Shown here: in pieces, positions 1 to 64,000 of the stretch
Position numbering within the stretch: the first letter of the stretch is position 1
Layout: each line of letters begins with the position of its first letter
Source of the DNA: Burkholderiales bacterium
GTDB taxonomy: Bacteria > Pseudomonadota > Gammaproteobacteria > Burkholderiales > Burkholderiaceae_C
Assembly: GCA_017307855.1 (NCBI GenBank)
Contig: JAFKGD010000007.1
Location: forward strand, 310,001-374,000
DNA length: 64,000 nucleotides
Direction: 5' to 3'
Translations under genes and position numbers: made by a program
The notes under the pieces: model-generated
Told to the model about the DNA's origin: nothing
The model's input: the letters and a program-made list of their open reading frames with translations, nothing else
The model's database searches: none

Positions 1-136
1 CTCGCCCGTTCAAGATCCGGCTTACCTGCGACTGACTGGCACCAACGGCAGACGCAATTTGCGCCTGGGAAATGCCGCGCTGTCTGCACGCCTCCCTAGC
101 GTTGAGCAACCTGGCGAGCGACGCTGTTTCGAGCAT
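1..136 (-). CDS. XRE-family helix-turn-helix regulator, 5' part only
   Basis: The reading frame starts at the ATG complementary to 134-136 and runs off the left edge after about 45 codons. The visible protein begins MLETASLARLLNAREACR and contains a clear Cro/CI-type helix-turn-helix, QIASAVGASQSQVSRIL, followed by NGR, the usual end of helix 4. No good ribosome-binding site precedes the ATG. It lies downstream of the TniQ gene in the same direction. A small regulator inside the Tn7-like element is plausible, but its target cannot be read from this fragment. Confidence 0.7.
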   Translation of the reverse strand, partial: MLETASLARLLNAREACRQRGISQAQIASAVGASQSQVSRILNGR

Positions 137-212
137 CCATAAAGCATAATCTAGCGCATATTTGCATGTCAACCATCATGCACAAAGACAGGAAAGCGGC
201 CGGGCTGCGCAA

Positions 213-1955
213 TCAGAGTAGCTCGCTCGGGGAAGTGGAAGTTGCGCGTCTTGTAAGGACGGTCTCGAGCGCTCGCTGCGTCAAGGGCAGCCGTTGTAGT
301 TGACCTAGTTTCGCCTTCAGCTCTGGAAGGACCTGGTACAACTGCCAGAGTCGCAACGTTGTTGCCCCGTTCTTCGACAGCGACAGCGCAGTCTGAAAGA
401 CACGTGCACTGAGCTCCAAATCACGGACATCCCAACGAACCGCTGGGCTCGCCCTGCGGGCACTTTCTTTCGGAGCAGGCGGAAGGTTGGCCCGAAGCCA
501 GGCGGTGTCGTTGCGATACAGCCACGCATAAGCGGCTGGCTCCAGTTTTCTCATCCACTTCAAGCCCTGATGTTCGCCACTTGCCAGAAGGGATAGCCAC
601 GTCGAACGTGCGCGCTCTCGGGATCTCGCTTTCCTAGCAGCGACCCATTGGGCGTGCAGCCCCACCTCGGTCATGAGGATGCGAGTGATGGTCCCACTCG
701 AAATGCTATACCGCTGAGCGAGTTCATTTCTGTCGTCGCCAAATTGAAGCGCCTGCAAGATTGAAAGCAGGCTTTCCGCCGTCAGCTTCTTCGACCTACG
801 CTTCGTGGAAATCCCAGAAGATGCTGCCCATGCCATGGCGGTCTTGACGTCCACTCCGTACTCACGCGCTGCTGATGTGGCAGACGCCCCTTCGCTCATG
901 AACGCCACCAGTCGAACGCGCACGTCCTCCTTATCAGTTGCCCCCTGACTGAGTTCCTTGTTCACCTCCGGCCAACAGTCCCTTTCGCTGGGATGCGCGA
1001 GTTCCGCTCGAAGATCATCCACGTCGTCAAACAGCCAGCTCGCGACGACCATCCATCGAAGCGGATGCGTTCCACTTCTCATCGGCCGCAGAAGTCGACC
1101 CAATTGTGATTTCGCCTCTTCAACGGAGCTCGGCAGAGCTGCTAGTTCCGGAATACGTCGAAGTGGTCGTACATGCTGAAGGAAGGAGCTTGCGGCATCT
1201 TCGAGCCGCAGCCTGCCCGATGTAAGAAGCCAGCCATTGGCCAGCATGCGGGATCTCACCGCGGCCTGGAAGCGATGCCGGCTCAACCAGCCATCCTCCG
1301 TTATGGACTCCACCAGATCGACGGTCATGGTTGCGAGCTTGAGTGCACTTGCTTGCATCCAGTCCGTTCTCAAAGCCTCAAGACTGTGTTGATCTTCCTC
1401 AGCAGGAAGATGCCACTGGAAACGAGCCACCCCGGTCGCTTTCAGCGCCGACTCCTGCACAGGAATCTTGTGCTCCGGGCACATCCAGACCCCGGGGTAT
1501 TGAAGATGGCCTCGCCAATAGACCCAACCACACTCCACGAGATCACGATGCCTGCACTGAGGGCAAGACTTGAGCGGGTGATGCGCACGAAACCGACTCG
1601 TCAGAAGCCCCAATCGATACTTCAGATGTGCCACGGAGGCGCTTCGCATCATGACAACTGCATCCTGCACTTCACCCGCGCCTCGAAACGGAGCGTAGAA
1701 CTTCAGCACAGTACGCTGTCTGGCAATCTCGTTCGCCGAACCAAGAAGCCCTTGCGTTCGATCCGCGAACACATCCAACGCGCAGGGAAAGTCATGTTGC
1801 GTCCCTCGCCTCGGTGAACCGAAAAGAATCTCCGTAGACTGGGATGAGTTCGAAAATCCCCAGAGGCGATGATGCCGACTGCAGAGGCTGAACAGGGTCT
1901 CGCCCGTCAACCAAGGAAGAACCGCAGAATTGAATGGCAGAAGCTCCATGGCCAT
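213..1955 (-). CDS. TniQ/TnsD-family transposition targeting protein
   Basis: 580 residues, slightly longer than Tn7 TnsD. The N-terminus has the TniQ hallmark LPWLTGETLFSLCSRHHRLWG-type motif (about residues 13-33) and a zinc-finger-like CPQC (131-134), C142, CPEH (159-162) block with the family pattern YWRGHLQYPGVWMCPEH. The C-terminal half has two helix-turn-helix-like stretches (about 350-380 and 395-440). TnsD-type proteins bind the 3' end of glmS and recruit TnsABC. Finding one next to a Tn7-like end in glmS fits that role. It points away from glmS, as tns genes do in Tn7, but no tnsABC lies between it and the right end. A second in-frame ATG at 1949 could be the real start. Whether it still acts, or belongs to a remnant, is unknown. 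Confidence 0.8.
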   Translation of the reverse strand: MAMELLPFNSAVLPWLTGETLFSLCSRHHRLWGFSNSSQSTEILFGSPRRGTQHDFPCALDVFADRTQGLLGSANEIARQRTVLKFYAPFRGAGEVQDAVVMMRSASVAHLKYRLGLLTSRFRAHHPLKSCPQCRHRDLVECGWVYWRGHLQYPGVWMCPEHKIPVQESALKATGVARFQWHLPAEEDQHSLEALRTDWMQASALKLATMTVDLVESITEDGWLSRHRFQAAVRSRMLANGWLLTSGRLRLEDAASSFLQHVRPLRRIPELAALPSSVEEAKSQLGRLLRPMRSGTHPLRWMVVASWLFDDVDDLRAELAHPSERDCWPEVNKELSQGATDKEDVRVRLVAFMSEGASATSAAREYGVDVKTAMAWAASSGISTKRRSKKLTAESLLSILQALQFGDDRNELAQRYSISSGTITRILMTEVGLHAQWVAARKARSRERARSTWLSLLASGEHQGLKWMRKLEPAAYAWLYRNDTAWLRANLPPAPKESARRASPAVRWDVRDLELSARVFQTALSLSKNGATTLRLWQLYQVLPELKAKLGQLQRLPLTQRALETVLTRRATSTSPSELL

Positions 1956-2358
1956 AGCAGCTCAGGTCGACGATCCGTCGCCAGGGAGGGGCATGGGAGC
2001 AAGAGCCATGCGCGCGCCCTATGTTCCTATGGATCTCATCCCATATCAAGGAGGTCGCAGCGCGAGTTGTTGAGCATCGGCCGCTCGAGACTGGGTGCAG
2101 CCACCTGCGCTTCGAGGCCGAAAGGCCGTAGTTGACCAAAACGGGTCGTCAGTAACACCAAACAGACCGCTGAAAAATTGGTCACAACGCCGCGAAACAA
2201 CCCCTGATTTCGTGCTCGAACGAACGGAGAAACCTCTCGCGATTCGTCCGAGCAGTGCACTGCCGTGCAGTGTTTCAAAACGTTAGACTGGTGGTGAACG
2301 GCGCATCAAGTCGCCGCTGCAAGGGAATTCCATCAAATCAAGCGATCAGGGGGATGAC
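1956..2358. other. Intergenic region between TniQ gene and nuclease operon
   Basis: 403 bp separating two divergent transcription units. No open frame here shows recognisable protein features. I looked for a tnsC remnant upstream of the TniQ gene and saw none. The operon-proximal part holds an overlapping inverted repeat (2252-2272) and a strong Shine-Dalgarno sequence (AGGGGG) just before the TTG start at 2359, so the promoter of the four-gene operon should be here. Confidence 0.5.
2252..2272. promoter_or_regulatory. Candidate operator: overlapping GCAGTG/CACTGC inverted repeats
   Basis: GCAGTG-CACTGC-CGT-GCAGTG: three half-sites that form two overlapping perfect inverted repeats about 90 bp upstream of the operon start. 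The symmetry suits a dimeric repressor, for example the XRE-type protein at the left edge. That assignment is inference only. Confidence 0.3.
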
Positions 2359-3483
2359 TTGATCTCATTTTTGCATACGGCCGACTGGCAGATCGGTCGA
2401 GTGTTCGCGCAGTTTGAGACCGACGACGCGGCCGCTCTATTTGAGGCACGATTCGCTGCCGTGGAGCGCCTGGCCAGTATCGCGGCCGATAGAGGCGTGG
2501 ACGCAGTGCTGGTCGCTGGCGACGTGTTTGACGCCCAGACGGTGGCCGAGAAGACTATTCGGCGGCTGTTCAACGCCATGCAAGGCTTTACCGGGACCTG
2601 GGTCCTGATCCCGGGTAATCACGATGCTGCGCTGGCGGAGTCGGTGTGGAACCGGGCACATCGCTTGGGGGCAATCCCCGACAACGTCATCGTGTGCCTA
2701 GAGCCAAGGCCCTTTGTGGTGGCAGGCAAGTTCACATTGCTGCCGGCACCGCTGACCCAGCGCCATACCTATGCCGACCTCACCGAATGGTTCGCGACGC
2801 ACGTTCCATCGGACGACCTGCCGCGAGTCGGTCTGGCGCACGGCAGTGTGCAGGGCATCCTACCCGCAGACGTGGACTCGACCAATCCGATCGCGGCGGG
2901 CCGGGCGCAGAGCGCGGGACTGGCTTACCTGGGGCTAGGAGACTGGCACGGCACCAAGCAGGTGGATAGCAAGACCTGGTACGCCGGCACGCCGGAATCG
3001 GACCGCTTTAAAGCCAACGAGTCGGGTCAGGCACTGCTCGTGGCCATAGAGTCGACGTCACTCGAGCCTATTGTCACAGCGGTACCCACCGGAAAATTCA
3101 ACTGGCGTCAGCTCGAGCAGCATATGGCCGTCGATTCAGACGTCGACGAAGTGGTGCAAGCGTTAGACGGAGTGAGTGGCAATGATGTCCTTCACTTGCG
3201 CCTGTCCGGCACCTGCAATCTGGCGGGACACCGCAAGCTGACGGCCGCGCTCGGGGCGGCGCGCGCCAAGGCGCGGGCCATCCTGTGGAACGCTGAGGCG
3301 CTCAGGCTCGAGCCAACCGAGGAAGATATTCAAACGCTGCGTGCCGACGGCTTTGTGGGCGAGGCCCTGCAGGAGCTGCGCGAGCAGCAAGCCAGCGCAG
3401 AGCCCGAACTGGCGCGTGACGCGCTGCTAGCGCTGGCGCGGATCCTGGACGACCAAGCACCAGCGAAAGGAGCCTGCGCATGA
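2359..3483 (+). CDS. SbcD/Mre11-like metallophosphoesterase (nuclease subunit)
   Basis: 374 residues with the calcineurin-type phosphoesterase motifs in order: HTADWQIG (D9), GD (54-55), GNHD (86-89), H161 in AHGS and GDWH (194-197). This matches the Mre11/SbcD exonuclease family, which cleaves DNA ends together with an SbcC/Rad50 ATPase. Two metal-ligand positions differ from canonical SbcD: DxH is DWQ (Q11) and GHxH is GDWH (D195). The start is TTG, chosen because AGGGGG sits 5 bp upstream and the conserved HTAD motif follows at once. The stop overlaps the start of the ATPase gene (ATGA), so the two are translationally coupled. It is the first gene of the four-gene operon. An orthodox SbcD should be shorter on accessory motifs and have both histidines, so this is a divergent subfamily. 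Confidence 0.88.
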   Translation: MISFLHTADWQIGRVFAQFETDDAAALFEARFAAVERLASIAADRGVDAVLVAGDVFDAQTVAEKTIRRLFNAMQGFTGTWVLIPGNHDAALAESVWNRAHRLGAIPDNVIVCLEPRPFVVAGKFTLLPAPLTQRHTYADLTEWFATHVPSDDLPRVGLAHGSVQGILPADVDSTNPIAAGRAQSAGLAYLGLGDWHGTKQVDSKTWYAGTPESDRFKANESGQALLVAIESTSLEPIVTAVPTGKFNWRQLEQHMAVDSDVDEVVQALDGVSGNDVLHLRLSGTCNLAGHRKLTAALGAARAKARAILWNAEALRLEPTEEDIQTLRADGFVGEALQELREQQASAEPELARDALLALARILDDQAPAKGACA

Positions 3484-6155
3484 AGCTCAAGCGGGTGCGA
3501 ATCGAGAATTTCAAGCGCTTTCGGGCCCCGCTGGAGTTGTGCGACTTCGCTGACGGACTGAACCTGTTCGTCGCCCCGAACGAGTCGGGGAAGTCCACCG
3601 TAGCCGAAGCCATCCGGGCCGCGTTTTTCGAGCGGCACAAGTCGAGCGCGATCAGTGGCTTGCGTCCGTGGAGCGACAGCTCCGCCACGCCGTCTGTGGA
3701 GATCGCTTTCGCACTCGGCGGGAAACCCGCTCGGCTGAGCAAGGCGTTTCTGGGCAAGAAGCGATGCCAGCTCATCATCGATGGCAAGACGCTGGAAGGA
3801 GCAGAGGCCGAGGATCACCTGGGAGAGCTGCTGGGCTTCAGCTTCGCCGGAAAGGGCGCCAGCTCGCCCGAGCACATGGGTATCCCCGGGTTGCTCTGGA
3901 TTAAGCAGGGCACGTCGCATGAAATTGCCAAGGTCGTCGGGTTCGCAAGCGATCATCTGCGCAACGCGATGGGGGACTCCCTTGGCGAACTCGCGGCCAC
4001 AAGCGGCGATGAGGTCATCAAGGCGGTTGAGACCGAGCGCAATCAGCTGCTGACGCCGTCCACCGAGGCACCGCGCGGTGCATACGGGGAAGCGATCAAG
4101 CGCCGCACAGCGCTGCTCGAAGAGCTGCAGTTATTGCGCGTGGAGATTAACGCGTACCGAATCGCCGTGGACCGGCTGGCGGCATTGCGTCTTGATCATG
4201 GGCAAGACGGCGAGGCTCGGCCCTGGCTGACCCTGCGCGCGCAACTTGAGCAAGCGCAGGTCAAGCTGGCCGACGCGTTGGGGCTTGCCCAGCGGAGGAC
4301 CGCGCAAGAGTTGCTGCTCAAGCAGGCTTCGGCGCAGGTTGACGCCCAGCGCCAACAACTGCAGCTCATGGCACGCGACGACGACGCGGTGAAGCTGCGC
4401 GAGGAGAAGCTGGAGGCGGCGCAGGACAAGCTGGCGCAGGCCAACGGTCAGCTCCAGGCCTGGGAGCCGCGCCATGCGCAGGCTGAACACGCGAGCATGA
4501 GGGCGCGCGACCGACTGGCAGCGGCGCGCCAAGTGGCGACCTGGCAGGCCCAGGAGAAGGCGGTGACCGAGCTCGCGGCCCAAGTACAAGCCCTGAGCCG
4601 GAGTCACCGCCAAGCGCAGCTCAAGCAGGAAGAGCTAACAAGCTTGCAGGCCGAGACGCTGTCGCTCGCCATGCCCGGCGCGGAGCTCAAGCGCCTGCGC
4701 GAAGTCACGGAGAGCCTGCGCACCGCGCAGGCTCGGTTGGATGCGGTATCAACCGCGCTGGAGTTCCGCCTCCAGCCCAGCGCGAAGGTGCAGGTCGCCG
4801 GTGTCCAGGTGAATGCCACCGACCGCCTCACCGTGGTGGAGCGCACGGGCATCGACATTGAGGGGGTGGGGCGCATCACGGTGCTGCCGGGCGGTGAGGG
4901 CCTTCAAAGCCTGATTGCGGATCGTGATCAACAGCGCAAAGTCCTGGCGGAGCTGCTCCAGCGCCTGGGTGTGGCGAACTTGGCGGCTGCGGAAGAGCGT
5001 GAGCGCCAGCACGTGCAGCGCGCGGCGGAGGCCAAGGCGGCGAAATCCGTCTTGGAGGCCCACGCTCCGAAGGGGGTGGCCGCCTTGGCGGTGGACATAG
5101 CGGCGCTGTCGACCAAGCTGACGGAGGCGAAGCAAGCACTGCAGAACTTGACGGAACCTGTCGGGGCTGAAACTGCCGGCGTATCCGTGTCGCAAGCGGA
5201 ATCGGATGAATCCACGGCGAAGGTCATACTGGAAGATGCGACGTCCCAGCTGAACGACTCCAAGCTCGCGGTGAGCGAAGCGATGGCCCTGCTCAGCGTC
5301 GCGAGCGAAGAGCTGGCAGCGGCCCAGGCGACACTGGCCGACCCACTTCGCGCCAAAAGGAAAGCGGACGCCAGCCATGCCCTGACCGATGCCCTTGCGA
5401 ACGAGACCACGGCGCGGGCAGGTGTGGAAGCACTCGCCGAGCAACTGCGCACGCTCAACGTTGCACTTCTGCAGCAGGACGTCGAGCGGTTTGAGCGGAG
5501 CGCCAAGCAGCTTGAGAGCGCGTACGCCCAACGCGGGAGCGACATCATCCGGTTGGAGGCGGACCTGGAGGCCAAGGGCGCCTTGGGGCTGGAAGAGGCC
5601 GCCGCGGACAAACAGCGCGAGCTCGACCACATGGAGAGACGGTGCACCGAGCTCGAACGCCGGGCCAAGGCGCTGAGCCATCTTCTCAAGCTGCTCACAG
5701 AGAAGCGCGCCGCGCTGGCACGACGCCTGCGCGCGCCACTTCAGCGACACCTGAACCACTACCTACAGATCCTGTTCCCGGGCGCGGGCATCGAGGTGAG
5801 TGATGACCTATCACCGGGACGCATCACCCGAGTCGGCACCAACGGCGCGGAGACCGGTGATTTCGAGGAACTCAGCGTCGGGGCACGGGAGCAGATGGGT
5901 GTCGTCGCGCGGCTGGCCTACGCGGACCTTCTGCAAGAGGCTGGCAAGCCCACGTTGCTCATCCTAGACGACGCCCTGGTTCACACCGACAAAGATCGAC
6001 TGGGCCAGATGAAGCGGGTGCTCTACGACGCCGCTCAAAGACATCAGATCCTGGTGTTTAGCTGCCACCCGCACGCCTGGCAGGACCTTGGCGTTGCCGC
6101 ACGCGAGCTATCTCATGCGCCTGGCTACGGCGGCGGCGAACCCTCTACGCCGTGA
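3480..6155 (+). CDS. SbcC/Rad50-like coiled-coil ATPase without zinc hook
   Basis: 891 residues. The Walker A is APNESGKST (32-40), with Ala in the usual first Gly position. The ABC signature is ELSVGAREQ near 797-805 and Walker B is LLILDD (826-831). Long heptad-rich coiled coils lie between. A Rad50/SbcC zinc hook (CxxC) is absent: only isolated cysteines occur. Instead the middle (about 423-480) is a beta-rich, glycine-containing stretch. Rad50-family ATPases tether and gate the Mre11 nuclease. Coupled by a 4-bp overlap to the SbcD-like gene, it should form the same complex. A GTG-start nuclease gene follows after 36 bp. Confidence 0.88.
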   Translation: MKLKRVRIENFKRFRAPLELCDFADGLNLFVAPNESGKSTVAEAIRAAFFERHKSSAISGLRPWSDSSATPSVEIAFALGGKPARLSKAFLGKKRCQLIIDGKTLEGAEAEDHLGELLGFSFAGKGASSPEHMGIPGLLWIKQGTSHEIAKVVGFASDHLRNAMGDSLGELAATSGDEVIKAVETERNQLLTPSTEAPRGAYGEAIKRRTALLEELQLLRVEINAYRIAVDRLAALRLDHGQDGEARPWLTLRAQLEQAQVKLADALGLAQRRTAQELLLKQASAQVDAQRQQLQLMARDDDAVKLREEKLEAAQDKLAQANGQLQAWEPRHAQAEHASMRARDRLAAARQVATWQAQEKAVTELAAQVQALSRSHRQAQLKQEELTSLQAETLSLAMPGAELKRLREVTESLRTAQARLDAVSTALEFRLQPSAKVQVAGVQVNATDRLTVVERTGIDIEGVGRITVLPGGEGLQSLIADRDQQRKVLAELLQRLGVANLAAAEERERQHVQRAAEAKAAKSVLEAHAPKGVAALAVDIAALSTKLTEAKQALQNLTEPVGAETAGVSVSQAESDESTAKVILEDATSQLNDSKLAVSEAMALLSVASEELAAAQATLADPLRAKRKADASHALTDALANETTARAGVEALAEQLRTLNVALLQQDVERFERSAKQLESAYAQRGSDIIRLEADLEAKGALGLEEAAADKQRELDHMERRCTELERRAKALSHLLKLLTEKRAALARRLRAPLQRHLNHYLQILFPGAGIEVSDDLSPGRITRVGTNGAETGDFEELSVGAREQMGVVARLAYADLLQEAGKPTLLILDDALVHTDKDRLGQMKRVLYDAAQRHQILVFSCHPHAWQDLGVAARELSHAPGYGGGEPSTP

Positions 6156-6191
6156 GGCCGACCGCCGTTGAGCATCACCCGAGGATAGACA

Positions 6192-7427
6192 GTGAAAGAC
6201 CGCAGCGCGATCGCGACGATCAAAGGCTACTTCTACCAGTTCGACCAGACGATCGTGAGTCTGCTCGAGGCGTCCCCTCATGGCAGCGTGACGGTCGAAG
6301 GCGTGGAGGACATAGACCTGGATGATCCGGGTGAGAGCGCCTTCGTGCAGTGCAAGTACTACGAAGGCACGGAGTACAACCACTCGGTGATTAAGGACGC
6401 GGTCGTGCACATGCTGCGGCATTTCCATGCCGCGGGCTGCTCCAGAGACCAAATGTTCCGGTACCGGCTTCACGGCTATTACCAAAGCGGGCAGCACAAG
6501 CTCACGCTTCCCCTGACGGGCGACTTCGTGAAGGAACACTTTCTTACCTTCACGAAGGAAAAGAAGGTCCACAAAGTGCACGAAGAACTGGTGCTCACCG
6601 ACGAACAGCTGGCCGACTTTCTCGCGCTGCTGGACATCAACGTGAGCGCGCCGTCCTATGACGCTCAGAAGGAGACGTTGATCAAACTGATGGTGCGCGA
6701 GATCTCCGGGTGCAACAGCGATGATGCGCGGATCTTCTTCTATCCGATGGCGATCAACGTCGTTCAGGGACTCGCAATCGAAGCGGACGTGGCGCAGCGA
6801 AAGGTAACCAAGGCGCAGTTCTTGAAGGCAATCAACCGCAAGGAGGTGGTCTTCAACGCCTGGCTGAGGGATTACATGGGGCGCGAGTACTTCGCGAGGA
6901 TGGTCCGTCGAAAGTACTTCTCTCATCGCACGACTAAGCTGCCCCAGGCTTCGAGATTCTTCGTGATCGAGATGGGCGAAGAGTTCGAAGTGGCCAAGGC
7001 CAGTCGCATGCTCGCCGGGCTTGGGCGGAAGTTCTCGCACACGGAGCATATGCGGACGCCTGCTACCGATCGGTTTTGCCCCTACGTGCTGCTGCGAGGC
7101 CTGACGCCCGAACAGTTGGTTGAGCTCAAGGAGAGCCTTTGGAGGCAGGGCGTGGCCTTCATTGACGGCTATCCCTTCCACGGTTCGGCTTTCTCACCCG
7201 AGATGCTGGCGGAGCGCCCCACCAAAGAAAGACTCTGGACGCTCAAATTCGTCCCCGATGAGCACGAGCTAGCGCCGACCATGGCTGCCTGCAAAGGCTC
7301 GCTCGTCGAGGTCTACGACTTTCACCAAGGCTCGCCGTTGGACTCAGCCCTCCTGCCCAAGGGCACAGGGCTCCATTCGATCAAGAGTGACAGTGCCTAT
7401 CTGCTTCAGGAGGTCATGCAGGCATGA
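6192..7427 (+). CDS. Cap4/DUF4297-like PD-(D/E)XK endonuclease
   Basis: 411 residues. The N-terminus (about 1-120) carries a restriction-endonuclease-like core: GYFYQFDQT, then E36 and E39-D40 in VTVEGVEDID, then Q53-x-K55 in FVQCKYYEG. This Q-x-K layout is typical of the Cap4/DUF4297 dsDNA nuclease domain. The rest (120-411) I do not recognise; it may be a substrate- or HerA-binding region. The start is GTG with GAGGA six bases upstream. Its stop overlaps the HerA ATG by 4 bp, so nuclease and HerA are coupled, as in reported DUF4297-HerA antiphage pairs. The nuclease assignment rests on motif reading and not on a profile search. Confidence 0.7.
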   Translation: MKDRSAIATIKGYFYQFDQTIVSLLEASPHGSVTVEGVEDIDLDDPGESAFVQCKYYEGTEYNHSVIKDAVVHMLRHFHAAGCSRDQMFRYRLHGYYQSGQHKLTLPLTGDFVKEHFLTFTKEKKVHKVHEELVLTDEQLADFLALLDINVSAPSYDAQKETLIKLMVREISGCNSDDARIFFYPMAINVVQGLAIEADVAQRKVTKAQFLKAINRKEVVFNAWLRDYMGREYFARMVRRKYFSHRTTKLPQASRFFVIEMGEEFEVAKASRMLAGLGRKFSHTEHMRTPATDRFCPYVLLRGLTPEQLVELKESLWRQGVAFIDGYPFHGSAFSPEMLAERPTKERLWTLKFVPDEHELAPTMAACKGSLVEVYDFHQGSPLDSALLPKGTGLHSIKSDSAYLLQEVMQA

Positions 7428-9193
7428 ACGATTCCAATGACATCAAGGCCGAAGTGATTGCTGTCTTCCCGGACAAGGTGAAGATCTCGGTTGGCAACAT
7501 CTCGGCATTCGCAAACGATAAGAGCCTCAAGGTGGGCTCATATCTGCGCATCACCGATATCGAAGAATGCGCGCTCATCGCGATCATCGAGAACTTCTGC
7601 ATCGAAGTAACTGCCAGCGGCGAGCGTCGTCACCTCATCGAGGCCTTGCCGCTGGGAATCATCGCTGACGGCAAGTTCATTCGTGGCGGCGATACGCTGA
7701 CCATCCCTCCCACTGGCGTGGCGCCGGCGACGGACGAAGACATCAAGAAAATCTTCGAGGATTCGATTGAGCCGGCAAAGAAGTTCGCATTCAGCGCGCT
7801 GGTGTCCAACGAGAAGATCTCCGTCCCCGTCGACGGGGACCGGTTCTTCAACAAGCATCTTGCCGTCGTGGGTTCCACTGGCGCGGGCAAGTCGCACACC
7901 ATCGCCAAGATCATCCAGACCGCAGTGCGCGCGAAAGACGGCGATTACTCGCTGAACAACTCCCACGTCGTCATCTTCGACATCCACTCCGAGTACCGGA
8001 CGGCATTCCCCGACGCGAACTTCCTGGATGCCAGCACACTGACCTTGCCTTACTGGCTGCTCAACAGCGAAGAACTGGAGGAGGTGCTTCTGGATACGGG
8101 CGAGCGCGACAACTACAACCAATCGGCAGTGTTTCGCCATTTGGTCACGGAGAACAAGAAGCGCCACAACAAGTGCGCGAAGAACGTCTTCTACGACAGT
8201 CCTCTCAAGTTCGACATCCATGAAGTGCTGAACGCGCTGTACAACATCAAGAACGAAACCGTGAACTCGAAGAACGAGGCGCGGTACATGGTGAACGACG
8301 GCAGCTACGCGTTGCTGACTGAGGGCAAGACTGATAGTGGCCATGGGCTGCTGCTCACGGCGGATCAGCGCTTGGATCTTTACTTTTCTAAGCGACTCGA
8401 TTTTCATCCGACCAAGTCGCAAAGCATCACGGGCGGGAGCTACGCTGACAAGACACTGGACAAGTTCTTCACGCGGTTCGAGGGCAAGGTCGAGCAGGAC
8501 CGCCTGCAGTTCCTCTTCGGTCCGGCTGCGGATACAGCCACGCTGGAAGGTACTCTGATGAGCCTGATCGGCTACGGCGATACGAAGTCCAACGTCACGA
8601 TCGTCGACTTGAGCGGCGTTCCGTTTGAGGTCCTGAGCATCACCGTGTCACTGATCTCGCGGATCCTTTTCGAATATGGATATCACTACAAAGTGATGCG
8701 CACGGCGGCGAAAGAGCAGTTCAATACCGACGCGCCGCTCCTGCTCGTTTATGAGGAGGCTCACAAGTACGTGCCCAACAGCGACCTGGTACGTTTTCGC
8801 GCTTCCAAGCTCTCGATCGAGCGCATTGCAAAGGAAGGGCGCAAGTACGGCGTCACGCTGCTTCTGTCGAGTCAGCGGCCGTCAGAAATCTCCGAGACGA
8901 TCTTCTCCCAGTGCAGCAATTTCCTGGCGATGCGCTTGACCAACCCGAGCGACCAGAGTTACGTCGCCCGCCTGTTGCCTGACACCCTCGGTAACCTGTG
9001 CGACAAGTTGCCGACCCTGGGTGCAGGCGAGGCGCTTCTGATCGGTGAGTCGGTGGTGATGCCATCGTTGGTCCAGGTGCAGCGCTGCGATCCTCCACCC
9101 TCGTCGACAGATATTCCGTACTACCAGCTCTGGAAGGAAGAGTGGAAGCAACTCAACTTCGAGGGGATCAAAAAGTCGTGGCTCAAGGAATAG
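7424..9193 (+). CDS. HerA-like hexameric DNA translocase ATPase
   Basis: 589 residues. It has an N-terminal HerA/FtsK-type beta-barrel (1-100), Walker A GSTGAGKS (150-157), Walker B LLLVYEEAH (439-447) and a downstream RIAKEGRKYG...LLSSQRPSEIS segment that carries the conserved arginine and sensor region of HerA/DUF87 ATPases. In archaea HerA forms a hexameric ring that drives NurA. In bacteria HerA homologues pair with DUF4297 or Sir2 effectors in antiphage systems. Here it is the last gene of the SbcD-SbcC-nuclease operon and overlaps the nuclease gene by 4 bp, which predicts a nuclease-HerA complex. Confidence 0.88.
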   Translation: MNDSNDIKAEVIAVFPDKVKISVGNISAFANDKSLKVGSYLRITDIEECALIAIIENFCIEVTASGERRHLIEALPLGIIADGKFIRGGDTLTIPPTGVAPATDEDIKKIFEDSIEPAKKFAFSALVSNEKISVPVDGDRFFNKHLAVVGSTGAGKSHTIAKIIQTAVRAKDGDYSLNNSHVVIFDIHSEYRTAFPDANFLDASTLTLPYWLLNSEELEEVLLDTGERDNYNQSAVFRHLVTENKKRHNKCAKNVFYDSPLKFDIHEVLNALYNIKNETVNSKNEARYMVNDGSYALLTEGKTDSGHGLLLTADQRLDLYFSKRLDFHPTKSQSITGGSYADKTLDKFFTRFEGKVEQDRLQFLFGPAADTATLEGTLMSLIGYGDTKSNVTIVDLSGVPFEVLSITVSLISRILFEYGYHYKVMRTAAKEQFNTDAPLLLVYEEAHKYVPNSDLVRFRASKLSIERIAKEGRKYGVTLLLSSQRPSEISETIFSQCSNFLAMRLTNPSDQSYVARLLPDTLGNLCDKLPTLGAGEALLIGESVVMPSLVQVQRCDPPPSSTDIPYYQLWKEEWKQLNFEGIKKSWLKE

Positions 9194-9326
9194 GGGAGGC
9201 GAGGCTAACCGCCTTAACACGGCCAGACGGGTCAGCACCGGTTGCCGCGTCCAATGGTGGCTTCGCGCCAACAGCGTGAGTACGCGGGCCGAATGTGACC
9301 GGCGACACCCGCTGCGAAGCCGAAGA
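9194..9326. other. Non-coding scar between HerA gene and integrase relic
   Basis: No frame in either strand continues the integrase domain or shows another recognisable protein. The stretch looks like decayed DNA between the end of the operon and the truncated recombinase. Confidence 0.4.
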
Positions 9327-9540
9327 CTAATCCGCGCGGTCCAGCCCCAGGTTGTCGACCTGCCGCCCGAGGATCTGTTCATACTGGCGAGTCCCCAAGT
9401 GCGGCGATTCGTTCATGCAGCAGGGCAAGAGAGCGCCTTCTGTTTCAACCCGGCCAATTTGATCCAGGATTGCACGGCCTCTCGGGTGGCTGGAGTGACT
9501 TCGAACTGAATAGGCCGCAAGGCGCGGGCAGGTTGAAATT
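9327..9540 (-). pseudogene. Tyrosine-recombinase (phage integrase family) fragment, frameshifted
   Basis: Read on the minus strand, one frame gives RPIQFEVTPATREAVQSWI and KLAGLKQ. After a frameshift the next frame gives ESPHLGTRQYEQIL and then NLGLDRAD and a stop. This is the middle of the short integrase family whose members read QFEIT..TR.AV..WI, SPHLSTRQYARI and GLDP..YGTHS. The catalytic C-terminal part (HxxR...Y) is missing, as is the N-terminus. The piece is therefore a dead remnant of another mobile element that once lay in this island. Boundaries are approximate. Confidence 0.7.
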
Positions 9541-9550
9541 GCAGGCCGCT

Positions 9551-10444
9551 TTAGGCTTTCGCCCATTCAAGGTCTCGGATTGCGAAGCCAACAGCATGAA
9601 TGGCGAGCTCGGCGTCCTCTTCCATGATGGGTCGATAACCATTTTGGCGCTGCGCATTGCTCTTGTTCCGGCTGTGCAGCTTCGCGCACACCTTGCCCAG
9701 GTGACCCACGCAGATTCGCTCATAGGGTGCACCCTCTATAGTCGCAGAGACTTGCGCAAGCTCCCTGCCAATGATCGTGTCGGGCGAGCCACTCTGAGCA
9801 AGCCATGAGGAGAGAATCGCCTGCATGGCATCGCGGCAGTTGTCAACGACAGAGCCAGGTGACTCCTTGAAGGCGGAGTCGAGGACGCGCGCGATTGCCT
9901 GAGCGACCGCAGGTCGGAGCTGCTCGTCGATCTTGTTGAGGTCGAGCTCAGGCAGGATGCTGAATGCTGACAACGCTTTAAGCGTCACCATCACGGCGCC
10001 GCTGTATAGCGCCTCCGTTTGCACGACGCGCCACGCTGACGCTGCGCGCGACGACCCTAGCGCCAAAACCGAACCTTGGCCCTGGTTCGGCCGCTGTAGG
10101 ATTTCGAAGCAAGACGTATAGACGAACAGCGACTTGTAGGTTGCTTTGTCGTAGCCTGGAATCAAGCCGCGGTCATGGGGGTGGGCGGAAACGATAAGCC
10201 TCGAAGGCTGAGCACCGCTGGTTTGCTGATAGAGGCGGCCTCTGCGCGTTCGGCTTACCGGGTCATACGAATCCTCTCGGAACACGAGACCAAAAGCCTC
10301 CGAAGGACTCGGGAGCGCCTTCCAATCGTCTGCAGTATCGATGAACTTCGCATGCGTCACCGTTGGCATCGGCATGGCGGGAATGTCGGGGTTCCCCGTG
10401 CCTTCAAAGACCAGTCCTGTGTGTTGCTCAATTCCTAAATGCAT
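9551..10444 (-). CDS. Uncharacterised island protein next to the transposon end
   Basis: 297 residues, not recognised. The N-terminal half is mixed alpha/beta with no signal peptide or membrane span. The C-terminal half is helical and alanine-rich (about 160-297) and ends DLEWAKA. A good ribosome-binding site (AGGGG, six bases before the ATG) supports the start. The helical C-terminus, with a central NCRDAMQAIL and a basic KLHSRNKSN loop, is loosely reminiscent of abortive-infection C-terminal domains, but no RxxxxH HEPN motif is present and I do not assign a function. It is the gene nearest the right end of the Tn7-like element and may be a stand-alone cargo gene. Confidence 0.6.
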   Translation of the reverse strand: MHLGIEQHTGLVFEGTGNPDIPAMPMPTVTHAKFIDTADDWKALPSPSEAFGLVFREDSYDPVSRTRRGRLYQQTSGAQPSRLIVSAHPHDRGLIPGYDKATYKSLFVYTSCFEILQRPNQGQGSVLALGSSRAASAWRVVQTEALYSGAVMVTLKALSAFSILPELDLNKIDEQLRPAVAQAIARVLDSAFKESPGSVVDNCRDAMQAILSSWLAQSGSPDTIIGRELAQVSATIEGAPYERICVGHLGKVCAKLHSRNKSNAQRQNGYRPIMEEDAELAIHAVGFAIRDLEWAKA

Positions 10445-10633
10445 GCCCGACCCCTATAGCGCAAGCTCTCAGCAGTATGCTGCCATTGGCTAGCATTTGG
10501 ACGACAGCTCTTACGCCAAGACCGTGAGTTCAACGTGTAGACGCGCCTAGCGGCAGTCGCTGCACAGCTCCCCAACTGAAGAACTGTCAATGACTGAACT
10601 CAGGTTGATGGCCATGTCAGCGTCGCTGCCGTA

Positions 10634-10699
10634 GTTTTCGACTTTATTGTTTTGTTTTCGACTCTATTTCGCTGTTTTCGACTTTATTTGTCAGAAACA
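10634..10699. repeat. Tn7-like right end with three TnsB-site-like repeats
   Basis: GTTTTCGACTTTATT (10634-10648), GTTTTCGACTCTATT (10654-10668) and GTTTTCGACTTTATT (10674-10688) are spaced exactly 20 bp apart. The terminus is at 10697-10699 (ACA, or TGT read toward the island). On the glmS strand each repeat reads AATARAGTCGAAAAC, close to the Tn7 TnsB-site core AATAAAGTCTTAAAC. The AT-rich block contrasts with its GC-rich surroundings and encodes the aberrant GlmS tail. Confidence 0.8.
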
Positions 10700-12548
10700 C
10701 CAGATTGCGCGGCTTATCCACATCCGTCCCCCTCGCCAGCGCCGTGTGATACGCCAGCAACTGCAGCGGCACCACGTGCAGCAGCGGCGACAGGGCGCCG
10801 TAGTGCTCGGGCATTCGGATCACGCGCACGCCTTCGCTGCTCTCGATGCGCGAGTCGCCGTCGGCCAGCACGTAGAGCAGGCCGCCGCGCGCGCGCACTT
10901 CCTGCATGTTGCTCTTGAGCTTTTCCAGCAGCGTGTCGTTGGGCGCGACGACGACGACGGGCATCTGCGCGGTGACTAGCGCCAGCGGACCGTGCTTGAG
11001 TTCGCCGGCCGGATACGCCTCGGCATGGATGTAGCTGATTTCCTTGAGCTTGAGCGCGCCTTCGAGCGCGATCGGGTAATGCAACCCCCGACCGAGGAAC
11101 AGCGCGTTTTCCATGCGCGCGAAGTCTTCGGCCCAGCTGATGACCTGGGGCTCCAGTGCCAGTACGGCCTGCAGCGCCACCGGCAAGTGACGCATGGCCT
11201 TGAGGTGGGCGGCCTCCTCTTCGGGCGAGAGCCGCCCCTTGGCCTGCGCGAGCGCCAGGGTCAGCAGGAACAGCCCGGCCAGTTGCGTGGTGAAGGCCTT
11301 GGTCGAAGCCACGCCGATCTCCACCCCCGCGCGCGTGACGTAGGCCAGCTTGCATTCGCGCACCATGGCGCTGGTGGCCACGTTGCAGATGGTCAGCGTC
11401 TGCTCCATGCCCAGACTGCGCGCGTGCTTGAGCGCGGCCAGCGTGTCGGCCGTCTCGCCGCTCTGGCTGATGGTGACGACCAGCGTGCGCGGATCGGGCA
11501 CCGACTCGCGGTAGCGGTATTCGCTGGCGATCTCGACCTGCGTGGGGATCTTCGCGATGCCCTCGAGCCAGTACTTGGCCGTGCAGCCGCTGTAGTAGCT
11601 GGTGCCGCAGGCCAGGATCAGCACGCGGTCGATCTCCTTGAAGACGCGCCAGGCGGCGGCGCCTTCGCCGTCGAACAGCTCGGGCACGATGCCTTCGACG
11701 CCTTCGAGCGTGTCGGCGATGGCGCGCGGTTGCTCGAAGATTTCCTTCTGCATGTAGTGGCGGTAGGGGCCCAGCTCGGCCGCGCCGCTGTGGGCCAGCA
11801 CGGTCTTGACCGGACGCTGTTTCGCATCCAGCGGCTTGTGCGCGCGATCGACGATCCAGTAGCGGCCCAATTGCAGGTCGACCACGTCGCCCTCTTCCAG
11901 ATAGACGATCTGGTCGGTCACGCCGGCCAGCGCCATGGCGTCGCTGGCCAGGAAGTGCTCGCTGCCTTCCTTGCCCACGCCCAGGATCAGCGGCGAGCCC
12001 GCGCGCGCCCCCACCACGCGGTGCGGCTCGTCCTTGTGGAACACGGCGATGGCATAGGCGCCGTGCAGTTGCACGATGGCGGCCTTCACGGCTTCGAACA
12101 GGTCGCCGTCGTAGAGTGAATCGACCAGGTGCGCGATGACCTCGGTGTCGGTCTGGCTGGCGAACACGTAGCCCCTGGCCTGCAGCGCGGCGCGCAGTTC
12201 TTCGTGGTTCTCGATGATGCCGTTGTGCACCAGGGCCACGCGGCCGGCACGCGCGTCCGCGTCGGCCCCCGGGCCATGGCTGAAATGCGGATGCGCGTTG
12301 TACACGGCCGGCGCGCCGTGCGTGGCCCAGCGCGTGTGGGCGATGCCGGTGGCGCCTTCCACGTGATCGGCCGCCACCTGTGCCAGCAGTTCGGCCACGC
12401 GCGAGGTGCTGCGCGCGCGCTGCAGCCCGCCGCCGGCATGCACGGCCACGCCGCACGAGTCATAGCCGCGGTATTCGAGCCGCTGCAGGCCCTGCACGAG
12501 GATGGGAACGATGTTGCGCGTGGAAACCGCGCCGACGATGCCGCACAT
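10644..12548 (-). CDS. glmS: Glutamine-fructose-6-phosphate aminotransferase with transposon-altered C-terminus
   Basis: Makes glucosamine-6-phosphate from fructose-6-phosphate and glutamine, the first step to UDP-GlcNAc. 634 residues: an N-terminal Ntn glutaminase (Cys2, MCGIVGAVS) followed by two SIS isomerase domains. The conserved C-terminal region reads [10 protein letters not shown] and should continue AKSVTVE. Here it continues [18 protein letters not shown], encoded by the transposon end. The lost tail contains the lysine equivalent to E. coli Lys603, which forms the Schiff base with the sugar, and the loop that covers the active site. The enzyme may be impaired or dead unless another glmS copy exists. 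It is divergent from an AsnC-type regulator. glmU lies 1.9 kb from the start of glmS. Confidence 0.93.
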
Positions 12549-12614
12549 GGGTGTCTCCGGTAAGAAGCGAATGAATGGATGCTAGCGCCACCAATTTGAT
12601 ATTTCAGTACAAAC

Positions 12615-12635
12615 TTTCGCTCTTGATGAACGAAA
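12615..12635. promoter_or_regulatory. Candidate AsnC/Lrp-type operator between glmS and asnC-like gene
   Basis: TTTCGCTCTTGATGAACGAAA is an imperfect palindrome (TTTCG...CGAAA arms) in the AT-rich 136-bp divergent spacer. Lrp/AsnC regulators usually bind such A/T-rich imperfect palindromes near their own promoter. The assignment is by position and symmetry only. Confidence 0.3.
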
Positions 12636-12684
12636 ATTTCACTCCATTCGAAGTCGGCAATAAAATTCCAGAAAATTAAAGAAT

Positions 12685-13167
12685 ATGGAATCCATATCAC
12701 TCGATGCGATCGATCTCGCCCTGCTCGATGCGCTACAGACCGATGCCGGGCAGACCAATCAGGCACTGGCAGCCTCGCTCGCCCTCTCGCCACCCACGTG
12801 CCTGCGGCGCGTGCGCCGGCTGCAATCGCTGGGGCTGATCCAGCGCCAGGTGGCGGTGCTCGATCCCGATCGTCTGGCCGCCGTGGTGGGCCATGGACTC
12901 ACCGCGCTGGTGGAAATCTCACTGGACCGGCAGGATGCTGCCAGCCTCGATACCTTCGAGGCGCGCGTGGCCGCCGACGACGCCGTGCAGCAGTGCTGGC
13001 GCGTGTCGCCCGGCCCCGACTTCGTGCTGGTCGTGGGCGTGCGCGACATGCCCTCCTATCTGGCGCTGGCGCAGCGCCTGTTCACGGGCGATGCCAACGT
13101 GCGCAACGTGAAGGCGTTCTTCGCCACACGCCGCGCCAAATTTTTGCCGCGCGTGGTCCTGCAATAG
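12685..13167 (+). CDS. Lrp/AsnC-family transcriptional regulator
   Basis: 160 residues, the usual family length. The N-terminal winged helix-turn-helix is at about 6-60 (LDAIDLALLDALQTDAG, then LSPPTCLRRVRRLQSLGLI). A C-terminal RAM ligand-binding and oligomerisation domain follows (about 72-150), containing VSPGPDFVLVVGVRD. Members sense amino acids or related metabolites and often control a divergently transcribed neighbour, which here is glmS. Amino-acid ligand and targets cannot be told from sequence. The start follows AAAGAAT with no strong Shine-Dalgarno sequence. Confidence 0.9.
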   Translation: MESISLDAIDLALLDALQTDAGQTNQALAASLALSPPTCLRRVRRLQSLGLIQRQVAVLDPDRLAAVVGHGLTALVEISLDRQDAASLDTFEARVAADDAVQQCWRVSPGPDFVLVVGVRDMPSYLALAQRLFTGDANVRNVKAFFATRRAKFLPRVVLQ

Positions 13168-13237
13168 AAACATTCAGCAACATTTCTTCTACGATCGCCG
13201 TGCGCATCCGCGCATCAACGTCTGGAGGAAACATCCC

Positions 13238-13813
13238 ATGCCGATCCCGTCGGGCCGCTTTTTCACAACACTCATACTGGCCTGCTCCGCATTTCTCGCC
13301 GGCTGTGCTGGCCCATCGCCCCACTACAGCCCGTCCATCGACAACGTCGAGGCGCTCAAGAGAAGCGGCGCGGCGCCGGCCAAGGTCGGGGCCTTCGGCG
13401 TCACGCCGGGCATGCCGGGTGCCAATGCCCTGTCGATCCGCGCCAATTCGATGGTCTCGTCCGTCGGCTCGCACTATGGCGATTACCTGGCCGCAGCACT
13501 GCGGCAGGAGCTGGAGCTCGCGCGGCTGCTCAATGCGCAGTCCGCCACCGAAATCACCGGCACGCTGCTGCGCAACAACATCGATGCCGGCGGCATCAAC
13601 ACCAATGCCGGGCAGATCGAGGCACGCTTCGTGGTGTCGTCGGGCGGCACGGTCCGCTACGACAAGGTCAAGCGCATCGAGCACCAGTGGGAAGGCGCCT
13701 TCGCCGGCGCAGTGGCGATCCCCAATGCCGCCAACAACTATCCGGTGATGGTGCAAAAGCTCGTGGGCTCGCTGGTGGCCGATCCGGATTTCATCCGTGC
13801 GCTGGGCCGCTGA
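13238..13813 (+). CDS. Putative outer-membrane lipoprotein
   Basis: 191 residues with a type II signal peptide: basic/hydrophobic start and lipobox LAGC, Cys23 becoming the lipidated N-terminus. The mature part is a small soluble alpha/beta domain of a type often seen in Burkholderiales lipoproteins of unknown role. GGAGG precedes the ATG. A second lipoprotein gene starts 10 bp after its stop, so the two probably form a pair. No enzymatic motif is visible. Confidence 0.75.
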   Translation: MPIPSGRFFTTLILACSAFLAGCAGPSPHYSPSIDNVEALKRSGAAPAKVGAFGVTPGMPGANALSIRANSMVSSVGSHYGDYLAAALRQELELARLLNAQSATEITGTLLRNNIDAGGINTNAGQIEARFVVSSGGTVRYDKVKRIEHQWEGAFAGAVAIPNAANNYPVMVQKLVGSLVADPDFIRALGR

Positions 13814-13823
13814 GGAGCCGGAC

Positions 13824-14405
13824 ATGAAACGACTCTTCCCTCTGGGCATCCTGCTGCTCGTGGCCGCGACCCTGGCAGGCTGCGCCCACCCCATCACGAT
13901 GAATGCCGACCTGGCGAAGCTCGAAGCCACGGCCGAAGCCCCCATCGCCAAGTCCGTGGGCTACTACCTTCCCGATGCGTTGCGCGCCGTGGAAGTGACC
14001 ACACCCGGCGGCGGCGGCGACAAAGTGCGCTACTTCCCGTACCGCGACCTGGAACCTGGCTTCTACAAGGCGCTGTCGCTTGCGTTCACCAGCGTCACCA
14101 AGCTGGCGCAGCCGATGGAAGCCGGGCCGAAGGGCGTGCAGCTCGTGATCACGCCCGAGATCCGCACCACCTCGGCTTCGGACGGCGCCTTCACGTGGCC
14201 GCCGACCGAGTTCACCGTCACGCTCACCTGCGCCGTGCACGACCCGGCCGGCAAGCCGGTCAAGACACTCAGCGTGACCGGCGACGGCCGCGCCACCTTC
14301 AGCGAATTCAAATCCAACTTCTCGCTGGCGGCCGTGCGCGCATCGGACGACGCCCTGGCCAAGCTGGTGAAGGCGTTGCGCAGCGACCCTGATCTGCGCC
14401 GCTGA
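13824..14405 (+). CDS. Putative lipoprotein, second of a pair
   Basis: 193 residues. Starts at the ATG with GAGGAG seven bases upstream; an upstream in-frame ATG at 13797 would overlap the previous gene and push the signal peptide inward. Type II signal peptide with lipobox LAGC (Cys20). The mature domain is beta-rich (YFPYRDLEPGF, VQLVITPEIRTTS, FTVTLTCAVHD) and resembles predicted periplasmic lipoproteins of unknown function. It is probably co-transcribed with the preceding lipoprotein gene. Confidence 0.75.
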   Translation: MKRLFPLGILLLVAATLAGCAHPITMNADLAKLEATAEAPIAKSVGYYLPDALRAVEVTTPGGGGDKVRYFPYRDLEPGFYKALSLAFTSVTKLAQPMEAGPKGVQLVITPEIRTTSASDGAFTWPPTEFTVTLTCAVHDPAGKPVKTLSVTGDGRATFSEFKSNFSLAAVRASDDALAKLVKALRSDPDLRR

Positions 14406-14438
14406 GCCTTCGCGCGCGCCGCACAGGCAGCAGCGGAC

Positions 14439-15836
14439 TCAGCCCTTCTTCTGCTTCTGCGGCCGCTGCCAGTTGGCGATGCTGACCTGCTTGCCGCGCG
14501 CCACGCTCAGCGCGCCCGGCGGCGTGCTCTTGGTGATGGTGGAGCCGCCACCCACGGTGCCGCCCGCGCCCAGGGTGACCGGCGCCACCAGCACGCAGTT
14601 GCTGCCCACGTGCACGTCGGCCTCGATCACGGTGCGGTGCTTGTTGGCACCGTCGTAGTTGGCGGTGATGCTGCCGGCGCCGTAGTTCACGCGCTCACCC
14701 ACGGTGGCGTCGCCCAGGTAGGCCAGGTGGTTGGCCTTGGCGCCGGCCGCCAGCGTGGAATTCTTCACCTCGACGAAGTTGCCGATGTGCACTTCGGCGC
14801 CCAGCTGCGCGCCGGGCCGCAGCCGGGCGAACGGGCCCACCAGTGCGCCCGCGCCCACGGTGGCGCCGGCCTTCTCGCCGTCGATGTGGGTGAACGGGTG
14901 GATGACGGCGCCTGACTCGATGCGCGCATTGGCGATCACGCAGTGCGCGCCGACGCGCACGCCCTCGCCCAGCGACACGTGGCCTTCGAACACGCAGCCG
15001 ACGTCGATCTCGACGTCGGCGCCGCAGTCCAGCGACCCGCGCACGTCCAGACGCGCGGGGTCGGCCAGGCGCACGCCCTGGTCCATCAACGCTTCGGCCT
15101 GACGCCATTGCAAGGCGCGTTCAAGCGCGGCCAGTTGCACGGGGCTGTTGACTCCCTCGACTTCCAGCCGGTCGGCCGTCTTCAGCGCCACCACGGATTG
15201 CCCGTCGGCCCGGGCGAGTTTGACGACGTCGGTGAGGTAGTACTCACCCTGTGCATTGCGGTTGTCCAGCCGCGCCAGCCAGCCCTTGAGCAGGCGCGTG
15301 GGGGCGGCCATCACGCCGGTATAGATCTCGCGGATGGCACGCTGCGCGTCGTTCGCATCCTTGTGCTCGACGATGGCCTGCACGGCATCGCCCTCGCGAA
15401 CGATGCGGCCATAGCCGGTGGGATCGGGCATGTCGACCGTGAGTAGCGCGAGACGGGTGCCGCCGCATTCGGACAACAGGTTGCTCAGCGTGGCTTCGCT
15501 GATGAGCGGCACGTCGCCGTTGAGCACCAGCGTGATGCCGTCGTCTGCAAGCAGAGGTTGCGCCTGTTGCACCGCGTGTCCCGTACCCAGCTGCGGTTCC
15601 TGACGCGCATAGGCTAGGGCCTGGTTCGCGGCCGTGCGGGGGCCCAGGTGGGCTTCGACCTGATCGGCGCCGTGGCCGGTCACCAGCACGATGCCGCGAA
15701 CTTCCAGGCGACTCACGGTGTCCACCACATGGCTGACCAGCGCCCGGCCAGCGAGCCGGTGCAGCACCTTGGGTCTGCTGCTTTTCATCCGCGTGCCCTT
15801 GCCCGCGGCCATGATGACGACGTCGATTGCTGCCAT
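14439..15836 (-). CDS. glmU: Bifunctional GlmU (GlcN-1-P acetyltransferase / UDP-GlcNAc pyrophosphorylase)
   Basis: 465 residues from the ATG at 15836, the family's usual size. The N-terminal nucleotidyltransferase starts VVIMAAGKGTRMKSSRPKVLHRLAG, and the C-terminal left-handed beta-helix has the hexapeptide repeats and VEVKNSTLAAGAKANHLAYLGD acetyl-CoA region. It catalyses the last two steps of UDP-GlcNAc synthesis in the cytoplasm. Upstream in-frame codons exist but belong to no conserved sequence. The start codon overlaps, on the other strand, the start codon of the lipoprotein gene at 15835. Confidence 0.95.
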   Translation of the reverse strand: MAAIDVVIMAAGKGTRMKSSRPKVLHRLAGRALVSHVVDTVSRLEVRGIVLVTGHGADQVEAHLGPRTAANQALAYARQEPQLGTGHAVQQAQPLLADDGITLVLNGDVPLISEATLSNLLSECGGTRLALLTVDMPDPTGYGRIVREGDAVQAIVEHKDANDAQRAIREIYTGVMAAPTRLLKGWLARLDNRNAQGEYYLTDVVKLARADGQSVVALKTADRLEVEGVNSPVQLAALERALQWRQAEALMDQGVRLADPARLDVRGSLDCGADVEIDVGCVFEGHVSLGEGVRVGAHCVIANARIESGAVIHPFTHIDGEKAGATVGAGALVGPFARLRPGAQLGAEVHIGNFVEVKNSTLAAGAKANHLAYLGDATVGERVNYGAGSITANYDGANKHRTVIEADVHVGSNCVLVAPVTLGAGGTVGGGSTITKSTPPGALSVARGKQVSIANWQRPQKQKKG

Positions 15837-16737
15837 GACTATTGCTTTCCTGTCCGGGACGCCCGCTGCGGCCCCTTCTGTCCGCCGGATTATCGGTGCC
15901 GCACTGCTCGGCCTGTCGCTGCTGGCCGCGGGGTGTAGCGCGATCAAGCTCGCCTACGAAGGCCTGCCCAATATCAGCTATTACTGGGTCGATGGTTATG
16001 TCGACCTCGACGACGCTCAGGCGCCGCAGGTGCGCGAAGCGCTGGCCGGACTTCATCAGTGGCACCGGCGCAACGAGTTGCCGCTGTACGCTGGCTTGCT
16101 GGAGCGCGCGGCCCGATTGGCGCCGGGCGAAGTGACCGCGCCTCAGGCATGCGCCCTGTTCGACGACATGCGCGAGCGCTTCGTCACGTTGCTCGGCCAG
16201 GCCGAGCCCGCTGTCTCCGCTCTGGCCGTGCGGCTGTCGCCGGCACAGTTGCAGCAGTTGGAGAAGAAGTACGCGAAGAACAACCGCGACTATCGCGAAG
16301 AGTGGATAGACGTCACGCCCGAGAAGCGGCGTGAGCGGCGCTACGAGTCCATCCTCAAGCGCAGCGAGGATTTCTATGGCCGGCTCACCCGGGAACAGCG
16401 GCAGATGGTGCGCGCCCAGGTCGACGCCTCCATCTTCGATCCCTCGCTCATGCTGGCCGAACGCATGCGCCGCCAGGATGATGCCTTGCGCACGTTGCGT
16501 CAATTGCAGTCCGGCGGGGCAGACGCCACGGCCGCACGCCCGCAGGTGCATGCCTGGCTCGAACGAGGACTTCGCTCGCCCGATGCGGCTTACCGCGACT
16601 ACGAACAACGCCTGCGCGCCGAGAGCTGCCGTATCTTTGCGCAAGCCCACGCCACGACCACGCCGGAGCAACGGGAGAAGGCGCGCCAGCGCCTGCTGGC
16701 CTATCAGGCTGATGTGCGTCAGTTGGCGTCGCGCTGA
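15835..16737 (+). CDS. DUF6279-type lipoprotein
   Basis: 300 residues. A type II signal peptide (RIIGAALLGLSLLAAGC, Cys34) leads a largely helical, Arg/Glu/Gln-rich protein with the YYWVDGYVDLDD segment common in DUF6279 lipoproteins of beta/gamma-proteobacteria. Function unknown. The ATG shares bases with the glmU start on the opposite strand (CATG), so its promoter must lie inside glmU. A longer in-frame extension upstream is antisense to glmU and is not credible. Confidence 0.75.
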   Translation: MTIAFLSGTPAAAPSVRRIIGAALLGLSLLAAGCSAIKLAYEGLPNISYYWVDGYVDLDDAQAPQVREALAGLHQWHRRNELPLYAGLLERAARLAPGEVTAPQACALFDDMRERFVTLLGQAEPAVSALAVRLSPAQLQQLEKKYAKNNRDYREEWIDVTPEKRRERRYESILKRSEDFYGRLTREQRQMVRAQVDASIFDPSLMLAERMRRQDDALRTLRQLQSGGADATAARPQVHAWLERGLRSPDAAYRDYEQRLRAESCRIFAQAHATTTPEQREKARQRLLAYQADVRQLASR

Positions 16738-16761
16738 TGGTCCTCGCGGGCGGTGCAGCCA

Positions 16762-16777
16762 GCCCTCGCCCGAGGGC
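16762..16777. terminator. Hairpin between convergent genes
   Basis: GCCCTCG-CC-CGAGGGC, a 7-bp perfect GC stem in the 46-bp gap between the DUF6279 lipoprotein gene and the PPOX gene. No T-run follows, so it would act as a bidirectional, Rho-assisted or weak terminator. Confidence 0.4.
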
Positions 16778-16783
16778 GGCCAA

Positions 16784-17299
16784 TCACACGACGGCAGACG
16801 GAAACTTGGGGTTCGTCACCTTGCCGGTCTCTCCGCCGGCGGCCTGGGCACCGCCTGCCACGGCAGCCGCGAGCCGCGCCATGCGGATCATCTTGCTCGA
16901 GCTGGCATCCCAGAATTCGGCGTCGTCCACATCGACGCGAAGCAGGGTGAGCAGGGGATCGTCCTTGCCCTCGGGAAACCAGGGCAACGCCAGCGCCGTC
17001 CAGAGGCGGTCAATGCGATCACGGTCGTGAACCAGCGCTGCGCGGCCCGAGACGGAAACATAGGCCGCGCGGTCAGGCTGCGCGAAGGCCAGATTGACAC
17101 GGCCTTCAGCGTCCAGATGGGCCGTGCTGGAGCGAATGAAAAACCAGATCGCACCGTCCTCATCCATTTCCAGCGGCATCATCGGCCGGCTGGTCAACGC
17201 CCCGGCATCATCGACCCAGGTGAGCATGCCTACACCAATTTCGTCGATCAGCTCGGCCACTTTCTCCATGCCTTCGGTGTTCTGTGCATTGCGCTGCAT
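16784..17299 (-). CDS. Pyridoxamine 5'-phosphate oxidase-like FMN-binding protein
   Basis: 171 residues from the ATG at 17299 (GGAGT upstream). It is a split-barrel flavin-binding protein of the general-stress-protein-26 type: VGMLTWVDDAGALTSRPM, IWFFIRSSTAHLD, VNLAFAQPDRAAYVSVSG and WTALALPWFPEGKDDP, then LLRVDVDDAEFWD. Such proteins bind FMN or related cofactors; the physiological substrate is usually unknown. It is probably monocistronic, between a DUF6279 gene and a small orphan gene. Confidence 0.85.
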   Translation of the reverse strand: MQRNAQNTEGMEKVAELIDEIGVGMLTWVDDAGALTSRPMMPLEMDEDGAIWFFIRSSTAHLDAEGRVNLAFAQPDRAAYVSVSGRAALVHDRDRIDRLWTALALPWFPEGKDDPLLTLLRVDVDDAEFWDASSSKMIRMARLAAAVAGGAQAAGGETGKVTNPKFPSAVV

Positions 17300-17337
17300 C
17301 GACTGACTCCGGGTCAAAGGGCGCGAGCAGGGACCGC

Positions 17338-17538
17338 TCAAGCGGCCTGTACGGCGCCAGCTGCTGAAACCAGGCGCAGTACTCGTTGCGCCGGCGTGCC
17401 CGCGTTCACCTGGGGTGCCGCGGCGGCGGCAGGCAGCAAGTTGTAATCGGCCGCACCGCTGCATTGCTGCTGCTGCCGGTCGGCCAGCCGGCGGGGCTGC
17501 TGCTGGGCACTGGTGTTGGCGTAACTGTGTTGTCTCAT
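17338..17538 (-). CDS. Possible small protein, Gln/Ala-rich
   Basis: 66 residues from an ATG preceded by GGAAG. The sequence is Gln- and Ala-rich (SAQQQPRRLADRQQQQ, LLPAAAAAPQV), with no signal peptide and no recognised domain. It fills the otherwise empty 17300-17703 interval between the PPOX gene and the FNR-like gene. Composition alone cannot separate a real small protein from a chance frame, so confidence is low. Confidence 0.3.
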   Translation of the reverse strand: MRQHSYANTSAQQQPRRLADRQQQQCSGAADYNLLPAAAAAPQVNAGTPAQRVLRLVSAAGAVQAA

Positions 17539-17703
17539 TCGGAGCTTCCGCAATCGGCACGCCGAGGGTGATCCGGCGATGAGACAAGCGTATGAAAGCG
17601 GCGCGGCGGCACGGGTCGTCGGTCAGGCGATTCGCGTGTCGGCGGCGTCCGACACGCCTGTAGCCGGGATGTATGTATCGGCAGCCGCTGGCTGTGTGCG
17701 CGC

Positions 17704-18501
17704 TCAGATCAGCGGCTGGCGCCGCATCGGGCGATCCACCCAATCGGCAATGCGCGCGATGGCATGGGGATCTTCTAGCGTCAGGTAGCCACCGTCGATC
17801 GAATGCAAACCCAGCCGCTGCAACTGGCGCAGCGTCTTGTTGGTGTGCACCAGCGACAGGCCCAGAGCATCGGCGATGTGCTGTTGCGTGAGGGGAAATT
17901 CGGTGCGGCTTTCGGTCACCAGGCCCACGCGCTCGGCGCGGCGATACAGATGCACCAGCAGCATGGCCACGCGCTCGGCAGCGGTGCGGCGGCCGGCCGA
18001 CAGCAGGTTCTCGTCCACCAGATGCTCTTCACGGGCCGCCAGCCAGGTGATCTGATAACCCAATTCGGGCTTCTGGCGGAACAGATCCCACAGTCCGTCG
18101 CGCGGGAATTCGCACAGGCCGACGGCAGTGAGCGCCTCCACGCCGTGGGTGGATTGGTCGACGAACTCTTCCTGCAGGCCGATCAGGTCGCCCGGCAACA
18201 GGAAGTTGAGGATCTGGCGGCGTCCGTCCGAAAGCGTCTTGTAGCGGAACGCCCAGCCCGAATACAGGGTGTACAGGCGCGAGCCCACCCGGAACTCCGG
18301 CACGATGGACGAGCCGGCGGGCTGGATGGACACCCCGGTGCGGAATGCCTCGATGAACAGCAGATCGTCATGCGAGACCGGCGTGAACGCCGCCGTACAT
18401 CGGAGTCTGCATTCGGTGCAGCGCGCTGGCGGCGTGCTGCCAGCCGGCGGAGGCGCGGCAGCAGCAACTGGGAGATTGGCGGACACGTGGGGCTGGGTCA
18501 C
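17704..18501 (-). CDS. Crp/Fnr-family regulator with FNR-like cysteines
   Basis: 265 residues. A cyclic-nucleotide-binding-type effector domain (about 45-160) and a C-terminal HTH (LTQQHIADALGLSLVHTNKTLRQL, about 205-230). Cysteines C28, C31, C35 and the central C130 (in LCEFP) sit where FNR has its four [4Fe-4S] ligands, but the N-terminal spacing is CX2CX3C and not CX2CX5C. This suggests an oxygen- or redox-sensing regulator. The recognition helix lacks the E..SR signature, so its DNA site should differ from the classical FNR box. A perfect palindrome lies 23 bp upstream. Confidence 0.88.
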   Translation of the reverse strand: MTQPHVSANLPVAAAAPPPAGSTPPARCTECRLRCTAAFTPVSHDDLLFIEAFRTGVSIQPAGSSIVPEFRVGSRLYTLYSGWAFRYKTLSDGRRQILNFLLPGDLIGLQEEFVDQSTHGVEALTAVGLCEFPRDGLWDLFRQKPELGYQITWLAAREEHLVDENLLSAGRRTAAERVAMLLVHLYRRAERVGLVTESRTEFPLTQQHIADALGLSLVHTNKTLRQLQRLGLHSIDGGYLTLEDPHAIARIADWVDRPMRRQPLI

Positions 18502-18523
18502 GCCTGCAGTCTACGGGCGAGGG

Positions 18524-18541
18524 CCATGTCTTTTGACATGG
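18524..18541. promoter_or_regulatory. Candidate operator of the FNR-like regulator
   Basis: CCATGTC-TTTT-GACATGG, a perfect 7-bp-arm palindrome 23 bp upstream of the FNR-like start. Arm length and N4 spacer match the geometry of Crp/Fnr sites (five-base half-sites, N4). Autoregulation is a natural guess. Confidence 0.45.
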
Positions 18542-18600
18542 AAACACTCCTCGCGCTGATGTAGGACGCGGCCGCATGCCAGGCGGGCTGGCGCGCCGGC

Positions 18601-19590
18601 TCAGGCCTGCAGGGCCGTCCACATCTCCTTGTCGCGCTCGGCCGTCCAGATGCGCGGGTTCTTGATGCCGCGCGCCTCGTCGTAGGCGCGGCTCACGTCG
18701 AAGGGCAGGCAGTGCTCGTAGATGAAGACGTGGCCGAAGACCGGGTCCATCTTCTCGCGCGTGAGCGCCATCGCGCCCTTGAGGTCGAGATCGCGGCCTG
18801 CGGCCTCGCGCGCGCAGCCATACAGCGTCTCGACCCAGCGGCGCGTGTAGTCGAGCGCCTTGTTCACGTCGGCACGGCCCTTCATCGCCTCCCCCCGCCC
18901 GGGCACGATGGCCTCGGCGCCCAGCGCGCGCAGGGCCTCCAGAGTAGCGGGCCACTCTTCAAGCTGGGCGTCGCCGGTGTAGACGCCAGCCTCGTACTCG
19001 ACCAGGTCGCCCGAGAACAACACTTTTTCTTCTTCCACCCAGGCGATCGTGTCGCCGCGCGTGTGGCCCGGGCCAGGATGCCACACCTGAACCTTGACGC
19101 CACCAAGGTCGAGCGTGAGCTTGCCCGGCACTTCGCCGCGGGCCGGATTACCACCGCCGACGACCAGCGTGGGCCACGTGAGGCCCGGCACCGATTCGGC
19201 ATTGCGGAACAGGCGCGGAAAGCGCTCCATCTCGCTTTGCATGTCCTCGGCGCCGCGCTCCTGGATGAGCTCCAGCGTGCCCTGGCTGGCGATGATCTCG
19301 GTGGCGCCTTCGTCCAGGAAGGCGCTGGCGCCCAGCACGCGCACCGCGTGGTAGTGCGTGAGCAGTACGTACTTGATCGGCTTGTCGCTCACGGTGCGGA
19401 TGCGGGCGATCAGGTCGCGCGCCATCGCGGGCGTGGCGGTGGCATCGCTCACCATGATGTAGCGCTCGCCGATGATCACGCCGGAATTCGGGTCGCCCTC
19501 GGCGGTGTAGGCCCAGCAGTGGGGGCTGAGCTGCTCGAACGTGATCTGCTTGTCGGCCAGGTCGGCCTGGCTGGCGAATGCCTTGGACAT
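18601..19590 (-). CDS. MBL-fold metallo-hydrolase, atypical metal site
   Basis: 329 residues. Metallo-beta-lactamase fold is indicated by VLLTHYHAVRVLG (about 97-109), HPGPGHTRGDT with the third-strand His, and FSGDLVEY with the bridging Asp. The usual HxHxDH reads HYHAVR, so the Asp and third His of the second metal site are missing. The enzyme may bind one metal only. The substrate is unknown. It is co-directional with the TetR gene just upstream (43-bp gap), so the TetR protein may regulate it. Confidence 0.85.
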   Translation of the reverse strand: MSKAFASQADLADKQITFEQLSPHCWAYTAEGDPNSGVIIGERYIMVSDATATPAMARDLIARIRTVSDKPIKYVLLTHYHAVRVLGASAFLDEGATEIIASQGTLELIQERGAEDMQSEMERFPRLFRNAESVPGLTWPTLVVGGGNPARGEVPGKLTLDLGGVKVQVWHPGPGHTRGDTIAWVEEEKVLFSGDLVEYEAGVYTGDAQLEEWPATLEALRALGAEAIVPGRGEAMKGRADVNKALDYTRRWVETLYGCAREAAGRDLDLKGAMALTREKMDPVFGHVFIYEHCLPFDVSRAYDEARGIKNPRIWTAERDKEMWTALQA

Positions 19591-19632
19591 CGTGTCTCCT
19601 TCATATGGAGTCGCGATTTTAACTAACCGTAA

Positions 19633-20280
19633 TCAATTACGGATGGTTGAATCCCCCGGATCCTGAGAGGGCTCGGCATCGCGCGCCGCCAGTCCACGCT
19701 CCAGCATCACGATCACTTCGTCCGCGAAATCGGCATAGCTCATCGGACCGCCTGGGCGCAGCCAGGTGAATGTCCAGTTGATCATGCCGAACACCATCAT
19801 CGTGACGGCCGTCTGGTTGGCGTCAGTCACGCGCCCGGGGTAGGCGCGGCGCAGGAAGCGGGTGAAGGCGGACACCACATCGCGCTGCCGGTCGAGGATC
19901 TGCTCGCGCTCGACCTCGGGGAGGAAGGGCGTGGCGTGCAGCAGCGCCACGTGGCGTGTGGCCGAGGTTTCGTACTCGCCCAGGAAGGTACGCAGCAGCT
20001 CGTGCAGCGCCGCGCGCTCATCCAGCCCGCGCCGCTGGGCTGCGGCCTCGGCCTGGGCGATGAGCGCGAGCAGGCGCTCGGTGTAGCGGCCCAAGAGTTC
20101 GAACAGGATGGCGTCCTTGCTCTCGTAGTAGTGGTAGAGCCGCGCCTTGCTGGTCCCCAGCGCCTGGGCGATGTCGTTCATGCTGGCCGCGGCGTAGCTG
20201 CGCTCGGCGAAGCATTGCGCCGCCATGTCGAGGATCTGGTCGCGCTTGAGGTCGTGATTGGCAGAACGGGGCCGGGCCAT
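19633..20280 (-). CDS. TetR/AcrR-family transcriptional repressor
   Basis: 215 residues with the N-terminal three-helix HTH (DQILDMAAQCFAERSYAAASMND, then IAQALGTSKARLYHYYESKDAI, about 10-60) and a helical ligand-binding domain of TetR_C type. It starts 33 bp from the divergent TfoX-domain gene and 43 bp upstream of the MBL-hydrolase gene. It probably controls one or both through the short shared intergenic space. Ligand unknown. Confidence 0.9.
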   Translation of the reverse strand: MARPRSANHDLKRDQILDMAAQCFAERSYAAASMNDIAQALGTSKARLYHYYESKDAILFELLGRYTERLLALIAQAEAAAQRRGLDERAALHELLRTFLGEYETSATRHVALLHATPFLPEVEREQILDRQRDVVSAFTRFLRRAYPGRVTDANQTAVTMMVFGMINWTFTWLRPGGPMSYADFADEVIVMLERGLAARDAEPSQDPGDSTIRN

Positions 20281-20313
20281 CGGCGGATTATCGGCGGCTG
20301 CTATCGTGCAGGA

Positions 20314-20796
20314 ATGGCCTCACCTGCGCGCCCACCCGATCCCTTCGTGCTGCACTGCTGCGAATTGCTGGGCACGCTGGGGCCCTGCAGGGCGCGGCGC
20401 ATGTTCGGCGGCTGGGGGTTGTCGGTGGACGGCCTTCCGCTGGGGCTGATCCTGGGCGACACGCTGTATTTGAAGGTGACGCCCGGGGAAGAACAGCCGT
20501 GGCTGGAGGCCGGCTGCACGCCCTTTCTCTACGAGGCGCGCGGCCGGCTGGTCAACCTCAACTACTACACCGCGCCCGACAGCGCGATGGAGTCGCCTGC
20601 CGAGATGGCGCCCTGGGCCCGGCGTGCGCTGGCCAGTGCGATCAAAGCCCGCGCGGGTGCGGGCGCATCGGGCAAGGCCGCATCGCCTGGGGCACGCGCG
20701 CGCCGCACCAGGGCCAGCCCGGCCACACCCAGCAGCAGCCGGCCCGCTGCGCCGAGCGCGAAGCCGAAGGCCAGGCGCAAGTCATCCAGCGGTTGA
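20314..20796 (+). CDS. TfoX N-terminal-domain protein
   Basis: 160 residues. The conserved TfoX_N core spans about 10-115: RRMFGGWGLSVDGLPLGLIL, LYLKVTPGEE and a YYTAPDSAMESPAEMAPW region. A Lys/Arg/Ser/Pro-rich tail (115-160) follows. TfoX_N proteins are small DNA- or nucleic-acid-associated proteins, only some of which affect competence. The tail is encoded entirely opposite the 3' part of the DUF2917 gene, a 232-bp convergent overlap. Confidence 0.85.
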   Translation: MASPARPPDPFVLHCCELLGTLGPCRARRMFGGWGLSVDGLPLGLILGDTLYLKVTPGEEQPWLEAGCTPFLYEARGRLVNLNYYTAPDSAMESPAEMAPWARRALASAIKARAGAGASGKAASPGARARRTRASPATPSSSRPAAPSAKPKARRKSSSG

Positions 20797-21131
20797 ACAA
20801 CGGCCTGCCAGCGCGAGGCGCGCGCCGCCTGCGTTTGCGGCAACGGATCCCACGCGAACCAGGCCGACTGGTCGGCTTGCTGTTGGAAGGGCTCCATCAC
20901 CAGCCGGTCGCCACGGCGCAGCGCGATCTGCTCGCCAGCGCACAGGAACAGGTCGGCGCGCGGCTGGCCGCGCCCGTCCACCGTGATCCAGATGCGGCCG
21001 TGTGCCACACGCAGAACGCCGGCCGCGCGCGGCTTCAGCGTGACGGCGCTGTGCGCGGCGAGCTTGAAGCAGCCGGTGAGGGCAGCACCGGTGTCGTGGC
21101 GGGGCGCGAGCAGGTGGGCAGAGGCAGACAT
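20565..21131 (-). CDS. DUF2917 protein
   Basis: 188 residues. The N-terminal DUF2917 domain (about 15-100) has CFKLAAHSAVTLKPRAAG, RVAHGRIWITVDG and LFLCAGEQIALRRGDRLVMEP. It resembles small cupin-like beta-sandwiches. A hydrophobic helix (FGFALGAAGRLLLGVAGLAL) near 125-145 could anchor it to a membrane. It is divergent from the LysR gene. Its last 77 codons lie opposite the TfoX gene; one of the two tails may be an unimportant extension. Confidence 0.7.
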   Translation of the reverse strand: MSASAHLLAPRHDTGAALTGCFKLAAHSAVTLKPRAAGVLRVAHGRIWITVDGRGQPRADLFLCAGEQIALRRGDRLVMEPFQQQADQSAWFAWDPLPQTQAARASRWQAVVQPLDDLRLAFGFALGAAGRLLLGVAGLALVRRARAPGDAALPDAPAPARALIALASARRAQGAISAGDSIALSGAV

Positions 21132-21270
21132 GGAAGGCTCCAGTGGCGTCGATAGTGCATGGATCGGGAATGGATGATCCGCCCGCTGCCATTGGCAGTC
21201 CAATGAAAAGCCACTAAGCTTTTGATGCCCGCCCCGCATCAATGGTGCCGGGCCATACCACCACCATCCG

Positions 21271-22257
21271 ATGCTGCATTCGCAGACCCACCTCCGCACA
21301 CGACCGATCTCGGCCGGCCACCTGCGCGCTTTCGAGGCAGTGGCGCGCCACCTCAACTTCCGCGCCGCGGCCGAAGAGCTGGCGCTCACGCAGTCGGCCG
21401 TCAGCCGGCAGATCCAGGGGCTGGAGGAAGAAGTGGGCGTGGTGCTGTTCCTGCGCCACACGCGCGCGGTGGAACTCACGTCGGCCGGCACACAACTGCT
21501 GCTGGCTGTGTCGCAGGCGCTGCCGCGCATCGACAGCGCGGTGCGCCAGATCCGCCAGAGCGCGGGCCGCCGCAGCGTGTCGCTGACCACGTTCGCGTCG
21601 TTTGCCTCGATGTGGCTGATCCCGCGCATGGAGGCGTTCCAGCGCGACAACCCCGAAATCGACATCCGCATCGACGCCAGCGACTCCGCCGTCGATCTCG
21701 ACGTGGCCGACGTCGACATCGCCCTGCGCTACGGACCGGCGGCCAACATGCCGGCCGGCGCCGTGCGCATGTTCGGCGAGCAGCTCACGCCCGTGGCCAG
21801 CCCCTGGCTGCTCAAGGGCGGGCCACGGCTCAAGCAGCCGGCCGACCTGGCTAACTTCACGCTGATCGAGGCCGGCGACGCTCACCGCTCTCACCTCGAA
21901 TGGCTGACGTGGCGACGCTGGTTCGACGACCACCAGCTCACCCGCCTGGCCCCCAAGCGCTGGCTTTATTTCAATTACGCCTACCAGATGGTGCAGGCCG
22001 CACTGGCCGGCCAGGGCGTGGTGCTGGCGCGCCTGCCGTTGATCGCCGAGAACCTGGCGACGGGCGACCTGATCGAGACGCTGCCGCACGAGCATCGCAT
22101 GGATTCACCCATGGCCTACTGGATGATCGTGGGGCCGCGCAGCGAACAGCGGCCCGAGATCCGGGCCTTCTGCGAATGGCTGATGGGCCAGGCGCGCGAT
22201 ACGCGCCAGACCATCGGCGAGGTGCCCGACCCCGACGAGGCCGACTGCCAGGACTGA
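21271..22257 (+). CDS. LysR-family regulator, GcvA-like
   Basis: 328 residues. N-terminal wHTH (LRAFEAVARHLNFRAAAEEL, ALTQSAVSRQIQGLEEEVG, about 18-60) and a periplasmic-binding-like effector domain. The RxGxxx/PW pattern in the effector domain (DIALRYGPAANMPAGA, PVASPWLL) is typical of the GcvA subgroup. It is divergent from the DUF2917 gene, an obvious candidate target. It is convergent with the end of livF, leaving a 3-bp gap. Confidence 0.9.
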   Translation: MLHSQTHLRTRPISAGHLRAFEAVARHLNFRAAAEELALTQSAVSRQIQGLEEEVGVVLFLRHTRAVELTSAGTQLLLAVSQALPRIDSAVRQIRQSAGRRSVSLTTFASFASMWLIPRMEAFQRDNPEIDIRIDASDSAVDLDVADVDIALRYGPAANMPAGAVRMFGEQLTPVASPWLLKGGPRLKQPADLANFTLIEAGDAHRSHLEWLTWRRWFDDHQLTRLAPKRWLYFNYAYQMVQAALAGQGVVLARLPLIAENLATGDLIETLPHEHRMDSPMAYWMIVGPRSEQRPEIRAFCEWLMGQARDTRQTIGEVPDPDEADCQD

Positions 22258-22260
22258 GCC

Positions 22261-22972
<712 letters not shown>

Positions 22973-22980
<8 letters not shown>

Positions 22981-23791
22981 TGCGCGTCTCCGCATCCACG
23001 GCGCCCTGCGCCTCTTCTTCGTCGTCCTCGCGGCCCAGGTAGGCCTCGATCACCTGCGGATCGTTGCGGATCTGCTCGGGCCGGCCCTGGGCGATGATGC
23101 GACCGAAGTTCAGCACCGCGATCTCGCTGCACAGGCTCATCACGAAGCGCACGTCGTGCTCGATCAGGAAGATGGTGTAGCCGCGCTTGGCGATCGCTTC
23201 GATCTCGCGCATGAGGTCCATCTTCTCGCCGCTGTTCATGCCGGCAACCGGCTCGTCGAGCATCAGGATGCGCGGCGAGGTGGCCAGCGCGCGCGCCAGT
23301 TCCAGCTTGCGCTGGTTGCCGTACGAGAGGTTTTCGGCCAGCTCGTCGGCCAGGCCGTCCAGGCCCACCCAGCCGAGCAGCTCGCGCGCACGCTCGCGCG
23401 CCTCGCGCTCGGCCGTGCGGAAGCGCGGCATGCGCAGCAGGATCTCGGCCGGGTTGTACTTGAGCGCGCCGTGCATGCCCACCATGACGTTCTCCAGGAT
23501 CGTCATCTCGCGGAACAGCCGGATGTTCTGGAACGTGCGGCCGATGCCCAGACGCGTGATCTCGTGCGTGGCGCGGCCCTGGATGTCCTGGCCGAACAGC
23601 CTGATGCTGCCGCCCGTGGGCTGGTAGACGCCCGAGACCAGGTTGAACGCCGTCGTCTTGCCGGCGCCGTTGGGGCCGATCAGGCCGAACACCGAGCCTT
23701 CGGGAATCTTGAGATTGACACCTTCGAGCACGCGCAGGCCCCCGAAGGCGCACGACACGTTGTCCATGTCGACAGCCAGGTTCGTCGTCAT
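22973..23791 (-). CDS. livG: Branched-chain amino-acid ABC transporter ATPase LivG
   Basis: 272 residues from the ATG at 23791. Walker A GPNGAGKTT, the LivG insert around TFQNIRLFREMT, signature LSYGNQRKLE and Walker B LMLDEPVAGMN. It is longer than typical LivG (about 255) because of an acidic tail, REDDEEEAQGAVDAE. The start overlaps livM by 4 bp. Partner of LivF in the ATPase heterodimer. Confidence 0.93.
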
Positions 23792-24654
23792 GCCGCACCT
23801 CCCTTCCGGCGCGCGAAGAACTGCTGGATGCCGCGCGGGTTCCACATGCCCTTGGGCAGGAACAGCACCACGGCCACCAGGATCAGCCCGTTGACGATGA
23901 GGCGGTAGTCGTTCATGCCGCGCAACACCTCGGGCAGCAGCGTGAGCGTGGCACTGCCCAGGATCGGGCCGATGATCGAGCTGACACCCCCCAGGATGGC
24001 CATGGCGAGGATCTCGACGCCGCGGTCGAAACCGTATTCGTTGGGCCCGATGAAGAACGTCAGGTGCGCGTTGAGCCCGCCCGCCAGGCCGGCAATGGCG
24101 GCGCCGATCATGAAGGCAGTCGACTTGTGCGCCTGCACGTTGATGCCCATGAGGCCGGCGGCCGTCTCGTCCTCGCGGATCGCTTCGAAGGCGCGGCCGA
24201 CGCGTGAGCGGCGCATGGATTGCAGCAGCACGATCACCGCCGCCAGCGCCAGCACCACGTGCCACCACTGCGTGAGCTGCGGAATGCTGTTGAGGCCCAG
24301 CGCGCCCCCGGTGAGCGGCTCGGCATTGAGGATGGCGATGCGCACCACTTCGCCGAAGGCGAGGGTGGCCATGGCCAGGTACACGCCCGAAATGCGCAGC
24401 GTGCGGCGGCCGATGATGCCCGCCACGACGGCCGGCACCCCGCAGGCCACCAGCAGGGCCAGCGGGTAGGCCACGTTGTACTGCGTGGTCAGGATGGAGG
24501 ACGAGTAGGCGCCCAGGGCCATGAAGCCCGCGTTCGCCATGGTCAGCATGCCGCACGAGAGCGTGACCCAGATCGACAGCGCCAGCAGCGCGTTGGTGCC
24601 GAGCGTGAGGACCAGGTTGCCGTGGATGGCCCAGAAGGTTTCGAAGCCTGTCAT
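23788..24654 (-). CDS. livM: Branched-chain amino-acid ABC permease LivM
   Basis: 288 residues, an inner-membrane permease with about eight transmembrane segments and the cytoplasmic EAA-like loop (SRVGRAFEAIREDETAAGLMG) that contacts the ATPases. Family features include GMLTMANAGFMALGAYSS and the long-chain ILAMAILGGVSSIIGPILG motif near the C-terminus. It starts 6 bp after livH. Confidence 0.93.
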   Translation of the reverse strand: MTGFETFWAIHGNLVLTLGTNALLALSIWVTLSCGMLTMANAGFMALGAYSSSILTTQYNVAYPLALLVACGVPAVVAGIIGRRTLRISGVYLAMATLAFGEVVRIAILNAEPLTGGALGLNSIPQLTQWWHVVLALAAVIVLLQSMRRSRVGRAFEAIREDETAAGLMGINVQAHKSTAFMIGAAIAGLAGGLNAHLTFFIGPNEYGFDRGVEILAMAILGGVSSIIGPILGSATLTLLPEVLRGMNDYRLIVNGLILVAVVLFLPKGMWNPRGIQQFFARRKGGAA

Positions 24655-24660
24655 GTCCGC

Positions 24661-25542
24661 TCAGGCCTTTCGTTCGTTCATGGTGCCGAACAGCCCCTTG
24701 GGCCGCAGCAGCAGCACCAGGAACAGCAGCCCGAACGCCACCGCGTCGCGCATGCTGGAGCCGATGTAGGCCACCGAGAGCACCTCGGCGAAGCCCAGGA
24801 AAATGCCGCCGATCACCGCGCCACGGATGTCGCCCATGCCGCCCAGGATGATCACGGCGATGCCCTTGTGCAGGATGGGCTGGCCCATCAGCGGATAGAT
24901 CGCGTTGGAGTACAGGCCGATCAGCACGCCCGCGATGCCGCCGAGCGCGGCCGCGATGAACGAGGTGAGCATGAACACGCCCTCGACATTCACGCCCACC
25001 AGGTAGGCAGCGCGTGGCGATTCGGCCACGGCGCGCAGCGCGCGGCCGACCTGCGTGCGGCGCATGACGATGAGCAGCACGGCCATCAGCGCGGCCGAGA
25101 GGAACAGGATGCCCAGCTCCAGGGCCGTCACTGTCACGTTGCCCAGGCTGAAGGATTCGCCGCTCAGCGCGCCCTCGGGGAAACGGCGGTTGCTGGCGCC
25201 GAAGATGCCCTGCGCCGCGCTGTTGAGCACGATGGCGACGCCGATGGTCGCGATCATGGGTATCAGGTGGGGCGCATTGCGTGCGCGCAGTGGCTTGAGG
25301 ATGGCCACGTCGATGATCAGGCCGAGCATGCCCGCCGCGAAGAAGGCCACCACGAGGCCCAGCACGAGCGAGTTGGCCACGGTGGTCATGACGACCTGGG
25401 CCGAGTAGGCACCGGCCATGAAGATGGCGCCGTGGGCCAGGTTGATGACGCCCAGCACCCCGAAGATCAGGGTGAAGCCGAGCGCGTAGAGGGCGTACAC
25501 CGCCCCCAGCGAAAGCCCGTTGGCAAGCTGTTGTTCCAGCAC
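24661..25542 (-). CDS. livH: Branched-chain amino-acid ABC permease LivH
   Basis: 293 residues, inner-membrane permease. LGVINLAHGAIFMAGAYSAQ near the N-terminus and the loop TQVGRALRAVAESPRAAYLVG are LivH hallmarks, as is VIILGGMGDIRGAVIGGI. The start is GTG, supported by AGAGGAAA eight bases upstream and by the family N-terminus LEQQLANGLSLGAVYAL. A strong hairpin lies between this gene and the binding-protein gene upstream. Confidence 0.93.
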   Translation of the reverse strand: MLEQQLANGLSLGAVYALYALGFTLIFGVLGVINLAHGAIFMAGAYSAQVVMTTVANSLVLGLVVAFFAAGMLGLIIDVAILKPLRARNAPHLIPMIATIGVAIVLNSAAQGIFGASNRRFPEGALSGESFSLGNVTVTALELGILFLSAALMAVLLIVMRRTQVGRALRAVAESPRAAYLVGVNVEGVFMLTSFIAAALGGIAGVLIGLYSNAIYPLMGQPILHKGIAVIILGGMGDIRGAVIGGIFLGFAEVLSVAYIGSSMRDAVAFGLLFLVLLLRPKGLFGTMNERKA

Positions 25543-25625
25543 TGTTCAGTTTCCTCTTGTTCCGGCCTGTGCGCGGTGCGCCGTCAGGGGATGGCCCGCG
25601 ATGCGCGGTGTTGCAGAAAGCACCG

Positions 25626-25651
25626 CGGCCCGGGCGGTGGGGCCCGGGCCG
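25626..25651. terminator. Intra-operon GC hairpin after the binding-protein gene
   Basis: CGGCCCGGGC - 6 nt - GCCCGGGCCG, a perfect 10-bp stem in the 130-bp gap between the binding-protein gene and livH. Such hairpins stabilise the upstream mRNA and reduce readthrough, giving more binding protein than permease. Confidence 0.6.
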
Positions 25652-25672
25652 GTCGCGGGTGCGGTCGCGAGC

Positions 25673-26809
25673 TTACTTCTCGATGACGAACTCGGTGCCC
25701 TTGGTCACGCTGACGATGGGCTTTTGCTGGGCGTCGTAGCCCTTGTCGCCGAAGCGGCGGAACTGGAAGTCGCCGGTGGCGCCGCTCCATTTCACGGTGG
25801 AGAGGGCGCGCTGGAAGGCGATGCGGTCGGCCGGCACGTTGCCCGAGATGTTGACGCTCTTGAGCGCTTCGGCGGCGATGTACATGGCGTCATAGGCCTG
25901 GGCGGCGAACTGGTCGGGCGCCACCTTGTACTTCTCGGTGTAGGCCTTGATGAACTTCTGGTTGGCCGGGGCTGCGTTGGACGCCGACCACGGGCTGCCC
26001 ACCCAGAGGTTGTCCGATGCGCCCTTCGCGAGGTCGAACACCTTGGTCGAGTTCATGCCGTTGCCGCCGATCACCGGCACGTTCAGGCCAAGCTGGCGGG
26101 CCTGCACCATGATGGGCGCGCCCTCGGCGATCAGCGCCGACAGCACCAGCGCGTCGGGGTTGGTGGCCTTGATCTTGGTGAGCTGCGCCTTGAAGTCGAC
26201 GTCGCCCTTGGCATACGTTTCGGTCGCGGTGACCGGGATGTTCAGGTCGGCCAGGGCCTTGCGGAAATTGTCGTAGCCGCTCTTGGTGAAGACGTCGTCG
26301 TTGCCGTAGAGCACCGCGACCTTCTTGATGCCGGCCTTCTTGACGGCCGTCTTGATGGTTTCGGGCAGCACGTCGGCTTCGGTCACCGAGTTGCGGAACA
26401 CGAATTCGCCCGGCGAGGTGATGCCGTCGGCCGTGAGCGAGGTGCCGAACATGACGATCTTGGAGCCCTGGGCGAGCCCGTTGACGGCCTGGCCGGAGTT
26501 CGAGAGCGTGGGGCCGAAGATCATCAGCACCTGGTCCTGGAAGATCAGTTTGCGGAAGACGTTGATGGCCTCTTCCTTCTTCCCCTGCTCGTCGGCGATG
26601 ACCAGGCGCAGCGGGTTGCCCTTGACACCGCCCTGGGCGTTGATTTCACCGGCGGCCAGCTCGAAACCGTTCTTGATGGCGGCGCCGTACTGGGCCGCGC
26701 CGCCCGACAGCGCGGAGGCCACGCCGATCTTGATGTCTGCGGCAGCGGCCGGCAGGGCGAAAGCGGCGGCCGTAGCGGCGGCCAGACAGGACCAGTAGAT
26801 CTTCTTCAT
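25673..26809 (-). CDS. Branched-chain amino-acid-type ABC substrate-binding protein
   Basis: 378 residues with a Sec signal peptide (MKKIYWSCLAAATAAAFALP, then AAAADIKIG). The mature protein has the leucine-binding-protein fold: IKIGVASALSGGAAQYG, FGPTLSNSGQAVNGLA and VLYGNDDVFTKSGYDNFRKAL. It is periplasmic and delivers ligand to LivHM. The ligand is not predictable from sequence. It is the first gene of the operon; a tandem-HTH GntR gene diverges upstream, probably its regulator. Confidence 0.9.
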   Translation of the reverse strand: MKKIYWSCLAAATAAAFALPAAAADIKIGVASALSGGAAQYGAAIKNGFELAAGEINAQGGVKGNPLRLVIADEQGKKEEAINVFRKLIFQDQVLMIFGPTLSNSGQAVNGLAQGSKIVMFGTSLTADGITSPGEFVFRNSVTEADVLPETIKTAVKKAGIKKVAVLYGNDDVFTKSGYDNFRKALADLNIPVTATETYAKGDVDFKAQLTKIKATNPDALVLSALIAEGAPIMVQARQLGLNVPVIGGNGMNSTKVFDLAKGASDNLWVGSPWSASNAAPANQKFIKAYTEKYKVAPDQFAAQAYDAMYIAAEALKSVNISGNVPADRIAFQRALSTVKWSGATGDFQFRRFGDKGYDAQQKPIVSVTKGTEFVIEK

Positions 26810-26920
26810 AGAGGTATCCCCATTGGATGGATGTGGGCCGCCCTTGCGCGGCCGGCTGCCTGCGACATGCGCTGACCTGGGGATCGGCCCCGATGGACAG
26901 TCGTGTCACCGAAAGGTATT

Positions 26921-26932
26921 TTGCGTACACAA
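26921..26932. promoter_or_regulatory. Candidate GntR operator in the liv/gntR spacer
   Basis: TTGCGTACACAA, a near-palindrome (10 of 12 positions) centred on GTAC, 111 bp upstream of the binding-protein start and 55 bp upstream of the GntR start. FCD-type GntR operators often show such A/T-flanked short palindromes. Low certainty. Confidence 0.3.
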
Positions 26933-26987
26933 GACGTTTCGGCGGTGCGTATTTTCCCTCAAGATGAAATCCCGCCCCTGACGCACG

Positions 26988-28010
26988 ATGCCAAGCCCTG
27001 CAGAACGCCTCAAGAACGACTCCAACATGGCCCATCTTGCCCCCGATGCATCGATCCAGCAGCAGATCGCCGACACGATGCGCGCCATGCTCGTGGACGG
27101 CCGGATCCAGCCCGGCGAGCGGGTGCTGGAGGCCCACGTCGCCCGCGCCTTCGGCGTGAGCCGCTCGCCGGCCCGCAGCGCGCTCGACCTGCTGGCCGCC
27201 TCGAAGCTGCTGTGGCCGGCCGATGGCCGGGGATTCATCGCCGCCGGGCCCGACGGCGCACCCCCGGCGCCCTCCCGGCTGGCGCATCTCGAGTCCCGCC
27301 CTATCGTGCCGGTGGCTGGCTGGAAACGCATCTACGAGCAGCTGGACACCGCGATCTCGCACAACGTTTTCCGCTGCTCGCTGCGCATCCGTGAGGAGCG
27401 CGTGGCGGAGCATTTCGCGGTGAGCCGCACGGTGGCACGCGAATGTCTGTCCCGGATGCACAGCGCCGGCATGGTGGGACAGGACCGCCAGGGCCGCTGG
27501 ATTGCGCCGAGGGTCACCACCCAGCGGATCCGCGAAACCTATGCGGTGCGCGCCTTGCTCGAGCCCGCGGCCCTGAGCCTGGCGGCGGCGCGCGTGCCGG
27601 TCGCACAGCTGGAGTCGCCGATCGCCGATCTGGCGTTCACCCTGGGGCGCAGCAGCACGCCGCCGCCGCACGGCCGCCGCTCGCACCAGCAACTGGAACG
27701 CGCACTGCATGTCGACCTGCTCGCACACTGCCCCAATGAGGAACTGGTGCGCGCCATTCACCGCGCGCAACTCTTCCTGGGCTGCCATTCATTTTTCGAC
27801 CTCGAACTGCTGAACGACGAAGCGATGAAGGGACTGGGCGAGCACCTGGACGTGCTGCAGGCGCTGGCCACGGGCCACGTCGAGCGCGCCGCCGGCTTGC
27901 TGCGCGAGCACCTGGAGGTGTCGTGCGATGTGTGGGTGCGCAAGTCGGAGTCGGTGCGCGCTCCCGACATGGCGCTGCCGGATTACCTCGAGGCCGTGGT
28001 GTCGCCCTGA
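26988..28010 (+). CDS. GntR-family regulator with two winged-helix segments
   Basis: 340 residues, longer than FCD-type GntR proteins (about 230). A first GntR wHTH spans about 24-84 (ERVLEAHVARAFGVSRSPAR). A second HTH-like segment spans about 112-175 (REERVAEHFAVSRTVARECLSRM), followed by an FCD-like helical domain (about 178-330) with the characteristic RETYAVRALLEPAALSLAA. It is divergent from the liv operon, whose uptake ligand or a product is the likely effector. ATG 26988 or 27027 may be the start; neither has a strong Shine-Dalgarno sequence. Confidence 0.85.
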   Translation: MPSPAERLKNDSNMAHLAPDASIQQQIADTMRAMLVDGRIQPGERVLEAHVARAFGVSRSPARSALDLLAASKLLWPADGRGFIAAGPDGAPPAPSRLAHLESRPIVPVAGWKRIYEQLDTAISHNVFRCSLRIREERVAEHFAVSRTVARECLSRMHSAGMVGQDRQGRWIAPRVTTQRIRETYAVRALLEPAALSLAAARVPVAQLESPIADLAFTLGRSSTPPPHGRRSHQQLERALHVDLLAHCPNEELVRAIHRAQLFLGCHSFFDLELLNDEAMKGLGEHLDVLQALATGHVERAAGLLREHLEVSCDVWVRKSESVRAPDMALPDYLEAVVSP

Positions 28011-28041
28011 CCGGTGCGCCCCGGCCGGCGCGCATGCCGTG

Positions 28042-28629
28042 TCAGCCGATCGGCCAGACGACGCCGTTCTCGTTGAGGATGGCGTCCAGCGGTTCGTCGT
28101 GGGCCTCGGACTCGAAGTCGGGCAGGAATCCCTGCGCGAAGCCCAGCCCCACCGTCACCGGCCGGGGTTGCAGCGTGGCCAGCGTCCGGTCGTAGAAGCC
28201 GCCGCCATAGCCCAGGCGGTAGCCGCCCGGCCCGTAGCCGACGCACGGCACGAACAGCAGGGTAGGCACGATGACCTCGGTGTCCTTGGGCTTGGGGATT
28301 CCATAGGCATCTTCTTCCATGGGGCAGCCCGGGTACCAGGCGTGGAAGGTGAGCGTCTTGTGGACCTTGTCCACCACCGGCAGGCCGATGCGGCGGCGGC
28401 GGGCTTCGCCGGTGAGTTCGCCGTCTTCCTTCCAGCGGTGAAGCGCGGGCAGCGGATCGAACTCTCCCTTGATGGGCCAGTAGACGCCGATGACCGTATC
28501 CGGGCGCCCGACCAGCCAGATGCGCATCACACGCTGCAGCAGATCGGCCTTGTGTAGGCGATCGGGCAGGTTCAACCGTTGCTCGATCAGGGCCTTTCGC
28601 AGGGCCTGCTTTTCCTGTGCCTTATCCAT
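28042..28629 (-). CDS. 5-formyltetrahydrofolate cyclo-ligase
   Basis: 195 residues from the ATG at 28629. ATP-dependent conversion of 5-formyl-THF to 5,10-methenyl-THF in the cytoplasm. N-terminal helix QALRKALIEQRLNL; catalytic core with YWPIKGEFDP and the signature LGYGGGFYDRTLA. It is divergent from the lytic transglycosylase gene, with 9 bp between the two start codons, so the promoters must overlap the coding regions. Confidence 0.92.
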   Translation of the reverse strand: MDKAQEKQALRKALIEQRLNLPDRLHKADLLQRVMRIWLVGRPDTVIGVYWPIKGEFDPLPALHRWKEDGELTGEARRRRIGLPVVDKVHKTLTFHAWYPGCPMEEDAYGIPKPKDTEVIVPTLLFVPCVGYGPGGYRLGYGGGFYDRTLATLQPRPVTVGLGFAQGFLPDFESEAHDEPLDAILNENGVVWPIG

Positions 28630-28638
28630 AATCCCCAG

Positions 28639-30618
28639 ATGTTCCTGATTCGAGCCATTCTGACATCGATCACCCTGGCCGTGGCAGGCGCTGCCCCCGC
28701 CAGCGCACAAACCTCCACCGCCAGCGACAGCGTGTTGCTGGAGATGAACCAGGCCTACAAGCGCGGCGACAAGCGCCGGCTCACGGCGCTGTTGCCGCAG
28801 GCGCGGGGCCATGCGCTCGAGCCCTGGGCCGCCTACTGGGAATTGCGCGCGCGGCTCGATGAAGCCACGGCGCCCGAAGTGCAGGCCTTTCTCACCCGCT
28901 GGGCCGGCACCTACCAGGAAGACCGCCTGCGCAACGACTGGCTGCTGCTGCTGGGCCAGCGGCGCGACTGGGGCAATTTCGCAGCGCTGCACCCCGACTT
29001 CCGCATGAACGATGACCGGCAGGTGCGCTGCTATGCACTGCTGGTGGACCACATCGCCCGCAACACCGACATCACCGCCGAGGTGCGGCGCCTGTGGCTG
29101 GCCACGCCGGCCGACGACGACGGCTGCTCCACGGCCGCCGACCGGCTGATTTCCGAGAAGAAGCTGCCCGCGGCCGACGCCTGGCTGAAGGCGCGCCTGG
29201 CGATCGAGTCCAACCGCCCTGCCGTGGCGCGCCGCGCGGTCGAGATGGTGGCGCCCGAGGCGTCGGCCCAGGTGGCCGAGCTCAATAACAGCCCGGCCCG
29301 TTACCTGGCCGCGCGAGCCGTCGCGCCGGGCAAGGTCCGCAAGGAACTGGTGTTGCTGGCTCTGGTGAAGACCGCGGCCAGCGACCATGCAGCCGCCGCC
29401 AGCCTGCTGGAGGACAAATGGGCGCCGCACCTCACCGCCGAGGAGCGCCACTGGGCCTGGGGCACGATCGGCAAATGGGCCGCGATGCGGCTGTCCAACG
29501 ACGCGCTGAGCTACTACGCCAAGGTGACGCGCGATGCCGACCTCTCCGAGGACATGCTGGCCTGGAAGGCCCGCGCCGCCTTGCGCGCCGGTCCCAACTG
29601 GCCGGTGCTGCTGTCCACGATCAACGCCATGGGCCCCGATACGCGCGACGATGCCACCTGGGTCTACTGGCGCGCACGTGCCTTGCAGGCCACGGCCAGA
29701 TCCGACGCCGACCGCGCGGTCGCGCAACGTCTGTTCGAGGGCATTGCCGGCGTGCGCGGCTTCTACGAGCAACTGGCGCTGGAAGAGACCGGCCAGAAGA
29801 TCACGCTGCCCCCGGCCCCGCCCGCGCCCACCGAGGCCGAGCGCCAGGCCGCGCGGCAGAACGGTTCGCTCAACCGCGGGCTCTACGCCATCCTGATCGG
29901 CCTGCGCAGCGAAGGCGTGCGCGAGTGGAACTACGCCACCAACCTGCATGTGCCCGGCGGCATGAACGACCGCGAGTTGCTGGCGGCGGCCGAGTTCGCC
30001 TGCCAACGCGAGGTGTGGGACCGCTGCATCAACACCAGCGAGCGCACACGCGCGTTCATCGACATGCAGCAGCGTTTCCCGATGCCGTTCCACGACGCGG
30101 TGCTCAAGCGGACGGCCGAGATCGGGCTCGATCCGGCCTACGTGTATGGGCTGATCCGCCAGGAAAGCCGCTTCATCATGGATGCCCGCTCGGGCGTGGG
30201 CGCGTCGGGCCTGATGCAGGTGATGCCGGCGACCGCGCGCTGGACGGCGCGCAAGATCGGCCTGACCGATTTCACGCCGGGCCAGATCAACGACCGCGAC
30301 ACCAACATCACCATCGGCACGGCCTACCTCAAGCTCGCGCTCGACGACTTCGAGGGCTCGATGCCGCTGGCCGCCGCCGCCTACAACGCCGGGCCCGGCC
30401 GTCCGCGCAACTGGCGCAACGGGCCCGTGATGGAAGCCGCCGCCTGGGCCGAGAACGTGCCGTTCACCGAGACGCGCGACTACGTGAAGAAGGTGCTGTC
30501 CAACACCACCAACTACGCGGCGCTCATCACTGGCCAGCCGCAGTCGCTCAAGGCGCGCCTGGGGATGGTGGGCCCGCGGCCCACCATGGCCGCAGCGGAG
30601 AACAAGGACCTGCCCTGA
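28639..30618 (+). CDS. Soluble lytic murein transglycosylase
   Basis: 659 residues with a Sec signal peptide (MFLIRAILTSITLAVAGAAP, cleavage near ASA-QT). A long alpha-superhelical N-terminal region is followed by the Slt catalytic domain near the C-terminus (about 500-640): the catalytic Glu lies in GLIRQESRF, with MQVMPATARWTA, NITIGTAYLK and AAAYNAGPGR. It cleaves peptidoglycan glycan strands, producing 1,6-anhydromuropeptides in the periplasm. An in-frame ATG 60 bp upstream is antisense to the cyclo-ligase start and gives no signal peptide. Confidence 0.93.
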   Translation: MFLIRAILTSITLAVAGAAPASAQTSTASDSVLLEMNQAYKRGDKRRLTALLPQARGHALEPWAAYWELRARLDEATAPEVQAFLTRWAGTYQEDRLRNDWLLLLGQRRDWGNFAALHPDFRMNDDRQVRCYALLVDHIARNTDITAEVRRLWLATPADDDGCSTAADRLISEKKLPAADAWLKARLAIESNRPAVARRAVEMVAPEASAQVAELNNSPARYLAARAVAPGKVRKELVLLALVKTAASDHAAAASLLEDKWAPHLTAEERHWAWGTIGKWAAMRLSNDALSYYAKVTRDADLSEDMLAWKARAALRAGPNWPVLLSTINAMGPDTRDDATWVYWRARALQATARSDADRAVAQRLFEGIAGVRGFYEQLALEETGQKITLPPAPPAPTEAERQAARQNGSLNRGLYAILIGLRSEGVREWNYATNLHVPGGMNDRELLAAAEFACQREVWDRCINTSERTRAFIDMQQRFPMPFHDAVLKRTAEIGLDPAYVYGLIRQESRFIMDARSGVGASGLMQVMPATARWTARKIGLTDFTPGQINDRDTNITIGTAYLKLALDDFEGSMPLAAAAYNAGPGRPRNWRNGPVMEAAAWAENVPFTETRDYVKKVLSNTTNYAALITGQPQSLKARLGMVGPRPTMAAAENKDLP

Positions 30619-30666
30619 GAAGGCAATCCATCGGCAATCCCGAGCGCTGATCGCGCAGCGATCACG

Positions 30667-30731
30667 CCTCGGCTTTGCCGAGGCCCCGCGCGAGCGGCCC
30701 CCTCGGGGGGCAGCGACCCACACAAAGTGGG
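30667..30731. repeat. Cluster of GC hairpins, Comamonadaceae-like intergenic repeat
   Basis: Three consecutive inverted repeats: CCTCGGC-TTT-GCCGAGG (30667-30683), CCCCC-TC-GGGGGG (30698-30710) and CCCAC-acaaa-GTGGG (30717-30731). They fill the gap between convergent transglycosylase and M20 genes and can act as bidirectional terminators. From memory, the C-run/G-run pattern is common in Comamonadaceae genomes; that is recollection, not a search. Confidence 0.55.
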
Positions 30732-30789
30732 GGAGCGTGGGGGCCCATGGCTCCGGGGCAGAGAGCTACACGCAGTGAGCGAACGTGGC

Positions 30790-31977
30790 TCAAGGTTTGA
30801 GCCACTCTTCCGCGAGCCGCACCCAGTACGTGGCGCCCAGCGGAATCAGGTCGTCGTTGAAGTCGTAGCTCGGGTTGTGGATGACGCAGGGCCCTCCTCC
30901 GTGGCCGACCTCGCGGTGAGCGCCGTCGCCGTTGTCCAGGAAGCAGTAGGCGCCGGGCTTGGCATCGAGCATGTACGAGAAATCTTCCGCGCCCATGGTC
31001 GGCTCCTGCTTGAGCACGTTCTCCTCGCCGACGATGGACACCATCACACGGCGCGCGAACTCGGTCTCATGCGGATGGTTGACGGTGGCCGGGTAATTGC
31101 GCGTGAACGAGAAGTCGGCCGTCGCCGCGTGGGCCGCGCTCACGTGTTCGGCGATGGTGCGCATGCGCGACTCGATCAGGTCGAGCACTTCGGTGGTGAA
31201 GGTCCGCACCGTGCCCTGCAGCTCGCAGCTGTCGGGAATGACGTTGGTGGCCTCGCCGGCGTGGATCATGGTGACCGAAATCACGCCCGCATCCACCGGC
31301 TTCTTGTTGCGGCTGATGATGGTCTGGAAAGCCTGCACCATCTGGCAGGCCACCTGCACCGGATCGACGCCGGTGTGCGGCAGCGCGGCATGGCCGCCCT
31401 TGCCGCGGATGGTGATCCTGAACTCGCTGGTGGACGCCATCACCGGGCCGGGGCTGACGGCGAACTGGCCGACTTTGGCGCCCGACCAGTTGTGCATGCC
31501 GAAGACGGCCTGCATGGGGAATTTCTCGAACAGCCCGTCGCGGATCATCTCGCGTGCTCCGCCACCGCCCTCTTCGGCCGGCTGGAAGATCAGGTAGACC
31601 GTGCCGTCGAAATTGCGGTTCGTCGCGAAATGCTGGGCCGCGGCCAGCAGCATGGCTGTGTGGCCGTCGTGGCCGCAGGCGTGCATCTTGCCGGCATGTT
31701 TGCTGGCGTGGGCGAAGGTGTTGAACTCCTGCATGGGCAGTGCGTCCATGTCGGCGCGCAGGCCGATGGCACGATCGCTGGTGCCGGCCTTCACGATGCC
31801 GACCACGCCCGTCTTGCCCAGACCCCGGTGCACCGGAATGCCCCATCGGGTGAGCGCATCGGCCACCAGGTCGGCGGTGCGGTTTTCCTCGAAGCACAGT
31901 TCGGGGTGGGCGTGGATGTCGCGGCGCAGCGCGGCGATGCCCGCCGCCTGGGTGACGATGGAATCGATGGTTTTCAT
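30790..31977 (-). CDS. M20-family amidohydrolase (hippurate-hydrolase type)
   Basis: 395 residues of the M20D group: RRDIHAHPELCFEE at the N-terminus, the metal-binding CGHDGHTAMLL region (about 100-115), PAEEGGGGAREMI, the dimerisation domain, and the C-terminal MGAEDFSYML His/Glu region. It cleaves an amide bond (N-acyl amino acids, hippurate, or IAA conjugates). The exact substrate is not readable. GGAGGG precedes the ATG. The palindromic MITE starts 11 bp upstream of its start codon, which could affect its promoter. Confidence 0.9.
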   Translation of the reverse strand: MKTIDSIVTQAAGIAALRRDIHAHPELCFEENRTADLVADALTRWGIPVHRGLGKTGVVGIVKAGTSDRAIGLRADMDALPMQEFNTFAHASKHAGKMHACGHDGHTAMLLAAAQHFATNRNFDGTVYLIFQPAEEGGGGAREMIRDGLFEKFPMQAVFGMHNWSGAKVGQFAVSPGPVMASTSEFRITIRGKGGHAALPHTGVDPVQVACQMVQAFQTIISRNKKPVDAGVISVTMIHAGEATNVIPDSCELQGTVRTFTTEVLDLIESRMRTIAEHVSAAHAATADFSFTRNYPATVNHPHETEFARRVMVSIVGEENVLKQEPTMGAEDFSYMLDAKPGAYCFLDNGDGAHREVGHGGGPCVIHNPSYDFNDDLIPLGATYWVRLAEEWLKP

Positions 31978-31987
31978 GCCCTCCAGT

Positions 31988-32259
31988 CTAGGGCCTGTTC
32001 ACACTATTTTTGCCAGATGCGTTGCGATCAGAAAGGCCATGCGCAAGGCGCGAACCACAGCGATAGCCGCAGCTATCGCGAGGATTCGCAACGCCGCGCA
32101 TGGCCTTTCTGATCGCAACCCGAAGGGAACGCCGTGTCTGCCACGCCACTCTTCGTTGCACGCCTTGCCCGCACACCCGGTGCGGGCTGCGTCGCGCGCC
32201 TCGATTGGCGCGCCATCCATGACGTTCGCACTGGCAAAAATAGTGTGAACAGGCCCTAG
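31988..32259. mobile_element. 272-bp MITE-like palindromic element
   Basis: Perfect 29-bp terminal inverted repeats (31988-32016 and 32231-32259) bounded by CTAG on each side; the inner repeat starts GGCCTGTTCACAC. Inside are a perfect 24-bp inverted repeat (32021-32044 with 32096-32119) and an inner hairpin GCGATAGC-CGCA-GCTATCGC. No coding frame. The CTAG ends suggest a 4-bp YTAR-type target duplication as made by IS5-like transposases, so it is probably a non-autonomous relative. It fills the 397-bp gap between the M20 gene and the GlsB gene. Confidence 0.85.
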
Positions 32260-32374
32260 CCCGCGGCCCGCGCGGCGGCAGGCTTCGATGCACTGCGGCC
32301 GGGGTCTTTCGCGGCGGCCGCGCCGGCGCGCGAAGTGACGCAAAATAGACCGTCCGTTTCACCAGGAGCCACAC

Positions 32375-32623
32375 ATGTCCATCATCGGAACCATCGTCAT
32401 CGGCCTCATCGTGGGCCTGCTGGCCCGGGCCCTCAAGCCCGGCAACGACAAGATGGGCTGGATCATGACGATCCTGCTCGGTATCGGCGGCTCGCTGCTG
32501 GCGGGCTATGCCGGTCGGGCGATGGGCTGGTACGGCCCCGGCGAGGTGGCGGGCTGGATCGCTTCGGTGCTCGGCGCCATCGTGCTGCTCATCATCTACG
32601 GCCTGCTCACGCGCAAGAGCTGA
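32375..32623 (+). CDS. GlsB/YeaQ/YmgE-family membrane protein
   Basis: 82 residues, three predicted membrane segments rich in glycine: IGTIVIGLIVGLLARALKPG, GWIMTILLGIGGSLLAG and IASVLGAIVLLIIYGLL. This is the transglycosylase-associated/GlsB stress-response family of inner-membrane proteins, whose mechanism is unknown. AGGAG lies seven bases before the ATG. Confidence 0.92.
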   Translation: MSIIGTIVIGLIVGLLARALKPGNDKMGWIMTILLGIGGSLLAGYAGRAMGWYGPGEVAGWIASVLGAIVLLIIYGLLTRKS

Positions 32624-32661
32624 CGACCAGGGCCACGGCGACCCCGGTTTCCTTCCCTCGC

Positions 32662-34749
32662 ATGGATACCATTCCCATCGCCGCGGCGCCGGCCCCGCAC
32701 CAGGTGCGGGGCGCCTGCCCGCATGACTGCCCCGACACCTGCTCGCTGATCACCACGGTGGAAGATGGCCGGGCCGTGCGCGTGCAGGGCAACCCCGAAC
32801 ATCCGCCCACGGCCGGCGTGCTCTGCACCAAGGTCTCGCGCTACACCGAGCGCACCTACCATCCCGACCGCCTGCTCACGCCGCTGCGCCGCACCGGCCC
32901 CAAGGGCAGCGGACAGTTCGAGTCCGTGGGTTGGGACGAGGCGCTCCATGACATCGCCGCACGCCTGTCAGCCATCGCCGCGCGCAATGCCGAAGCCATC
33001 CTTCCCTACAGCTATGCCGGCACCATGGGCCTGGTGCAGGGCGAGGGCATGGCGGCACGCTTCTTCCACCGCCTGGGCGCCTCGCTGCTCGATCGCACCA
33101 TCTGCGCTTCGGCCGGCGCCGAGGGGCTGATGTACACGCTGGGCGGCAAGGTCGGCATGCGGGTGGAGCATTTCGCCGAGTCCGACCTGATCCTGATCTG
33201 GGGCAGCAACCCCATCACCAGCAGCGTGCATTTCTGGCGACTGGCGCAGCAGGCGCGGCGCCGTGGCGCGCGGCTGGTCTGCATTGATCCGCGCCGCAGC
33301 GAAACGGCCGACAAATGCGACGAGCACATCGCCCTGCTGCCCGGCACGGATGCCGCGCTGGCGCTGGCGCTGATGCACGAGCTGGTGACGAACGACTGGC
33401 TCGACCACGACTACATCGAACGCCACACGCTCGGCTGGGCGCAGCTGCGCGAGCGTGCTCTGCAATGGACGCCCGATCGCGCCGCCGCCGTCTGCGGCAT
33501 CGAAGCGGCACAGATCCGCGCGCTGGCGCGTGCCTGGGGCACGACACCGCGTGCGGCCATTCGCCTCAACTACGGCATGCAGCGCGTACGCGGAGGCGGC
33601 AACGCCGTGCGCGCCATCGCCTGCCTGCCCGCCCTCACCGGCGCATGGCGGCATCGCGCGGGTGGGCTGCTGCTGTCGAGTTCGGGCCAGTACCCCACCG
33701 ACCGCGCGGCACTGCAGCGGCCCGACCTGCTGGCCGGCCGCAGGCCGCGCACGATCAATATGAGCACCATCGGCGACGCCCTGCTCGCGCCGGCATCGCC
33801 CGACTTCGGCCCGCGCATCGAGGCCGTGGTGGTCTACAACAGCAACCCGCTCGCGGTGGCGCCCGAATCGGGCAAGGTGGTGGAAGGCTTCGCGCGCGAC
33901 GACCTGTTCACCGTGGTGATCGAGCATTTCCAGACCGATACGGCCGACTTCGCGGATTACGTGCTCCCGGCCACCACGCAGCTGGAACACTGGGACATCC
34001 ACACCACCTACGGCCACACCGACGTGCTCCTCAACCGCCCCGCCATCGCGCCCATGGGCCAGGCGCGCAGCAACAGCGCCGTGTTCCGCGCACTGGCGGC
34101 GCGCATGGGCTTCACCGATGCCTGCTTCGCCGACGACGACCTGGCCATGTGCCGCCAGGCGTTCGGCGATCGCGTGTCGTTCGATCGGCTCATGGCCGAT
34201 GGCTTCGCGGCACAGACCCTGCCCGAAGCGCCGTTTGCCCACGGCAACTTTCCGACGCCCTCCGGCCGCTGCGAATTCTTCAGCGAACGCCTCGCGCGAC
34301 AGGGCCTGGACGGCCTGCCCGACCATCTGCCCAACCACGAGCCCTGGGGCAGCTCGGCCGAGCACCCGCTGGCCATGATCTCGCCGCCGGCGCGCAACTT
34401 CATGAACTCCACCTTCGTGAACGTGGCCAGCCTGCGCGCGGCCGACGATCGCCCGCGGCTCGAAATCCACCCTGACGACGCGGCCGCGCGCGGCATCGGC
34501 GATGGTGCGCTGGTGCGCGTCTTCAACTCGCGTGGTGAGCACCGCTGCCATGCCGAAGTGACCACTCGCGCGCGCCGGGGCGTGGTGCATGGCCTGGGCA
34601 TCTGGTGGCGCAAGCTGGGTGCCGACGGCACCAATGTCAACCAGCTCACCAGCCAGCGCCTGACCGACCTGGGCCGCGCGCCCGTGTTCTACGACTGCCT
34701 GGTCGATGTGCAGCCCGCGGCTGCCACTGCGCAGGCCCTGCCCGCATGA
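32662..34749 (+). CDS. Molybdopterin-dependent oxidoreductase
   Basis: 695 residues. N-terminal [4Fe-4S] motif CPHDCPDTC (C19, C23, C27) with a fourth Cys in GVLCTK. It is followed by the molybdopterin oxidoreductase domains (GWDEALHDIAARL, IWGSNPITSSVHFWRL, IDPRRSETADKCDEHI) and the C-terminal dinucleotide-binding domain (IHPDDAAARGIGDGALVRV). Substrate unknown; it groups by appearance with DMSO-reductase-family enzymes lacking a twin-arginine signal, so it is probably cytoplasmic. The stop overlaps the aminopeptidase ATG. Confidence 0.9.
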   Translation: MDTIPIAAAPAPHQVRGACPHDCPDTCSLITTVEDGRAVRVQGNPEHPPTAGVLCTKVSRYTERTYHPDRLLTPLRRTGPKGSGQFESVGWDEALHDIAARLSAIAARNAEAILPYSYAGTMGLVQGEGMAARFFHRLGASLLDRTICASAGAEGLMYTLGGKVGMRVEHFAESDLILIWGSNPITSSVHFWRLAQQARRRGARLVCIDPRRSETADKCDEHIALLPGTDAALALALMHELVTNDWLDHDYIERHTLGWAQLRERALQWTPDRAAAVCGIEAAQIRALARAWGTTPRAAIRLNYGMQRVRGGGNAVRAIACLPALTGAWRHRAGGLLLSSSGQYPTDRAALQRPDLLAGRRPRTINMSTIGDALLAPASPDFGPRIEAVVVYNSNPLAVAPESGKVVEGFARDDLFTVVIEHFQTDTADFADYVLPATTQLEHWDIHTTYGHTDVLLNRPAIAPMGQARSNSAVFRALAARMGFTDACFADDDLAMCRQAFGDRVSFDRLMADGFAAQTLPEAPFAHGNFPTPSGRCEFFSERLARQGLDGLPDHLPNHEPWGSSAEHPLAMISPPARNFMNSTFVNVASLRAADDRPRLEIHPDDAAARGIGDGALVRVFNSRGEHRCHAEVTTRARRGVVHGLGIWWRKLGADGTNVNQLTSQRLTDLGRAPVFYDCLVDVQPAAATAQALPA

Positions 34750-35819
34750 TGCGGCGCCTGTGCACCGGCGCAGCCGCGGCCGTCGTGCTGCTGGGCGCGT
34801 CGGGTTGCTCGACCCTGGGCTACTACTGGCAGGCCGCCAGCGGCCACATGGCCATCCTCAACGCGGCCCGGCCGGTGTCCGAATGGATCGCCGACCCGGC
34901 AGCGCCGCAGCCGCTGAAAGACCGACTGGCGCTGGCGCGCGAGATTCGCGAATTCGCCGCGCGCGAGCTGCACCTGCCCGATAACGCCAGCTACCGCCGC
35001 TACGCCGACCTCAAGCGGCCAGCGGCGGTGTGGAACGTGGTAGCCACGCCGGTGGATTCGCTCCAGCTGCAGACCTGGTGCTTTCCGGTCACCGGTTGCG
35101 TGGGCTACCGCGGCTACTACGACCGCGCCGATGCCGAGGCCGAGGCTGGCACGCTCGCCGCGCGCGGGCTCGAGGTGGCGGTGTACCCGGTGCCGGCGTA
35201 CTCCACACTGGGCTGGTCGAACTGGATGGGCGGCGATCCGCTGCTGTCCACCTTCATCGGCTATCCCGAGGGCGAGCTGGCCCGCATCATCTTCCATGAG
35301 CTCGCGCACCAGGTCGTCTATGCCAAGGACGACATGGCGTTCAACGAATCGTTCGCCACGGCCGTGGAGCGGCTGGGCAGCGAGCGCTGGCTCGCGCGCG
35401 ACAGCGCGGCCGCCGCGCGCGCGCAGTACGCCGAATTCGACGCGCGCCGCCGACAGTACAAGGCGCTGCTGCTCGCCACGCGCGGCGAGCTGGCCACGCT
35501 CTACGCCGACGATGCCATCGATCGTGCCGGCAAGCTCGAGCGCAAGCAGGCCATCCTGGCCAAGATGCGACAGCGTTACGACGCGCTCAAGGCCGCGTGG
35601 GGCGGCTTCGCCGGCTACGACGCGGCGTTCGCACGCACCAACAACGCCATGCTGGCCGCGCAGGCCGCCTACGACGAATTCGTGCCCGGCTTCGAGGCGT
35701 TGTTCGAGCGCGAGGGCCGCAACTGGCCGCGCTTCTATGCGGCCGTTCGCCGGCTGGCCGAGCTGCCGCGCGACGAAAGGCGGGCCGCGCTCGACACGGC
35801 TGCGGCTCTCCCGCGCTGA
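34746..35819 (+). CDS. Putative lipoprotein aminopeptidase (PF10023-like)
   Basis: 357 residues. A signal peptide ends at Cys21 (LLGASGC), so it is probably lipidated. Zinc-metalloprotease motif HELAH (184-188) with a downstream Glu in FNESFATAVE. This matches the family of predicted aminopeptidases (DUF2265/Aminopep). The start ATGA overlaps the oxidoreductase stop, indicating coupled translation; the functional link is unknown. Confidence 0.82.
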   Translation: MMRRLCTGAAAAVVLLGASGCSTLGYYWQAASGHMAILNAARPVSEWIADPAAPQPLKDRLALAREIREFAARELHLPDNASYRRYADLKRPAAVWNVVATPVDSLQLQTWCFPVTGCVGYRGYYDRADAEAEAGTLAARGLEVAVYPVPAYSTLGWSNWMGGDPLLSTFIGYPEGELARIIFHELAHQVVYAKDDMAFNESFATAVERLGSERWLARDSAAAARAQYAEFDARRRQYKALLLATRGELATLYADDAIDRAGKLERKQAILAKMRQRYDALKAAWGGFAGYDAAFARTNNAMLAAQAAYDEFVPGFEALFEREGRNWPRFYAAVRRLAELPRDERRAALDTAAALPR

Positions 35820-35880
35820 GCACGAGCCGGACGACCACGCAACAACGAGAAGGCAGCCCGGCTGCCAGGAGACCCCGACC

Positions 35881-37152
35881 ATGGCAACGCATCCCACCAA
35901 CGCCGGCGCGCATGGCCTGCCGCCCGCCACCGGCCCACTCGCAGGGCTCAAGGTCGTCGAGCTCGGCCAGCTCATCGCCGGGCCGTTCGCGGCCAAGACG
36001 CTGGCAGACTTCGGCGCCGACGTGATCAAGATCGAGCCGCCGGCCGCCGAAGGCCGTGCGGGTGGCGATCCGCTGCGCGGCTGGCGATTGGTCAAGGACG
36101 GGACTTCCGTGTGGTGGCAGGTGCAATCGCGCAACAAGCGCTCAGTGGCGCTCGACTTGCGCCAGCCCGAGGCGCAGGACATCGTGCGGCGCCTGGCCGC
36201 CGAGGCCGACGTTCTGATCGAAAACTTCCGCCCCGGCGCGATGGAGGGCTGGGGACTGGGTCCCGACGCGCTGCTGGCCAGCAACCCCGGGCTCGTGATG
36301 CTGCGGGTGAGCGGCTATGGCCAGACCGGCCCCTACCGCGACCGCCCCGGCTTCGGCGTGGTGGCCGAGGCCATGGGCGGCCTGCGCCACCTCACGGGCG
36401 AGCCGGGCCGCGTCCCGGTGCGCGTCGGCGTGTCCATCGGAGACACGCTGGCCTCGCTGCACGGCGTGATCGGCATCCTGATGGCGCTGCACCACCGCGG
36501 GCGCACCGTGTCGCCCACACTGCCGCGCGGCCAGGGCCAGGTGATCGACGTCGCGCTCTACGAAGCGGTGTTCAACTGCATGGAAAGCCTGCTGCCCGAG
36601 TACGACGCGTTCGGCGCGGTGCGCGAAGCCGCCGGCTCGGCTCTGCCCGGCATCGCACCCACCAACGCCTACCGCTGCGCCGATGGCGGCTGGGCGCTGA
36701 TCGCGGGCAATGGCGACAGCATCTTCCGCCGGCTCATGCAGCGCATCGGCCGGCCCGACCTGGCCGACGACGGCCAGTTGGCACACAACGCCGGCCGTGT
36801 CGCGCGCGTGGCAGAACTCGATGCCGCCATCGGCGCCTGGGCCGCCACGCAATCCACCGGCGACGCGCTGGCCGCGCTGGCCGAGGCCGGCGTGCCTTCG
36901 GGCCGCATCTACACCGTGGCCGACATCGCGGCCGATCCGCATTACGCGGCGCGCGGCATGCTGCAGAAGGTGACGCTGCCGGACGGAAGCGCGCTCGCCG
37001 TGCCCGGCTTCGTGCCCAAGCTCTCGGTCACGCCCGGCGGACACCGGCGCAATGCGCCCGCACTGGGCCAGGACACCGACGCCGTGCTGCGCGAAGTGGG
37101 CCTCAGCGAAGCGCAGATCGCCGCGCTGCGCGAGCGCGGGATCGTCGGATGA
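35881..37152 (+). CDS. CaiB/BaiF-type CoA-transferase
   Basis: 423 residues, class III CoA-transferase. LKVVELGQLIAGPFAAKTLADFGADVIKIE-type N-terminus, IENFRPGAMEGWGLG, and the active-site Asp188 in GVSIGDTLASLHG. It moves CoA between acyl-CoA donors and a carboxylic acid acceptor; the physiological pair is not evident. It lies 61 bp after the aminopeptidase gene and next to a divergent-facing acyl-CoA-binding protein gene, consistent with acyl-CoA metabolism. Confidence 0.9.
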   Translation: MATHPTNAGAHGLPPATGPLAGLKVVELGQLIAGPFAAKTLADFGADVIKIEPPAAEGRAGGDPLRGWRLVKDGTSVWWQVQSRNKRSVALDLRQPEAQDIVRRLAAEADVLIENFRPGAMEGWGLGPDALLASNPGLVMLRVSGYGQTGPYRDRPGFGVVAEAMGGLRHLTGEPGRVPVRVGVSIGDTLASLHGVIGILMALHHRGRTVSPTLPRGQGQVIDVALYEAVFNCMESLLPEYDAFGAVREAAGSALPGIAPTNAYRCADGGWALIAGNGDSIFRRLMQRIGRPDLADDGQLAHNAGRVARVAELDAAIGAWAATQSTGDALAALAEAGVPSGRIYTVADIAADPHYAARGMLQKVTLPDGSALAVPGFVPKLSVTPGGHRRNAPALGQDTDAVLREVGLSEAQIAALRERGIVG

Positions 37153-37158
37153 ACAGGG

Positions 37159-37413
37159 TCAGCTGAGCGAGTCGATCAGGTCGATGTAGGCCTGCTTGGC
37201 ATCGTCGGCCGACTTGCCCTTGTTGGCGTTCCACGCATCCCATTTGGCGCGGCCCACGAGATCGCTGAAGCCGGGCTTGGCAGCGCCGTTGTCGCCTTCG
37301 GTGGCCTGCTTGTACAGGCCGTAGATCTTGAGCAGCGTCGGATTGTCCGGACGCTCGCTCAGGCTCTTGGAATTGGCGACGGCGGCTTGGAACTGGGTGT
37401 CGAGGTCGGACAT
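37159..37413 (-). CDS. Acyl-CoA-binding protein
   Basis: 84 residues from the ATG at 37413. A four-helix ACBP: FQAAVANSKSLSERPDN, LLKIYGLYKQATEGD, KPGFSDLVGRAKWDAW and the closing YIDLIDSL. It binds long-chain acyl-CoA in the cytosol. It is convergent with the CoA-transferase gene with a 6-bp gap, and is probably its own unit. Confidence 0.93.
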   Translation of the reverse strand: MSDLDTQFQAAVANSKSLSERPDNPTLLKIYGLYKQATEGDNGAAKPGFSDLVGRAKWDAWNANKGKSADDAKQAYIDLIDSLS

Positions 37414-37498
37414 GGTGTGGGCTGTAAGGACTCGCGTCCGGGGCAAGGATGGCGCGCGCAGCGCCGCGTACGGCTATCTTAGGCCAGCAGGCCCGCGC

Positions 37499-38275
37499 TC
37501 AACGCGCATGCGCACCGAAGCGCAGATCGGCCATGGCGAGCAGGCCGTCGAAGATGAGGCTTTCGGACAGTTCGCATTCGAAGCCCATGAAGGGCGCCAT
37601 CTTCCAGCCCGCGCCTCCGGTCATCACGCACACCGGCGTCTCGCCATCGTGCTCGTGCAGATGGCGCACCATGCGCGCCACGGCACCGGCGATGGCGTAG
37701 GTGCCGCCGCTGGTCAGCGCGTCGCTGGTGTTGGTGGGGAAGGTGCGCACTTCGCCCGTGGGCACGTGCAGGCCCGCCGTGCCCGATTCGAGCGCACGCA
37801 GCATGATGCCGTGGCCCGGCAGGATGAGGCCGCCCAGGAACCGGCCCGACCGGTCGACCGCTTCGACGGTCACGGCCGTGCCCACCATCACCACCACCAT
37901 CGGACGTGCCGGTCCTGCGGCCAGCAGACGCTGCCGCGCGCCAATCATGGCGACCCACCGGTCGGCTCCCAGCCGCGTCGGATGGTCGTAGCCGTTGACC
38001 AGGCCTGCCTCCGCAGCCGACGAGACCACCCACTGCGGCGTCACGTCCCACAACTCCATCTGCTCCTCGGCACGGCGCCGCGCTGCGTCGCCCGCGACCA
38101 CGCAACCGATCATGCGATCGGGCACCGGCAGCGAGGCCCACGGTCCTTCGGCCAGCTGTTCGATGTTCTCCAGGAACTCTGCGCCCTGCGCCATCGGTTC
38201 GGCGCCGGGGCGTGGCTGGTCGTAGAGCGCCCACTTGAGACGGGTGTTGCCGATGTCGAGGGCGAGCAGGTTCAT
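37499..38275 (-). CDS. coaX: Type III pantothenate kinase
   Basis: 258 residues. It phosphorylates pantothenate, the first step of CoA synthesis. ASKHA-fold signature [16 protein letters not shown] at the N-terminus, [21 protein letters not shown] and [15 protein letters not shown]. The start is the ATG at 38275. In many Burkholderiales it follows birA; here no birA gene is present upstream and the LuxR gene comes next, 20 bp away in the same direction. Confidence 0.93.
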
Positions 38276-38294
38276 GGTGGCGCGATTATCGATG

Positions 38295-38963
38295 TCAGAT
38301 CGCCCCGATCCAGCAGGCGCGCTGGATGGCGGCCATCTTGCTGTCGACCTTGAGCTTGGCCATGGCGTTGGCCAGGTGATAGGTGATGGTCCGGTCTGCG
38401 CAGCCCAGGCGCAGCGCGCTCTCATGGGCCGTGAGTCCTTCGAAGGCGAGCGCCAGGCATTCCAGCTCCCGCGGACTGAGCTTGCAGCGCGCCTGGGCAG
38501 CGGCGCGCTTGATGACCGGCCAGATGTTGAACGCCGACCAGGCCAGCAGCGCGGCCTCGGCGCGGTCGTGCAGCTGCAGGGGACTGAACAGGAAGCACTC
38601 GAACGCGCGACCTGCGGGCAGCGTGAACTCCACGCGCACCAGGGTCTGGAAACCATGGGCGCGCCACAGCATGCGCCAGCGCTCGCCGCTCAGCGCGTCG
38701 CTGCGCGCGAAATGCTGCCAGGCAACCAGCGGGCCATCGGCATCGCGCCAGGCCGAGCCGAAGTCGCGGCTTTGCGCGAGCGCATGGGCGGCATCGTCGA
38801 ACACCGGGGGATGCACGGCCACCACCTCGCGCGCGTCCATGTCGCCGAAAGGATCGGGGCCGAGGACGACCACCGCGTGGACGGAGAACTCGCGCAACGC
38901 GATCAGCCAGTCGCTGAGGATGGCGTCCAGGCCAGGACTGTCAAAGTTAACAGGGGTGTCCAT
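38295..38963 (-). CDS. LuxR-type (solo) regulator beside the CqsA system
   Basis: 222 residues. C-terminal LuxR/NarL HTH (about 160-222): [31 protein letters not shown], then [14 protein letters not shown], as in quorum-sensing LuxR proteins. The N-terminal domain (about 20-150) is compatible with an autoinducer-binding fold ([18 protein letters not shown]) but the diagnostic residues cannot be checked without alignment. No luxI is visible in the window, so it is a LuxR solo. Codons 3-9 coincide with a lux-box-like operator facing the kinase gene, and an almost identical palindrome precedes cqsA. Confidence 0.85.
38938..38957. promoter_or_regulatory. Lux-box-like operator, second copy (luxR start / kinase promoter)
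   Basis: CTGTCAAAGTTAACAGGGGT. CTGT-N8-ACAG is the symmetry of the V. fischeri lux box. It matches the cqsA palindrome at 18 of 20 positions. It overlaps the first codons of the LuxR gene and lies about 60 bp upstream of the kinase start, where a dimer could autoregulate luxR and control the kinase-regulator operon. Confidence 0.6.
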
Positions 38964-39017
38964 CGACGTTGCAGGGGAGAATCACGACAATAACAGACCG
39001 ATACATCGCCGCTGCCT

Positions 39018-40343
39018 GTGCCCAGACGCCCGTTTCCGCCGCATGACTGGGGGCGCCGGCCGGCCTGGCTGACGGACTGGCCAGGCCGACTGCACGCCCT
39101 CATCGAAGACGCGCTGCGCGCGCCTGTCGAACCCATTCTCAACGCGACGCCCTGGCGGATGCGCTGGATCGGACTGTTCTCGCTGCTGGGACATCCGCTG
39201 TTCGGCTGGATCTGGACGGTTTGGCTGCCCCAGCCCTGGGAGAGCCCCCTGCTGCGCGGCATCGTCGGCTCCCTGGCGGTGCCGATGGTGCTGGGCCTGG
39301 GGATGGCCGACGTCAACTCTCGCCAGACCCGCGTGGTCTTCAGCCTCATCTGCTGGGTGCAACTGCCCCTGTTCTTCAGCTGGATGTACCTGGCCAACGG
39401 CGGCAACACGGTATGGCTGGCCAGCGTGGTGGCGATGATCCTCATCTACTACCACGCGACCGACTGGCGGCTGGCCACGTTCGGAGTGCTGTTCGGCGGC
39501 CTGACCGCGTGGATGATGTTCGGCTGGTTCGGTCCGCCCGAGCCGGCGCTCTCGCCAACGCAGCTGATGACCAACAGCGTGGTGATCGCCTTCGCCTGGG
39601 CCTCGGCGCTCACTCTCGGATTCTCGGCAGCCAACCTGCGGCGCGAGCACCTTCGCAATACGCTGGCGACGGTGGGCATCATGGCGCACGAGCTGCGCAC
39701 GCCGCTGGCCACCATCGCGCTGGTGGGTGACGTGATGGACAACGAAAGCCGCCACCTGCCGCCGGCGCAGGCCGAGCAGATGGAAAAGCTGGCCGTGCGC
39801 GTGCAGACACTGGTGCGCGCCATGCATCATCAGATCGACGCGCAGATCGCCAACGCCCGCCTGCTGAACCTGCCGGCCCACCGCGAACCGGTATCGGCGG
39901 CCAGCGCCGTGCAGGAAGCCATCGCGCACTACCCGTTCCGCACGGCGCGCGAGCGGGCGGCGGTGCAGGTGCTGGTGAGGCGTGACTTCCGCTTCCACGC
40001 CTCGCCACAGCTGTTCTCGCAGGTGATCGACAACCTGCTCAAGAACGCGCTGAAGTCGCTGGCCGCCCAGCCCGTACCGATGCGGCCGGGCGACATCACC
40101 GTGGAGGTGGGCGTGCTGCACAACCGGGGCCGCGTGGTGATCACCGACCAGGGCGCCGGCGTGCCGGGCCACCTGGCCCCTCGCATCTTCGAACCGTTCT
40201 TCTCCACAGATACCGGCAGCGGCCACGGACTGGGGCTCGCGTTCTGCCGCCGCGTGATTGGAAGCCTCGGGGGAACCATCCAGTTGCGGCCCGGCGGCGG
40301 CCGCGGCGCAAGCTTCATCATCGAACTGCCGCTGCTGTCCTGA
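39018..40343 (+). CDS. CqsS-like membrane histidine kinase
   Basis: 441 residues. Six or so transmembrane segments (about 47-205) replace a periplasmic sensor, with the CqsS-type stretch WIGLFSLLGHPLFGWIW...LPQPWESPLLR (about 50-80). H-box IMAHELRTPL (phospho-His 224), N-box NLLKNALKS and G-boxes DQGAGVP and GHGLGLAF follow. Such kinases detect alpha-hydroxyketone signals made by CqsA. It lacks an attached receiver domain, unlike V. cholerae CqsS, and is followed after 30 bp by a separate response regulator. GTG start with no visible Shine-Dalgarno sequence. Confidence 0.88.
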   Translation: MPRRPFPPHDWGRRPAWLTDWPGRLHALIEDALRAPVEPILNATPWRMRWIGLFSLLGHPLFGWIWTVWLPQPWESPLLRGIVGSLAVPMVLGLGMADVNSRQTRVVFSLICWVQLPLFFSWMYLANGGNTVWLASVVAMILIYYHATDWRLATFGVLFGGLTAWMMFGWFGPPEPALSPTQLMTNSVVIAFAWASALTLGFSAANLRREHLRNTLATVGIMAHELRTPLATIALVGDVMDNESRHLPPAQAEQMEKLAVRVQTLVRAMHHQIDAQIANARLLNLPAHREPVSAASAVQEAIAHYPFRTARERAAVQVLVRRDFRFHASPQLFSQVIDNLLKNALKSLAAQPVPMRPGDITVEVGVLHNRGRVVITDQGAGVPGHLAPRIFEPFFSTDTGSGHGLGLAFCRRVIGSLGGTIQLRPGGGRGASFIIELPLLS

Positions 40344-40373
40344 GTCCCGACGATTCAAGAATCCATCGACACC

Positions 40374-41348
40374 ATGACCTTCCCGCTGTTCCACACTCCC
40401 GGCACCATCGTGTTTCTCGACGACGATCCGGACTACCTGGAAATGCTGGCGCTCGTCCTTCCACGCGAGTGGAGCGTGGAGTTGTACCTGCGCCCTTCCG
40501 ACTGCGTGGCCCGCCTGCAGGCCGAGCCGCCGCAATGGGAGGCCGACGCCTGGGCGCAGCAGCAGATCATCGACCGCTGGCGCGAGGGCGCGGCGCTGAT
40601 CCCGCAGATCCTGCGCTACTGGGATCGCAACACCGCGCGTTACGACCTCACGCGCGTGCTGGTGGTGGACTACTCGATGCCTGCGATGGATGGACTGCAG
40701 GTGCTCGACGGCATCGTCGACTGGCCAGGCTCGCGCGTGCTCCTCACCGGGCAGGCCGACGAGCAGATCGCCGTCAACGCATTCAACCGCGGACTGATCG
40801 ACCAGTTCCTTGCCAAGCAGAGCCCCGACATCTCGCGCAGGCTGGTGGATGCGCTGCATCGGCTCATGGCCACGGGAAGCGAGCGGCAATCGCGCGTGTG
40901 GCGCTCCACGCTCACGCCGGGCCAGCTCGCGCAGTTGCGCAACATCGACGTCGCCAACGACATCCAGCACGTGGCACAGCGCTGGGTCGAGCACGCCGTC
41001 ATCGGCGAGCCGTTCGGCATCCTGGGCCAGGAGGCGAACGGCACGACCAGCTGGCTGCAGCTCGAGCCCACGGCGCGGCTCGACGAACTGGCCGAGCTCT
41101 GCGAGGCCGCCGGCATGCCGGCGCACGAGGTCATCGACGTGCGCTCGGGCCGCAAGCTCGCGGCCCTCGAACTCGCACAGTCGCTGGGTGACCGGCGTCC
41201 GCCGCAACTCGGTGTCGCCTTCGGGCTGGGCCAGGGGCGAGATCTGGTCGGCGCGCTGTTCACGCTCGACCCCGCCTTCACGCCCGACCCGGCCCACAGT
41301 TACGCGCGCTGGCTGGCCAGCCGCCCGCCGCGCCAGGTGCTCGACTGA
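40374..41348 (+). CDS. Response regulator with enlarged receiver domain, no DNA-binding domain seen
   Basis: 324 residues. Acidic triad D16-D17-D18 (FLDDDPD), phospho-acceptor D99 in VVDYSMPAMDG, T125 and K148 complete a REC site, but about 38 extra residues separate the first acidic patch from D99 compared with a normal receiver. The C-terminal half (160-324) has no HTH, GGDEF or EAL motif. LqsR of Legionella is likewise a response regulator with an unusual output domain. It is the likely partner of the kinase upstream. Confidence 0.85.
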   Translation: MTFPLFHTPGTIVFLDDDPDYLEMLALVLPREWSVELYLRPSDCVARLQAEPPQWEADAWAQQQIIDRWREGAALIPQILRYWDRNTARYDLTRVLVVDYSMPAMDGLQVLDGIVDWPGSRVLLTGQADEQIAVNAFNRGLIDQFLAKQSPDISRRLVDALHRLMATGSERQSRVWRSTLTPGQLAQLRNIDVANDIQHVAQRWVEHAVIGEPFGILGQEANGTTSWLQLEPTARLDELAELCEAAGMPAHEVIDVRSGRKLAALELAQSLGDRRPPQLGVAFGLGQGRDLVGALFTLDPAFTPDPAHSYARWLASRPPRQVLD

Positions 41349-41363
41349 GCCACACACCGCCCG

Positions 41364-42617
41364 TCAGACCGACGCGGCCACTCGACCGCGTTGGCGCCGC
41401 GCGATAGGCCAGTCCCATGGCCGCACTACCGGCGCGATCGCGCGCGTCACCGCCTCGAAGTGCAGCAACTCAGCCTCGGTCAGCGCGGCGTTGAGCGTGA
41501 GCCGCACCATCGCGCGATTCTTGCTGGTGGCCGGCGCGCAGAACACCGCGCCGTGCACGCCGTGCGATTCCAGCGCGTCGCGCAGCACCATGGTGTCGGG
41601 CTCGGTGCCCGCTTCCAGCGCGATGATCTGCTCGGTGCCCTGGTGGATGGGATAGCCGAGTTCGGTCAGCCCCTCGCGGATGCGGCGCGTGTGCGCGAAC
41701 AGGCGCCCCCGCGCATCGTCGGCGCGGCGGATCACGTCGAGCGTGGCGGCCAGCCCGGCCACCTCGTGCGGCAGCAGGCATGAGCTGAAGATGTTGGGAA
41801 AGCTCTCCGACAGCACGTAGTAGCGCATTGCGCGCGGCATGGTGAAGAAGCCCGCCCGGCCTGCGAACGCCTTGGCCAGACTGGCGGTGATGAAGTGCAC
41901 GCGATGCGACAGGCCCAGCGCCGCGCACAGCCCGGCACCGCCTGGGCCGTGCGTGCCCAGCGAGTGCGACTCGTCCACCAGGATCATGCTGCCATGGCGC
42001 TCGGTCACCTCGACCATCGCCGCGAGCGGACAGAGCGCACCGGTGGTGCTGTAGACGGAATCGACGATCACGAGGCCAGGTCCGTGCCGCTGAATCATGC
42101 GGTCGAGATGCTCCGGATCGTTGTGGCGGAATGCATGACCGGTGGCGCGCGCGGCGCGCACGCCTTCCCAGAGCGAGGTGTGGGCCATGGTGTCCACATA
42201 CACGGGCGTGTCGGCATCGGCGATGGCCTGGATCAGCCCGGTATTGGCGGCATAGCCCGACTGGCACAGCAGCCCGTCTTCCTTGCCGAGCCAGCGCGCC
42301 AGCGATTGCTCGAGCCGGTGGGCTGGATGGTCGCTCAGCAGGAAGGCGCCCGACTGGATGACGAACTCGCCGTCCTTGCGCAGCGCATCGACCTGCGCCG
42401 CCACGATCTCGGGGTGGCCACTGATGCCGAGATAGTCGTTGCCGTCCAGGCGCAGGGCCTGCGGTCCGGCAGGTTTGCTGTGGAGGATGAATTTGCCGCC
42501 CCACTCCGCCAGCCAGCGTGGCGCGAAGTCGCGCGCGATGCGCTGGTTCAGGTGCGACGACAGCGGCGGGTCGATCGGGCCGGGCGTGGAAACCGGAGGG
42601 AAATCAAGGATCTGCAT
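41364..42617 (-). CDS. cqsA: CqsA-type alpha-hydroxyketone autoinducer synthase
   Basis: 417 residues, a PLP-dependent alpha-oxoamine synthase of the CqsA/LqsA group. PLP Lys249 in TASLAKAFAGRAGFF, Asp215 and His218 in VDESHSLGTHGPGGAGL, plus the CqsA-specific blocks TMAHTSLWEGVRAA, RHGPGLVIVDSVYSTTG and FCAPATSKNRAMVRL. In Vibrio and Legionella this enzyme makes the signal (CAI-1, LAI-1) from an acyl-CoA and an amino acid or SAM. It is convergent with the kinase-regulator pair (16-bp gap) and has a lux-box-like palindrome upstream. GAGG sits six bases before the ATG. Confidence 0.95.
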   Translation of the reverse strand: MQILDFPPVSTPGPIDPPLSSHLNQRIARDFAPRWLAEWGGKFILHSKPAGPQALRLDGNDYLGISGHPEIVAAQVDALRKDGEFVIQSGAFLLSDHPAHRLEQSLARWLGKEDGLLCQSGYAANTGLIQAIADADTPVYVDTMAHTSLWEGVRAARATGHAFRHNDPEHLDRMIQRHGPGLVIVDSVYSTTGALCPLAAMVEVTERHGSMILVDESHSLGTHGPGGAGLCAALGLSHRVHFITASLAKAFAGRAGFFTMPRAMRYYVLSESFPNIFSSCLLPHEVAGLAATLDVIRRADDARGRLFAHTRRIREGLTELGYPIHQGTEQIIALEAGTEPDTMVLRDALESHGVHGAVFCAPATSKNRAMVRLTLNAALTEAELLHFEAVTRAIAPVVRPWDWPIARRQRGRVAASV

Positions 42618-42659
42618 GGGTGGCCTCGTGAAAAAGTGCCACCTATTGAAGATTCAATT

Positions 42660-42702
42660 TGTAAACAAGGGTCTTGTACCCCTGTCAAATTTGACAGGGG
42701 TA
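42660..42702 (-). promoter_or_regulatory. Predicted cqsA promoter overlapped by a 26-bp lux-box-like palindrome
   Basis: Positions 42677-42702 form a perfect 26-bp palindrome whose centre is CCTGTCAAATTTGACAGG, i.e. CTGT-N8-ACAG as in lux boxes. Reading toward cqsA, the right half supplies a consensus -35 (TTGACA, 42688-42683), followed by 17 bp and a weak -10 (TTTACA, 42665-42660). A LuxR dimer here would sit across the -35, the usual activating position, about 60-85 bp upstream of the cqsA start. Confidence 0.65.
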
Positions 42703-42817
42703 GCTCTTCCTGGCGTTGCGTCAACCCACGGGCGCGCCAGGTTATGTAGCTCTTTGGATTTAATTCTGCACCACGCGGGCGCGCGGCAGTGCGCAAACGC
42801 AACAGTGCGATTTGGCT

Positions 42818-44035
42818 TCAGCCCGGCTCCATCGGCAGCGTGCTGGGGGGCGGCGTCAGGTCCGCGGGACGCGGCGAGAGCACGGGCATGGCTGACAGCC
42901 GCCGTGCGACCGCGGTAGCGCCGGTCGAAGCAGCTGCATCAGATACCGGCGGTTCGGGCTCGGCGATGTCGACGCTGCCATGGGGGTCGCTGAAATAGAA
43001 ATCGAGCATGCCGCGTTCGGCCTCGAAGAAGCGCGAAAACGTGACGCCCTGGTTCTGGCTTTCGGCCACATGGAGGTTCAGCAGGAAGATCAGTTCCAGA
43101 TCGTCTTCATCCAGCTCGATCTGCGGCGGATGGCCCAGACGGCTTCCCAGGAACTCCAGCGCCTGATCACGCGTGGAGCCGGGCATCAGCAGCGCGAAGC
43201 GGGACGGGCCGAGCCGGCCGACGAGGTTGCGGCCCGTGGCCAGCGACTCCATGAGCCGCAGCGTCTTCTCCACCGCCAGGCGCGCGATGCGCGAACCATA
43301 GAGACCGCGCAGGCCCGGCAGGTCGGGCGCATCCAGGAAGACGAGCGTGGCCGGCACGTTGCTGCGGCGGCAGTCGGACCACAGGCTCCCACCGTAGTCG
43401 ACGAGGCCATACTCGTTGAGCATGCCCGAACCGGCATCGACACGGCGCTCTTCCAGCAGTTCGTCGGTGCGGCGCAGGACAGCACCCATTCGGATCGAGG
43501 CCGCCGTGAAGATCAGCAGCAGACCGATGCGCGCCACCGTCCCCATCAGCGAGAGATCGGTGCCTGCGAATGTCACCACGCTGAGCGCGATGAGCACGTT
43601 CACGCCCAGCAACACCCAGGCATGGGACGGCCGCAGCAGCAGGGCGTAGAAGATGACCGGCACGCTGATCCAGAAGAAGCCGGTGGTATTGCTGGTGATG
43701 CTGCCGGCTTGCAGCCAGGTCATGGCCAGGCCCATCAACGCGAACAGAAGGGCACGGGCCATCAGCGCCGGCTGGTGGCGCGCCGGCCGTCGCCAGGCCC
43801 ACAGGGCTACCGCGAGCGCACCCAGGACATAAGCGGCCATGAGGGGCCGGCTGCCGAAGGTCAGCGCATACATCCATGCGGTGCTCGCGGCGAGCGCGAA
43901 GCCGATCCACGGCTCGATCAGCCCGATGTGTCGCGGCACGCTGGCCCGGTCACGCGTCGAAGCAGCCCGCGCGAAGCCCAGCATCGAGGGCTGCGTGGTG
44001 CCGCCGAAGCGGGAATCACCGAATGCACTGTCCAA
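42818..44035 (-). CDS. Membrane protein with degenerate GGDEF domain
   Basis: 405 residues. Five to six transmembrane segments (about 40-185) are followed by a GGDEF-like domain (about 205-330). The motif that should read GGDEF is GPSRF (RLGPSRFALLMPG), and the substrate-binding residues are not kept, so diguanylate cyclase activity is unlikely. It could bind c-di-GMP or GTP as a sensor, or be a decayed cyclase. It lies upstream of cqsA, same strand, with 200 bp between. No c-di-GMP link can be shown. Confidence 0.75.
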   Translation of the reverse strand: MDSAFGDSRFGGTTQPSMLGFARAASTRDRASVPRHIGLIEPWIGFALAASTAWMYALTFGSRPLMAAYVLGALAVALWAWRRPARHQPALMARALLFALMGLAMTWLQAGSITSNTTGFFWISVPVIFYALLLRPSHAWVLLGVNVLIALSVVTFAGTDLSLMGTVARIGLLLIFTAASIRMGAVLRRTDELLEERRVDAGSGMLNEYGLVDYGGSLWSDCRRSNVPATLVFLDAPDLPGLRGLYGSRIARLAVEKTLRLMESLATGRNLVGRLGPSRFALLMPGSTRDQALEFLGSRLGHPPQIELDEDDLELIFLLNLHVAESQNQGVTFSRFFEAERGMLDFYFSDPHGSVDIAEPEPPVSDAAASTGATAVARRLSAMPVLSPRPADLTPPPSTLPMEPG

Positions 44036-44178
44036 CCGTTTTTCTCCAGGAATCTCTCAGGCGCCGGCACGTTCATCCATCGGAGCGCAGTCTAGAGAGA
44101 ACACGCGCTGCACGCGCTCACGTGGCCGGGTGCTGGACCGCGACTGTGGCACGGAAACGCCAGATTCGTGACAAATTC

Positions 44179-44610
44179 CTAGTTCTGCCGCCAGGGCAGG
44201 CCATGAAAGCGCCACCCCCCTGTGTGCCCGCGTTGTCCCTGCACATCAGGGTCGCCTTCGAAGCCCTCAAGGATGTTGTAGGCCGAAAGTCCCAATTCGG
44301 TCGCACGCTTCGCTGCCGCCACCGAACGCACACCGCTGCGGCAGAGCATCACCAGCTTGCGGCCCCCATGGGCCGCAGCACGAACCTGATCGTCGAAGGC
44401 GGGATTCACCGCCATGCCGGGCCACTGCTTCCATGCCGCGGCCACACTGCCTGGGACGGATCCGACCCATTCGCGCTCGGCATCGGATCGCACGTCGACC
44501 AATACCGCATCGCCGTCCTGCACCCATTGCCAAGCCAGTTGGGGAGAGACGTCGCCGGCATAGCCTTCGGCGGGACGGACAGAGTGGGTGGATGAGGGTG
44601 CCTGGGTCAT
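44179..44610 (-). CDS. Rhodanese-like sulfurtransferase
   Basis: 143 residues from the ATG at 44610. A single rhodanese domain: VLVDVRSDAEREWVGSVPG, then the active-site loop LCRSGVRS with Cys90, and the closing AYNILEGFEGD. Single-domain rhodaneses transfer sulfane sulfur; the acceptor is unknown. Confidence 0.92.
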   Translation of the reverse strand: MTQAPSSTHSVRPAEGYAGDVSPQLAWQWVQDGDAVLVDVRSDAEREWVGSVPGSVAAAWKQWPGMAVNPAFDDQVRAAAHGGRKLVMLCRSGVRSVAAAKRATELGLSAYNILEGFEGDPDVQGQRGHTGGWRFHGLPWRQN

Positions 44611-44759
44611 GGTGCGCCCGATTTTGCCAGCGCAGCGCCTTACAGGCCGTTGCAACCGGCGCGGCTTATTTCACTTTCTTTGCCGCGCATCGATAACGGC
44701 AGAGGACCCTCGTGCGTTCTCATGGAAGGTACGGGCATGATCGCCCGATGGGAGACACC

Positions 44760-46970
44760 ATGCACCGCGCACGCCGCATCACCGCCACCCGCTTTTCTTC
44801 GATCGCGCCCGGATTCCGCCGCACTGTCCCCTGGACTGTGCTGGCCGCGCTTGCGCTGGCCGGTGCGGCGGGCCGTCTCGCGACACCGGCGAACGCGCAA
44901 GTCGTCGTCGGCACGCAGCAACAGGCCGAGGTCGATCCGCCCGGCCGCGTCGCCAGACTGAACCACTTCGATGGCAACGTGAGCCAGCAGAACACAGGCG
45001 ATACCGGCTGGGAACGCGCGCAGATCAACTACCCGCTCACGGCCGGTGACCGCCTGGCCACCGACGCCAGCGGGCGCGCCGAGCTGCACCTCGGCTCGAC
45101 CGCGCTGCGGCTGGGCGCCGGCACGCAGATGGAGTTCGCTCAACTCGACGACGACCGCGCCTTCCTCACCGTGATGCAGGGCACGCTGTCGCTGCGCGTG
45201 CGCCAGCTGTTCCAGGGCCAGCACCTGGAAGTGAACACGCCCAACCTGGCCTTCAGCATCACCCAGCCTGGTGAATACCGTGTGGACGTCGATCCAGGTG
45301 GCGGGATCACGCGCGTGGCCAGCTTCGAGGGCGGCGGCGTGGCCTACGGCGAAGGCGGGCAGACGCTCATGGTGGGCTCGCCGCAGCAGATCCGTTTCAC
45401 CGGCCGCAACCTGGTGCAGGTGAGCGCGGGCAACGGCGTTGCGCGCGACGCCTTCGACCAGTGGACGCTGGCTCGCGACCGCCAGGAAGACCAGTCGCAG
45501 AGCGCGCAATTTGTCTCGCGCGAAGTGGTCGGCTATCAGCAGCTCGACGCCTATGGCAGCTGGTCCACCGACCCCGCGCTCGGCGCGGTCTGGTATCCGC
45601 GCGTCACCGTCGCCGACTGGGCGCCCTATCGCTACGGCCACTGGGCCTGGGTCGCCCCCTGGGGCTGGACGTGGGTGGACGACGCGCCCTGGGGCTTCGC
45701 GCCTTCGCACTACGGCCGCTGGACGCAGGTAGGCCCGCGCTGGGCGTGGGTGCCAGGCCCGCGCGTGGCGCGGCCGTACTACGCGCCCGCGCTGGTGGCC
45801 TTCGTCGGCGGCTCGTCCGGCGGCGTGAACTGGAGCCTGTCCATCGGCGGCGCACGACAGCCAGGCGTGGCGTGGTTTCCGCTGGCGCCGGGCGAAGCCT
45901 ATCGGCCCTACTACCGCGCCAGCAACACCTACATCACGCAGATCAACCGCACGGTCATCGTCAACAACAACCGGGGTGCCCCGCCCGGTTACCGCTTTCA
46001 GCGACCCGACAGCGTGACCGCGTGGGGTGCGGACGACTTCCGGCGCGGCCGGCCCATCCGGGGCGATTTCCATCGCGTGGCGCAGGCCGACCTGGATCGC
46101 GGCCGTCCCGGCGTCATCCCCGACCTGCAGCCGCCGCCGCGTATCGATGGCAATGCACGCCCCGGCGGCAACGACCGGCCCTGGAACACCGGCAGCCGAC
46201 CCGGCGGCCAGAACCCGCAGCGGCCGCCGGACGATGATCGCCGTGCCGACAACCGCCGGCCCGGTGACGACAGACGGCCCGACTACCGCCCCGGCGATGG
46301 CCGCCCGGACGGCAACCGGGGCCCCGACGATCGCCCCGGCTTCCCCCGCCCGCAGCAGCAGGCGCCCGATCTCGCCGAACAGCAGCGCCGCCAGATCGAG
46401 CGCATGGAATCCCGCGGCAGCCTGACGATGGAGCAGCGCCAGCAGATCCAGCAGCAGCATGACCAGCAGCGGCGCGCCCTGGCCGAGCAACAGCAGCAGC
46501 AATTGCAGAACGGCGTCCAGCGCCAGCAGTGGGAGCAGCAGCAACGCGTGCAGCGCCAGCAGGACGATCAACGCGAACGCGTCGAGCGCCAGCAGCGCGA
46601 GATGCAGGATCGCGTGAGGCGCCAGCAGTTCGAGCAGCAGGAACGCGTGCGGCAGCAGCAGATGAACATGCAGCAGCAGATGCAGCAACAGCAGCAACGC
46701 GACCGGCAGGTTCAACTCGAGCAGCAGCGCGGGGCGTTCGAACAGCAGCAGCGCCAGCAGGAGCAGCAACGCCAGGCGCAGCGCGAACAGGCCATGCAGC
46801 AGGAGCGCGCGGCGCGCCAGCAGCAGGAGAACGTGCGTCGGCAGGAGGCCCAGCGCCAGCGCGAAGTGCAACAGCAGCAAGTCCAGCGTGGTGGCCCCGA
46901 GGGGCCGCGCCCGGATCGCCCGCGCCGCGAAGACCGCGGCGGCGACGACGGCCGGCCCGGCCGGGGCTGA
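44760..46970 (+). CDS. Exported FecR/DUF6600-type protein with Gln-rich tail
   Basis: 736 residues, signal peptide (RRTVPWTVLAALALAGAAGR). The N-terminal half has a FecR-like beta domain (about 45-230) and the aromatic DUF6600 block (about 260-330: YGHWAWVAPWGWTWVDD and similar). From about residue 450 it becomes Pro/Arg/Asp-rich, and from about 540 it is a long Gln/Arg tract predicted to be helical or disordered. Probably an envelope protein of unknown role. The start is ATG 44760 with GGGAGA upstream; earlier in-frame ATGs lack a signal peptide at the right place. Confidence 0.8.
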   Translation: MHRARRITATRFSSIAPGFRRTVPWTVLAALALAGAAGRLATPANAQVVVGTQQQAEVDPPGRVARLNHFDGNVSQQNTGDTGWERAQINYPLTAGDRLATDASGRAELHLGSTALRLGAGTQMEFAQLDDDRAFLTVMQGTLSLRVRQLFQGQHLEVNTPNLAFSITQPGEYRVDVDPGGGITRVASFEGGGVAYGEGGQTLMVGSPQQIRFTGRNLVQVSAGNGVARDAFDQWTLARDRQEDQSQSAQFVSREVVGYQQLDAYGSWSTDPALGAVWYPRVTVADWAPYRYGHWAWVAPWGWTWVDDAPWGFAPSHYGRWTQVGPRWAWVPGPRVARPYYAPALVAFVGGSSGGVNWSLSIGGARQPGVAWFPLAPGEAYRPYYRASNTYITQINRTVIVNNNRGAPPGYRFQRPDSVTAWGADDFRRGRPIRGDFHRVAQADLDRGRPGVIPDLQPPPRIDGNARPGGNDRPWNTGSRPGGQNPQRPPDDDRRADNRRPGDDRRPDYRPGDGRPDGNRGPDDRPGFPRPQQQAPDLAEQQRRQIERMESRGSLTMEQRQQIQQQHDQQRRALAEQQQQQLQNGVQRQQWEQQQRVQRQQDDQRERVERQQREMQDRVRRQQFEQQERVRQQQMNMQQQMQQQQQRDRQVQLEQQRGAFEQQQRQQEQQRQAQREQAMQQERAARQQQENVRRQEAQRQREVQQQQVQRGGPEGPRPDRPRREDRGGDDGRPGRG

Positions 46971-47012
46971 CGCAGGAGCACGTGACGCGCCGCCGGCGCA
47001 CCACGTCGCCGG

Positions 47013-48014
47013 TCATTCCTCGTCGCTGTCCGTGTCGTCCGCCGTGGCGGCGTTCTCGTCGTCCTGGTCGGCCAGTCGCGCATCGACGCGCGCCTTCAGG
47101 CCCTGCGCCTGCTCGATGAACTCGGGCACGGGCACGGCCGGCGCCAGGCGCCAGGAGGGCGGCAGCAGGCTGGCCATGTAGAGCTCGTTGGACAGGCGCT
47201 TGGTCTGCATCCAGGTCGACCCGATGAGGCCGCCCACGCCCAGCAGCACCAGCACCGTCATCGAGCCGGCGAGCAGGTTGCGCCGGCGCGGCGCAATCAC
47301 GTGCAGGTGCGCGAACAGGCCGGCCGCTGCCGCGACGATGGCCCCGATCCAGGCAAAGCGCGCCAGCAGCTCCCACGAGAACATGCCGCCCAGCACCTGG
47401 CTGCCCGACATCACCACCTGCGTGGCGACGAACGTGACGCAGGCGATGCGCACGTGGCGCCAGAAATGCATCTGCCCGGTGAAGAGCCGCGTGGCCAGTG
47501 CCCAGAGGCCGGCCCACAGCAACACCGAGCCCAGCAGATAGGCCAGCACGAACGGCAACTGCTGCCAGAAGCGCCGGCTCTCGTCGGTGCCCAGCCAGCC
47601 CTGGCCCAGTTGCAGCACGAACATCAGCGCCAGCAGCGACACCGTGATCGCAGCGCGGCTCCAGGCAAAGCGCGGCAGCGGCTGCTCGGGCGCCAGCGGT
47701 GCTTCGGCCAGCCGCAGCACGAAATGCAGGCGGCCGACAGTCAGCTCCTGTCCTTCGGGCCAGTCGAAACGCTCGCCGCGTCCATGGCGGCGGCGGCGCA
47801 GCGTGACGCCGTTGAGGGTGTCGAGGACTTCCACGGTCACCGGGCCGCCATCGGGCGTGCGGTTCACGCTCAGGTGCGAGGCGGCCAGGTGGGCATCGTC
47901 GAGCACGAGATCATTGGAGAGCGCGCGGCCCACGGTGACGGGCCAGCGCGTCACGGGCACGCAGCCCAGCAGATTGCCGTTGCGGTCGCGGGCTTCGAGC
48001 AGCGCGAGGATCAT
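47013..48014 (-). CDS. FHA-domain membrane protein
   Basis: 333 residues. An N-terminal forkhead-associated domain (about 15-95: VGRALSNDLVLDDAHLAASHLSV), which binds phosphothreonine peptides, precedes five transmembrane segments (about 120-285) and an acidic C-terminus. The start overlaps the protease 3' end by 4 bp, so the pair is coupled. FHA-membrane protein plus secreted protease suggests a signalling or quality-control unit. Confidence 0.85.
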   Translation of the reverse strand: MILALLEARDRNGNLLGCVPVTRWPVTVGRALSNDLVLDDAHLAASHLSVNRTPDGGPVTVEVLDTLNGVTLRRRRHGRGERFDWPEGQELTVGRLHFVLRLAEAPLAPEQPLPRFAWSRAAITVSLLALMFVLQLGQGWLGTDESRRFWQQLPFVLAYLLGSVLLWAGLWALATRLFTGQMHFWRHVRIACVTFVATQVVMSGSQVLGGMFSWELLARFAWIGAIVAAAAGLFAHLHVIAPRRRNLLAGSMTVLVLLGVGGLIGSTWMQTKRLSNELYMASLLPPSWRLAPAVPVPEFIEQAQGLKARVDARLADQDDENAATADDTDSDEE

Positions 48015-49471
48015 GGCTTGCCTCCTTCCCAGCGAAAGCCGGCCAGGTAGTGCTGAACCATCTTCAGCCCGTTGTCGAAACTCACGCCCTGCGCGTCGAG
48101 CCGGCCCTGCACGCCCTGCGTAGGCTGGTTGAGCGTGGCCACCAGCACCGACACGTCGTACAGGCCCGGCAGCTTGCGATAGCCGGTGAAGCAGATGACG
48201 GCGCGCATGGGCATGCCGGCCTGCTCGATGTAGCGCTCGGTGCACTCGGCCGGTGTCTTGTGGCGCGAGCCCCGGACGGCGAAGGCCTCGTTGCGGAAGC
48301 TCGCCGAATGCAGCATGGCAAAGCGCAGCTGACCGAGGTTGGGCGCGTCGTAGGCCTCGTAGCGCAGGCGCAGGAAGCCGGTGTTGAAGTCGCCCGCGAA
48401 GACGTGGCTGTCGACCTGGCAGTCGGTGCGCTCGACGCTGAACGAACGCGCGTCGGGCGTGCGGCCCGCGCCCCAGCAGCGCGCCAGCGCGTCGTCGGGC
48501 ACCGGAACGGCATAGCCGCCGTGGCGCTGCGTGCGCAGCGGCGATGCCATGAAGCGGCCGGCGACCAGGCCCTGGTGCGCCAGCAGTTGCCGCGCCACTT
48601 CGGCGTGCGCGGCGCGCGTGATGGGCTGCGCGCCGGCTGCGCGCGCCAGCAGCGCCTGGGCGAAGCCGGCCGGGATCAGGAAGCTCACCTGCTCGCCATC
48701 GAGCCGCTTGGCCACGTTGACGCCGATCACGCGGCCCTGGTCGTCCAGCGCCGGGCCACCGCTCATGCCGGGGTTGAGCGCGCCGCCGAAGAAGATGCGG
48801 GGATAGAAGCTGCGCTGCACCAGCCCGTTGAAGGTGCCTTCCATGACGGCGAACCCGATGTCCAGCGGATTGCCCAGCGAGTAAATGCGATCGCCCTGCG
48901 ACAGCGGCTCGGGTTCGGGGCGGAAATCGAGTACGGGCCAGGAGGCGCCGGCCTCGGCCGACTTCACGCGCAGCACGGCCAGGTCGTGCGTCACGTCGAA
49001 GGCCAGCAGTTCGACCTCGCCCTCCTTGCCGTCCACCGGCACGTACACGCCGCGATGCCGCTCGGGGTCGAGCGCCAGCTGGCTGGCCACGTGGAAGTTG
49101 GTGACGATGAGGCCCGGCCCGGCCACGAAGAAGCCCGAGCCCACCGACGTCTGCGTGTTGGTGTTGCGCAGCAGCGTACGGATCTGCACGAGCTTGGCGC
49201 GCGACGTTTCGTACACGCGCCGCGCATCGCGCGACACCGGCGCGGCGGCCTGCGGATCGGTGGCACCGGCCGGCGCCGCGCCCGGCACCTCGGGCACCGT
49301 GGCCGAGGCGGGCGCCAACGGCGGCGCGGCCTGGGTACGAGCCACAGGCGGCGCGGAGCCCCCGGGAGCCTGTGCCTGCGCCGTTGCGGCCATCAGCAGT
49401 GCGGCCAGCAGGCCGGGCGCCAGACCCCAGGCCTGGCGGATTGAAAGGCGCGAAAGACGGCGCAGGTGCAT
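48011..49471 (-). CDS. Exported trypsin-like serine protease
   Basis: 486 residues with a signal peptide and a Pro/Ala-rich linker (35-80). The chymotrypsin-fold catalytic triad is H127 (TNFHVAS), D163 (DVTHDLAVL) and S237 (NPGMSGGPAL). The C-terminal 200 residues are unrecognised and cysteine-containing (CQVDS, AECTERY, VICFTGY). No PDZ domain is visible, unlike DegP. Translation-coupled to the FHA membrane protein. Confidence 0.88.
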   Translation of the reverse strand: MHLRRLSRLSIRQAWGLAPGLLAALLMAATAQAQAPGGSAPPVARTQAAPPLAPASATVPEVPGAAPAGATDPQAAAPVSRDARRVYETSRAKLVQIRTLLRNTNTQTSVGSGFFVAGPGLIVTNFHVASQLALDPERHRGVYVPVDGKEGEVELLAFDVTHDLAVLRVKSAEAGASWPVLDFRPEPEPLSQGDRIYSLGNPLDIGFAVMEGTFNGLVQRSFYPRIFFGGALNPGMSGGPALDDQGRVIGVNVAKRLDGEQVSFLIPAGFAQALLARAAGAQPITRAAHAEVARQLLAHQGLVAGRFMASPLRTQRHGGYAVPVPDDALARCWGAGRTPDARSFSVERTDCQVDSHVFAGDFNTGFLRLRYEAYDAPNLGQLRFAMLHSASFRNEAFAVRGSRHKTPAECTERYIEQAGMPMRAVICFTGYRKLPGLYDVSVLVATLNQPTQGVQGRLDAQGVSFDNGLKMVQHYLAGFRWEGGKP

Positions 49472-49519
49472 CAGGTCATTCTAGGCGGCGCTTGCGGCCC
49501 CCATGGCATATTCGACGCC

Positions 49520-50050
49520 ATGTCCCAGCGCGCCGCCGATCTGAAATCCACCCACGAGCGCGGCATCTTCCGGGAGTTCGCCGAGCGCTTCCGGCCCGAC
49601 GTCGACCTGCACTCCATCGCCAGCGGCAACCCGCTGGGCCGCGAGCCCGACGTCCTCGCCAAGTCCACCGAAGGCGATGCCTACACCGCCTTCGAGCTCG
49701 TGCGGCTGACCGAGGCCACCAGCCAGATCCTGGCAGGATCGCCCGCCGGCCTGTCGCCCGGGGCAGCCAGCGTGGCGCTTTACAACGTGCATGCCTTCGC
49801 CGAGAAATTCCGCAACGCGCGGCGCGGCTACTACCAGGGCGTGCCGGCCCCTCAGCTCGAACTCCTGGCCTACAGCGAGCATCTGCTCACGCCCTGGGAC
49901 GTGGTACTTGGCACGCTCGACCACTGGATGACACATGAGGCCGGGTGCTGCGAATTCACCCAGGTGTGGCTGTGGAACCGCGAACCGGTGCGCGGCGCGC
50001 CGGAACTCTGGCGCTGGACGCCTCAGTCGGGCCTCTCGGCCGTCGCCTGA
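49520..50050 (+). CDS. Conserved-looking hypothetical protein
   Basis: 176 residues from the ATG at 49520. Soluble, with no signal peptide. It has alpha-helical segments (YTAFELVRLTEATSQIL, VALYNVHAFAEKFRNARRG) and a Trp-rich C-terminus (TQVWLWNREPVRGAPELWRW). No domain recognised. Divergent from the trypsin-like protease gene. Confidence 0.7.
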   Translation: MSQRAADLKSTHERGIFREFAERFRPDVDLHSIASGNPLGREPDVLAKSTEGDAYTAFELVRLTEATSQILAGSPAGLSPGAASVALYNVHAFAEKFRNARRGYYQGVPAPQLELLAYSEHLLTPWDVVLGTLDHWMTHEAGCCEFTQVWLWNREPVRGAPELWRWTPQSGLSAVA

Positions 50051-50090
50051 CGACCGCCCCGGCATCACGGCAGAGCCAGGCGGCCGTTCA

Positions 50091-50118
50091 GCGCTTCCCC
50101 GTCGAAGCGGGGAAGCGC
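50091..50118. terminator. Bidirectional terminator hairpin
   Basis: GCGCTTCCCC - 8 nt - GGGGAAGCGC, a perfect 10-bp stem in the 81-bp gap between the convergent hypothetical gene and dbpA. Works for both orientations; no U-tract. Confidence 0.65.
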
Positions 50119-50131
50119 AAGACCCGCCCGC

Positions 50132-51571
<1,440 letters not shown>

Positions 51572-51614
51572 GCGCCGATGGTACCGTCGCGGCTCCAGTG
51601 ACAAGGACATCGGG

Positions 51615-52988
51615 ATGACTTTCGACTTCGACTTCTTCGTGATCGGCGGCGGCAGCGGTGGCGTGCGCGCCGCGCGCATGGCTGCCCAGCGCGGCGTGCG
51701 CGTGGCGCTGGCTGAAGTCGCCGACCTGGGCGGCACCTGCGTCAACGCCGGCTGCATCCCCAAGAAGCTCTACAGCTACGCCGCCCACTACGCCGAAGCC
51801 TTCGCCGAAGCGCCGGGCTACGGCTGGACGCTGCCCGCCGCGCCCACGTTCGACTGGGACACGCTCAAGGCCAACCGCGCGCGCGAGATCGGGCGTCTCA
51901 ACGACATCTACCTGCAACTGCTGCAGGGCGCCGGCGTGACGGTGCTGCGCGGCGGCGCCCAGCTCGCGGGCGGCAACGCGGTCACCGTCAACGGCCAGCG
52001 TCATACGGCCCGGCACATCCTCGTGGCCACGGGCGGGCAGCCCTTCGTGCCCGAGGTCGCCGGGCGCGAGCTGGCGATCACGTCGGAACAGATGTTCGAC
52101 CTGGACCCGTTCCCGCGCCGGCTGCTGGTGGTGGGCGGCGGCTACATCGCCTGCGAGATGGCGTCGATCTTCAACGCGCTGGGCAGCAAGGTGACGCTGG
52201 TGCAGCGCGGACCGCGCCTGCTGGGTGGCTTCGACACCGACGCGGCCGCGTTCGTGGCCAGCGAGATGGGCAAGGCCGGCGTCGACGTGCAGCTCAACGC
52301 CAGCATCGCCACGCTGGCGAGCCAGGGCGACGGCTGCGTGCGCGCCACGCTGGGCGGCGGCACGCAGATCGATGCCGATGCCGTGCTGTATGCCACCGGC
52401 CGTCGTCCCAACACGGCAGGCATCGGGCTCGAAGAGGCCGGCGTCAAGCTCGACGACAAGGGCGCGATCCTGGTCGACGCACACTTCCGCACCAGCGCAC
52501 CGGGCATCCATGCGCTGGGGGACGTCAGCACCCGGTTGCAGCTCACCCCCGTGGCGCTGGCCGAGGCCATGGTGCTGGTCGACGAGCTCTTCGGCCCCCG
52601 GCCAGGCAAGGCGGCACGCTCGATGGACTACGACTTCGTCCCCTCGGCCGTGTTCACGCATCCCAACCTGGGAACGGTGGGCTACACCGAAGAAGCCGCG
52701 CGCCAGGCATTCGGCGAGGTGACCGTGTTCCGCACCGATTTCAAGCCGCTCAAGCACACGCTCTCGGGCAGCGCCGAGCGCGTGTTCATGAAGCTGGTGG
52801 TGGAGACGAAGACCGATCGCGTGATCGGCCTGCACATGGTGGGCGCTGACGCTGGCGAGATCGTTCAGGGATTCGCGGTGGCGATGCGGGCCGGCGCGAC
52901 CAAGGCCGTGTTCGACAGCACCATCGGCATCCATCCGACGGCGGCCGAGGAGTTCGTGACGATGCGGGAGCCTTCACCCACGGCTTGA
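51615..52988 (+). CDS. gor: Glutathione-disulfide reductase
   Basis: 457 residues from the ATG at 51615 (AAGGA upstream). FAD-binding GGGSGG (11-16), redox pair C42/C47 in GGTCVNAGCIPKK, the NADPH domain (VVGGGYIACEMASIF) and the C-terminal HP motif (IGIHPTAAEEF). Reduces GSSG with NADPH in the cytoplasm. Confidence 0.93.
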   Translation: MTFDFDFFVIGGGSGGVRAARMAAQRGVRVALAEVADLGGTCVNAGCIPKKLYSYAAHYAEAFAEAPGYGWTLPAAPTFDWDTLKANRAREIGRLNDIYLQLLQGAGVTVLRGGAQLAGGNAVTVNGQRHTARHILVATGGQPFVPEVAGRELAITSEQMFDLDPFPRRLLVVGGGYIACEMASIFNALGSKVTLVQRGPRLLGGFDTDAAAFVASEMGKAGVDVQLNASIATLASQGDGCVRATLGGGTQIDADAVLYATGRRPNTAGIGLEEAGVKLDDKGAILVDAHFRTSAPGIHALGDVSTRLQLTPVALAEAMVLVDELFGPRPGKAARSMDYDFVPSAVFTHPNLGTVGYTEEAARQAFGEVTVFRTDFKPLKHTLSGSAERVFMKLVVETKTDRVIGLHMVGADAGEIVQGFAVAMRAGATKAVFDSTIGIHPTAAEEFVTMREPSPTA

Positions 52989-52995
52989 GCCCGCG

Positions 52996-53024
52996 GATCG
53001 CCAGACGCTGGTCGCCTGGCGATC
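52996..53024. terminator. Terminator hairpin after gor
   Basis: GATCGCCAG - 11 nt - CTGGCGATC, a perfect 9-bp stem 7 bp after the gor stop and 21 bp before the convergent small gene. Candidate bidirectional terminator. Confidence 0.55.
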
Positions 53025-53045
53025 AGGCGTCGGGGCCGCGCGACT

Positions 53046-53324
53046 TCAGTTGAAGATGCGGGGAAACGATTGATAGGTCTGCGAGCCACCGACGCTCTCC
53101 GACAGCAGCGGCTCGTCGATCACCGTGGTGCCGGTGTCGAAATCGTCCTCGTCGTCGATCAGGGCATCGTTGGCGGCCGCAGGGGCCAGGCTGGCCGGGC
53201 GATCCAGCAGCATGTACTGCTTCTGGCGCAGGCTGCGCAGGGCGGACGAACTCTCGATCGTCTGCAGCACCTGCTGGGGCGCGAGCATCATGGCGAACGG
53301 GTTGGCGGCTTCGATGGTGTTCAT
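53046..53324 (-). CDS. Small hypothetical protein
   Basis: 92 residues, soluble, acidic (DDEDDFDTGTT), no signal peptide or recognised domain. AGGAG lies upstream of the ATG. A helix near 14-40 (QQVLQTIESSSALRSLRQKQ) is the only structured segment apparent. Function unknown. Confidence 0.65.
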   Translation of the reverse strand: MNTIEAANPFAMMLAPQQVLQTIESSSALRSLRQKQYMLLDRPASLAPAAANDALIDDEDDFDTGTTVIDEPLLSESVGGSQTYQSFPRIFN

Positions 53325-53489
53325 GGCGTCCTTCTCCTGTGCCGTTGGAATGTGTTGACGGCGTGAACAAACTGTAAGGACGGTGTCACGATCCAGCCGT
53401 CAGGCCCACGCCTGACGCCATGTAGGACACACGCCTACCGGCGCGCCCGGCGGGCCGGAACGCAGTCGCCGCTTCGGCACAATGCCGGC

Positions 53490-54983
53490 ATGCCCTACAT
53501 GCCGCCTTTCATCGCGCCCCAGCGCTTCACGGATCCCGAGGCCGCCCTCGCCCAGGTGCAGGCCATCTACCAGCAGAGCCTGGAGCACCTGCGCGATGCC
53601 ATGCATCGCTTCGTCGCGGGCGACAGCCTGCCGGGCCACGTGCGGGCCTGCTATCCGTTCGTGCGCATCCACACCGATACCGTCGCACGCGACGACGTCC
53701 ACGAGGGCGCGGGCCTGGCGTTCGGCTTCGTGGCGGGACCGGGCCGTTTCGAGACCACGCTGACGCGGCCCGACCTGTACGCCAAGTACTACCTGGAGCA
53801 GTTCCGCCTGCTGCTGCGCAACCACCACGTCGAGCTGGAAGTGGGCACCAGCACGGCCGCCATACCCATCCACTTCTCTTTCGCCGAGCATGACCATATC
53901 GAGGGCACGCTCACGGCCGGGCGGCGCATGCTGATGCGCGACGTGTTCGATCTGCCCGACCTGGGCGCGATGGACGACGGCATCGCCAACGGCACCTACG
54001 AGCCCGGCCCCGGCGAGGCGCAGCCGCTGTCGCTGTTCACCGCGCCGCGCGTGGACTACTCGCTGCACCGCCTGCGCCACTACACCGGCACCGCGCCCGA
54101 CTGGTTCCAGAACTTCGTGCTGTTCACCAACTACCAGTTCTACATCGACGAGTTCGTGCGCCTGGGCCATGAGGCCATGGCCGACGAGAACAGCGAATTC
54201 ATCGCCTTCGTCGAGCCCGGCAACATGGTCACGCGCCGGCGCGGCCTGCCGGCCCAGGAGATCGACGCGCTGGGCGTGCCGCCGCCGCGCCTGCCGCAGA
54301 TGCCGGCCTACCACCTGATGCGGGCCGACCGCAGCGGCATCACCATGGTGAACATCGGCGTCGGCCCATCGAATGCCAAGACCATCACCGACCACATCGC
54401 CGTGCTGCGCCCGCACGCGTGGATGATGCTGGGCCACTGCGCCGGCCTGCGCAACAGCCAGCAACTGGGCGACTACGTGCTGGCGCACGCCTACGTCCGC
54501 GAGGACCACGTGCTCGACGAAGAACTGCCGCTGTGGGTGCCGATACCCGCGCTGGCCGAGATCCAGCTGGCGCTGGAGCAGGCGGTGGAAGACGTCACGC
54601 AGGTGCGCGGCGCCGACCTCAAGCGGATCATGCGCACCGGCACCGTGGCCAGCACCGACAACCGCAACTGGGAACTGCTGCCCCACAACGAACCGCAACG
54701 CCGCTTCAGCCAGAGCCGCGCCGTCGCGCTCGACATGGAGTCCGCCACCATCGCCGCCAACGGATTCCGCTTCCGCGTGCCCTACGGCACCTTGCTGTGC
54801 GTCTCCGACAAGCCGCTGCATGGCGAGATCAAGCTGCCCGGAATGGCCAACCACTTCTACCGCGAGCGTGTCGACCAGCACCTGCGCATCGGCATGCGGG
54901 CGGTGGAGATCCTGCGCAGCGAGGGCACGGCCCGCCTGCACAGCCGCAAGCTGCGCAGCTTCGCCGAGGTGGCATTCCAGTAA
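53490..54983 (+). CDS. amn: AMP nucleosidase
   Basis: 497 residues, the expected length. Hydrolyses AMP to adenine and ribose-5-phosphate. N-terminal AMP-nucleosidase domain (LTRPDLYAKYYLEQ, TSTAAIPIHFSFAEHD) and C-terminal phosphorylase-like domain (MVNIGVGPSNAKTITDHIAVL, GHCAGLRNSQQLGDYVLAHAY, DMESATIAANGFRFRVPYG). Controls adenylate pools. Confidence 0.95.
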   Translation: MPYMPPFIAPQRFTDPEAALAQVQAIYQQSLEHLRDAMHRFVAGDSLPGHVRACYPFVRIHTDTVARDDVHEGAGLAFGFVAGPGRFETTLTRPDLYAKYYLEQFRLLLRNHHVELEVGTSTAAIPIHFSFAEHDHIEGTLTAGRRMLMRDVFDLPDLGAMDDGIANGTYEPGPGEAQPLSLFTAPRVDYSLHRLRHYTGTAPDWFQNFVLFTNYQFYIDEFVRLGHEAMADENSEFIAFVEPGNMVTRRRGLPAQEIDALGVPPPRLPQMPAYHLMRADRSGITMVNIGVGPSNAKTITDHIAVLRPHAWMMLGHCAGLRNSQQLGDYVLAHAYVREDHVLDEELPLWVPIPALAEIQLALEQAVEDVTQVRGADLKRIMRTGTVASTDNRNWELLPHNEPQRRFSQSRAVALDMESATIAANGFRFRVPYGTLLCVSDKPLHGEIKLPGMANHFYRERVDQHLRIGMRAVEILRSEGTARLHSRKLRSFAEVAFQ

Positions 54984-55028
54984 GGCGCGCACGCCACGCA
55001 TGGCGCGCGCCCGTAGAATGGCGCGCTT

Positions 55029-55355
55029 ATGTCCCGCTGGGTCATCATCGCCGCCCTGCGCATCGTCCTGCTCTGCGTGAGCTTCACCCCGCTGGGAGAA
55101 GTACTTGCCGCCATGGACGAGGTGCAGGCCCACCTGCGGGAGCAGCAGGAAGAACGTGAGCGGGCCAAGCCCAGCGCCACCGCGTTCGCCGAGGCCGGCG
55201 CCGAGATTCCGCTCGATGCGGCCGACCTGATCGACTTCCCCCACCGCAGCGCGCACCGCCTGCCGCAGGCCGCGCACGTGCCGCCTCGCGCCGGCCCCGA
55301 GCCTCCCACGCCACCCGTGGTGAGTGCGCTGCGTCCGCCCAACAGCCTGTCCTGA
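55029..55355 (+). CDS. Small exported/anchored hypothetical protein
   Basis: 108 residues. An N-terminal hydrophobic segment (VIIAALRIVLLCVSF) could be a signal anchor, then a charged helix (MDEVQAHLREQQEERERAKP) and a Pro-rich C-terminus. No recognised domain. It follows amn by 45 bp. Confidence 0.5.
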   Translation: MSRWVIIAALRIVLLCVSFTPLGEVLAAMDEVQAHLREQQEERERAKPSATAFAEAGAEIPLDAADLIDFPHRSAHRLPQAAHVPPRAGPEPPTPPVVSALRPPNSLS

Positions 55356-55465
55356 AGCCGCCGCGCCCTGCGCGTGGCCCGGCGCCGCCCGCCTTCGCGC
55401 GTGCGCGCCCGCTCACGCTCCCGCGTCCGTGCATGACGCGGGTCAGACTGTCTTTCAGGAACTGT

Positions 55466-55627
55466 ATGGATTCCTCTTCGTACGAATGGCTGGCCGGCGT
55501 GTTCGCCGTGCTGCTTCTCTTCACGGCCTGGCGCGAACGCCGCTCGGGCTCGCGCCGCGACACCCGCCTGCTGGCTGGCGGCGGCGTGTGCTCCGCACTG
55601 GCCGCCGTGATTCTCTGGGGCACTTGA
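55466..55627 (+). CDS. Small membrane protein
   Basis: 53 residues, two hydrophobic segments (YEWLAGVFAVLLLFTAW, then LAGGGVCSALAAVILWG) separated by a basic loop (RERRSGSRRDTR). AGGA precedes the ATG. Likely an inner-membrane microprotein; role unknown. Confidence 0.5.
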   Translation: MDSSSYEWLAGVFAVLLLFTAWRERRSGSRRDTRLLAGGGVCSALAAVILWGT

Positions 55628-55719
55628 ACGCCTGCGGCGCCAGCGTGAACACCCCCTTGCTGTGCACAGGCGCGATGTCGCCGTGCGCGGGGCCCTGTCT
55701 ACCCCTCCACTGAATTCCC

Positions 55720-57261
55720 ATGATTGAACTGTTTTCCGACCCGGCCGTCTGGATCGGACTGGCCACCCTCGTCGTGCTGGAGATCGTCCTCGGCATCGAC
55801 AACCTGATCTTCATCGCCATCCTGGCCGACAAGCTGCCACCGCACCAGCGCGACCGCGCGCGCGTCATCGGCCTCTCGCTCGCGCTCGTCATGCGGCTGG
55901 GGCTGCTGTCGGTGATCTCCTGGCTGGTCACGCTGACCACGCCACTGTTCAGCGTGCTGGGTCACGGGTTCTCCGGGCGCGACCTGATCCTGCTGGGCGG
56001 CGGGCTGTTCCTGCTCTTCAAGGCCACGACCGAGTTGCACGAACGGCTGGAGGGGGTGACACACGAGCGCACGGGCAACGGCGTGTACGCCGGCTTCGGC
56101 GTGGTGGTGGCGCAGATCGTGGTGCTCGACGCCGTGTTCTCCCTCGATGCCGTGATCACCGCCGTGGGCATGGTCGACCAACTGCCCGTGATGATGGCCG
56201 CCGTTGTCATCTCCATCGGCGTGATGCTGCTGGCGTCCAGACCACTCACGCGCTTCGTCAACGCCCATCCTACGGTGGTGGTGCTGTGCCTGTCCTTCCT
56301 GCTGATGATCGGCCTCACGCTGGTGGCCGAGGGCCTGGGCTTCCACCTTCCCAAGAGCTATCTGTATGCAGCGATCGGCTTCTCGATCCTGATCGAGTTC
56401 TTCAACCAGTGGGCCCGCCGCAGCGCGGTGCGCAACGAGGAGCGCCGGCCGCTGCGCCAGCGCACGGCCGAATCGGTGATGCGCCTCATGGGCGGGCGCA
56501 ACCGCAGGGCCGACGAATCCGTGCCCGCCCACGCACCCGCCTTCGTGGCCGAAGAGCGCCACATGGTCAGCGGCGTGCTGGGCCTGGGCGAGCGCACCGT
56601 GCGCTCGGTGATGACGCCACGCGCCGACATCTCGTGGGTGGACGTGGACGCCGCACCCGAGGACATCCGCACGCAGTTGCTCGACTCGCCGCACGGCATG
56701 GTGCCGGTGTGCCGCGGATCGCTCGACGAGGTGGTCGGCGTGGCGCGCGCCAAGGACCTGCTGGGCGTGTTGATGCAAGGTGGCCGCATCGAGGACAGCG
56801 ATGTGCTGCGCGAGCCGCTCTATGTGCCCGAGGGTGCGTCGGTGATCCGCCTGATCGATACGCTGCGGCGCGCACGCGGCCACCTGGCGCTGGTGAACGA
56901 CGAGTTCGCGCTGCTCAAGGGGCTGGTCACGCCCATCGACGTGTTCGAAGCCATCGCGGGCGAGTTCCCCGACGAGGACGAGTCGCTGGAAATCCAGCCC
57001 GGCCCCGACGGCCAATGGACCGTGGCCGGCGCGGCCGACCTGCACCGCCTGCAAACCGTGCTGGAAACGCAGGGCCTGGTCGACCCCGCCTACACCTCGG
57101 TCGCGGGCTTTCTGCAGGCGCGTCTCGGCCGCATGCCCGAAAAGGGCGACGTCCTGGTGTGGGGCGGCTTCGAATTCCGCGTGGCGGAGGCGGTTGGCGG
57201 GCAGCTTGGCTCGGTGTTGGTGCGCGCCGCACCGCCGCAAGCGATGTCCGCGGCGGGCTGA
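55720..57261 (+). CDS. TerC-family membrane protein with CBS and transporter-associated domains
   Basis: 513 residues. N-terminal TerC domain with about seven membrane spans ([46 protein letters not shown]); the acidic intramembrane residues fit cation handling. Two CBS repeats (about 290-410) and a C-terminal CorC/HlyC domain (about 425-505) follow, as in YegH/YoaE-type proteins. Adenosine-nucleotide binding by the CBS pair probably regulates it. Substrate unknown, possibly Mn2+. Confidence 0.9.
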
Positions 57262-57363
57262 AGCGCACCGCGCGCCGGCCGCAACACGTCGGAGACGGAC
57301 TACGGCCGGAGCAGATGGCGGCGGCTGGCGCACCCCACGGGGCAGGCGCAGGATGCGTGGACC

Positions 57364-58368
57364 ATGGCCCACTCCGCCGCCCACCCCCCCGAAGCCGCTG
57401 CCGCGCACAACTCCGCTGACGACGGGCAGGAGCCGCTCTGGAAGCGCGCCTGCCGCTGGTGCGCGCCGGTCTTCGGGCTGCTGGTCCTGGGCTTGCTGGC
57501 CTCGCACGCGCACAAGATCGACTGGGCAGGCGCCTGGCAGGCGCTGTTGCGCTATCCCATCGCACTGCTGGCCGGCGTGATGGCGGTGGCGCTGGCCAGC
57601 CATGCGCTCTACGGCTGCTTCGACCTGATCGGGCGCCGCCACGTCGGCCATGGTTTGCCTAAGTGGCGCACCTGGGCGATCGCGGTCACGAGCTATGCCT
57701 TCAACCTCAACCTCGGCTCGCTAGTGGGGGGCGTGGCCATGCGCGTTCGACTCTACGCACGTGCGGGGCTCGACGCCGCCCAGGTGGCGCAGGTCGTGGG
57801 CGTGAGCCTGGTCACCAACTGGCTGGGGTTCGGCGTGCTGGCCGGGGCGCTGTTTGCGGCCGGCGTGATCACGCCCCCGCGCCAGACCAACCTGGGCAAC
57901 GAAACCTTCCGCCTGCTGGGCTGGGCCCTGATTGCCTTGGCGGTGGCCTATCTGGCTGCATGCACGGCGCTGCACGGACGTCGGTGGCAAGTGCGCGGCA
58001 AGACGGTGAGCCTGCCGCGCGCGCCGCTGGCGCTGGCGCAGTTGCTGCTGTCCATGGCCAACTGGGCGCTGATGGGCGCGGCCATGTACTGGCTGCTGGG
58101 TGAGCGGGTGGAGTACGGCCACGTGCTGGGCGTGCTGATGGCCGCGTCGATCGTGGGCGTGGTCACGCCGATCCCGGCCGGCCTGGGCGTGCTGGAGGCG
58201 GTGTACCTCGCGCTGCTTTCGGGCAGTGTGCGCCAGGGCGCGCTGATGGGCGCCGTGCTGGCTTACCGCGCGCTCTACTACGTTCTTCCGCTTGTTCTGG
58301 CCCTTTTGTCGCTGGGATTGCTGGAGCGGTATGCTGCGGTGCATCCGCCGGGAGAGCCAGGCGATTAA
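57364..58368 (+). CDS. YbhN/UPF0104-type lysylphosphatidylglycerol synthase-like membrane protein
   Basis: 334 residues with eight or so transmembrane segments and the family patch NLNLGSLVGGVAMRVRLY and TPIPAGLGVLEAVYLALL. It resembles the flippase-like N-terminal part of MprF without the aminoacyl-transferase domain. Membrane lipid function is inferred. Its stop overlaps the 3' end of the convergent protease gene by 4 bp. Confidence 0.85.
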   Translation: MAHSAAHPPEAAAAHNSADDGQEPLWKRACRWCAPVFGLLVLGLLASHAHKIDWAGAWQALLRYPIALLAGVMAVALASHALYGCFDLIGRRHVGHGLPKWRTWAIAVTSYAFNLNLGSLVGGVAMRVRLYARAGLDAAQVAQVVGVSLVTNWLGFGVLAGALFAAGVITPPRQTNLGNETFRLLGWALIALAVAYLAACTALHGRRWQVRGKTVSLPRAPLALAQLLLSMANWALMGAAMYWLLGERVEYGHVLGVLMAASIVGVVTPIPAGLGVLEAVYLALLSGSVRQGALMGAVLAYRALYYVLPLVLALLSLGLLERYAAVHPPGEPGD

Positions 58369-59603
58369 CGATTGCCGGCGTCAACGAGTTCCAGCGTTTC
58401 TCCGGGATGGCGGATCGTGAAAGTGAACTTCACCACGCGTTCGAGTTCCTGGGAGAACCAGACGGTGGCACGGTACGGCGACAGCACGGTCTGCGCCATG
58501 CCGGAAATATGCGATGGCCGATCGGACCATCCCTTCAGGTCAACGCGGATCGCCTCGTAATCGCGAATGCCGACCCTTATTCTTTCGTCCCCGCCTACTG
58601 TGGCCGTGAGATCGAAGCGCGTCGGGTGACCGCTGGGCAGACGGGATGAGAAAGCGAGGGGCCGGGTCGCACCCTGTCGGGCGATGTAGCCCCAGCCCCC
58701 CGGAGGGGTGAGAGCGTCGAGTTCGCCGAGCCCTCCCCCATCGCGTTCAACCCATTGTCCCGACGCATCCTCGATACGGGCGCCGCCGCCATAGATCACG
58801 CGGCCCTCTGCGACCCTCTCGACCGAGAGTGTGAACGTGCGTGCGCTTCGCGTCACCGTGTCCGTCACCCGGTACTCGAACCAGTCACCGGCGCGGCGAG
58901 TACCGGCCACGAACCCGGCCTGCGAGGCGGCCGGTGCAGCCGCTGACCGTTCGCGCTGCAATTCATCACGCCGCCGTGAGCGCGCGGGCAGTTCCGCAAT
59001 CAGCATCGCCGGAACGGCGAAGTTGAGGTTCTGGGAGTCGCGTGCCCCGCTCGTCGTGATGCCGACGAGCCGCCCCTCGGCATCGAACAGTCCTCCGCCG
59101 CTGGAGCCCGGCGATATCGGCGTGGTTGTCTGGATGTGAACCAGTTCGCCATCATCGCCGCGCCGCAGAGCCGAGATCAACCCGTCGCTCAGCGTCATCT
59201 CGTATCCCTGCGGGCTGCCGATAGCATAAACCCGGGAGCCGACCTTGAGTGAACCACTTCCCGCCAGTTCCACAGGTGGCGCGCTGAAATCGGACACCTT
59301 CAGCTGGCAAAGGTCGCGGTCGGGATCCTGCCATTCGAGCGTCGCGCCGTAGCTGACGTTCTCCCGTTGCACCGCGAAGCCCGCGCCCTTGTCCACGACA
59401 TGGCAATTGGTGACCACGCGCCCTGGCGCCACAACCACTGCACTGCCCTGGGCCTGCGTGCGCGAGCGGGCATCGAAGCTGACAACGGTCCAGACACTGG
59501 GCGAAAGCTTCTCGAAGATCTGGTCAGCCGCCAGAGCCTGCGCCATCGCCGGCATCGTGGGGAGAACTGCAGACAGCAGGACAGAAGCAGACCGGATCCG
59601 CAT
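58365..59603 (-). CDS. Exported trypsin-like protease, paralogue 1
   Basis: 412 residues with a signal peptide (LLSAVLPTMPAMAQALA). Trypsin-like triad intact: H68 (TNCHVV), D97 (DRDLCQL), S168 (SPGSSGGGLF). The C-terminal half (about 230-412) is a beta-rich domain of unknown role containing GDWFEYRVTD and ALTPPGGW, shared by the two upstream paralogues. Last gene of a four-gene leftward operon; its ATG lies 1 nt after the previous stop. Confidence 0.88.
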   Translation of the reverse strand: MRIRSASVLLSAVLPTMPAMAQALAADQIFEKLSPSVWTVVSFDARSRTQAQGSAVVVAPGRVVTNCHVVDKGAGFAVQRENVSYGATLEWQDPDRDLCQLKVSDFSAPPVELAGSGSLKVGSRVYAIGSPQGYEMTLSDGLISALRRGDDGELVHIQTTTPISPGSSGGGLFDAEGRLVGITTSGARDSQNLNFAVPAMLIAELPARSRRRDELQRERSAAAPAASQAGFVAGTRRAGDWFEYRVTDTVTRSARTFTLSVERVAEGRVIYGGGARIEDASGQWVERDGGGLGELDALTPPGGWGYIARQGATRPLAFSSRLPSGHPTRFDLTATVGGDERIRVGIRDYEAIRVDLKGWSDRPSHISGMAQTVLSPYRATVWFSQELERVVKFTFTIRHPGETLELVDAGNR

Positions 59604-59604
59604 T

Positions 59605-60888
59605 TCAGCGGTTCCCCGCACGTACGATTTCGAGCGTTTCCCGCGTCGCGACCATCTTCGTGAAGCTGCGCTTCTCGACGGTGAACCGCACAATACGTTT
59701 GAGCTCCGGTGCGTACCAGGCTGTCGCGCTGTAGGGCAGGGGCGAGGTCTGGCGAGTCCAGCCTTCCAGCCCGATCCGGATCGCGCGGTAGTCCTTCGTG
59801 TCAATGCGCATGACCTCATCTCCGCCGACGTTGACCTTGAGGTCGTACTCCATCGGGTAGATCTGGGTGGGCAGAGTGAACCTCAGCGCGAACGCACCCG
59901 GTGCCTGTGCCAGCGCCTCCCACCCTCCCGGAGGAACCAGCGCATCGAGTTCGCCGAGTACGGCTGAAGAGTGCTCCAGCACGGCGCCAGCTGGTGTCTC
60001 GATGCGAGAACCTCCGTTGAAGACAACGCGGTTGTCCATGACGCGGTCGACGGTCAGGCTGATCGTGCGGCCGACGCCGGTGAGACCGTCAGTCAGCCGG
60101 TACTCGAACCAGTCCCCCGCACGCCGCGTTGCGTCGAGGGGCGTCGATGCGCCCGCCCCGCCGGCGGGAGAGGAAGCGACGGTTTCACGCCGGCTGGCAC
60201 GCGCGGCTTCGTCTCGCAGCTTCGAGCGCGCTGGCAACTCGCCGATCAACCCGGCCGGTACGGCGAAGTTGAGGTTCTGCGCATCGCGTCCCCCTTTGGA
60301 CGTGATGCCGATCAGGCGGCCCTGAGCGTCGAACAGTCCGCCGCCGCTGGAGCCCGGCGAAATCGGAGCCGTTGTCTGGATGTACACCAGCGCGCCGCTG
60401 TCATCGCGGCGCAGCGCCGAGATCAGGCCATCGCTGAGCGTCATCTCGAAGCCCTGCGGGCTGCCGATGGCGTACACCCGCGCACCCACCCTGAGCGAAT
60501 CGGTGCCAGCCATCTCGACGGCGGGGGCCTCGAACCCAGCCACCTTCAACTGGCACAAGTCCCTCTCGGGGTCCTGCAGTTCGACCACGGCACCGTAGCT
60601 GACGTTCTCGCGCTGCACCGAGAAGGAGGCACCCTTCTCGACCACGTGGCAGTTGGTAATCAGTCGGCCAGGCCCGATCGTGACGGCACTGCCCTGGGAT
60701 TGCAGGCGTGAACGGCCGTCGAAGTTGGATACGGTCCACACGCTCGGGGACACCCGCTCGAAAACCTGGTCCGGCTCGAGCGTCGCCGCCACGGCAAGTC
60801 CGGGCTGCAGCAGGAGCGGCAGAAGCATCCGCCCCCATCGGATCGCTGAGTTCATGAAGAGGCCATGCATGACCGGTGGCCGAGTCAT
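59605..60888 (-). CDS. Exported trypsin-like protease, paralogue 2
   Basis: 427 residues from the ATG at 60888, chosen because it overlaps the previous stop (ATGA). ATG 60855 is an alternative that keeps the signal peptide. Intact triad: H81 (TNCHVV), D110 (ERDLCQL), S181 (SPGSSGGGLF). The C-terminal domain is as in paralogue 1 (GDWFEYRLTD, ALVPPGGW). Confidence 0.88.
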   Translation of the reverse strand: MTRPPVMHGLFMNSAIRWGRMLLPLLLQPGLAVAATLEPDQVFERVSPSVWTVSNFDGRSRLQSQGSAVTIGPGRLITNCHVVEKGASFSVQRENVSYGAVVELQDPERDLCQLKVAGFEAPAVEMAGTDSLRVGARVYAIGSPQGFEMTLSDGLISALRRDDSGALVYIQTTAPISPGSSGGGLFDAQGRLIGITSKGGRDAQNLNFAVPAGLIGELPARSKLRDEAARASRRETVASSPAGGAGASTPLDATRRAGDWFEYRLTDGLTGVGRTISLTVDRVMDNRVVFNGGSRIETPAGAVLEHSSAVLGELDALVPPGGWEALAQAPGAFALRFTLPTQIYPMEYDLKVNVGGDEVMRIDTKDYRAIRIGLEGWTRQTSPLPYSATAWYAPELKRIVRFTVEKRSFTKMVATRETLEIVRAGNR

Positions 60889-61448
60889 CGTTTGGGTGGC
60901 AGAAGGCCACTGAGATCGTCCATCGTGACCGGTCCGTGGCGCACCGCCGCAGCTGCGGCTGGCGCAGACCCAGGCCGTCCACCTTGTGCCGGCGGCGTAC
61001 CCGGGGGAGAGGACCCCGTCGTCAGGCGAAGCCCCGCGATGGCGCGGCGCGCCGCTGCCTCGGGCTGAACCTCCAGCCGGACCCGCCCGCCCAGGCCTGC
61101 GCCGATGTTCGACGACACATACGTCGCGCTGCCGGCTGCCAGATCCAGTGGCAGTCGGGCGTCGGCATCGGAAGTCGATGCCGTGTGCTCGCCCGGCGGT
61201 ACATCGACGACGAAGTACCCACCTGGCTGCGAGCGACCCACGGCCACACCGTCGAGCCTGATCACTGGCTGCACGTCCGGGCCGGCAGACGAGTCGTCCC
61301 TGAAAAAGTAGACGCGGGCCCGCCCAGGCGCAAGCGGCGAGAGTGCCGCCCCGACCTGGGCGCAGGCCGCTCCCCCGGCCAGGGTCAGCGCCAGGGTCAA
61401 TAACTGGCGTCGTTCGACGCGCGGGAAGCATGAGCGGGAGAAATCCAT
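60885..61448 (-). CDS. Exported DUF2846-type protein
   Basis: 187 residues, signal peptide (RRQLLTLALTLAGGAACAQV, with a possible lipobox-like AAC). The beta-rich domain (RVYFFRDDSSAGPDVQP, IRLDGVAVG, GGYFVVDVPPGEH) matches DUF2846. It sits between the pseudoprotease and protease 2 in one operon, suggesting a periplasmic or membrane partner of the proteases. Confidence 0.8.
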   Translation of the reverse strand: MDFSRSCFPRVERRQLLTLALTLAGGAACAQVGAALSPLAPGRARVYFFRDDSSAGPDVQPVIRLDGVAVGRSQPGGYFVVDVPPGEHTASTSDADARLPLDLAAGSATYVSSNIGAGLGGRVRLEVQPEAAARRAIAGLRLTTGSSPPGTPPAQGGRPGSAPAAAAAVRHGPVTMDDLSGLLPPKR

Positions 61449-61450
61449 GA

Positions 61451-62773
61451 TCAACGCCGATCGAGCCTCACGAGTTCGAGCGACTCCCACGCCATGAATG
61501 AGCCTGGGCTGCCCATGCCAACGCTGGTCTTCGAGTCGACGCTGAAACGCACGACACGCCGCAACTGCGGCGACCACCAGACCGTTGCCGAATAAGGTGC
61601 GCGGCCCTCGCCCGACGGCAAGCCTGCCCGCGTGTGCCAGCCCGTCAGCTCGATGCGGACGGTCTCGAATTCGCCGGCCGCCACGTGGAGCAGCGCGGGA
61701 GCGGCGGGCGTCGCCCTCAGCTCGAAGCGCGCCAATCGGCCAAGCACCTGGTTCTCGAAGCGCAGTTCTTGCGCCTGTTGCTGCAGCGCAGGCCAGCCGC
61801 CGGGCGGCGTGAGAAGGTCGAGTTCGCCCAGAGCCGCGGACTGCGGGGCGACTTGCATGCCAGTGCCATCTTCCCGACGGCGGCCTCCGTTGAACAGCAC
61901 ACCGTCGCCTTCGGTACGGTCCACCTCCAGCGCCACCAGGCGACGCGTTCCGGTCGATCTGTCCACGATTGCGTACTGGAACCAGTCGCCCGGGCGGCGA
62001 CCCATCGGCGCTTCGGGCATCGGCCCGGGCAGCGGAGCCGAAGCTGCCAAACCGACCTGTGCGGCCGCAGGATGGATCCCCATCCATTCTTCGAGCGCCC
62101 GCCGTCCACGGGCCGGCAGTTCAGCAATCAGCGCGGCCGGAATCGCGAAGTTGAGATTCTGTCCATCGCGCTCGGAGCCCGCCATGATGCCGATCAGGCG
62201 CCCCTGTGCATCGAACAGGCCCCCACCCCCGGAACCTGGGGAGACCGGAGCCGATGTCTGCAGCATACGAACCTGATTCGTCTCGTCGCGCCGGAGGCCC
62301 GACAGCAGGCCATCGCTCAACGTGCTCTCCATGCCCTTCGGGCTTCCGATTGCATACACCCTCATGCCCACTCGCAGCGAGGAAATCTCGGCGACCACGA
62401 CTGCGGGAGCACGAAAGTTGGCGACCTTGAGCTGACACAGATTGCGCTCGGCGTCCGGGTATTCGAGCGTGGCGCCATAGCTCACGTTGGCACGCATCAC
62501 CCGCACGTGCGCTGCCTGCCGCAGAGCGCCGCAGGTGGTTACCAGCCGACCCGGCCCCACCACGACCGCGCTGGAAATAGCGGCATTCTGGCCGTTGCGA
62601 TCGACGACCCCCACGGTCCACACGCTCTGCTCAAGGCGCTCGTAGATCGAATCAACCGCCTGGGCGGTCGCTGCCGGAGCAGAGAGCGCTGCGGCCACCA
62701 TGGCGGGGGCCCACCCTGGCAGGCCGAAATACCTCACACCTCGTATCCGACCGCCGCCCGGATCGCTTGCCAC
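61451..62773 (-). CDS. Trypsin-like pseudoprotease, paralogue 3
   Basis: 440 residues, same architecture as the two proteases downstream, including the C-terminal domain (GDWFQYAIVD, LLTPPGGW). All three catalytic positions are replaced: His by Gly82 (TTCGAL), Asp by Asn111 (ERNLCQL), Ser by Gly182 (SPGSGGGGLF). Exported by its signal peptide. First gene of the operon. The frame is intact and the fold motifs are kept, so it looks like a maintained regulatory or binding protein and not simple decay. Confidence 0.88.
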   Translation of the reverse strand: MASDPGGGRIRGVRYFGLPGWAPAMVAAALSAPAATAQAVDSIYERLEQSVWTVGVVDRNGQNAAISSAVVVGPGRLVTTCGALRQAAHVRVMRANVSYGATLEYPDAERNLCQLKVANFRAPAVVVAEISSLRVGMRVYAIGSPKGMESTLSDGLLSGLRRDETNQVRMLQTSAPVSPGSGGGGLFDAQGRLIGIMAGSERDGQNLNFAIPAALIAELPARGRRALEEWMGIHPAAAQVGLAASAPLPGPMPEAPMGRRPGDWFQYAIVDRSTGTRRLVALEVDRTEGDGVLFNGGRRREDGTGMQVAPQSAALGELDLLTPPGGWPALQQQAQELRFENQVLGRLARFELRATPAAPALLHVAAGEFETVRIELTGWHTRAGLPSGEGRAPYSATVWWSPQLRRVVRFSVDSKTSVGMGSPGSFMAWESLELVRLDRR

Positions 62774-62837
62774 GACCGCTCCGTTTTGTAGCTATTTGTA
62801 TCGAATTATGGGACGACGGACGCGAGGTGTCGAGGGG

Positions 62838-64000
62838 TCAGTCCAGGCAGGGCCTCACCTTGGAAGCCGCCAGCTTGGCCTGGCTCCGCGCATGCTCCAC
62901 GTCGGCATCGTGCACCAGCGCCACACCCATGCGGCGCTTCACGAAGCTCTCGGGTTTGCCGAACAGACGGATGTCGCAGTTGGGCACGCGCATCGCTTCA
63001 TCCACGCCATCGAACACGATGCCTTTCGCCTCCACGCCGCCGTAGATCACGGCACTGGCGCCCGGGCTCTTGAGCGTGGTGTCCACGGGCAGGCCGAGGA
63101 TGGCGCGCGCATGCAGTTCGAATTCGTTCTGCCACTGCGTGATCATGGTTACCATGCCGGTGTCGTGCGGACGCGGGCTCACCTCGCTGAACCAGACCCG
63201 CTCGCCCTTGACGAACAGCTCGACGCCGAACAGGCCCAGGCCCGAATCCTGTCCGTCGATGCCCACGCCCAGGTTGTCGGTGACGGCCTTGCTGATCTCG
63301 CGCGCACGCTGCAGCGCCTGGGGGTGCATGGGATGCGGCTGCCAGCTCTCCACATAGTCGCCGCTCACCTGCACGTGGCCGATGGGGTCGCAGAAATGGG
63401 TGTGGATGGCGCCATCCTCGCCACGCGCGCGCACGGTGAGCTGGGTGATCTCGTAGTCGAAGTCGATGAAGCCCTCGACGATCACGCGGCCAGGGCCTAC
63501 GCGACCACCCGACATGGCGTAGTCCCAGGCCGTTTGCACATCGGCCGGACCGTCGATCTTGCTCTGGCCCTTGCCGCTGCTGCTCATCACGGGCTTGACG
63601 ATGCACGGATAGCCGATGCCGTTGTCGATGGCGGCCTGCAGCTCGGCCAGCGAATCGCAAAACTTGTACGGGCTGGTGGGCAGGCCCAGCGTCTCGGCGG
63701 CCAGGCGACGGATGCCTTCGCGGTCCATCGTCAGGCGCGCGGCGCGCGCCGTGGGGATGACGCGCACCACGCCAGCGGCTTCCAGCTCCTGCAGCGCGGG
63801 CGTGGCGATGGCCTCGATCTCGGGCACGACGAGGTGCGGGCGCTCGGCCTCGATCAGCGCCTTGAGCTGCGCCGGATCGCTCATGGTGATGGTGCGAGCG
63901 TGATGCGCCACCTGCTGGCCCGGTGCGTTCTCGTAGCGGTCGACGGCGATGGTCTCGACACCCAGGCGTTGCAGGGCGATCAGCACTTCCTTGCCGAGCT
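62838..64000 (-). CDS. purT: Formate-dependent phosphoribosylglycinamide formyltransferase, 3' part
   Basis: The frame runs off the right edge, so the true start is outside. The ATP-grasp core is clear: [35 protein letters not shown], the metal-binding [28 protein letters not shown] and the C-terminal [15 protein letters not shown]. PurT makes formyl-GAR from GAR, formate and ATP in purine synthesis. 64 bp of empty sequence separates it from the pseudoprotease gene. Confidence 0.95.

Follow-up and report, generated by a model that had tools for sequence, protein, structure and literature searches.

An SbcD/SbcC-like gene pair in front of a DUF4297–HerA anti-phage pair: a recurrent four-gene cassette in a Tn7-like element

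The four-gene operon and its mobile setting

The window analysed here is a stretch of 64,000 nucleotides from a Burkholderiales bacterium, and its left part carries the following features.

213..1955, − strand: TnsD/TniQ-type target selector of a Tn7-like element (PF15978, 5.8e-49; PF06527, 3e-6)
2267..2358, + strand: 92 bp upstream of sbcD, conserved with other betaproteobacterial four-gene loci (the blastn block with L003 and L059 begins at 2267)
2359..3483, + strand: SbcD/Mre11-like metallophosphoesterase, TTG start, 374 aa, with motif I changed to DWQ and motif V to GDWH (PF00149, TIGR00619, motif table)
3480..6155, + strand: SbcC/Rad50-like coiled-coil ABC ATPase, 891 aa, with Walker A, signature and Walker B, no CxxC hook (PF13476, alignment)
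6179..9199, + strand: two-gene sub-cassette, matched in Ideonella oryzae (L004, a two-gene locus) by blastn at 81.6% along 3025 bp
6192..7427, + strand: DUF4297 (Cap4-like PD-(D/E)XK) anti-phage nuclease, GTG start, 411 aa (NF042945, PDB 8xav)
7424..9193, + strand: HerA DNA translocase, 589 aa (NF042944, PDB 8xau)
10634..10688, no strand: three 15-bp repeats with a 20-bp period, overlapping the glmS ORF at its 3′ end, the exact pattern occurring only here in its own genome
10644–12548: ORF read as glmS (SIS and glutamine amidotransferase domains, Pfam)

The ORF coordinates agree with the original prediction of a four-gene operon: all genes lie on the + strand, with 4-bp overlaps between genes 1 and 2 (3480–3483) and between genes 3 and 4 (7424–7427), and a 36-bp gap separates the SbcD/SbcC pair from the DUF4297–HerA pair. 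The four predicted gene identities are likewise borne out by Pfam, NCBIfam and PADLOC profiles. In Pfam, gene 1 matches Metallophos (PF00149, 1.9e-9), gene 2 AAA_23 (PF13476, 1.4e-10) and gene 4 DUF87/HerA (PF01935, 4.5e-32), and gene 3 has no match at E 0.1. The conserved 92 bp in front of sbcD are the probable promoter or leader of the cassette; a consensus promoter scan (0 sites versus 1.3 expected) and a count of terminator-like sites (9 versus 6.2, sd 2.2, in shuffles) were uninformative. Whole-gene GC is 0.64 and 0.66 in genes 1–2 versus 0.59 and 0.57 in genes 3–4. As a mark of separate origin of the pairs, GC was rejected, since the third-position values (0.74 and 0.79 versus 0.79 and 0.79) do not separate them.

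The naming of the first pair as Mre11/SbcD and Rad50/SbcC holds at the level of the family and fails for the canonical enzymes. Gene 1 scores 48.9 bits against the SbcD model TIGR00619, under the cut-off of 77.65. The canonical Mre11 ligand motifs are DxH and GHxH; aligned with Escherichia coli SbcD for comparison, gene 1 has DWQ in motif I and GDWH in motif V, with two ligand positions changed. The window SbcD is not a canonical Mre11, and its nuclease activity may be absent. The window SbcC contains no zinc-hook CxxC, a motif found in three of the 36 aligned SbcC rows, each time before Walker A. The ABC ATPase motifs of SbcC (Walker A, signature and Walker B) form invariant alignment columns. 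By these motifs and scores, genes 1–2 are classed as a diverged SbcD/SbcC-like pair. Structure models from two-row alignments gave a mean pLDDT of 44 for SbcD and 48 for SbcC.

The second pair lies above the curated NCBIfam cut-offs, with 476 bits for gene 3 (DUF4297_antiphage, NF042945; cut-off 300) and 931 bits for gene 4 (HerA_antiphage_2, NF042944; cut-off 850). The PADLOC profiles match at 4.5e-127 (DUF4297) and 4.6e-271 (HerA), and the solved structures 8xav and 8xau at 2.3e-69 and 1.1e-182, respectively. Residues E36, E39, D40, D42, Q53 and K55 of DUF4297 are conserved in the alignment, and the HerA Walker A GSTGAGKS and the EE of Walker B are invariant save one Walker A position. Judged by these matches, genes 3–4 belong to the known DUF4297–HerA anti-phage system, listed as HerA/DUF4297 in PADLOC and as 'Gao_Her_DUF' in DefenseFinder. 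The original prediction was right to call DUF4297–HerA a known antiphage pair, for which defence is published. Relatives form a dsDNA nuclease/ATPase complex of ~1 MDa that cleaves dsDNA promiscuously and acts by abortive infection.

The operon sits on mobile DNA, as had been proposed, and the element has the gene content of a Tn7-like transposon at attTn7. TnsA, TnsC-like and TniQ genes are located directly left of the window, and these genes and the TnsD gene accompany an ORF that we read as glmS from its domains. An 807-aa ORF at the TnsB position has no match in Pfam or NCBIfam. The 15-bp repeats at 10634..10688 probably mark the right transposon end; a search of 40 kb revealed no left end.

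Recurrence of the cassette

The region 2267–9200 matches Paraburkholderia dinghuensis and a Burkholderia plasmid as one block at ~80% identity. This block comprises the four genes end to end, and the flanks differ among the loci. Sets in the same order also occur on three alphaproteobacterial plasmids; across the six alpha- and betaproteobacterial sets gene order and strand are identical, with 35–85 bp between the pairs. In Methylotuvimicrobium the order is reversed and the SbcD/SbcC-like pair is replaced by YhaO/YhaN, which is another SbcCD family. A YhaO/YhaN pair also lies downstream of BREX in Methylomonas, such cousins of the module having this position in two plasmids. HerA and DUF4297 of the window are equal in length to those of the two-gene relative in I. 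oryzae, which leaves no sign of a part dedicated to docking.

AU tests rejected a single clade for all four-gene members in SbcC (p 3.6e-6), SbcD (p 0.0025) and HerA (p 1.35e-5), which indicates that the two pairs were joined on more than one occasion; a single, very ancient four-gene ancestor followed by many losses stays compatible with this rejection. The trees held 36 SbcC, 36 SbcD and 65 HerA rows. Dropped beforehand were copies of the window (L001, L002, L068, L114), short loci (L069–L084, L115, L116, L118, L119; all except L084 were refetched longer) and loci with partial or broken genes (L010, L045, L049, L050, L052, L054, L057). Long branches were left out of AU tests for SbcC (L093, L094, L097, L101), SbcD (L094, L097, L104, L120) and HerA (L046, L047, L103, L125). 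The cassette was assembled separately at least twice and probably three times, Methylotuvimicrobium being the third case.

The pairs meet rarely. SbcCD is seen at three and not seen at 55 of the 58 DUF4297 loci found by a peptide-pattern scan, which does not cover all existing loci, and two of the three merely repeat the four-gene set of the window. The 55 include one locus without upstream DNA (L043), one with 873 bp of it (L045) and five without a HerA match (L010, L049, L052, L054, L057), four of which end at or just after DUF4297. Conversely, none of the 15 further SbcC loci that were sampled has DUF4297–HerA; flanks were fetched for all 16 non-self SbcC places but one, a C-terminal fragment (L084). 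Among 19 plasmid SbcC-family loci picked from hit lists and not at random (L059–L063, L066, L067, L102–L113; some of the neighbours were scanned against defence libraries), four have DUF4297–HerA adjoining the pair, two have PDC-S06 on the same strand, two loci that are near-identical to each other have a TM0106 nuclease and 11 have none of these. Related SbcCD-like pairs are also chromosomal. Ten genes that precede two-gene systems were checked as possible overlooked SbcCD pairs and rejected (valyl-tRNA synthetase, DNA polymerase I, DEAD helicase, DUF2130 and others without a clear match). Pattern scans of viral contigs gave one DUF4297 relative, without an SbcD or SbcC match, and no SbcC relative; in phages, one HerA-like match is annotated as terminase.

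The co-occurrence check posed with the original prediction therefore cuts both ways, the rarity speaking against a joint unit and the recurrent bounded cassette with its separate assemblies for one. The rarity would suit an accidental adjacency within a defence island. This explanation is strongly disfavoured, the least probable of those considered, because the homology follows the cassette exactly across differing surroundings and the set was assembled repeatedly. The adjacency of the two pairs looks selected, not accidental.

A possible coupling of the two pairs

Our preferred reading, with a probability of roughly 0.45, is that the operon is a DUF4297–HerA anti-phage system to which an SbcD/SbcC-like module has been added, both acting on the same DNA and the SbcCD-like pair triggering or loading the nuclease. 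Phage DNA, on entry or during replication, would present free, blocked or hairpin ends, which the SbcCD-like proteins would recognise or open; this step would set off the HerA motor and its DUF4297 nuclease or load them onto the DNA; and HerA–DUF4297 would thread and cut dsDNA, stopping the infection, probably via cell death. The basis observed in the sequences comprises the gene identities, the conserved catalytic motifs (DUF4297, HerA, SbcC ATPase), the bounded cassette and its repeated separate assembly. We infer that the pairs are coupled within the operon, that DNA ends are the signal and that infection is abortive in this host.

Several observations argue for coupling: the family matches, cassette-exact homology in three settings, and fixed order, strand and spacing in six sets; the separate pairings, including the third with another SbcCD family in reversed order; and the YhaO/YhaN cousin that also follows BREX in two plasmids. 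It also fits a system whose triggering by phage infection is stated as unresolved in published work and whose complex is reported to be toxic and constitutively active in vitro, as well as the contact among Rad50, Mre11 and HerA of Sulfolobus. For the sensing of ends or structures, HamB, which recognises 3′ ssDNA ends, and Lamassu may serve as precedents. Against coupling, the module is not needed for defence, given the 55 loci that lack it and published protection against phage without SbcCD; the lengths of HerA and DUF4297, unchanged from the two-gene relative, point to no docking part; and the window SbcD, with its two altered ligand positions, may be an inactive nuclease. The original prediction of a mobile end-resection machine used for defence holds for the defence pair and the mobile setting; 'end resection' stays hypothetical. 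Relatives of DUF4297–HerA are published as cleaving dsDNA promiscuously, with abortive infection.

The same facts can be read as two modules, each for defence or DNA processing in its own right, that share one transcript and profit from co-expression without joint action. Each pair is common alone, and SbcCD-like pairs also stand beside PDC-S06 and the TM0106 nuclease, or after BREX in the case of YhaO/YhaN. This reading is rather improbable to us, as order, strand and tight spacing are constant in the six sets and HerA systems were chosen repeatedly, in parallel to the archaeal operons. It is also conceivable, if unlikely, that the SbcCD-like pair acts as a guard, restraining the toxic, promiscuous DUF4297–HerA or mending host DNA breaks, so that the cassette is tolerated, for instance where the host lacks an SbcCD of its own. 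A TIGR00619 search of the window's genome gave no further match but was positive in 13 of 14 control genomes; no such guard, however, is seen at 55 of 58 DUF4297 loci.

Comparison with known systems

The archaeal mre11-rad50-herA-nurA operon encodes these four kinds of protein together, and in Sulfolobus the Rad50, Mre11 and HerA proteins co-precipitate, even when purified. The window differs in its diverged bacterial SbcCD, its anti-phage HerA family, its mobile setting and in having DUF4297 in the place of NurA, no NurA being recognised in gene 3. Together with the chromosomal SbcCD-like pairs, the resemblance would allow a plain repair role, in which a general SbcCD-like pair on mobile elements is served by a HerA pair as in archaea and defence plays no part. 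We consider this very unlikely, because DUF4297 and HerA here belong to anti-phage families, distinct from NurA and the archaeal HerA, and the cassette sits on mobile DNA.

Compared with SbcCD/Mre11–Rad50 and YhaO/YhaN, the first pair shares a metallophosphoesterase beside a coiled-coil ABC ATPase with a 4-bp overlap, and departs from SbcCD/Mre11–Rad50 in its sub-threshold SbcD score, its DWQ and GDWH motifs and its missing hook. The second pair is a member of the DUF4297–HerA system by curated cut-offs, with solved-structure relatives; however, the described system has two genes, and the window adds the SbcD/SbcC-like pair in front. This addition is what is new, the DUF4297–HerA defence itself being already known. 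As predicted, the four-gene combination was not found as a described system in the literature searched.

In Lamassu (LmuA/LmuB/LmuC) a Rad50-like protein is combined with a Cap4 nuclease, a logic that the window shares with its DUF4297-type nuclease, but the window has a phosphoesterase and HerA in place of LmuC. Membership in Lamassu was rejected: gene 3 scores 39.8 bits for LmuA versus 422 bits for DUF4297, SbcC matches LmuB weakly (36.9 bits, first 50 residues), and LmuC has no match among the six proteins scanned.

More broadly, and tentatively, bacterial defence operons may have repeatedly rebuilt the archaeal Mre11–Rad50–HerA–nuclease machine. SbcCD-like and YhaO/YhaN pairs would then serve as plug-in modules, sensing or opening DNA ends on behalf of various effectors: DUF4297–HerA here, where they could supply the missing trigger, and BREX, the TM0106 RecB-like nuclease or PDC-S06 elsewhere. 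The recurrent, cassette-bounded partner offers a concrete candidate signal for DUF4297–HerA, namely DNA ends. If such pairs also serve BREX and others, bacterial immune systems would share a module for handling DNA ends, a parallel to Lamassu and to the repair operon of archaea.

Gene identities and sequence motifs

The original prediction of four co-oriented ORFs with overlaps is borne out by an ORF check of the window, and profile searches identify their products.

2359-3483, + strand: gene 1, metallophosphoesterase of the SbcD/Mre11 kind
3480-6155, + strand: gene 2, coiled-coil ABC ATPase, Rad50/SbcC-like
6192-7427, + strand: gene 3, DUF4297 nuclease
7424-9193, + strand: gene 4, HerA translocase

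Against the curated NCBI models of anti-phage DUF4297 and HerA, genes 3 and 4 both score above the cut-off; their solved relatives are 8xav (2.3e-69) and 8xau (1.1e-182), respectively. Gene 1 scores below the cut-off of the NCBI curated SbcD model, and the PADLOC models give nothing beyond weak similarity for genes 1 and 2. No second TIGR00619 (SbcD) match was found in the window's own genome; the identical search was positive in 13 of 14 control genomes.

The canonical Mre11 motifs are DxH and GHxH, for which E. coli SbcD was aligned as a comparison. Of the 36 SbcD rows, 35 have GDWH as motif V, all but the YhaO of locus L120 (GHVH). The last residue of motif I is Q (as in DWQ) in 28 rows and H in seven (L095, L096, L098, L099, L100, L112 and L120); one row (L104) lacks this motif. 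Nuclease activity of the SbcD-like phosphoesterase is possible but uncertain. The alignment of the window's SbcC retains Walker A, signature and Walker B, so that by sequence the ATPase looks active. No CxxC was found in it; this motif occurs in three of 36 SbcC rows, each time ahead of Walker A, inside an overlong ORF start.

The Tn7-like setting

The genes are accompanied by the following features.

213-1955, strand opposite to the four genes: TnsD
Just left of the window: TnsA (PF08722)
Just left of the window: TnsC-like AAA_22 protein
Just left of the window: second TniQ
Just left of the window (15064-17487 of locus L085, + strand): 807-aa ORF in the TnsB position, overlapping TnsA
9551-10444, - strand: 297-aa gene between herA and glmS
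Right of the four-gene set, beyond the 9551-10444 gene: glmS

The 807-aa ORF has no family match in Pfam or NCBIfam; could it be a diverged TnsB? The 297-aa gene, which has no match in Pfam, PADLOC or NCBIfam, is probably another cargo gene. The glmS ORF is overlapped at its 3' end by three repeats of 15 bp, spaced with a period of 20 bp (10634-10688); their exact pattern does not recur in the window's own genome, and we take them as the probable right transposon end (10634-10690). Judged against the usual GlmS end, these repeats seem to supply the codons for its final residues. A search of 40 kb did not reveal the left end. In two Hydrogenophaga records (L001, L002), all four proteins are 100% identical to those of the window.

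Occurrence, edges and separate assembly

A pattern scan with one genome per species yielded 58 DUF4297 loci. SbcCD adjoins DUF4297 in three, of which one is in Paraburkholderia dinghuensis and two are copies of the window's own set; it was not seen in the other 55, seven of which are too short or partial for full judgement. SbcCD also adjoins DUF4297-HerA on a Burkholderia aenigmatica plasmid and on three alphaproteobacterial plasmids (Polymorphobacter megasporae, Sphingobium RAC03 and Sphingomonas panacis). With about 26 and 42% identity to their counterparts in the window, the alphaproteobacterial DUF4297 and HerA are diverged, and they do not reach the NCBIfam cut-offs (in RAC03, 151 bits against 300 and 582 against 850). 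This DUF4297 group has a solved member, chain 8ziq, which by eye resembles the Agrobacterium pAt protein. All six alpha- and betaproteobacterial sets keep the order SbcD, SbcC, DUF4297, HerA, and 35-85 bp separate the first pair from the second. At least three plasmid records carry both alphaproteobacterial families versus 0.03 expected at random (p 3e-6, too optimistic a value given the kinship of the plasmids). We regard accidental adjacency as extremely improbable.

Among 398 Pseudomonadota genomes the SbcC family occurs in 16 and DUF4297 in three, both only in the window's own, and none of the 15 other SbcC loci has DUF4297-HerA beside it. DUF4297 occurs in 3 of 399 genomes of the window's order and in 1 of 385 alphaproteobacterial genomes (the class of G115 being inferred). 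No SbcCD lies beside the three non-self DUF4297 matches retrieved with their surroundings from these surveys, or beside that of genome G949 (L123-L126). On these counts, the SbcCD-like module is optional for DUF4297-HerA and outside the core system. At 6800-11019 of the Agrobacterium pAt locus L064, a RelA/SpoT-domain gene 82 bp 5' of DUF4297-HerA takes the place that SbcCD has elsewhere; it is possibly another optional partner.

A single block of DNA homology, at about 80% identity, links the window (2267-9200) with P. dinghuensis and with the B. aenigmatica plasmid; it runs from 92 bp 5' of sbcD to 7 bp 3' of herA, and in the flanks compared its surroundings differ among the three. Homology with the two-gene Ideonella oryzae locus covers 6179-9199. 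A Sphingomonas plasmid on which the pair stands without DUF4297 shares with RAC03 the SbcD-SbcC block and two short integrase-region pieces. RAC03 and Polymorphobacter are homologous over the whole four-gene set, split into two pieces, and over 191 bp elsewhere.

In the SbcC tree, with which the SbcD tree agrees, betaproteobacterial sets cluster with stand-alone pairs of their own class and two betaproteobacterial plasmids, and alphaproteobacterial sets with stand-alone alphaproteobacterial plasmid pairs. In the HerA tree, the former are nested among two-gene systems and the latter lie beside two-gene Agrobacterium. AU tests reject a single clade uniting every four-gene member for SbcC (p 3.6e-6), SbcD (p 0.0025) and HerA with L120 included (p 1.35e-5); for HerA, a clade of only the three betaproteobacterial sets is not rejected (p 0.85). 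Methylotuvimicrobium alcaliphilum, with the reversed order DUF4297, HerA, YhaO, YhaN and canonical SbcD motifs, is a further assembly.

Such pairs also adjoin other systems. The Methylotuvimicrobium-type YhaO-YhaN module follows BREX brxL by about 130 bp in two Methylomonas koyamae plasmids (L131, 6769-13718; L134, 6767-13723), and then comes an AAA ATPase, in L134 also a helicase; the 80% DNA identity of L131 to the Methylotuvimicrobium module starts at the module's own edge. The portion of the BREX paper PMC12839542 consulted does not mention SbcC, Mre11 or calcineurin. On two Sphingobium plasmids (L107, L113, 2592-9631), a TM0106-family RecB-like nuclease/helicase lies 3 bp upstream of SbcD-SbcC, and a WYL gene adjoins this stretch. 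The PADLOC candidate PDC-S06 (E ~1e-130) adjoins SbcD-SbcC on the downstream side in Maritalea (L063, 10828-13149) and on the upstream side in Sphingopyxis (L067, 4461-6797).

Possible role and relation to known systems

According to excerpts of PMC11291478 and PMC12198126, DUF4297-HerA forms a complex of ~1 MDa that cleaves dsDNA and hydrolyses ATP; the complex is described as toxic and, in vitro, as constitutively active, without a known trigger. Sulfolobus Rad50 and Mre11 co-precipitate with HerA, and they do so as purified proteins too; NurA does not (PMC2288612, in part). We favour, above all rivals and at a probability of roughly 45%, that the SbcCD-like pair would serve DUF4297-HerA as a putative DNA-end sensor or loader. 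That the two pairs are independent partners is a weaker candidate; slightly behind it stands a guard or repair role of the SbcCD-like pair. Plain DNA repair is improbable for a set whose genes 3 and 4 pass anti-phage cut-offs.

Among the matches listed from open-licence literature, as far as their text was available, no description of the four-gene set was found, and none of the 25 papers in one such listing contains both DUF4297 and SbcC. Only PMC12977600 among them names both DUF4297 and Mre11-Rad50, and its available text treats the archaeal operon and the two-gene bacterial systems separately. Some Lamassu systems pair a Rad50-like protein with a Cap4 nuclease (excerpt of PMC10586767). We class the four-gene set as a new variation of a known defence system, DUF4297-HerA.
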